A stretch of 23,335 bases of DNA, taken from positions 1 to 23,335 of the IMG/VR virus record IMGVR_UViG_3300010413_000180. One strand, written 5' to 3'. Below the pieces are notes generated by a model. It worked only from the letters and a program-made list of their open reading frames with translations, had not been told where the DNA came from and did not search any database. The DNA is from a virus. Positions within the stretch are counted from its first letter, which is position 1. Each line of letters opens with the position of its first letter. The position numbers were made by a program, and so were the translations under genes. This document shows, piece by piece, positions 1-23,335 of the stretch.

Positions 1-541
1 CATCTCCTTCTTTATTTCCACCCCGCATGTAATTATCGAACAGTTTCGTTACTTCTTTACACTCATGCAGGGCTCCATTTACTACGTTCAAACCTCCGGA
101 ATACTCTTCTTTCTTACCCTCAAGGTATTCATAAAGTTCGGTCAGGTCTAAATCTGGATACTTTTCATGTACCCGTTCAAGACCTTTCTGGAAACCTCTA
201 CCCATATGAATATTGTAGTTAGCTATCTGAAGTTGACGCTCGAGCTCAGTTTTTCGCATCTCTAAGTTCTGCCGGAAACCAATCTGGTTATTAACGTACC
301 CATACAATTTTCCTGTCAAGATACGAGAAGCAGGGTGCAGGTAAACTCCAATGCCTTTACCATGAGCTACACCGATAAGATATTCGAAATTGGCTCTCTG
401 GTAGTGATACTCAGTTTCAGTTCCCATGTCAAAGCCGTAGAGCTCGATAACTTTGAATCCCATCATCATAGCTAAGGTCAGCATATTCAGGTTTAAAAGG
501 ATGTTTTGGAATTCCGCCTCGTACAAATTCATTAGCTTCAT
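1..541 (-). CDS. C-terminal half of a split conserved phage protein (partial, runs off left edge)
   Basis: An open frame runs from position 541 to the window edge without a stop, about 180 codons. It is in the +1 frame relative to the upstream half at 429..977, which it overlaps. It contains the segment LAMMMGFKVIELYGFDM, then an EYHYQRANFEYLIGVAHGKGI stretch, then a charged helical tail. From memory, this is the usual second half of a phage protein family whose first half begins with a 'VAIVGFA' strand, so the two ORFs look like one gene with a frame change. ATG codons at 539..541 and 530..532 could start it as a separate protein, but neither has a clear Shine-Dalgarno sequence. Function of the family is unknown to me; the fold looks Rossmann-like. 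It may be a real split gene, a programmed +1 shift or an assembly indel. Confidence 0.7.
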   Translation of the reverse strand, partial: MKLMNLYEAEFQNILLNLNMLTLAMMMGFKVIELYGFDMGTETEYHYQRANFEYLIGVAHGKGIGVYLHPASRILTGKLYGYVNNQIGFRQNLEMRKTELERQLQIANYNIHMGRGFQKGLERVHEKYPDLDLTELYEYLEGKKEEYSGGLNVVNGALHECKEVTKLFDNYMRGGNKEGD

Positions 542-977
542 TCAAAGGATATGCGATGGAGTTAGGGATGTCTTCCCAATATCTCTGCATATAAATGGGC
601 ACACCCTTGCGAGTCTTGGCTGGGGTATAAATCCCCTCCTTGCAGTAAGGACATGCCATAACCTCTGTTTTATCCTTAACCTGTTTTTTAACTTCCCCTG
701 CCCCTTTACAGAACAGGCAGTCATCTTTCTTATCCATCAACCAGAGTAAATGGTTGGGGTGGCTTAAGTTGTTATCTCGCGCAAAATCCCAGCGTGGGTG
801 CATCTGGAACCAGCGGTCGAATCGTTTTAGCCAGGGGTAGGTATACTCTTCGTTTAACGCCCAAACTTCATAACTTGGGTCATCAAAAGGAGCTAACGCC
901 CGAGTGGCTTCTGCAAAGCCGACAATAGCGACTTTATCAGTCTTACGTGGATATTCGTTCCAAAGTTTTTCCTTCAT
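429..977 (-). CDS. N-terminal half of the split conserved phage protein, with zinc-finger insertion
   Basis: This 182-aa ORF begins with ATG behind AAGGAAGG. Residues 16-21 (VAIVGF) form a beta strand and glycine turn as in a nucleotide-binding-like fold. They are followed by the EVWALNEEY and RWFQMHPRW blocks and later by DIPNSIAYPLNE (136-147), all recalled from a conserved phage family of unknown function. Between W79 and P127 lies an insertion with C87-x2-C90-x-G-x-G and C109-P-x-C112, which resembles a DnaJ-type zinc finger. After about residue 150 the family-like sequence stops and the frame ends at a TGA (429..431). The matching continuation is in the +1 frame (1..541). The gene lies just downstream of a terminator, so it probably needs read-through or its own promoter; I found no convincing one. 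Confidence 0.8.
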   Translation of the reverse strand: MKEKLWNEYPRKTDKVAIVGFAEATRALAPFDDPSYEVWALNEEYTYPWLKRFDRWFQMHPRWDFARDNNLSHPNHLLWLMDKKDDCLFCKGAGEVKKQVKDKTEVMACPYCKEGIYTPAKTRKGVPIYMQRYWEDIPNSIAYPLNEANEFVRGGIPKHPFKPEYADLSYDDGIQSYRALRL

Positions 978-990
978 AAGTTTCCTTCCT

Positions 991-1021
991 TTAAAAAAGG
1001 GCGGCTGTTACACCGCCCTTT
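991..1021 (-). terminator. Rho-independent terminator after the head-gene cluster
   Basis: On the minus strand a 9-bp perfect stem (AAAGGGCGG / CCGCCCTTT, arms 1013-1021 and 996-1004) encloses an 8-nt loop, and a T-run follows (down to 993). It sits 8 nt after the stop of the small beta-rich protein at 1029..1469. It therefore closes the transcript carrying scaffold, capsid and decoration candidates, and separates it from the split gene at the left edge. Confidence 0.9.
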
Positions 1022-1028
1022 GGTTTTA

Positions 1029-1469
1029 CTAGAGGGTGTCATCCTCTTGTACGTACTGAACATACACGCGGAATGAACCCGCGGCCCCAGTACCCGCTGT
1101 ATAGGTTGCAGCTATATAGCCGCCACTTGCAGGGGTAACTGCCCACGCGGTAAAAGCTTTCATACCGGTGGACTGCAATCCGATAGTGGATGCATCGTAC
1201 AGGGTTTCTGTACCTGTGCTGTTTGGCATAGCCAATGTCACAGTAGCAGCCGCCGATGCGCCGGACGCGTCAAACGCAGTCTCGACATAGACGAAGCCAC
1301 CAAGAACGGCTACGTTACCAGGAAGTTCAATCAGATTGATTGGGCTGGTATCGCTATATGCCACAGCATCAGACTTAGCAACCTTTAGGGATTGCTTGAA
1401 TTCGTTGCGGGTTCCTGCACCAGGTGTTACTGCGGGAATTGCCTTAACGCTTTTTACTGTAGCAGCCAT
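1029..1469 (-). CDS. Small beta-rich virion protein, paralogue of its upstream neighbour (candidate head decoration)
   Basis: This 146-aa protein starts at ATG behind AGGAGG (7-nt class spacing). It is rich in Ala, Thr, Val and Gly, has no cysteine, and has alternating hydrophobic beta-like segments, ending in FRVYVQYVQEDD. The neighbour at 1484..1912 ends in a very similar ASVYVEYAVLDD and has almost the same length, so I infer a tandem duplication. Position directly after the major capsid gene suggests a capsid decoration (cement) or other head-surface protein. I do not recognise a named family. It is the last gene before a strong terminator. Confidence 0.85.
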   Translation of the reverse strand: MAATVKSVKAIPAVTPGAGTRNEFKQSLKVAKSDAVAYSDTSPINLIELPGNVAVLGGFVYVETAFDASGASAAATVTLAMPNSTGTETLYDASTIGLQSTGMKAFTAWAVTPASGGYIAATYTAGTGAAGSFRVYVQYVQEDDTL

Positions 1470-1483
1470 GTCATCCTCCTATC

Positions 1484-1912
1484 TTAGTCGTCCAGAACGG
1501 CGTATTCGACGTACACACTGGCAAGGCCAGCAGCAGCGGTAGCACCACTGATGCCAACTTTGATATCCTGTGCGGCAGAATACACGTAAGGGACGGTTAG
1601 ACCGGTCGCGGCAACCAGAACTGCGCCCGTTGAAGCGGGAGCCATCGTGGTATCAGCAATAAAGCGGTCGATAGTCGTGGAATCACCGATGGTAGCGGCT
1701 ACCGAAGAGGTAAACGCTGTAGTCACTTGTGTCCACAGATTGGTTACGATAATGGGTGAAGCGACGGAAATCAAGACGTATTCACCGGTATCACCGATGG
1801 TCACGTCTGCGGTCGTATCGCCAGCACCGAAAGTTACTTTAGCGATTTGTCGTTTAGCAGGGACGTAGCCACTGAAAACTTCGCCAACTTCAGGAATACT
1901 TTTTGCAGTCAT
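1484..1912 (-). CDS. Small beta-rich virion protein (candidate head decoration)
   Basis: This 142-aa protein starts at ATG with AGGAGG eight nt upstream, and lies 13 nt after the major capsid gene. Composition is Thr/Ala/Val/Gly-rich with predicted beta strands throughout (for example VTFGAGDTTADVTIGDTGEYVLISV). There are no cysteines, membrane segments or recognisable catalytic motifs. The C-terminus (VYVEYAVLDD) mirrors that of the next gene, which suggests a common ancestor. Genes of this size and composition right after the capsid gene are commonly decoration or stabilisation proteins; that role is inferred from position only. Confidence 0.85.
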   Translation of the reverse strand: MTAKSIPEVGEVFSGYVPAKRQIAKVTFGAGDTTADVTIGDTGEYVLISVASPIIVTNLWTQVTTAFTSSVAATIGDSTTIDRFIADTTMAPASTGAVLVAATGLTVPYVYSAAQDIKVGISGATAAAGLASVYVEYAVLDD

Positions 1913-1925
1913 TGTATTATCCTCC

Positions 1926-2939
1926 TTATGCTACATCGCTGAAAGCGTTCGTGTGTTCAAGGTTGCGAACCCAAGCGGAGTTCGTAATCATTACACCCAA
2001 GCTCATCTTCCAACCGATGGTCGCGCGTTGATTCAGGGGGTCGTTAGCACCTGCGGAACCGAGCTGTTTCACGATAATGGAAACGGGTTTAACCGATTTG
2101 CCAGTCATCGGGCCAGCCATTTCGCCGCCGTTGTCAACTTCACTGGGGGTCAGTCCGGCCATGCCGACGTACCCATAGCTCTCGCGGCCGATGAACAGCA
2201 TGGAGTAAACGTCGGTCGTAGAACCGACACCCTCGTTAGCATATTCACGAGCGTTCGAGCTCATGTAAATTTTGCAACGAAGCAAGCGGCCCAGATACCC
2301 ACCACGAATGGGGTTATTCTCGCTCTTGTCAGCCTCTTCAATGAACAGGTTAACGAAAACGGGGTCTTGCATCAGGGTTGCAAAAGTATGGGGGTGGATA
2401 ATACATACGAAATATTCACCGTCCACAGGAAGCGTATTCGCAGCTTCCAGGGCAGCTAACTGCGTCACGAAATCCGCGTAGGTAATATCGTGGGCAGGAG
2501 CGTCCAAGGTTGCACGGGAGGTTGCAGCACCACTGAAGTCAGCGGTAGCACCGTCGGTCAGGTCGTTACGGATAAGAGTATCCGCCGACAAGCCAGCCTG
2601 TTCGCCCAGCACCGAGGAGGTCTCAGAAATTAGAGGGTCAAAGACCGTCATTTCGAGTTCATCGGTGTGACCAATCCAAGCACCGTAGAAAGCGGGAGTA
2701 ACCGTAACGAGAGTCAAGCTCATCGCAGCTTGCTCGGTAGGTGTAGCCCCTTCTGTCAAAGCGGTCGTAACCGCTGCCAGGGAACCGTATTTACGAAGCT
2801 CGTAAGAACCGAATTTGTTAATCCGAGCTTTGATGCCCCATCGACCGTGTACTAAGCGAGGCAAAGCACGTGTCAATAGACGACGTTCATACATCGTTTT
2901 GATGGCATCGGACATGGTAGTCTGATTAAGGTTTGCCAT
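1926..2939 (-). CDS. Major capsid protein, N4-gp56 family
   Basis: The 337-aa product forms the phage head shell. Features I associate with the N4-gp56 capsid family are an N-terminal helix (TMSDAIKTMYERRLLTRALPRLVHGRW), the strand-turn FGSYELRKYGSLAAVTTALTEGATP near residues 43-68, a central DGEYFVCIIHPHTFATLMQDPVF block, and GGYLGRLLRCKIYMSSNA following it. A late segment (GKSVKPVSIIVKQLG) and a positively charged C-terminal strand complete the pattern. The HK97-like fold is established for this family; the assignment here is by motif recall. It starts at ATG behind AAAGGAG, 21 nt after the scaffold-like gene. It is high in GC compared with the giant gene (I counted 39 of 60 bases in 2101-2160), as expected of a highly expressed structural gene. 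Confidence 0.9.
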   Translation of the reverse strand: MANLNQTTMSDAIKTMYERRLLTRALPRLVHGRWGIKARINKFGSYELRKYGSLAAVTTALTEGATPTEQAAMSLTLVTVTPAFYGAWIGHTDELEMTVFDPLISETSSVLGEQAGLSADTLIRNDLTDGATADFSGAATSRATLDAPAHDITYADFVTQLAALEAANTLPVDGEYFVCIIHPHTFATLMQDPVFVNLFIEEADKSENNPIRGGYLGRLLRCKIYMSSNAREYANEGVGSTTDVYSMLFIGRESYGYVGMAGLTPSEVDNGGEMAGPMTGKSVKPVSIIVKQLGSAGANDPLNQRATIGWKMSLGVMITNSAWVRNLEHTNAFSDVA

Positions 2940-2960
2940 TTGTTAATTCTCCTTTAAGAA

Positions 2961-3731
2961 TTATTCGCTCTCAACTTCCTTGTTTCCAGGGATAGCTGAG
3001 GCTGGAATTAATCCCTGCTCAAATGCCCTATAGACATCCTCTTCAGTTTCGTATTTGCCGGAGCTCATGACATCGGCCCAAGTAATGCCGGTGGCAGGAG
3101 TACCGCCGCCTGTATCCACTGAAGGAGCAGGTTTTGGAGGGTTCGGCTGGTTATCTTTTGTTGACTTCGTTTCGGTCTTCGTGCTTTTCAACTTCTCACG
3201 AAGCTCGTCCCGTTCAGTCCGTAAAGCTTCCCATCCGCTTTGAATTAACGCCTCGTACCCGTTCTCTGCATCAAGAGAACTCGGAGAAATGCCAGCCTGA
3301 GTAAAATACGAAAGTGCAGCGTTAAACGCTTCACGTTGCTCAATCTCGCTATTAGCCTGTCGCAACTGGTTCTCCAGTTCCTGTACACGCTCGACGGCGA
3401 AGTTGGCTTCATATTCTGCCCGTGCGTCATCGTCTAGACCGGCAAGTTCTAGTTGACGTATCTTGTTCTGGTACGCCTGTTCCTGTTCTTGCCACTGTCT
3501 TGTTAATTCGGATTCACGCCTCTGGAGAGATGACTTTAACCCGCGCAAATCTTTCTCGTACGTTTGTGCAAGCGCATCCATCTTTTCCTGTAAGGCTTGT
3601 ACGTCAGCGTCCGATTTGGGTGTCGTGGTCGTCGCTTGGGTTGAAGCAACACCACTTCCTTTGGTTTCGACATCGGCCTTAGCCAATTCGTCACCGGTTT
3701 GGTTCCCTTGAACCTGAGTATCTTCGTTCAT
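2961..3731 (-). CDS. Scaffold-like capsid assembly protein
   Basis: The 256-aa product is hydrophilic, acidic and lacks cysteine. Residues about 1-45 are Thr/Gln/Gly-rich and probably disordered. Residues about 45-135 are a long charged helix or coiled coil with many Glu, Gln, Leu and Arg. A helical patch near 135-180 follows, then a Lys/Thr/Pro linker (about 183-210) and a compact C-terminal segment (ITWADVMSSGKYETEEDVYRAF). This architecture, plus placement immediately before the major capsid gene, fits a scaffolding protein that guides prohead assembly. It starts at ATG with AGGAGG 8 nt upstream. A sigma70-like promoter directly upstream (3770..3798) would let scaffold and capsid be made in excess over the giant protein. 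No protease motif is seen in it. Confidence 0.85.
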   Translation of the reverse strand: MNEDTQVQGNQTGDELAKADVETKGSGVASTQATTTTPKSDADVQALQEKMDALAQTYEKDLRGLKSSLQRRESELTRQWQEQEQAYQNKIRQLELAGLDDDARAEYEANFAVERVQELENQLRQANSEIEQREAFNAALSYFTQAGISPSSLDAENGYEALIQSGWEALRTERDELREKLKSTKTETKSTKDNQPNPPKPAPSVDTGGGTPATGITWADVMSSGKYETEEDVYRAFEQGLIPASAIPGNKEVESE

Positions 3732-3759
3732 TTTAAGTTCCTCCTAATCTATTTTAATG

Positions 3760-3781
3760 TTCTTCTAATATTATAGAAGAA
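3760..3781. repeat. Inverted repeat enclosing the -10 box of the scaffold promoter
   Basis: Perfect 8-bp arms (TTCTTCTA at 3760-3767 and TAGAAGAA at 3774-3781) flank a 6-nt centre. The -10 box of the minus-strand promoter (3770-3775) lies partly in one arm. The dyad could be an operator or a weak RNA hairpin. It lacks the GC-rich stem of a normal terminator. Confidence 0.6.
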
Positions 3782-3798
3782 ATCACTGTAAACTTCAA
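3770..3798 (-). promoter_or_regulatory. Sigma70-like promoter for scaffold, capsid and decoration genes
   Basis: On the minus strand TTGAAG (3793-3798) is separated by exactly 17 nt from a perfect TATAAT (3770-3775), 39 nt before the scaffold start codon. The -35 box overlaps the stop codon of the giant gene. The terminase and lysin promoters have the same geometry. Confidence 0.7.
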
Positions 3799-6700
3799 GT
3801 GCCTAAAGTGGCGAAAATGTAGCGTATAAAGCCTCGCCATTCAGGATGATTCATATATAGGTCGTTCAGGTACGACTGTGCAGACCCTGACAGGGGCTGT
3901 CCGTAGTTGTACGCCGAGGTAATTTCGTACTCTAATTGAGGGCTTATCGTTCCCTGCATACCTGAGGGCCATCTCAGCGGAGATTGGGTAGAAAATGAAA
4001 ATCCAATATCTGCCTGTATCGTAGGAGCTGGAGGAGGAGCACTAGGCCCGTTCTTGGCGTTCCTCGCTTTCCTCTGGTCACGCTTATCCTGCCATGTTGG
4101 AGGTAGTTCGGGGTTCTCTTCTGGACGGTTAGGAGATGTAGCTTTCTCAGACGCCTTCTCACCCTTCAGGAATTCTGCACCGAGTTTCTTTGTAGGAACT
4201 GGGTCAACGTAGTAAGCTCTCCACAGGGGATTGTTCTTAGCGAACTCGTCCTTTAATTGGAAGTACCGTTTGCTATCCTTTATCTTCTCAGGAACATACC
4301 TTCGGATAAGAGCCATTTCTTCCCTATCCATAGAGTAGTAATATCCCAAAGTAGCGTTGTAGAAATCGCCTCCCAGTTCTTCTGTAACTATCTGTTTAAA
4401 GTCTTCATTCAACTTCTGAGCTTCTATAAACTCTCTCATCTTCTCATTGGTGGGGTCTTGAATTCCAAGATAGTCTGAGGCTTCCTTGAGCATACTGTAC
4501 AGGAGCTCTATCTTCTCGGGTTGTTTGTCATAACCGTATCCAATGGTATCATACCAAGTCTTTACCAGAGTATTGAACTGCCCTTTTTCACTCTCGATTA
4601 GCTGACCGATTTGTATCAGGTCTGCATTAGCTCGTCCAGGGCCAAGGGCTGTCAGCATACGCCAGATTTCCTGTTTCTTAGGATACATCTCACCGTGACG
4701 CTGAACCATTTGTTCATCAATCGTCAGAGGATGTTCACCCGAATATTCAGCCCACTTCTTAACGTCATCGTAGGTAAAGCGGTCACCGTAAATCTCTGTT
4801 ACCGCTTCATATAACTGGTCAGTGGAAGGGTAGCCATCTGGGAACTGTGAGAAGAACTCCCTTGCTGCGATTTGTGCCTCATAACCTCCATCCAATACAC
4901 CGGAATCCCAGTAGGCGTTCCAATATACTTGGTCATAAGCGGCGTTAAGGGCATCGAAAACATCGTCATTTGCACGTTTCCATGCGTCGTACCCTTCGGG
5001 GGTAGCTTCAGCTATTAACTGTTGCATGAACCCGTCGAAGTCAAACATCTGGTCTTCCTTTAATTTTCCCATCAAAGGAAGTCGAGCTTCAGAGAACTTA
5101 GGCATTAGACTGCTGGCTAGATTGGTCATGTTCAATCTCCAGATGTCCATACTCAACTTATAGTCCTCATATTTCTGACCGTTCTCTATGTCCCACTGAG
5201 GGCGGCTTTCTCTCATCTGAGTCCAGAACTCTCTACGCCAAGTTTCCTGTATCTGGTCGGCGGTCTTATTAGTCCCGTTAATCATTTCATACTTTGTAAT
5301 CAGGAACTGGCTTTTCAAGGCTTGAGCACCCTCAAAAAATGCATCGTACAGGGGTTTTACATCTTCATATGGAGCTCCGATAGGAAGTGCTTTTAGGCTT
5401 TCCTGTAGGGTATATTCGAGGGAGTTCATTCCTTGCCAGTATTTGATTTGGAAGTCTTCAGCATCCAACCCTCCCGATATTGCATCCGCACGCTCTTGGG
5501 GGTCTGTTACCAACTCTCCCTCCGCATTACGTACGTATCCCAATCTTGAGTACATAGAGTACACCCAACCCTCTGGAGTATTCTTGTTAGCGATATAGAT
5601 GTCCCAAATGTCTTGGTCATCTACAGGTAGGTTGAATATAGCTGCTGACATTTTATCGTTAATAGCCCGTGTCAGCATGTTATGTCGATTACGGATTGCC
5701 AATAGTTCTGCTCTACCGTCGGTATAAGGTTTGGGGTAGAAACTGGTTGCCACTGACATTAGATTTCTAAAAGCTTCATCGCCAGTAATCTTTTTGTAGT
5801 AACTGTTCCACTCCGCAACTTCATCCCATTGAGAGTCGGGGTTTCCATTCCTACGATATTGCAGGATGCTTTTAAATCTTTGAGTTGCAGTCCACTTATC
5901 TTGAGCACTAATATCAGGGTTATTGATTAGCTCATTGAGTTCTGATAGCATTTCAGTCTCAACAAGATAATCATGCCAAGGGACTTCAGGGTAGAACAGG
6001 TCTGTTGTAGCCCCTACCGCAGAGGCGAAGCCAGGACTTAACCAAGGGATTTGGGAAAGTCTGTATTCCAATTCCTTAGGCATCCATCTAGGCATCAGGG
6101 GAATTAGTGGGCTGGACGGGAACGCGGGTAAAGCGTCATTAGAAACTCCACCAAATAATTTCATAGAGTAGGCTATCCAAGGGGCAACTGAGAATCCATA
6201 CACTGAAGAATTCTTAAGGAAGTGTTCAACGATGTATGCTGTTGGTTCTGCTGGGTCACCTTCTGAATTGAGCTCAGGGGCATTTGGATGCATTACCGAG
6301 TCCAGAATATAGGTAGCGGATATACCGTGAATAGGATTTATCCAAAGGTCAGTACCTGGAATCTGAAAACGTCCGTCGTAGGATTCTAACAGGTTACCTC
6401 TGGAATCCACCATTTTAGCCTGTCTACGCATAGTCTCTGAAGCGTCGTATATTTTTCCATAAGCTGCTGTAATAGCTGGATGCTCAGCCATAGTCTTAAC
6501 CCAGAAGGGCCACGAACGGCTGGGAAACATCCAGAATGGGAATACGTTACGCATAAAATCATCGAACCGAGTTCGGGTAGCGTAATCGAGCATGACATCA
6601 TTAGTCCTTTTTACTGACTGGTCAACTACCTTTTTAACCAGTTCTCCTTTAGATTTAACTGCTTCGTCAGCCCAGGCGTTCAGTTGAAGCCTTGAAGCGT

Positions 6701-9700
6701 TGTCCAATTCTCTGTACATGATGCCATCGTTCTCTACCAATTCTTTAGCGTACTCTTTCCATTTTCGCAGAGCTTCGAGGGCAGCTTCCTGATTGTTTAT
6801 CAGGGAGTCGCTATTCCTGACAAATGTCTTCATAGGAGCACCGAGCAAGGTTTGATTTACTACAGGGAATAAATGCTTGTACATGTCATCACCGTAGTGG
6901 TAGTTCAGCATACCGTTCTCGAATCGTTCCAAGTCAACTCTCAGTCTTCGATAAGTATCTGCAACGTCATCAGACATGTTGCGTTCCTTCATCAGAAGGT
7001 ACTCACGCAACCTCTGAGGGCTTGTCATGACCTCATCAGGGAATCCGACATAATTTCTGTTCTGTTTCCATACGTTCCAAGCTTCTCCAAGGGTCTCATT
7101 CCACTTCTCATCGGCATCGAATTGGAATGTTTTACGAATAAGGTCTTCTGAAACATTATCCAAAGAATCGTAAATACCGAATTTGGGTTCGTCAAATCTG
7201 AACAGGTCATCCATGAATTCCCTCATCGAAGGAGTTAAGTTCTTCCCTGTAACATCTCCAACCTTTGAGAATATTTCTTTTAGCCAGTTCTTGAACTTCT
7301 TGAATACTCCCTCTAGTGCTGGAGTAGGAGCTTTACCGCTTCGTACATATTGAACAAAGTCGTTTGCAAAGCGTTCTTCAGCCTTTTCATACTTTAAGGC
7401 ACTCTCAGTAATTTCTTCAAGTCTCTTAGCCTGTTCTGGGGATAGCTTAGTCAGGGATTTTAGCTGTCGATATTCTTCGAAAGCAGGACGCAGGGTCTTA
7501 AATTCCCCTTCCGCAAGTCCAACTATCTTTTCTAAACGGGCAGTCATTACAGGGTCTAAGCTGTTACGGAACAGGTGTCCAAGTTCATGGATGCCGGTAG
7601 ATAAATCCGCTCCCTTAACGATACTTATGATTGTTGAACCGTCGCCAAGAAATTCAATAGCTCCCTCAGAACCGCTGTGAAGGAGAGAGCGAACCTTTTT
7701 AACTTCTTCAGCCGTAACTCCGAAAAGACTCTCCCACTCACTTTCAGGGACAAACTTTTTAATCCCATCCAAGAATGTATCATAAATGGAAGATTTGATT
7801 TTATAGTAACTAAACTTATCTGCCAAATTTCTTTTTAACTTGCTGGCAGTATTAATAAAATCCTGTCCTACGCCTATCTCCTTAGTTAGCTCATAAGCTC
7901 CTTTTAATCCAGGTTTCTTTACTACTCCCTTATCAATCAACTCCTGCCAAGACAGCCCCATATCATCGGCACGACGTAAGATATTATAGGAGTCTTCCCC
8001 ACCCTTAAGGGTCTTCTCAACTGCCCAACTATACGTTAGTAATTCAAATTGATTTAATTTATGAAGTTCCTCCATAGATAAGTAAGTTTTATCATTAAGA
8101 AACTCTAATACATTCTTATATCCTGTAGCCTCATCCATTATCTCTTCTAAACTTTGATAGACAGCTTTAGCCTTCTTAGTTGCGTATTTTTCTGGGGTTT
8201 TTTTGAAAATTGTCTTTAGCTTATTCCAAGTATCTAACCCCTGCTGAGCTAAGGTAGGCCCTTCTACTACTCCAGAACTGTAGTAAAAGGCTATGATTGC
8301 CCTATATTCTTCTGGAATAGATTCGTCTAGAACCTTTTGAGTTATGTTAAGTTTAGATTTTATAACCGTATCTATAACATTTTTACGGGAGTTAGTTATC
8401 ATCGCATCTTGAGTTTGCAGGGGCATGAATACTTCATTAGCTGCTTTAGAGCCGTATTCTTTAAAGGGGTCAAGACTATTAAATAATGCATCAGTTCTTT
8501 CTAACTCATCTAAAGAATCCAACGCATTAACAGCTTTAAGGTTCTTCTCATAAAAGGTGGGAATATCCATACCCGAAGCTCTGGCTCTGGCATCCATAAG
8601 CTGTAGCAAGGCTTGAGATTGTTCATCAGTATATCCAACCTCTTTAAAGGCATCCATCAACCGTGTCCTTGTAGGTGCAAATTCAGGGCTGCGCTCAGCA
8701 TGGTACATATAATTATTGACGTGTTCAAGTATCTCGTCGTCTGTAAGCTCAAGCCCGTTCTGTCGCGCAATTACTTGAGCTTTGCGAGAGTTCATCGTAG
8801 GAATAACGGACGCTTTTGTTTCGTTCAGGGACTTGTTCAGAAGTGCATACACCTCATCACTTATCTCTATCTCAAACCGAGAACCTTTTATAGGCTCGAA
8901 AGTACCGGCAAGCCAGGTCTTGAAATGTCTGAAACTCTTAGCGAGTCTGACATCATCTCCAACACCTTCTCTTAAGTATTGAGTAAATATCTGACCAACA
9001 ACTTCCCGCTGTTTTTCAGAAAGCTTTCCACCCCCAACCAATCCCTGACCGCTTACCTGAACAACAAGCTTATCGAAAGCTTCCATTTCCTTCTTAAGTC
9101 CAGGATTGATTTCAGACAGGGTGAACATGTCATCGTACCAGATATTGGAAATCTGGGCAAGCATGTCTTCCATGTTATCTGCGGAGTCGAATCCGAATAG
9201 AACTAATCGGTTTTCCCTTTCTATAAAATCAATACCCAACCGTTCACCGATTCTGATATGGGGGTCGGCGGGTAGCTGCCAAATCCCCTTAACTTTCTTG
9301 AACCCAAGCCTCTCGTAAAAGGCCTCGTAAATCTTAGGGTCTCCTCCAGCCATCTGTTGATACCACTTAGCGTGCTCATCAACCAGCCTTGAAAGTACCT
9401 GAGACTCTTGAGGAGTCATATTAGCTTTAGAAATAAGAGCTCCCTGAAGTGTTTTTACGTAATCTTGGTCAGGTCTCTTGAAAATTCTGAATACATCCTG
9501 AGGGTCATTTACATGAACACCGAACAGGGTGGATTGAGCTATCCGGACATCAGAGGGACTTGTAAACGTACGTCCTCTGAAGGTAAAGGATTGTATATTA
9601 CCTTTATCATCAAGGATGTAGTTAATTCCGAGTTCCCTGCTGTAGAACCCATCAATATCTTCTAAGGCTCCGTCCAGCTTTTCAATTACTTTCTCAATTT

Positions 9701-12700
9701 CTCCGTCATCAATGAGCTTGAGTAGTTCTTGGTCTCGTCTGAGGGCAGATTCGTATGCGGCGGTTCCTTCATCCCAGTATTTAGTCCACAGCTTATCTCG
9801 TCCCATACGAATACGTTTAGGCCCTGGATATACATCCAAGAAGAACTTATGTATCGAAGCTTCGTTTACTTCGATTCTGTTATAGAACTGCCGTAGTTTC
9901 ATCGCCAAGTCGTCTGGCAGCGTTTCGCTGTGGATAAGGTTCCACACCTCCGCTCTGACAGAAGCTTTTTGATTACCTGCGATACGGAAGAAGTCAGGAA
10001 TAGCTCTAATCTCCTGATGTAATCCTTCTACGTGAGCGTTCATGAATTCAACAAACCCTCTGATATAGGGGTCTTCCATCGTAGCCAGCTTACCCGCTTT
10101 CAGAACATCCTCCAGGGAGTTGTACTTGAATTTAGCGTTCTTTCCGGTCAACTTTTCAATGAATTCTCGAACGTATTCGTCGTTATTGAACTGATTGGTA
10201 ATAGCCCAGAACGCTTTTTCATTCTCTGCCAGAACGTCAGCAGGGTTATCCATCATCTTGAGCACATACTCTAGGAACTGTTTCCTATCCTTTATCTTAG
10301 CATCCGAGAATACTTTCATATTCTCGGGAATATTTGCATAGCCTTCGATAAACCTATCCCTTAGTTCGGTATATATCTTCTTCTCTTTAGCATCCAGAGC
10401 ATAGGCATTACCTACTACCAGATAAGGTTTCTTATTTTCTGGATTAATTTTCAACTCCACTGTAATCGGGTCATCTACGAACTCTACCTTCATATAGGGT
10501 TCAGCGTCCGATTGGAAGGTCTCCGCGATTTCCATACCCCGTTTCCGTACGTTTCTGGAGGGTTGGGGAGGAATGGTAGGCCCACCGCTCATAGGGCTTG
10601 AGCCAGTCAAATCACTCGGTTTCGGGAAGTCCCCCATGTCAGCCACATCAGTACCAAGAGTACCGCCGATATGGGACTCACTTGCCATGTTAGACATTCT
10701 GATGGATACCTCATCCATGTATGCGTCAATATAATCATCAAAGAACTGCCCGACTTCTGCTTTAGATACCTTACCATTAGTCTTAAGGGTATCCTGAACA
10801 AAGTTATCGAAACTACGCCTGACATCGGCTGTAAACAGCATCCTGTCCGTATTCCCCATACCCTTAAGCCAGCTATCTATTTCAGGGGGAACCAGCATTG
10901 ACCACGCTTTTCGACCGGTAAGTTTCTTAGGGTCTATATACGTAGTAAGGTCATTTACATAAGCGCGAAGTTTGGCGGGATTGTTTCCAGCTAAATCCCA
11001 CATATGTTTAGCTATTTTTTGGTTCTCTGGAGACAGCATATGTAGCGTCGCCTCTAAAGCTTGAGGGTCGAGGTGCTTCATCGCAGAGGTATACCCCTCA
11101 GCGAACATTCGAAGACGCATGGTAAATTCCATAGCGGTGTTAAAGTCAGCAACAGCTTCTGGATATGTCAAGAGCCAGTCGCCTGTTTTTAGCCCGTCCC
11201 ATAGGTTAATGAACGCCCCTTTAAGTCCGGAATGTTGAGTAAGGTCGTAGATTTCCAGAACCGTTCCAGACTGGTTTTTAATTCGGCTTATACGACTTTC
11301 TCGTATAGCATCTTTCCAAAATTCAAAGAACCCAAACTTTTTTCCTGAGAGAAGCCTTCCAGGAGCCGCCTGCTCGAAATCGAGTCCCGTACGCGCTAAG
11401 GCTTGAACCAGTTCATAAGGAACTACCCCAACCTCATCAGCTAGAGCTGCATGTAAACTGTTGTACAAAGTATGAAGGTCTCCAAAGGGATTTCCTCCAG
11501 TTATAAGTCTACGGAATCCAGAGTCTACCGTGTTATTGATAAGGTATCTGGGAGTAGACAATACGTTAGTAGCCCACAGAGCTTTGAGGAAATTCCCCGC
11601 TTTGTGGAACCATTCTACGGAGCTAGACAGAACATCTGCTCCGGTTCGTAGCCACTCCTTCGAAGCTTTCCCCATCTTAATAGCCCTTAAGTCTCCCTTT
11701 TTAAGTCTACTGGCTACGGCGGGATTTATACCTTCTTCACCCATATCAGCGAACAAGCGAAGTCTCTTATCCAACCATCCCATGACCGTATCATCAAGAA
11801 GGCTAGTACCCTCTCGTATCTTATGAGCGTCCATAAAATTGTTGCCAAATTTCTCGGCCCAGTTGCTTATAATATCAACAATGGCTCTTTCGTCATCCTG
11901 TAACACCATAAGCTGCTCAAGTACCCTCTTGGCTACCTGTTCAGCGGTAAGATTTTTTTCTTGAGACTTAAGCACACTTCCGATAGTATTTCCAGTTTTT
12001 GTCTGCCAGTTTACAGTAGACTGCTCAAATTCAGCTCCCCAGTTACGGCCGCTTATCTTCTTTGCCATCTCAATATCTTTATGGTCAGTAGCATCAATAA
12101 GGCGTTTGAACTCGGTAGAAGTAATTCCCTCAAGTTCAGGAAGTTTCAATTTCGCCCTGTTATATATCTCTTCAAGGGCCTCTACCCCATTAATCTTCAG
12201 GATTTCTCTGGCGTTATCAACTATAATACCGAGATTCTCTACGATACGCTTGGCGTTGGCATATGTAGGGTCAGAGCCTTTCAATACTCGACGGAGAATG
12301 TCTGAAGTATCGGCAGCAATCCTGCTGGCTACCGTTCCAGTAGTAACCCTTCCCAAAAACTTGGCGATAGAGTTTAAGGGCGGAGTCCCCTTGATAACCC
12401 CCCTGATTACCCAACCCAGACCCTCAAAAATAACTTTATCAAGTCCGGTTATATCCAAAAGATTCAGAGGGTCGAATATTGCCTGACCAATAAGTTCTGT
12501 AGACGCACTCAGGAACGGTTGCTTTAACTGCTGGATTTCATCTTCTGTTAACTCTCTACCTACTTGCATCTGAGCTTCCGCAAGAGCACCGTAAAAAGCG
12601 TCTTCAGCTTCAGGGTTAGTGGAGAAGGTATATGAACCGTACTTATTTCTCAGGTCGGTCTTGGCATCTGCCCTGTAATAATCTTTAAGAAGGACATAAG

Positions 12701-14207
12701 ATTCCTGTTGCAGTCGTACCAGTTCTTGGAACTCCCAAGTATGGCGAGTAACCATATCTACAGCGGTTTGGTCGAACTGACGGAAACGAGCTTCATACAT
12801 CTGATACTGCTTCTCATCACCCCTACGCATAGCTGCAACTGCCATATTCTTGTATCGGTCAGCCTTACGACGAACCTCATCGTAAACAGCTTTCTGTTCA
12901 GGGAGCATATTCCTTAGGTTAATATTGTAAGCTTCGTCGTACTTCTGAGTAGCTTCCTGTTGAAGCTGTGCCATCATGGTCTGAGCTTCTTCAGTATTGG
13001 CGTGTAGAACACCGTATTCAGAGAACCTGCGCTCTAGGTTAGCTGCCCTGTTAGAAAGTTTAAAGGCTTCCGTCATTCGAGCAGCCCCCTCAGCAGGGAT
13101 TGACTGAATTATCTCTTTCATTTTAGCGTCATTCTGCTCATAGCTGGCCCAAATATTTTGAGCATCTACTTTAGCTTTTTCGTATTCCGCTTTCCGAGCT
13201 TTATCATACTTACTTTTATACTTGTAATACTCCTCGGTACTTTCAGGAGCGTTCATATGCTGTAAGTCTTCCTCGCTAAATCCTTCTGGAAGGGAACTGT
13301 TGGCTCCCGCCAGGTCATTCCAGACATCGTACTGAGCAGCCTTTCTTACAGCGAACTCTGCCTTTACTTCTTCAAGAGTTGCTCTCTTTCGTGCTGCTTC
13401 TGCCGCGCGTTCTTCAGGAGTCTGACCTATTCTGAAGATATTACTTCGGTCTACCTTAGATGTATCCTCCAGATTGAGGACATCCTGCTCCAATAACGTC
13501 ATCCTTATGAACAACCAAGCGTTAGAAAGAGCTCCAGTTACGGCTGGAATAAGCTTGAGGGAAGACTCTTCCCTAAAAGCGTTCTCAGTAGTGCCATAAA
13601 GCTCAGTCTCCTCAGCCCCGCTAGATAGACCGCGACCGATATCATAAGCCCAGCCCCAAATACCTGCATGGGCATCATAATACTCCTGAGCATCTGCACT
13701 CAAATTAATGGGTACTCGCTCTCCTCCACCCATAGGAGTATAGTAAATGGTTTCTGTTTCCGGTCTAGGAGTAGTTATTTTCTTACCGTAAGAAGATGTA
13801 ACACTCGTAGCTCCAACATTGAATCCAGTAGGAGCTGTACTTACAGGATGAGGGCCGACGGCGGGTGTCTTGAACGCCCCAGTAAGCTTAGCTGTACTTC
13901 CAGGTGGAATATATTTGGGAGGAGGAATGAAGGCCTTAGGGGCTTCCAGAGTTTTCCCAGCTCCGAAAACATGGTCACGCCCAAAGATTGTATATGTAGC
14001 TCCCCTGATAGCTTCCTTGAATTCCCTACTACGCCAAAATTCTCCGGTATCTTGTGCAGTTTTACCGAAGCCATATTTCAAGCTTGCATATTGAGAGTAG
14101 GACATATCAAGCTGTTTAGCTCGCTCTTGGTCTTCCTTTTGGGCTTTTTGTGTATTAAGACCTACTCGGTGTCTAGCCCAGTATCTTCGTTGTGATTCAG
14201 TTGACAC
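3795..14207 (-). CDS. Giant 3470-aa phage protein with HELGH zincin-like motif (probable virion/ejected protein)
   Basis: GTG start with AAGGAG 5 nt upstream, overlapping the stop of the preceding gene. Visible regions: basic N-terminus; Pro-rich segment near 90-130; long charged helices about 270-530; IFDPLNLLDITGLDKV near 575; STPRYLINNTVDSG with P886-N892; a Pro/Gly linker near 1200-1225; HELGH at 2207-2211 followed by E2278 in ERFA, the usual geometry of a zinc metallopeptidase; an aromatic FPFWMFPSRSWPFW at 2556-2569; and a Pro/Lys-rich tail near 3350-3400. I recall the PRYLINN, HELGH...ExFA and aromatic PFW elements from large multi-domain phage proteins. Location between portal and scaffold suggests a head-internal protein, perhaps ejected with the DNA, but that is inference. 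No RNA polymerase motifs were found despite the N4-type capsid. An AT-rich patch spans about 7780-8530. Confidence 0.9.
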   Translation of the reverse strand: MSTESQRRYWARHRVGLNTQKAQKEDQERAKQLDMSYSQYASLKYGFGKTAQDTGEFWRSREFKEAIRGATYTIFGRDHVFGAGKTLEAPKAFIPPPKYIPPGSTAKLTGAFKTPAVGPHPVSTAPTGFNVGATSVTSSYGKKITTPRPETETIYYTPMGGGERVPINLSADAQEYYDAHAGIWGWAYDIGRGLSSGAEETELYGTTENAFREESSLKLIPAVTGALSNAWLFIRMTLLEQDVLNLEDTSKVDRSNIFRIGQTPEERAAEAARKRATLEEVKAEFAVRKAAQYDVWNDLAGANSSLPEGFSEEDLQHMNAPESTEEYYKYKSKYDKARKAEYEKAKVDAQNIWASYEQNDAKMKEIIQSIPAEGAARMTEAFKLSNRAANLERRFSEYGVLHANTEEAQTMMAQLQQEATQKYDEAYNINLRNMLPEQKAVYDEVRRKADRYKNMAVAAMRRGDEKQYQMYEARFRQFDQTAVDMVTRHTWEFQELVRLQQESYVLLKDYYRADAKTDLRNKYGSYTFSTNPEAEDAFYGALAEAQMQVGRELTEDEIQQLKQPFLSASTELIGQAIFDPLNLLDITGLDKVIFEGLGWVIRGVIKGTPPLNSIAKFLGRVTTGTVASRIAADTSDILRRVLKGSDPTYANAKRIVENLGIIVDNAREILKINGVEALEEIYNRAKLKLPELEGITSTEFKRLIDATDHKDIEMAKKISGRNWGAEFEQSTVNWQTKTGNTIGSVLKSQEKNLTAEQVAKRVLEQLMVLQDDERAIVDIISNWAEKFGNNFMDAHKIREGTSLLDDTVMGWLDKRLRLFADMGEEGINPAVASRLKKGDLRAIKMGKASKEWLRTGADVLSSSVEWFHKAGNFLKALWATNVLSTPRYLINNTVDSGFRRLITGGNPFGDLHTLYNSLHAALADEVGVVPYELVQALARTGLDFEQAAPGRLLSGKKFGFFEFWKDAIRESRISRIKNQSGTVLEIYDLTQHSGLKGAFINLWDGLKTGDWLLTYPEAVADFNTAMEFTMRLRMFAEGYTSAMKHLDPQALEATLHMLSPENQKIAKHMWDLAGNNPAKLRAYVNDLTTYIDPKKLTGRKAWSMLVPPEIDSWLKGMGNTDRMLFTADVRRSFDNFVQDTLKTNGKVSKAEVGQFFDDYIDAYMDEVSIRMSNMASESHIGGTLGTDVADMGDFPKPSDLTGSSPMSGGPTIPPQPSRNVRKRGMEIAETFQSDAEPYMKVEFVDDPITVELKINPENKKPYLVVGNAYALDAKEKKIYTELRDRFIEGYANIPENMKVFSDAKIKDRKQFLEYVLKMMDNPADVLAENEKAFWAITNQFNNDEYVREFIEKLTGKNAKFKYNSLEDVLKAGKLATMEDPYIRGFVEFMNAHVEGLHQEIRAIPDFFRIAGNQKASVRAEVWNLIHSETLPDDLAMKLRQFYNRIEVNEASIHKFFLDVYPGPKRIRMGRDKLWTKYWDEGTAAYESALRRDQELLKLIDDGEIEKVIEKLDGALEDIDGFYSRELGINYILDDKGNIQSFTFRGRTFTSPSDVRIAQSTLFGVHVNDPQDVFRIFKRPDQDYVKTLQGALISKANMTPQESQVLSRLVDEHAKWYQQMAGGDPKIYEAFYERLGFKKVKGIWQLPADPHIRIGERLGIDFIERENRLVLFGFDSADNMEDMLAQISNIWYDDMFTLSEINPGLKKEMEAFDKLVVQVSGQGLVGGGKLSEKQREVVGQIFTQYLREGVGDDVRLAKSFRHFKTWLAGTFEPIKGSRFEIEISDEVYALLNKSLNETKASVIPTMNSRKAQVIARQNGLELTDDEILEHVNNYMYHAERSPEFAPTRTRLMDAFKEVGYTDEQSQALLQLMDARARASGMDIPTFYEKNLKAVNALDSLDELERTDALFNSLDPFKEYGSKAANEVFMPLQTQDAMITNSRKNVIDTVIKSKLNITQKVLDESIPEEYRAIIAFYYSSGVVEGPTLAQQGLDTWNKLKTIFKKTPEKYATKKAKAVYQSLEEIMDEATGYKNVLEFLNDKTYLSMEELHKLNQFELLTYSWAVEKTLKGGEDSYNILRRADDMGLSWQELIDKGVVKKPGLKGAYELTKEIGVGQDFINTASKLKRNLADKFSYYKIKSSIYDTFLDGIKKFVPESEWESLFGVTAEEVKKVRSLLHSGSEGAIEFLGDGSTIISIVKGADLSTGIHELGHLFRNSLDPVMTARLEKIVGLAEGEFKTLRPAFEEYRQLKSLTKLSPEQAKRLEEITESALKYEKAEERFANDFVQYVRSGKAPTPALEGVFKKFKNWLKEIFSKVGDVTGKNLTPSMREFMDDLFRFDEPKFGIYDSLDNVSEDLIRKTFQFDADEKWNETLGEAWNVWKQNRNYVGFPDEVMTSPQRLREYLLMKERNMSDDVADTYRRLRVDLERFENGMLNYHYGDDMYKHLFPVVNQTLLGAPMKTFVRNSDSLINNQEAALEALRKWKEYAKELVENDGIMYRELDNASRLQLNAWADEAVKSKGELVKKVVDQSVKRTNDVMLDYATRTRFDDFMRNVFPFWMFPSRSWPFWVKTMAEHPAITAAYGKIYDASETMRRQAKMVDSRGNLLESYDGRFQIPGTDLWINPIHGISATYILDSVMHPNAPELNSEGDPAEPTAYIVEHFLKNSSVYGFSVAPWIAYSMKLFGGVSNDALPAFPSSPLIPLMPRWMPKELEYRLSQIPWLSPGFASAVGATTDLFYPEVPWHDYLVETEMLSELNELINNPDISAQDKWTATQRFKSILQYRRNGNPDSQWDEVAEWNSYYKKITGDEAFRNLMSVATSFYPKPYTDGRAELLAIRNRHNMLTRAINDKMSAAIFNLPVDDQDIWDIYIANKNTPEGWVYSMYSRLGYVRNAEGELVTDPQERADAISGGLDAEDFQIKYWQGMNSLEYTLQESLKALPIGAPYEDVKPLYDAFFEGAQALKSQFLITKYEMINGTNKTADQIQETWRREFWTQMRESRPQWDIENGQKYEDYKLSMDIWRLNMTNLASSLMPKFSEARLPLMGKLKEDQMFDFDGFMQQLIAEATPEGYDAWKRANDDVFDALNAAYDQVYWNAYWDSGVLDGGYEAQIAAREFFSQFPDGYPSTDQLYEAVTEIYGDRFTYDDVKKWAEYSGEHPLTIDEQMVQRHGEMYPKKQEIWRMLTALGPGRANADLIQIGQLIESEKGQFNTLVKTWYDTIGYGYDKQPEKIELLYSMLKEASDYLGIQDPTNEKMREFIEAQKLNEDFKQIVTEELGGDFYNATLGYYYSMDREEMALIRRYVPEKIKDSKRYFQLKDEFAKNNPLWRAYYVDPVPTKKLGAEFLKGEKASEKATSPNRPEENPELPPTWQDKRDQRKARNAKNGPSAPPPAPTIQADIGFSFSTQSPLRWPSGMQGTISPQLEYEITSAYNYGQPLSGSAQSYLNDLYMNHPEWRGFIRYIFATLGT

Positions 14208-14216
14208 AAATACTCC

Positions 14217-14768
14217 TTAGTACAAACGTCTATTCTTACCTGCCGCCAACGGGTCTTTTAAACCTCCTGGTGTACCTAACATACGCGCTAGATTAGCATA
14301 GTCCTGAGATACCCCAGAACCCTCTATCATGGCGTTAAGCCTGTTCTGAAACGCCAACAACTCGCCTCTGGACATCTTATTATTGCCGCCCTTGGTACGA
14401 ACAGCCATAGCTTGCATAAGTTTGGAGATGTTCAACAGGAGCCTGAAACCCTTCATCTGAGCAGGTGTGACTTCCTGACCGCTTCCATAAATGGTCTTCC
14501 TGGCTGCCATAAGTTGCTTTTCAAGGGCAGCCCCTCGGTTAGCATTATAGAATCTGCGTTCTTGGGCAGGTTTCAGGTCTGCTACACTAGCGGGTACTGG
14601 AAATGATTTAGTTTTCTTCTCATAGTTGGATGCCATCCAACTGGCAATCGAAGACTTGTCATTAGCTGACAACCTTTTAAATATATCTCCAGAGATTTGA
14701 GCGAAGATAGACTTATCTACCTGGTCTTTCTCCGTTTCACTATTAATGAATATCTGTCGCTTAGCCAT
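14217..14768 (-). CDS. Conserved-looking head-region protein of unknown function
   Basis: I take ATG 14768 as start (183 aa, beginning MAKRQIFINSETEKDQ) because AAAGGAAAA lies just upstream and the ATG sits in an 8-nt overlap with the previous stop. A start 51 nt further upstream is possible but would run deep into the neighbouring gene. The product is helical and basic overall, with no cysteine, membrane segment or recognised motif. The segments RFYNANRGAALEKQLMAARKT and ISKLMQAMAVRTKGGNN look like amphipathic helices. It lies between portal and giant gene, so a connector, head-completion or chaperone role is possible. I do not recognise a family. Confidence 0.8.
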   Translation of the reverse strand: MAKRQIFINSETEKDQVDKSIFAQISGDIFKRLSANDKSSIASWMASNYEKKTKSFPVPASVADLKPAQERRFYNANRGAALEKQLMAARKTIYGSGQEVTPAQMKGFRLLLNISKLMQAMAVRTKGGNNKMSRGELLAFQNRLNAMIEGSGVSQDYANLARMLGTPGGLKDPLAAGKNRRLY

Positions 14769-14988
14769 TGATTTTCCTTTCCATAGTGGCAATATACCTA
14801 TCCATGTTCTGCTTGCCATACTTGGCCGTCAGCACTCTGAAGTGTGCCGGTGTAAGAGTCTTATATAGTTCTACATCAGGGTCTTTATCTGGCCCCTGAC
14901 CTGTAGCCGACCGAATCCTGTTGAAGGCGGCTCCAACTCCCTTTCTGGTGCGTTTAAAGGCTGCTTTCAGCCTATCGTCGTTTGCCAT
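14761..14988 (-). CDS. Small basic protein between portal and giant gene
   Basis: The 75-aa product has a basic N-terminal half (RLKAAFKRTRKGVGAAFNRIR) and a C-terminal half LTPAHFRVLTAKYGKQNMDRYIATME that resembles short helical segments seen in other phage head-region proteins. There are no cysteines and no membrane segment. The start ATG lies one nucleotide after the portal stop (TAA-T-ATG), so re-initiation after portal translation is likely. It overlaps the next gene by 8 nt. Function unknown; nucleic acid or virion-DNA contact would fit its charge but is only a guess. Confidence 0.8.
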   Translation of the reverse strand: MANDDRLKAAFKRTRKGVGAAFNRIRSATGQGPDKDPDVELYKTLTPAHFRVLTAKYGKQNMDRYIATMERKING

Positions 14989-14989
14989 A

Positions 14990-17608
14990 TTAAGCTCCTT
15001 CCATTAGCTGAGGAGTCTCCCCAGCCATATTATTCTGCTGGTCTATCGCGCTCTGTCCGTAGGGCTGGCCTCCCTCTGCCTGAGGGACTGGTTGCCCATC
15101 TGGACTCTGCAAGCCCGTCAATTGTTCGGGGTTAGGGGGTTGCTGACCCATCGCAGCCTGTTGCTGTTGGACTTGAGCCTGTAACTGTTGCAGAGCAAGC
15201 CCAGCAGCCTCATCTCCAGCATCTGCACGTTCCTTAAGTTCTCCTATAACGGCGTACTGAATAAAAGCGGGATGTCGAGAAGTAATCTCGATAATCCGTT
15301 TCTCTTCTTCTTCCTCGGGCTGTTCAATGTCAAGGTATTTCTCCATGATGGTGTAATCGGAGAGAGTTCCTTTGACCTGAGTGGACATGGCGACCTTGCG
15401 GGTCTCTTCGTTCGGGAACTGTGGTCGAATCTCTGCCATTACCTGATAGCCTTTTAGCTTTTGCACGTCCACATAATCCATGTAAGCCTTGCCTCGATTA
15501 TAGCCGTACACGCAGATAACACTGTCAGGGGCGAACTCCTCCAGCAGTTTCAGGACACTCTTAGCCCACGATGTCAGGAGCAGTTGTAGGTGCTCTACTG
15601 GCTGTTCCAGACGGATGCGGTTCTGGTCTCCTAGCTGGGAAAGGGCATAACCGGCAACTTGGCTATTACCAGAACCGAACATCACGTCTGAGAACCCCGA
15701 TTGCTGGATTCGGGAGCGAAGGAAGTCCATGTGGTTCATGACATCTGGGGCGTTCCCAGGCCATGAGGGAAACTCGATTGATTCGTCTGGAGTAATCTGT
15801 ACGTGGTTATACAGACCAGGGTCGAAGATGACCTTACGTCCAGGCTGGGTCTTGGTTACGATAGGGAGGCTGGTATATACGTCAATCTGATGGGCACGTC
15901 GGTTGAATGAGCGTTCCAGCAGGGAAATCGAGGATTCCAGCGGGGAAAGGATACTTACCCAATCGTCAGACTTATCGCCTGTCGGCTTAAAGAACTGCAA
16001 TTTGTAGGGCAGTTCCTTGTAACCATCCATAATAGTGGGCTCTTTGACTGGGGCGTTATTGAAGATAATGGTATTTCGAACCACCATTCTACGGGCCGTA
16101 AGGGGGCTTCCATCTGCCTCGAAAAGGGGATTTCCCTCCTCATCCTTTTCTTGGACATCTGCCCACACATAGTCCCAAGCATCAACAAACTCGCCCATTG
16201 TCGAGGACTTTTCATCTTCGCTCATGTGGCGGGATTCCTCAAGAGTTACGCCATACTGTATCTCAATATCGAGGAAAGAGCGGCTTTCGAACCTGCCCAG
16301 CATCAGCCAGCGTTTAGGCCCACCAGGGAGAGCGAATATCTTAATAGGGTCGATTACCTGCGTACGTACCGGTACTTCTTTGTACGCCCAACGGGCATCG
16401 CCCTCTTCGTCATCTAAAAGGAACCGATTCTCTTCTTCAAGAACGGGGTCGAATACCGTAAAGGTAGCGGAACCACCATCCCTGATAAAGTACAGGAATG
16501 CCTGATACAGGAGACTGGCTTCGGCTCTCTCGTTGTTGGCCTCGATAGTACCCGCCAACAGTTTCTCAATATCACTCGTTTCCTCCTGCTCTTTGGTAGT
16601 AGGATTCATGCCGAACGAGTGCCAGCGCACGGAATTCCCCAGCATGATACCTACGGCAAGGTCTACCGTATTTGTATAGGTGGGGTCACTATTATGAGAG
16701 GCGTAACCTTCTGCTAACAGAGTTTTAGACTCTGTTTCAAGGGTAACTACTTCCCGTTTGCCTAGAGACTTGACAGAAACAATACGATGCAAGCCAACGT
16801 TATCAATCCGACCGCCGATGTAGCCTTTCTCTTTAGCTACCTCAAGCAATCGCGGAGGACGATACATTCCTAGTATCTTCCACACGTCTGAGCGTCTGGA
16901 GATATATAGATTCTCTACATCCCCATATGTACCATTATTATAGGAAGAGCTGAAGTACATACCTTTATCTTCAAGGATACGTTTAATCTCCGCCATCATT
17001 GGATTATCCCGTTGAGCGAACCCTAACCTGAGTACGTGTCTGCCGTCTGTCTCATTCAGGGTAAAGTAACCTTCCCCGTCCAGCCCAGCCGCAACGTATC
17101 CAGCATCCCACGAAGCATCGGTTTCCCACGTATCTGAAAGTTTAATGAACCGGAAATCCTTTTTCAGGTCTTTAGTCTCTCTCCATTCAGTCTTTCCTGA
17201 ATTGGGGTAGCGAATCAACCATTTATGATTCTCACTCGCTATAATTACTGTCCCATCTTCAAGAGTTATTTCATAGCTGGGAAGCTTAGCTCTTCCTGTA
17301 TTCAGTACCTTGGTGGGCTTAAACTTCCTTGCATAGCTTTCTTCGGGAAACTCGTCAAATCCAACGATGCCGTCATCCACAGCTAAATCTCCCACAGGAA
17401 CCCATTTCAGGTCATCTGTAAGTACCTTAGTTTCTGGAGCCAAACAATATTGGATTTCATTTGACTTTTTCCGGCGACGGTAGTGGTTCATGTTGTAGAG
17501 GCGACGCCACCGTTCGATATTTTCATGCCAGTTCTTAACGTACTCCTTGGCCCTACCAACGCGGTCTTGAACCTCTAGGAATTCCTTACTTTTACTCATA
17601 GTCTTCAT
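14990..17608 (-). CDS. Portal protein interrupted in frame by an intein
   Basis: The 872-aa precursor contains a 252-aa intein at residues 55-306; splicing would join Y54 to S307 and leave a 620-aa portal. The portal is the dodecameric DNA gate of the head, where terminase docks. Extein features are an N-terminal helix with WHENIERWRRLYN, the conserved-looking TNTVDLAVGIMLGNSVRW right after the intein, a mid region with LPYKLQFFKPTG and SILSPLESSISLLERSFNRR, the loop and helix block SGFSDVMFGSGNSQVAGYALSQ, and a Gln/Pro-rich C-tail typical of portals. Start choice is ambiguous: ATG 17608 follows AAGGACGG, and a second ATG at 17599 is also possible. Its 5' end overlaps the terminase gene. The downstream gene starts one nt after its stop. 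Confidence 0.9.
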   Translation of the reverse strand: MKTMSKSKEFLEVQDRVGRAKEYVKNWHENIERWRRLYNMNHYRRRKKSNEIQYCLAPETKVLTDDLKWVPVGDLAVDDGIVGFDEFPEESYARKFKPTKVLNTGRAKLPSYEITLEDGTVIIASENHKWLIRYPNSGKTEWRETKDLKKDFRFIKLSDTWETDASWDAGYVAAGLDGEGYFTLNETDGRHVLRLGFAQRDNPMMAEIKRILEDKGMYFSSSYNNGTYGDVENLYISRRSDVWKILGMYRPPRLLEVAKEKGYIGGRIDNVGLHRIVSVKSLGKREVVTLETESKTLLAEGYASHNSDPTYTNTVDLAVGIMLGNSVRWHSFGMNPTTKEQEETSDIEKLLAGTIEANNERAEASLLYQAFLYFIRDGGSATFTVFDPVLEEENRFLLDDEEGDARWAYKEVPVRTQVIDPIKIFALPGGPKRWLMLGRFESRSFLDIEIQYGVTLEESRHMSEDEKSSTMGEFVDAWDYVWADVQEKDEEGNPLFEADGSPLTARRMVVRNTIIFNNAPVKEPTIMDGYKELPYKLQFFKPTGDKSDDWVSILSPLESSISLLERSFNRRAHQIDVYTSLPIVTKTQPGRKVIFDPGLYNHVQITPDESIEFPSWPGNAPDVMNHMDFLRSRIQQSGFSDVMFGSGNSQVAGYALSQLGDQNRIRLEQPVEHLQLLLTSWAKSVLKLLEEFAPDSVICVYGYNRGKAYMDYVDVQKLKGYQVMAEIRPQFPNEETRKVAMSTQVKGTLSDYTIMEKYLDIEQPEEEEEKRIIEITSRHPAFIQYAVIGELKERADAGDEAAGLALQQLQAQVQQQQAAMGQQPPNPEQLTGLQSPDGQPVPQAEGGQPYGQSAIDQQNNMAGETPQLMEGA
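16691..17446 (-). other. Intein with single LAGLIDADG homing-endonuclease motif, inside the portal gene
   Basis: Numbering follows the portal precursor. C55 begins block A (CLAPETKVLT). Block B is DGTVIIASENH with the key His128 (SxxH instead of TxxH). Block F begins at R275 (RIVSVKSLG). Block G ends GYASHN with H305-N306, followed by extein Ser307. These are the residues needed for standard N-S acyl shift, transesterification and Asn cyclisation. Between blocks B and F is a short endonuclease region with one LAGLIDADG-type helix, DAGYVAAGLDGEGYF (168-182), with E179 as the expected acid residue. I see no second copy. The insert is exactly 756 bp and in frame. It sits just before the conserved TNTVDLAVGI portal segment, as expected of inteins in conserved sites. 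Confidence 0.93.
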
Positions 17609-19199
17609 CCGTCCTTAATTCAAATGGTATTTCCGCGTTCTTCAGAGCCCTCATAGCGGTCGCATCAGAATACGGTGATTCTACGATAACGGGGACTGAA
17701 ATGTCCACTCCACCGTTAGTTACTGCCACGTACGCTGCCATCGCCATAGCGATAGCTCCATCAACGTACGCTCTGCGGGACGCTGTATTCTTGACGATTC
17801 TGAAACCCTTAGCGGATGTCTCTGCCATCGCCATCTGAATGTGCTTACGCAGGTCATCGTCCCTGTATGTATGGTACTTGCGGTACTTGAACAGGTCATA
17901 CAAAAGCTGAGAGGCAGCGGTCATGTTGCCGACCGACTGCGTAAACTCATAGGTATTTACACCTGCCCGTTTCAGCCTCAGCATTAGCTGTACGAGATGC
18001 TGAGGGTCATAGGCTACCGCGGCTATATTAAACTTCGTCCTCAGGTCGAGGATGGTCTGTTCCACTGTAGCATCCAGGTCTACAGGGTCACCTTCCTGAG
18101 GAGTCCAGATGCGGTGGAAGACCTGTCCCACCACGCCTGAGTTCTGGTCAAAGGCAACTCCTACAATAGCGGTGCTGTCCCGTTTGATACCGGCGTCCAC
18201 TCCCAGAATAACAGGCCAGTGGCGGAAGGGGTGGTCGTTCCATATCTCAGCGGGGGCTTCGAACTTGGTAGCTCCTTCATCGTACCACTCGATAGGGATA
18301 AACGACTCTTGCGAAGTTACCCACCGGTTCTCATGCAGACGAATGTACGCGCTTGGACGCAGCGTACTCATCTGTTTCTCATAATACTCCGGCGTCTGCC
18401 ACGGCATGGTGGGTTCATGACACCAGTACGTAAATATCTCTCCGTTCTTCCAACAGGGGAAATCCTCAAGCCCTTTTATGGGGTCGCCCTGCCCCTGATG
18501 GTTCTCCTCTTTACCCACACCCTTTATGTATAAATCCCACAGCAGGTCAGATTCGTTCTCGAACCCCGCGTAGGTAGCGATAAAGCGGAGAGAGTTCTTT
18601 ACGGTAGGGATGGGTGTAAGCTCATCCCACGTACGTCTACTTAGCTCAGACGTATAGCCCCAAAGTTCGTCCCATAGGGTCAGGGCCTGACGGGCTCCCG
18701 CTACAGAACGGTAAGATTGGGCTACTGCTTGAATAAAGCTCCCGTTAGGGAGGTCTATTCTGTACTGCGTAATCTTGCAGGTCTTGGTCGTATATCTGTA
18801 CATCCGTTCCCCAGTATCGAACATCTCGCGGTTAGCTATCCGCTGCTCGAAGTGGAACTTAATGTCACGCATCAGACGACCTTCAGCCGAGTCAAGGTCG
18901 TTCGCCAGTACGAATATCTCTGTACCAGGAGGGCCATTCTCGGCGTACCAGCATCCTACAGCAGCACCAAGAGCCGTCTTACCTGACTTCTTGATGGTAC
19001 TGTACAGGACTGTCTCGTATTTAAGTTTTCCCTTTTCGTCAAAGCCTACGGCTTCTTCCAGTATCTTTCGTTGGTCATCGGTCAGTTGGAGCTTACCCTT
19101 GCCTATCCATTCCCCCTTGTCAAGGTCGTAAGTATCTCTAACCCAAAACCCATCTTCACTGTCCAGCCACTCAACGAACGATTGTTTTATTTGTTTCAT
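17592..19199 (-). CDS. terL: Terminase large subunit (ATPase-nuclease)
   Basis: The 535-aa product is the DNA-packaging motor: it cuts concatemers and drives DNA through the portal using ATP. The Walker A-like loop is KKSGKT (70-75), a form common in phage terminases. Walker B is ALTLWDELW (172-180), with D177 and the catalytic E178. The RNase H-like nuclease acids fit D335 (ILGVDAG), D398 (AVAYDPQH) and D480 (AYVDGAIAMAMAAY). Length is typical. It starts at ATG behind GGAAGGAAGGTGA, with a strong TTGATT-17-TATAAT promoter upstream, and overlaps the portal gene by 17 nt, so it is the first gene of the head operon here. No small terminase subunit is evident in the window. Confidence 0.96.
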   Translation of the reverse strand: MKQIKQSFVEWLDSEDGFWVRDTYDLDKGEWIGKGKLQLTDDQRKILEEAVGFDEKGKLKYETVLYSTIKKSGKTALGAAVGCWYAENGPPGTEIFVLANDLDSAEGRLMRDIKFHFEQRIANREMFDTGERMYRYTTKTCKITQYRIDLPNGSFIQAVAQSYRSVAGARQALTLWDELWGYTSELSRRTWDELTPIPTVKNSLRFIATYAGFENESDLLWDLYIKGVGKEENHQGQGDPIKGLEDFPCWKNGEIFTYWCHEPTMPWQTPEYYEKQMSTLRPSAYIRLHENRWVTSQESFIPIEWYDEGATKFEAPAEIWNDHPFRHWPVILGVDAGIKRDSTAIVGVAFDQNSGVVGQVFHRIWTPQEGDPVDLDATVEQTILDLRTKFNIAAVAYDPQHLVQLMLRLKRAGVNTYEFTQSVGNMTAASQLLYDLFKYRKYHTYRDDDLRKHIQMAMAETSAKGFRIVKNTASRRAYVDGAIAMAMAAYVAVTNGGVDISVPVIVESPYSDATAMRALKNAEIPFELRTDEDYE

Positions 19200-19217
19200 T
19201 CACCTTCCTTCCAAAGA

Positions 19218-19246
19218 TTAAAATAACATTAGAATACCTATATTAT
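19218..19246 (+). promoter_or_regulatory. Possible promoter of the lone plus-strand gene
   Basis: TTAAAA (19218-19223) and TATTAT (19241-19246) are 17 nt apart on the plus strand. The -10 overlaps the -10 of the divergent terminase promoter (19242-19247), so the two could compete. The match to consensus is moderate. Confidence 0.35.
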
Positions 19247-19270
19247 AACGGAGTTTTGTGGTAAAATCAA
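19242..19270 (-). promoter_or_regulatory. Sigma70-like promoter of the terminase/portal operon
   Basis: Minus-strand TTGATT (19265-19270) and perfect TATAAT (19242-19247) are separated by 17 nt, about 43 nt before the terminase start codon. It lies in the 92-nt gap that also holds the leader of the plus-strand gene. Confidence 0.75.
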
Positions 19271-19291
19271 TAGTAACGAAAGGAGGTATTT

Positions 19292-19540
19292 ATGGACTTT
19301 GACCTTGAACGAACAAAAGCCAACCTAAGGAACAGGATGCGTAATAAGCTCTCGGAGCTAATCTTCGCCATCCGTATAGCTGTGGCAACAACTCTCATGA
19401 ACGAAATCGGGAATATTAATGCTAAGTTCCTTACTGGGAAGATTACCCCCACACAGCTAACTCCAGAAGGCTGGAAGCTGAAAGTGGAACTTGAGTTCCA
19501 ACTGACAGCTAGAGAACAAAACCCCCCTACAGAAGTGTAG
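19292..19540 (+). CDS. Lone plus-strand 82-aa protein of unknown function
   Basis: This is the only gene I support on the plus strand. It has an ideal AAAGGAGG site 6 nt before the ATG and its stop codon lies inside the stem of a strong terminator, which argues for a real and separately transcribed gene. The product is basic at the N-terminus (RTKANLRNRMRNKLSEL), followed by an amphipathic helix-like stretch (IFAIRIAVATTLMNEIG) and a short C-terminal region with WKLKVELEFQL that could form a strand. There is no cysteine, no clear helix-turn-helix and no convincing membrane segment. It lies between lysin and terminase, in opposite orientation, so it may be a late insertion (moron-like) or a regulator; neither is shown by sequence. 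Confidence 0.8.
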   Translation: MDFDLERTKANLRNRMRNKLSELIFAIRIAVATTLMNEIGNINAKFLTGKITPTQLTPEGWKLKVELEFQLTAREQNPPTEV

Positions 19541-19554
19541 AGGGGTTCTTTTTT
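19514..19554. terminator. Bidirectional rho-independent terminator between lysin and plus-strand gene
   Basis: A 12-bp stem with one C-A mismatch (arms 19520-19531 and 19536-19547) has a GAAG loop. On the plus strand it is followed by cTTTTTT (19548-19554). On the minus strand it is followed by TTTTGTTC. It contains the stop codon of the plus-strand gene and abuts that of the lysin gene, so it serves both converging genes. Confidence 0.88.
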
Positions 19555-21604
19555 ATGCCCTTACTATATGGGTAAAGGGAATCGTAAGGGGGTATCTGGA
19601 CATCAGGGGCACGGGTACTGGCTCCCCGTCAAGCTGGGGGAAGTTCGTCAGCCTTCCGTCCTTTTGGATTATCGTAGCTATAAAGACCCGTGGGTTGAGC
19701 AGGAAAGTAATATCATAGTTCTCAGGAACTGACTTAAAATAGTCGATATAGAACGCATCGGATTTCCATCTCCCTGACAGGGTATCTCCAGAGCATACTC
19801 GAATTTTATCGAAGCGGGGCAGTTCTGCCTCCAGGTTCGTACCCTCAATATAATTACGTCGCTTTGTGGGGAACTTCGCACAGGCGAAACCTGTACCATT
19901 CGTAAACGCCCTATCACTCGCATACAGGGAAGTAAACGCCCGTATAATGTAATCCGTATCCGTATTGGTCAGGCGGCTGAAGGCCACTCCAAATCGGGCA
20001 AACGACAGCAGGTCGGCGGCGAAAAGCTGAACGGCTAAATCCATCTTGAACGCTGACCCATGAACGGGCCATACGGCAGGTGCGGGGGCGGCAGAGCGGA
20101 TGCCGTCTGGAGTATCTTGGTCAGGAAGGACTACCACGTAATCTCGATTGGCCCACCATTTGGGAATGAATGTAGTACTTCCCGCATACAGTTTTCGGGG
20201 AGCATATTTATCACTTTGAACCCATTCCCGCTTTTTTTCCCCTCGCAGGACTTCGATTATCATATCGGTAGGAGAAACAGGGGCAGTAATCAAGGGTTCT
20301 TTAAAATTGACTATCGCTATGACCGGCAAGGGTTCGTTGGCTCCCGTACCAGAGAACCAATTGGAAGTCCCGTCCCCGTAGTTTGTAATGTCTCCCACGC
20401 TCTTGCCGCTGTCCCCGTCGATAAGGAAATCAAGTCCGATAGAAAGTCCATACTCCGCAGCCTCGTGGAGAGTCCAACCGCGCTGGCTGGCAGAACGCCC
20501 TTGGGTAGATATAACTACCGTATCGCCATTGGCGAACCCCCCAACAAGGCGTCGAGGCTCCAAATTATCCCATGCGCTGGATGTCGTACCTTTTACCCCG
20601 CCCTTGATGATATATCTGTAGCCTTGCGAGGCTGTAATCGCACCGTTCCAGACGGTCTTAGAATGACTGACGTAAGCCATATTCGAAGCTTCCCACGCGA
20701 TAAAGGGGTTGGTTCCATCGAACTGGTAGAGCTCCGTTCCGTCTACCTTTACACCCATATTGGGAATACAGGCTCCAACCGCGCTGGGAGTCCAGTTGAA
20801 TACAAAGTCACCTGATACCTCATCAATGGTATGGCAGTTCCCGTCAGCAAGAAAGCTTACATTCTGTATCGCTTGAGATGGGATTAATATAGTTTTATAG
20901 TCCGTATCGTAGATACGGCCTACCGCTTCGGCTACACCGCCATTATAGGATATGTACTTAGATACTGTTTCCAGTTCCGAGACCAGCTCAGGGGACATCC
21001 AGTTGTAATCATTAGCCAGATAACCGTTCGAGCGTCCGTTCTCCGCATACTGCCACAGAACACAGTTCCTAAAGCCTTTGGGAACCATATTAGCGGGAAT
21101 GGTGGTATAGTTATCTGGGGTATTGGGATACCACGCAGCCCAGACGTCGTAATTGGACGCCCAGGACGGGCTGTTAGTAAACTCCCAGAAGTAAACGCTG
21201 GTATAGATAATGGGACTTTTGCCGGTTTCGGCCTCCACAAGGTCTAAAAAGGTCTTTATCTGGGACGCCCACGTCGAACGACCTATCCCTTCGTTGTCTA
21301 CGTCAATTTCCACGTCCACAACAGGGCGAAGTTCGGTTCCGCCCAGACGATTCCACACATTCAGGAACAATTGAGCCTGTTCTGCTATACCGTTCGGACG
21401 CAGGAAGTGGTAAATACCCCGTTTTTTACCGTTCTCAAGGCACAGGCGGTTATATTCATCGACTTTTGCGTCTTCTCGACGGGAATGGTTGGCAAATTGG
21501 GCAGACGCCCTAAAAATCACCAGTTCTGCGGGGAGATTTGCAATATCTACAGGGTATTCCCCCTCATAAATATCTACAGCAATCGGTTCTTTAGGTTTAA
21601 ACAT
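19553..21604 (-). CDS. Endolysin: GH25 muramidase fused to NAGPA-type phosphodiester glycosidase and a third domain
   Basis: I choose ATG 21604 (683 aa, MFKPKEPIAVDIYEG) because GGAGG lies 8-12 nt upstream; an ATG 15 nt earlier has that GGAGG inside it. Residues about 5-210 fit GH25 lysozymes that cut the MurNAc-GlcNAc bond: D11 in AVDIYEG, YHFLRP near 65-70, PVVDVEIDV with D97 and E99, and an IIYTSVYFW strand. Residues about 235-440 match the phosphodiester glycosidase (NAGPA) family: RRLVGGFANGDTVVISTQGR (351-370), a helix WTLHEAAEYGLSIGL and the IDGDSGKS turn near 395-402. The last ~230 residues are unrecognised; they may bind the cell wall. No signal peptide is seen, so a holin or virion placement would be needed. 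It could alternatively be a tail-associated wall-degrading enzyme. Confidence 0.88.
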   Translation of the reverse strand: MFKPKEPIAVDIYEGEYPVDIANLPAELVIFRASAQFANHSRREDAKVDEYNRLCLENGKKRGIYHFLRPNGIAEQAQLFLNVWNRLGGTELRPVVDVEIDVDNEGIGRSTWASQIKTFLDLVEAETGKSPIIYTSVYFWEFTNSPSWASNYDVWAAWYPNTPDNYTTIPANMVPKGFRNCVLWQYAENGRSNGYLANDYNWMSPELVSELETVSKYISYNGGVAEAVGRIYDTDYKTILIPSQAIQNVSFLADGNCHTIDEVSGDFVFNWTPSAVGACIPNMGVKVDGTELYQFDGTNPFIAWEASNMAYVSHSKTVWNGAITASQGYRYIIKGGVKGTTSSAWDNLEPRRLVGGFANGDTVVISTQGRSASQRGWTLHEAAEYGLSIGLDFLIDGDSGKSVGDITNYGDGTSNWFSGTGANEPLPVIAIVNFKEPLITAPVSPTDMIIEVLRGEKKREWVQSDKYAPRKLYAGSTTFIPKWWANRDYVVVLPDQDTPDGIRSAAPAPAVWPVHGSAFKMDLAVQLFAADLLSFARFGVAFSRLTNTDTDYIIRAFTSLYASDRAFTNGTGFACAKFPTKRRNYIEGTNLEAELPRFDKIRVCSGDTLSGRWKSDAFYIDYFKSVPENYDITFLLNPRVFIATIIQKDGRLTNFPQLDGEPVPVPLMSRYPLTIPFTHIVRA

Positions 21605-21623
21605 TAATTTATCCTCCATTAGA

Positions 21624-21699
21624 ACTCCCCCCGTATGTAAACAGGGACGAGGGGAGTGGTAAAGGGTAAGAAAGGAAGGAAAAAACCCCTTTACTTACC
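21624..21699 (-). promoter_or_regulatory. Structured leader of the lysin mRNA (two inverted repeats)
   Basis: The leader between promoter and start codon holds two inverted repeats. GTAAAGGG (21659-21666) pairs with CCCTTTAC (21687-21694), and ACTCCCC (21624-21630) pairs with GGGGAGT (21651-21657). An alternative pairing GGTAAG (21665-21670) with CTTACC (21694-21699) competes with the first. The second hairpin ends about 8 nt before the Shine-Dalgarno sequence. Control of lysin timing is possible but not shown. The T-run on the minus strand lies in a loop, so I do not call a terminator. A 30-codon ORF in this leader (21611-21701) is not convincing. Confidence 0.45.
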
Positions 21700-21702
21700 A
21701 TA

Positions 21703-21731
21703 ATTTTAATCTATTTCTCATAAAACATCAA
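21703..21731 (-). promoter_or_regulatory. Sigma70-like promoter of the lysin gene
   Basis: Minus-strand TTGATG (21726-21731) and TAAAAT (21703-21708) are 17 nt apart. The -35 box overlaps the stop codon of the zinc-ribbon gene upstream. It would drive the lysin through an approximately 95-nt leader. Confidence 0.6.
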
Positions 21732-21904
21732 TATCCAAGCTCTTTTAATAGCTGGTCTTCGGACGGAAGGGGGTTCAGAACCAGTTCAGCGACCACTTCT
21801 TCACACTCTTCGCAGTAAATAAGCTGCGGTTCGGCTTCGATAAGCTCTTCATCGAACTCATAACCGGCCACTTTACCGCATTTCGGACACTCTATCTGCA
21901 TCAT
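21728..21904 (-). CDS. Small zinc-ribbon protein, 58 aa
   Basis: I start at ATG 21904 (MMQIECPKCGKVAGYEF) rather than further upstream, because it sits in an ATGA overlap with the previous stop and GGAG lies about 8 nt before it. Two CxxC knuckles (CPKC near residues 6-9 and CEEC near 31-34) form a zinc ribbon. The rest is acidic, ending in PSEDQLLKELGY. It is the last gene of the small-gene run. Function unknown; such small ribbons often bind nucleic acid or protein partners, which is general knowledge rather than evidence here. Confidence 0.85.
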   Translation of the reverse strand: MMQIECPKCGKVAGYEFDEELIEAEPQLIYCEECEEVVAELVLNPLPSEDQLLKELGY

Positions 21905-22077
21905 TTCACGGCTCCTTTCGTAAATCCTTCCCCTTTGAAGTGGACGTAGGGCTCTGATAGCAGTCTGGCCGCTCTGTGGTGGCACAGGGGGCACATCGCT
22001 GGCAGGTCACGTCCGATTATGGGACGATTTAAAGTAAATTCGTGCGCACAGGACTGGCATTGGTATTCGTAAGTCAT
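21901..22077 (-). CDS. FmdB-like zinc-ribbon protein
   Basis: The start at ATG 22077 gives 58 aa and the family-like opening MTYEYQCQSCAHEF. This is followed by CPLCHHRAARLLSEP and FKGEGFTKG, which match the pattern of the FmdB (putative regulatory) zinc-ribbon family: CxxC, CPxC, then a short basic stretch and a GxGF end. One usual Gly after the first ribbon is Ala here, and the second ribbon has CHH in place of CGG. It overlaps both neighbours by 4 nt (ATGA), so translation is coupled. The molecular role of FmdB-like proteins in phages is not established. Confidence 0.88.
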   Translation of the reverse strand: MTYEYQCQSCAHEFTLNRPIIGRDLPAMCPLCHHRAARLLSEPYVHFKGEGFTKGAVK

Positions 22078-22292
22078 ATGTACACTACCATACACCTACC
22101 GCAGTAAGAACAAATTACTCTGTTTTCCAGTCTAACTGGGTCAAGTGCTCCACAACCCGCACAGGGTTCCCTCAACTCTTTTACCTGTTCTGAAGGACTA
22201 TAGTCATATGAAGTATAGGTATAGGTCGGAATAGTAACAGTACAGTCCGTAGAACCCACAGCACCAGAAAAATTCAACTCATAACTACTCAT
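22074..22292 (-). CDS. Small protein with C-terminal zinc ribbon, 72 aa
   Basis: The N-terminal half is Ser/Thr/Tyr-rich and beta-like (TVTIPTYTYTSYDYSPSEQ). The C-terminal half has CAGCG and CSYCGRC, a zinc ribbon. A further cysteine (C17) lies in the N-terminal half. It starts with ATG at 22292 inside an 8-nt overlap with the tiny membrane-protein gene upstream, and ends in an ATGA overlap with the FmdB-like gene. I do not recognise a family for the N-terminal part. Confidence 0.8.
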   Translation of the reverse strand: MSSYELNFSGAVGSTDCTVTIPTYTYTSYDYSPSEQVKELREPCAGCGALDPVRLENRVICSYCGRCMVVYI

Positions 22293-22386
22293 TTTTTATC
22301 CAATCCTCCGCAGCTTTCCACGCGAACATTCCAAGCATCCAGATAACAAAGCCCCCTACTATCCCGCTAATAATAATTTCAGCCAC
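22285..22386 (-). CDS. Tiny single-helix membrane protein, 33 aa, GTG start
   Basis: GTG at 22386 is preceded by GGGGAGG with a 4-nt gap to the start. The ORF encodes a short N-terminus, one hydrophobic helix (IIISGIVGGFVIWMLGMFAW, residues 4-23) and a charged tail KAAEDWIKNE. It overlaps the genes on both sides by exactly 8 nt (GTGGCTGA and ATGAGTAG), the same arrangement as several other genes here, which supports that it is real despite its size. It sits one kilobase upstream of the lysin, so a holin-like or lysis-accessory role is conceivable. It is short for a holin and this is only inference. Confidence 0.72.
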   Translation of the reverse strand: MAEIIISGIVGGFVIWMLGMFAWKAAEDWIKNE

Positions 22387-22558
22387 GTTTCCTCCCCGCT
22401 GAAGCCAGCTTTTGAAATCGCTTCTTTCCATAGGTCTTGCGACCAATCTTTGCGGCGACAGCTTTGGCGTGTTCCTCAGTCCAATCAGGATTCTCGCTCA
22501 TCAGCTTCTCCACCATCGTTTGGAAACGCTCACCGCTTCCTAATTTGGGTTTAGCCAT
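22379..22558 (-). CDS. Basic small phage protein with IGRKTYGKKRFQKLASAGRKR tail
   Basis: The start ATG 22558 (59 aa, MAKPKLGSGERFQTMVEKLM) follows GGAGG by 8 nt. An upstream ATG 18 nt earlier lacks this spacing. The protein is strongly basic and helical, with a PDWTEEHAKAVAAKIGRKTYGKKRFQ segment that I recall from many small phage proteins of unknown function. No cysteine or membrane segment. The stop codon overlaps the GTG of the next gene (8-nt overlap). Its charge would suit nucleic-acid contact; no data support that here. Confidence 0.85.
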   Translation of the reverse strand: MAKPKLGSGERFQTMVEKLMSENPDWTEEHAKAVAAKIGRKTYGKKRFQKLASAGRKRG

Positions 22559-22569
22559 AATTTTACCTC

Positions 22570-22824
22570 CTACCAATAGTCGTGGTCATCCAGAGGGTTG
22601 AGGCTATGATAATAGTCTCCAGTACCGCCTGTCTGTACCATTAATTCTAACGCATCTTGGGCGTCTATGTCAAGCGCGAACTCTTTAATGTTCTTCAGAC
22701 ACCAGTCCACGTACTGATAGTCGTCGTTAATGACATCTTCGATGGTCTGACCTTTATACTGGCCGAAAGGCATAACATCCTGCAAGCTCAGCTCTCTTGG
22801 CTGATGGGAGTATAATTTAGCCAC
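22570..22824 (-). CDS. Exodeoxyribonuclease X C-terminal-like small protein
   Basis: The 84-aa product starts at GTG 22824 (GGAGG with a 6-nt gap upstream), overlapping the preceding stop by 8 nt. Residues about 15-45 contain VMPFGQYKGQTIEDVINDD followed by YQYVDWCLKN, which match the short domain found at the C-terminus of exonuclease X-type proteins and in stand-alone phage proteins ('mPFGKYKGk...dp.YL.W'). The catalytic exonuclease domain is absent. What the domain does alone is not known; interaction with DNA or replication proteins is a reasonable inference. Confidence 0.85.
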   Translation of the reverse strand: MAKLYSHQPRELSLQDVMPFGQYKGQTIEDVINDDYQYVDWCLKNIKEFALDIDAQDALELMVQTGGTGDYYHSLNPLDDHDYW

Positions 22825-23098
22825 CTTTTACCTCCGAAAGCATAGGCCAGACCGCGGTAGCCTGAGCCACTGAAAGTGCCTGTATCTGGGTATGGTCAAG
22901 CCCCAGTTCCAACGCGGAGTTAATTACTTCGATAATCTCATGGACGAGAGCTACCTGTTTCTGCTCGTCCGGTATATCACTCGCAATCCAAATCATCTGG
23001 TAAACAAGGTTGGTCATTCCAGACGCCCCAAGCTCCTCGCGCGACCGTTCATAGCTTACATCGTACGTATATCCCAATATCTTGATAAATTTTATCAT
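22817..23098 (-). CDS. Conserved phage protein with HEIIE motif, 93 aa
   Basis: I use ATG 23098, with GGAGG 5 nt upstream; a TTG one codon earlier is less likely. The product begins MIKFIKILGYTYDVSYERS and contains QVALVHEIIEVINSALELGLDHTQIQALSVAQ. The HExxE plus later H arrangement resembles the HExxH site of small zinc-metallopeptidase-like phage proteins, but the second His is replaced by Glu, as I recall in a common phage family of unknown function. Whether it binds metal cannot be told. The stop overlaps the next GTG by 8 nt. Confidence 0.85.
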   Translation of the reverse strand: MIKFIKILGYTYDVSYERSREELGASGMTNLVYQMIWIASDIPDEQKQVALVHEIIEVINSALELGLDHTQIQALSVAQATAVWPMLSEVKGG

Positions 23099-23250
23099 CA
23101 ATTCCTCCGTTCCTTAATGAACTTAATCGTCTGACAGCGGAGACAAAAAAGCGAACCCCCGCCAAGGTTATACCAATTATGGTTAAAGAGTAGACACAGG
23201 AATCTCTTAATCAACGTAGTACACCGTAGCTTCCCACCATGTGCACTCAT
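23098..23250 (-). CDS. Small Cys/His protein, DUF1660-like
   Basis: This ORF encodes 50 aa from ATG 23250, or 38 aa from TTG 23214. Its core FLCLLFNHNWYNLGGGSLFCLRC resembles DUF1660-type phage proteins (short hydrophobic start, GHxW, then CxRC), with N in place of the usual G before H. The stop overlaps the ATG of the next gene by 1 nt (TGATG). The longer version overlaps the partial gene at the right edge in another frame; the shorter one begins at that gene's stop. Neither start has a strong ribosome binding site, so coupling is likely. Too short and start-ambiguous for high confidence. Confidence 0.62.
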   Translation of the reverse strand: MSAHGGKLRCTTLIKRFLCLLFNHNWYNLGGGSLFCLRCQTIKFIKERRN

Positions 23251-23335
23251 CTTCACTTATGAGCACGTCATTGACATTCTCGTCCCTTATGCCTTCCCTA
23301 TCAAGGGTATCCCTCAGTTCTGACAGAAGTTCCCG
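23207..23335 (-). CDS. Partial hypothetical protein at right edge (C-terminal 42 aa)
   Basis: An open frame enters from the right edge and ends at TAA (23207-23209). The visible part is acidic, with LLSELRDTLDREGI and an ending CTWWEATVYYVD. No motif is recognised and the start lies outside the window. Confidence 0.65.
   Translation of the reverse strand, partial: RELLSELRDTLDREGIRDENVNDVLISEDECTWWEATVYYVD

Follow-up and report, generated by a model that had tools for sequence, protein, structure and literature searches.

The question raised by this locus is what a single polypeptide of 3470 residues, encoded in the middle of a cluster of head genes, does for the phage. The window, the whole stretch of DNA analysed here, is a linear IMG/VR virus fragment of 23,335 bases from an uncultured phage, so that the 45% occupied by the giant gene is its share of the fragment and not of a genome. 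Nearly all the genes of the window run from right to left, in the order of small genes, GH25 endolysin, TerL, portal, a 75-aa gene, a 200-aa gene, the giant, a scaffold-like gene, the major capsid protein (MCP) and small head genes. The main features are as follows.

19553-21619, GH25 endolysin.
17592-19199, TerL.
14990..17608, minus strand, portal protein of 872 aa including an intein, assigned by its position after TerL (relatives, 604-624 aa).
14761..14988, minus strand, 75-aa protein after the portal, cysteine-free in 10 of 10 relatives.
14217..14819, minus strand, 200-aa protein upstream of the giant, a candidate partner ejection protein, cysteine-free in 11 of 11 relatives.
3795..14207, minus strand, giant polyvalent-type protein of 3470 aa with zero cysteines; related contigs encode full-length relatives in the corresponding position.
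2961..3731, minus strand, scaffold-like protein of 256 aa, the downstream neighbour of the giant, assigned by position and composition, without a family match.
1926..2939, minus strand, MCP, downstream of the scaffold (phrog_1357, E 6e-51).

The uninterrupted frame of 10.4 kb noted in the sequence-only reading was confirmed: it holds 3470 codons without interruption, on the minus strand (which that reading had left unstated), from the GTG start codon at 14207, which is immediately preceded by an AAGGAG-like site, to the stop at 3795, as against a maximum stop-free stretch of 269 codons in 100 Markov shuffles. The giant had also been placed between portal and scaffold; a scaffold-like gene does follow it downstream, and on the upstream side lies the portal, followed by two small genes. 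The intein of the portal gave a Pfam Intein_splicing match below the cut-off (E 0.003). The giant gene thus has the late-virion-gene location by which polyvalent proteins are recognised, with the portal and small genes on one side and the scaffold and MCP on the other.

Using capsid and C-terminal sequences as queries, IMG/VR relatives were identified that share the gene order and encode giants of 2835 to more than 4300 aa, whereas the full-length giant as an IMG/VR query detected no relative. About 14 distinct uncultured relatives (designated below by L numbers) span most of the giant, and their alignment defines two conserved blocks, herein referred to as N-core and C-core.

10518..12770, minus strand, N-core (residues 480-1230), a conserved family block (alignment A2; HMM matches in full-length members).
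11532..11552, minus strand, PRYLINN (886-892) within the N-core; its proline is an invariant column of the N-core alignment.
3798..6920, minus strand, C-core (residues 2430-3470), the most conserved part of the family, predicted to be all-helical (A1 and A7; family-wide HMM matches; AlphaFold mean pLDDT 70.6).
6501..6542, minus strand, FPFWMFPSRSWPFW (2556-2569), the C-core signature segment (segment HMM).

Neither core matched any family in Pfam, PHROG or NCBIfam, and PDB sequence profile searches with A1, A2 and A3 gave no match. Among cultured phages, none was found with a C-core detectably similar to that of the window, and prokaryote genomes searched with the A1 profile gave no match. A comparison between the two cores lent no support to their being copies of a single domain.

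The central part of the giant contains two zincin copies, of which the second is intact.

7173..7670, minus strand, intact zincin domain Z2 (residues 2180-2345; PHROG 9880, E 1e-16; alignments A8, A9 and A12; AlphaFold pLDDT 90-97 over about 2180-2300).
7575..7589, minus strand, HELGH (2207-2211), with the predicted zinc ligands H2207 and H2211 and the predicted general base E2208, invariant in A8 and A12.
7374..7376, minus strand, E2278, the predicted third zinc ligand on the E-x-[FYW]-A helix, invariant in A8 and A12 (predicted helix 2257-2290).
8718..9500, minus strand, degenerate, putatively dead zincin copy Z1 (about 1570-1830), with AQISN (1684-1688) at the HExxH position (zincin HMM matches; alignment A6).

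The arrangement of HELGH and E2278 as in a zinc metallopeptidase, put forward from the sequence alone, is well borne out at the level of sequence. The chance expectation of HExxH in the giant is 0.04, and a family of 2231 positions with unknown function, PHROG 9880, matches residues 2182-2334. In a ten-phage alignment T2204, H2207, E2208, H2211, E2278, A2281, F2284, G2291 and F2302 are invariant, E2278 being the first residue of the motif E-R-F-A. In the AlphaFold model HELGH lies in helix 2202-2215 and E2278 in helix 2257-2290, giving the order that characterizes CLCA_X and polyvalent zincins, an HExxH helix and then a second helix bearing the glutamate ligand, both as predicted helices. A scan of viral contigs with the glutamate-helix pattern, in which HExxH was not included, yielded at least 558 confirmed relatives; among the best 80 of these the glutamate is kept in all, HExxH is present in 75 and HExxxH in five, and the complete ORFs are of 1379-3889 codons. 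The assignment of a gluzincin-like module to a giant multidomain protein of a head-gene cluster is upheld by this conservation together with the gene order.

The proposed undescribed activity is, however, not supported, because the domain is already known both as CLCA_X, a family described with residues 700-1000 of Bbp10 of Bordetella phage BPP-1 as one seed (PMC3650047), and as the hub domain of polyvalent proteins, for which HExxxH variants and multiple copies are also recorded (PMC5512222). Residues 2194-2340 of the giant align with Bbp10 784-924, within this seed region, at 31% identity (tblastn E 2e-4), across the HExxH and the E-x-[FYW]-A helix with nine invariant columns, whereas the remainder of the giant is unrelated to Bbp10 in sequence. 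By tblastn against cultured phages, the zincin region alone gave matches, in giant proteins of BPP-1-like podoviruses that are encoded directly after internal virion and lysozyme genes. Structure prediction and profile searches, recommended by the sequence-only reading, provided the predicted zincin helices and the PHROG 9880 match but no significant match to a solved structure: PDB fold searches by Foldseek and VIA-align with the C-core and a large Z1+Z2 model gave generic helical matches only (best Z 5.2 and 5.9), and in BFVD polyvalent and 'crystallin motif' phage proteins stood near the top of the ranking, none at E<=0.001.

PRYLINN and the aromatic segment had been described as flanking this domain. 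Their positions are right, but about 1300 residues lie between PRYLINN and the zincin that follows it, and about 345 between the zincin and the aromatic segment; the two sit in separate conserved blocks, and by its pattern of conservation the aromatic segment is a signature of the separate C-core, outside the predicted protease. Of 80 other zincin giants (from the best 80 of the at least 558), 16 are matched by the segment HMM at E<1e-3, always C-terminal to the zincin, and therefore the C-core block extends more widely than the family. The podovirus MW202608, reached through a zincin giant with the C-core segment, has the same order of TerL, portal, giant, scaffold and capsid, with further genes between portal and giant.

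The degenerate copy Z1 was detected by the zincin HMM in the window (1699-1787, iE 4e-6), L037 (1758-1855, iE 4e-11) and L035 (1480-1782, iE 6e-12). The HExxH position reads AQISN in the window, RQTSV in L010, RQYTV in L036, RETGE in L035 and RLSSE in L039; since it is degraded in all five members, the copy is predicted to be catalytically dead, and as judged from these sequences it is retained in five members, some of which are without a live copy.

The part between the two cores differs from phage to phage. The window, L010/L037, L041, L048 and L043/L044 have an intact zincin of the CLCA_X type, which is absent from L036 (and L033), L039, L040, L042, L045, L052 and L057, L035 having the degenerate copy only. 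L055, L056 and L058 bear other HExxH strings that are unmatched by the zincin profile, that of L055 resembling a different zincin. Other modules found in the middles are ART-PolyVal (L048, best E 4e-24; L039; L044), a helicase (L042), a tyrosine-integrase domain (L055, E 4e-13) and a GGDEF domain (L037, as indicated by the tally for the family and by a GGDEF motif in the alignment). Searches of the whole window giant against Pfam, PHROGs and NCBIfam gave PHROG 9880 over the zincin as the only meaningful match, and no catalytic domain was recognised except the zincin copies; Pfam itself recognised nothing in it (no match at E<=1, including the MuF domain), and the only MuF-like feature is its position near the portal. 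NCBIfam matches of the giant to mevalonate kinase (20.8 bits against a cut-off of 163) and GcvT were dismissed as chance. The zincin is missing from close relatives and is therefore regarded as a cargo module; on these alignments the module is genuine, ancient and optional.

This swapping argues against a need for the zincin in head maturation. The giant gene does adjoin the scaffold and capsid genes, and P1 DdrB, which has such a domain, is cleaved before packaging (PMC5512222), so that the locus would suit a maturation protease of the kind proposed for DdrB, one that cleaves the giant or head proteins within the procapsid either ahead of packaging or in its course. Relatives with the same head genes, however, are without the zincin (L036, L039, L040) or have the degenerate copy only (L035), and N4 vRNAP, which has a comparable domain, is packaged without being cleaved (PMC5512222). 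We consider this role rather unlikely. The processing of virion proteins, one of the functions suggested from the sequence alone, is likewise disfavoured as a needed step by L036/L033, L039 and L040 without the zincin and by L035.

The giant looks like a member of the known polyvalent protein type. Polyvalent proteins (Iyer et al. 2017, PMC5512222) are likewise giant multidomain chains among virion genes with the zincin as hub, and use ART, GGDEF, helicase and further modules in the way seen in this family, but here N-core and C-core match no family, a degenerate second zincin is present in five members, and one relative carries a tyrosine integrase. Somewhat new are the family with its two cores and the exchangeable region between them, the conservation of a dead zincin, and the extent of cysteine depletion. 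In podovirus JC1 a polyvalent (DarB-like) protein of 4515 aa, gp69, was detected in virions by mass spectrometry (PMC9144972); this giant podovirus protein, of the Bcep22-type phages, is likened to ours on its published description, and differs in its DarB-like methylase/helicase cargo and in the location of its gene at the end of the morphogenesis module.

The cysteine content points in the same direction. The window giant contains no cysteine against about 16 expected, and the family giants contain 12 in 64,638 residues, with zero in 18 of 22 sequences, as compared with 70 in 15,346 residues of TerL, portal and capsid proteins from the same contigs (Fisher p 4e-38, with residues taken as independent and relatedness ignored, in a sample that includes some near-duplicates and fragments). 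In known phages the ejected proteins gp50, gp51 and gp52 of N4 and gp15 and gp16 of T7 have no cysteine and T7 gp14 has one, and for N4-type polymerases the lack was explained by injection, or passage through the tail (PMC3915230). Cobetia phage Carin1 gp32, of 2854 aa and with HESGH at 1638, is cysteine-free as well. By analogy, cysteine absence supports ejection of the giant and perhaps also of its two small neighbours, which are cysteine-free, as is the scaffold, in the relatives examined; it is not a specific mark, as these family scaffolds and the N4 capsid proteins gp56/gp57 also lack cysteine.

The same property would suit a protein that, like T7 gp15/gp16, serves as a structural core or DNA conduit; the zincin would then be a relic, or would help in crossing the envelope, and no enzyme would act in the cytoplasm. 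The giant resembles the T7 pair in being helical and cysteine-free, its C-core is predicted all-helical and is the most conserved part, and its BPP-1-like kin are encoded after internal virion genes; the T7 pair is ejected, as we infer for the giant. T7 gp16 has a transglycosylase; none was recognised in the giant, and no sequence similarity to gp15/gp16 was found. The ART, GGDEF, helicase and integrase modules of the relatives' middles, however, are sensible only in the cytoplasm, and the catalytic residues of Z2 are strictly retained wherever Z2 is present, so that a purely structural role appears improbable.

Another cysteine-free giant, N4 gp50, is close to the window giant in length (3500 versus 3470 aa) and in the position of HExxH (2228 versus 2207), and both have a long helical C-terminus; N4 vRNAP has a zincin-like C1 and then a helical C2 of about 1100 residues without structural relatives (PMC12633501). 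A divergent N4-type virion RNA polymerase is nevertheless very hard to reconcile with the profile comparisons. C-core against N4 C2 gave, by hhalign, a probability of 0.1% and E 0.45, and the best segment was equalled in score by 4 of 60 column shuffles; the homology between the two, prompted by a common aromatic/R...NP pattern, was rejected after this control. The zincin profiles are weakly similar (E 0.0018 over 26 columns), N-core and C-core profiles against N4 gp50 gave nothing significant, and no polymerase domain was recognised in the giant, the profile-to-profile comparison having covered the C-terminal parts and the zincin. N4 vRNAP works as an analogue of the giant.

The observations are most probably explained by a packaged and ejected polyvalent-type giant, with N-core and C-core as the chassis, a swapped middle as the cargo, and an intact gluzincin acting after entry. 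The N-core and the helical C-core would form the common chassis by which the giant enters the head and later leaves it by way of the portal and tail, and the middle would serve as a cargo bay for modules exchanged between related phages, among them, in the window, an intact metallopeptidase of the gluzincin type (H2207, E2208, H2211, E2278) and a second, degenerate copy keeping the fold alone. The chain would cross the tail, and also the periplasm if the host has one, in an unfolded state, and we propose that the giant is cysteine-free because of this passage. After entry the zincin would most likely cleave its own long chain, thereby freeing parts, or cleave host proteins. Packaging, zinc binding and proteolysis, as well as this target, are what we infer for the giant along with its ejection. 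As a tentative extension, the two ends might deliver any cysteine-free cargo placed between them, the tyrosine integrase of one relative might be supplied for immediate use, the dead zincin might be an adaptor or pro-domain controlling the live one, and cysteine absence might be a general mark of phage-ejected proteins.

Cysteine depletion provides an inexpensive way to flag, from sequence, proteins that are candidates for ejection. If the proposed reading is right, a family of uncultured phages with fixed ends and a swappable middle becomes open to comparison, and two questions would become testable, namely which region a giant phage protein requires in order to be packaged and ejected, and what role the very common zincin modules play.

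The portal gene of the window phage is interrupted by an intein.

The intein occupies positions 16691-17446 of the window on the minus strand and corresponds to residues about 55-306 of the portal protein.

It begins with CLAPETKV, ends with SHN immediately ahead of an S, and includes a LAGLIDADG-like stretch, AGLDGEGYF. Comparison with a relative, the uncultured sequence L026, showed a portal uninterrupted across the insertion point (REIQY followed directly by SDPTYTN), and the portals of relatives are shorter than the window portal by about 250 aa, together indicating that within this set the intein is confined to the window phage.

The 75-aa and 200-aa proteins encoded between portal and giant (window 14217-14988) are candidate partner ejection proteins of the giant. 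Neither contains cysteine in any relative. Elsewhere in the window, the endolysin (19553-21619) combines a GH25 lysozyme with an NAGPA domain that resembles phosphodiester glycosidases (PF09992, E 9e-7), and several small proteins (429-977 and 21728-22292) carry paired CxxC zinc-ribbon motifs.

In the closest relative, L010/L037, a GGDEF-like stretch (residues about 2330-2460) lies directly N-terminal of the zincin. The giant of L055, of the same family and at least 4314 aa long, contains a tyrosine-integrase domain at residues 1211-1404 (PF00589, E 4e-13), possibly representing an integrase delivered as protein.
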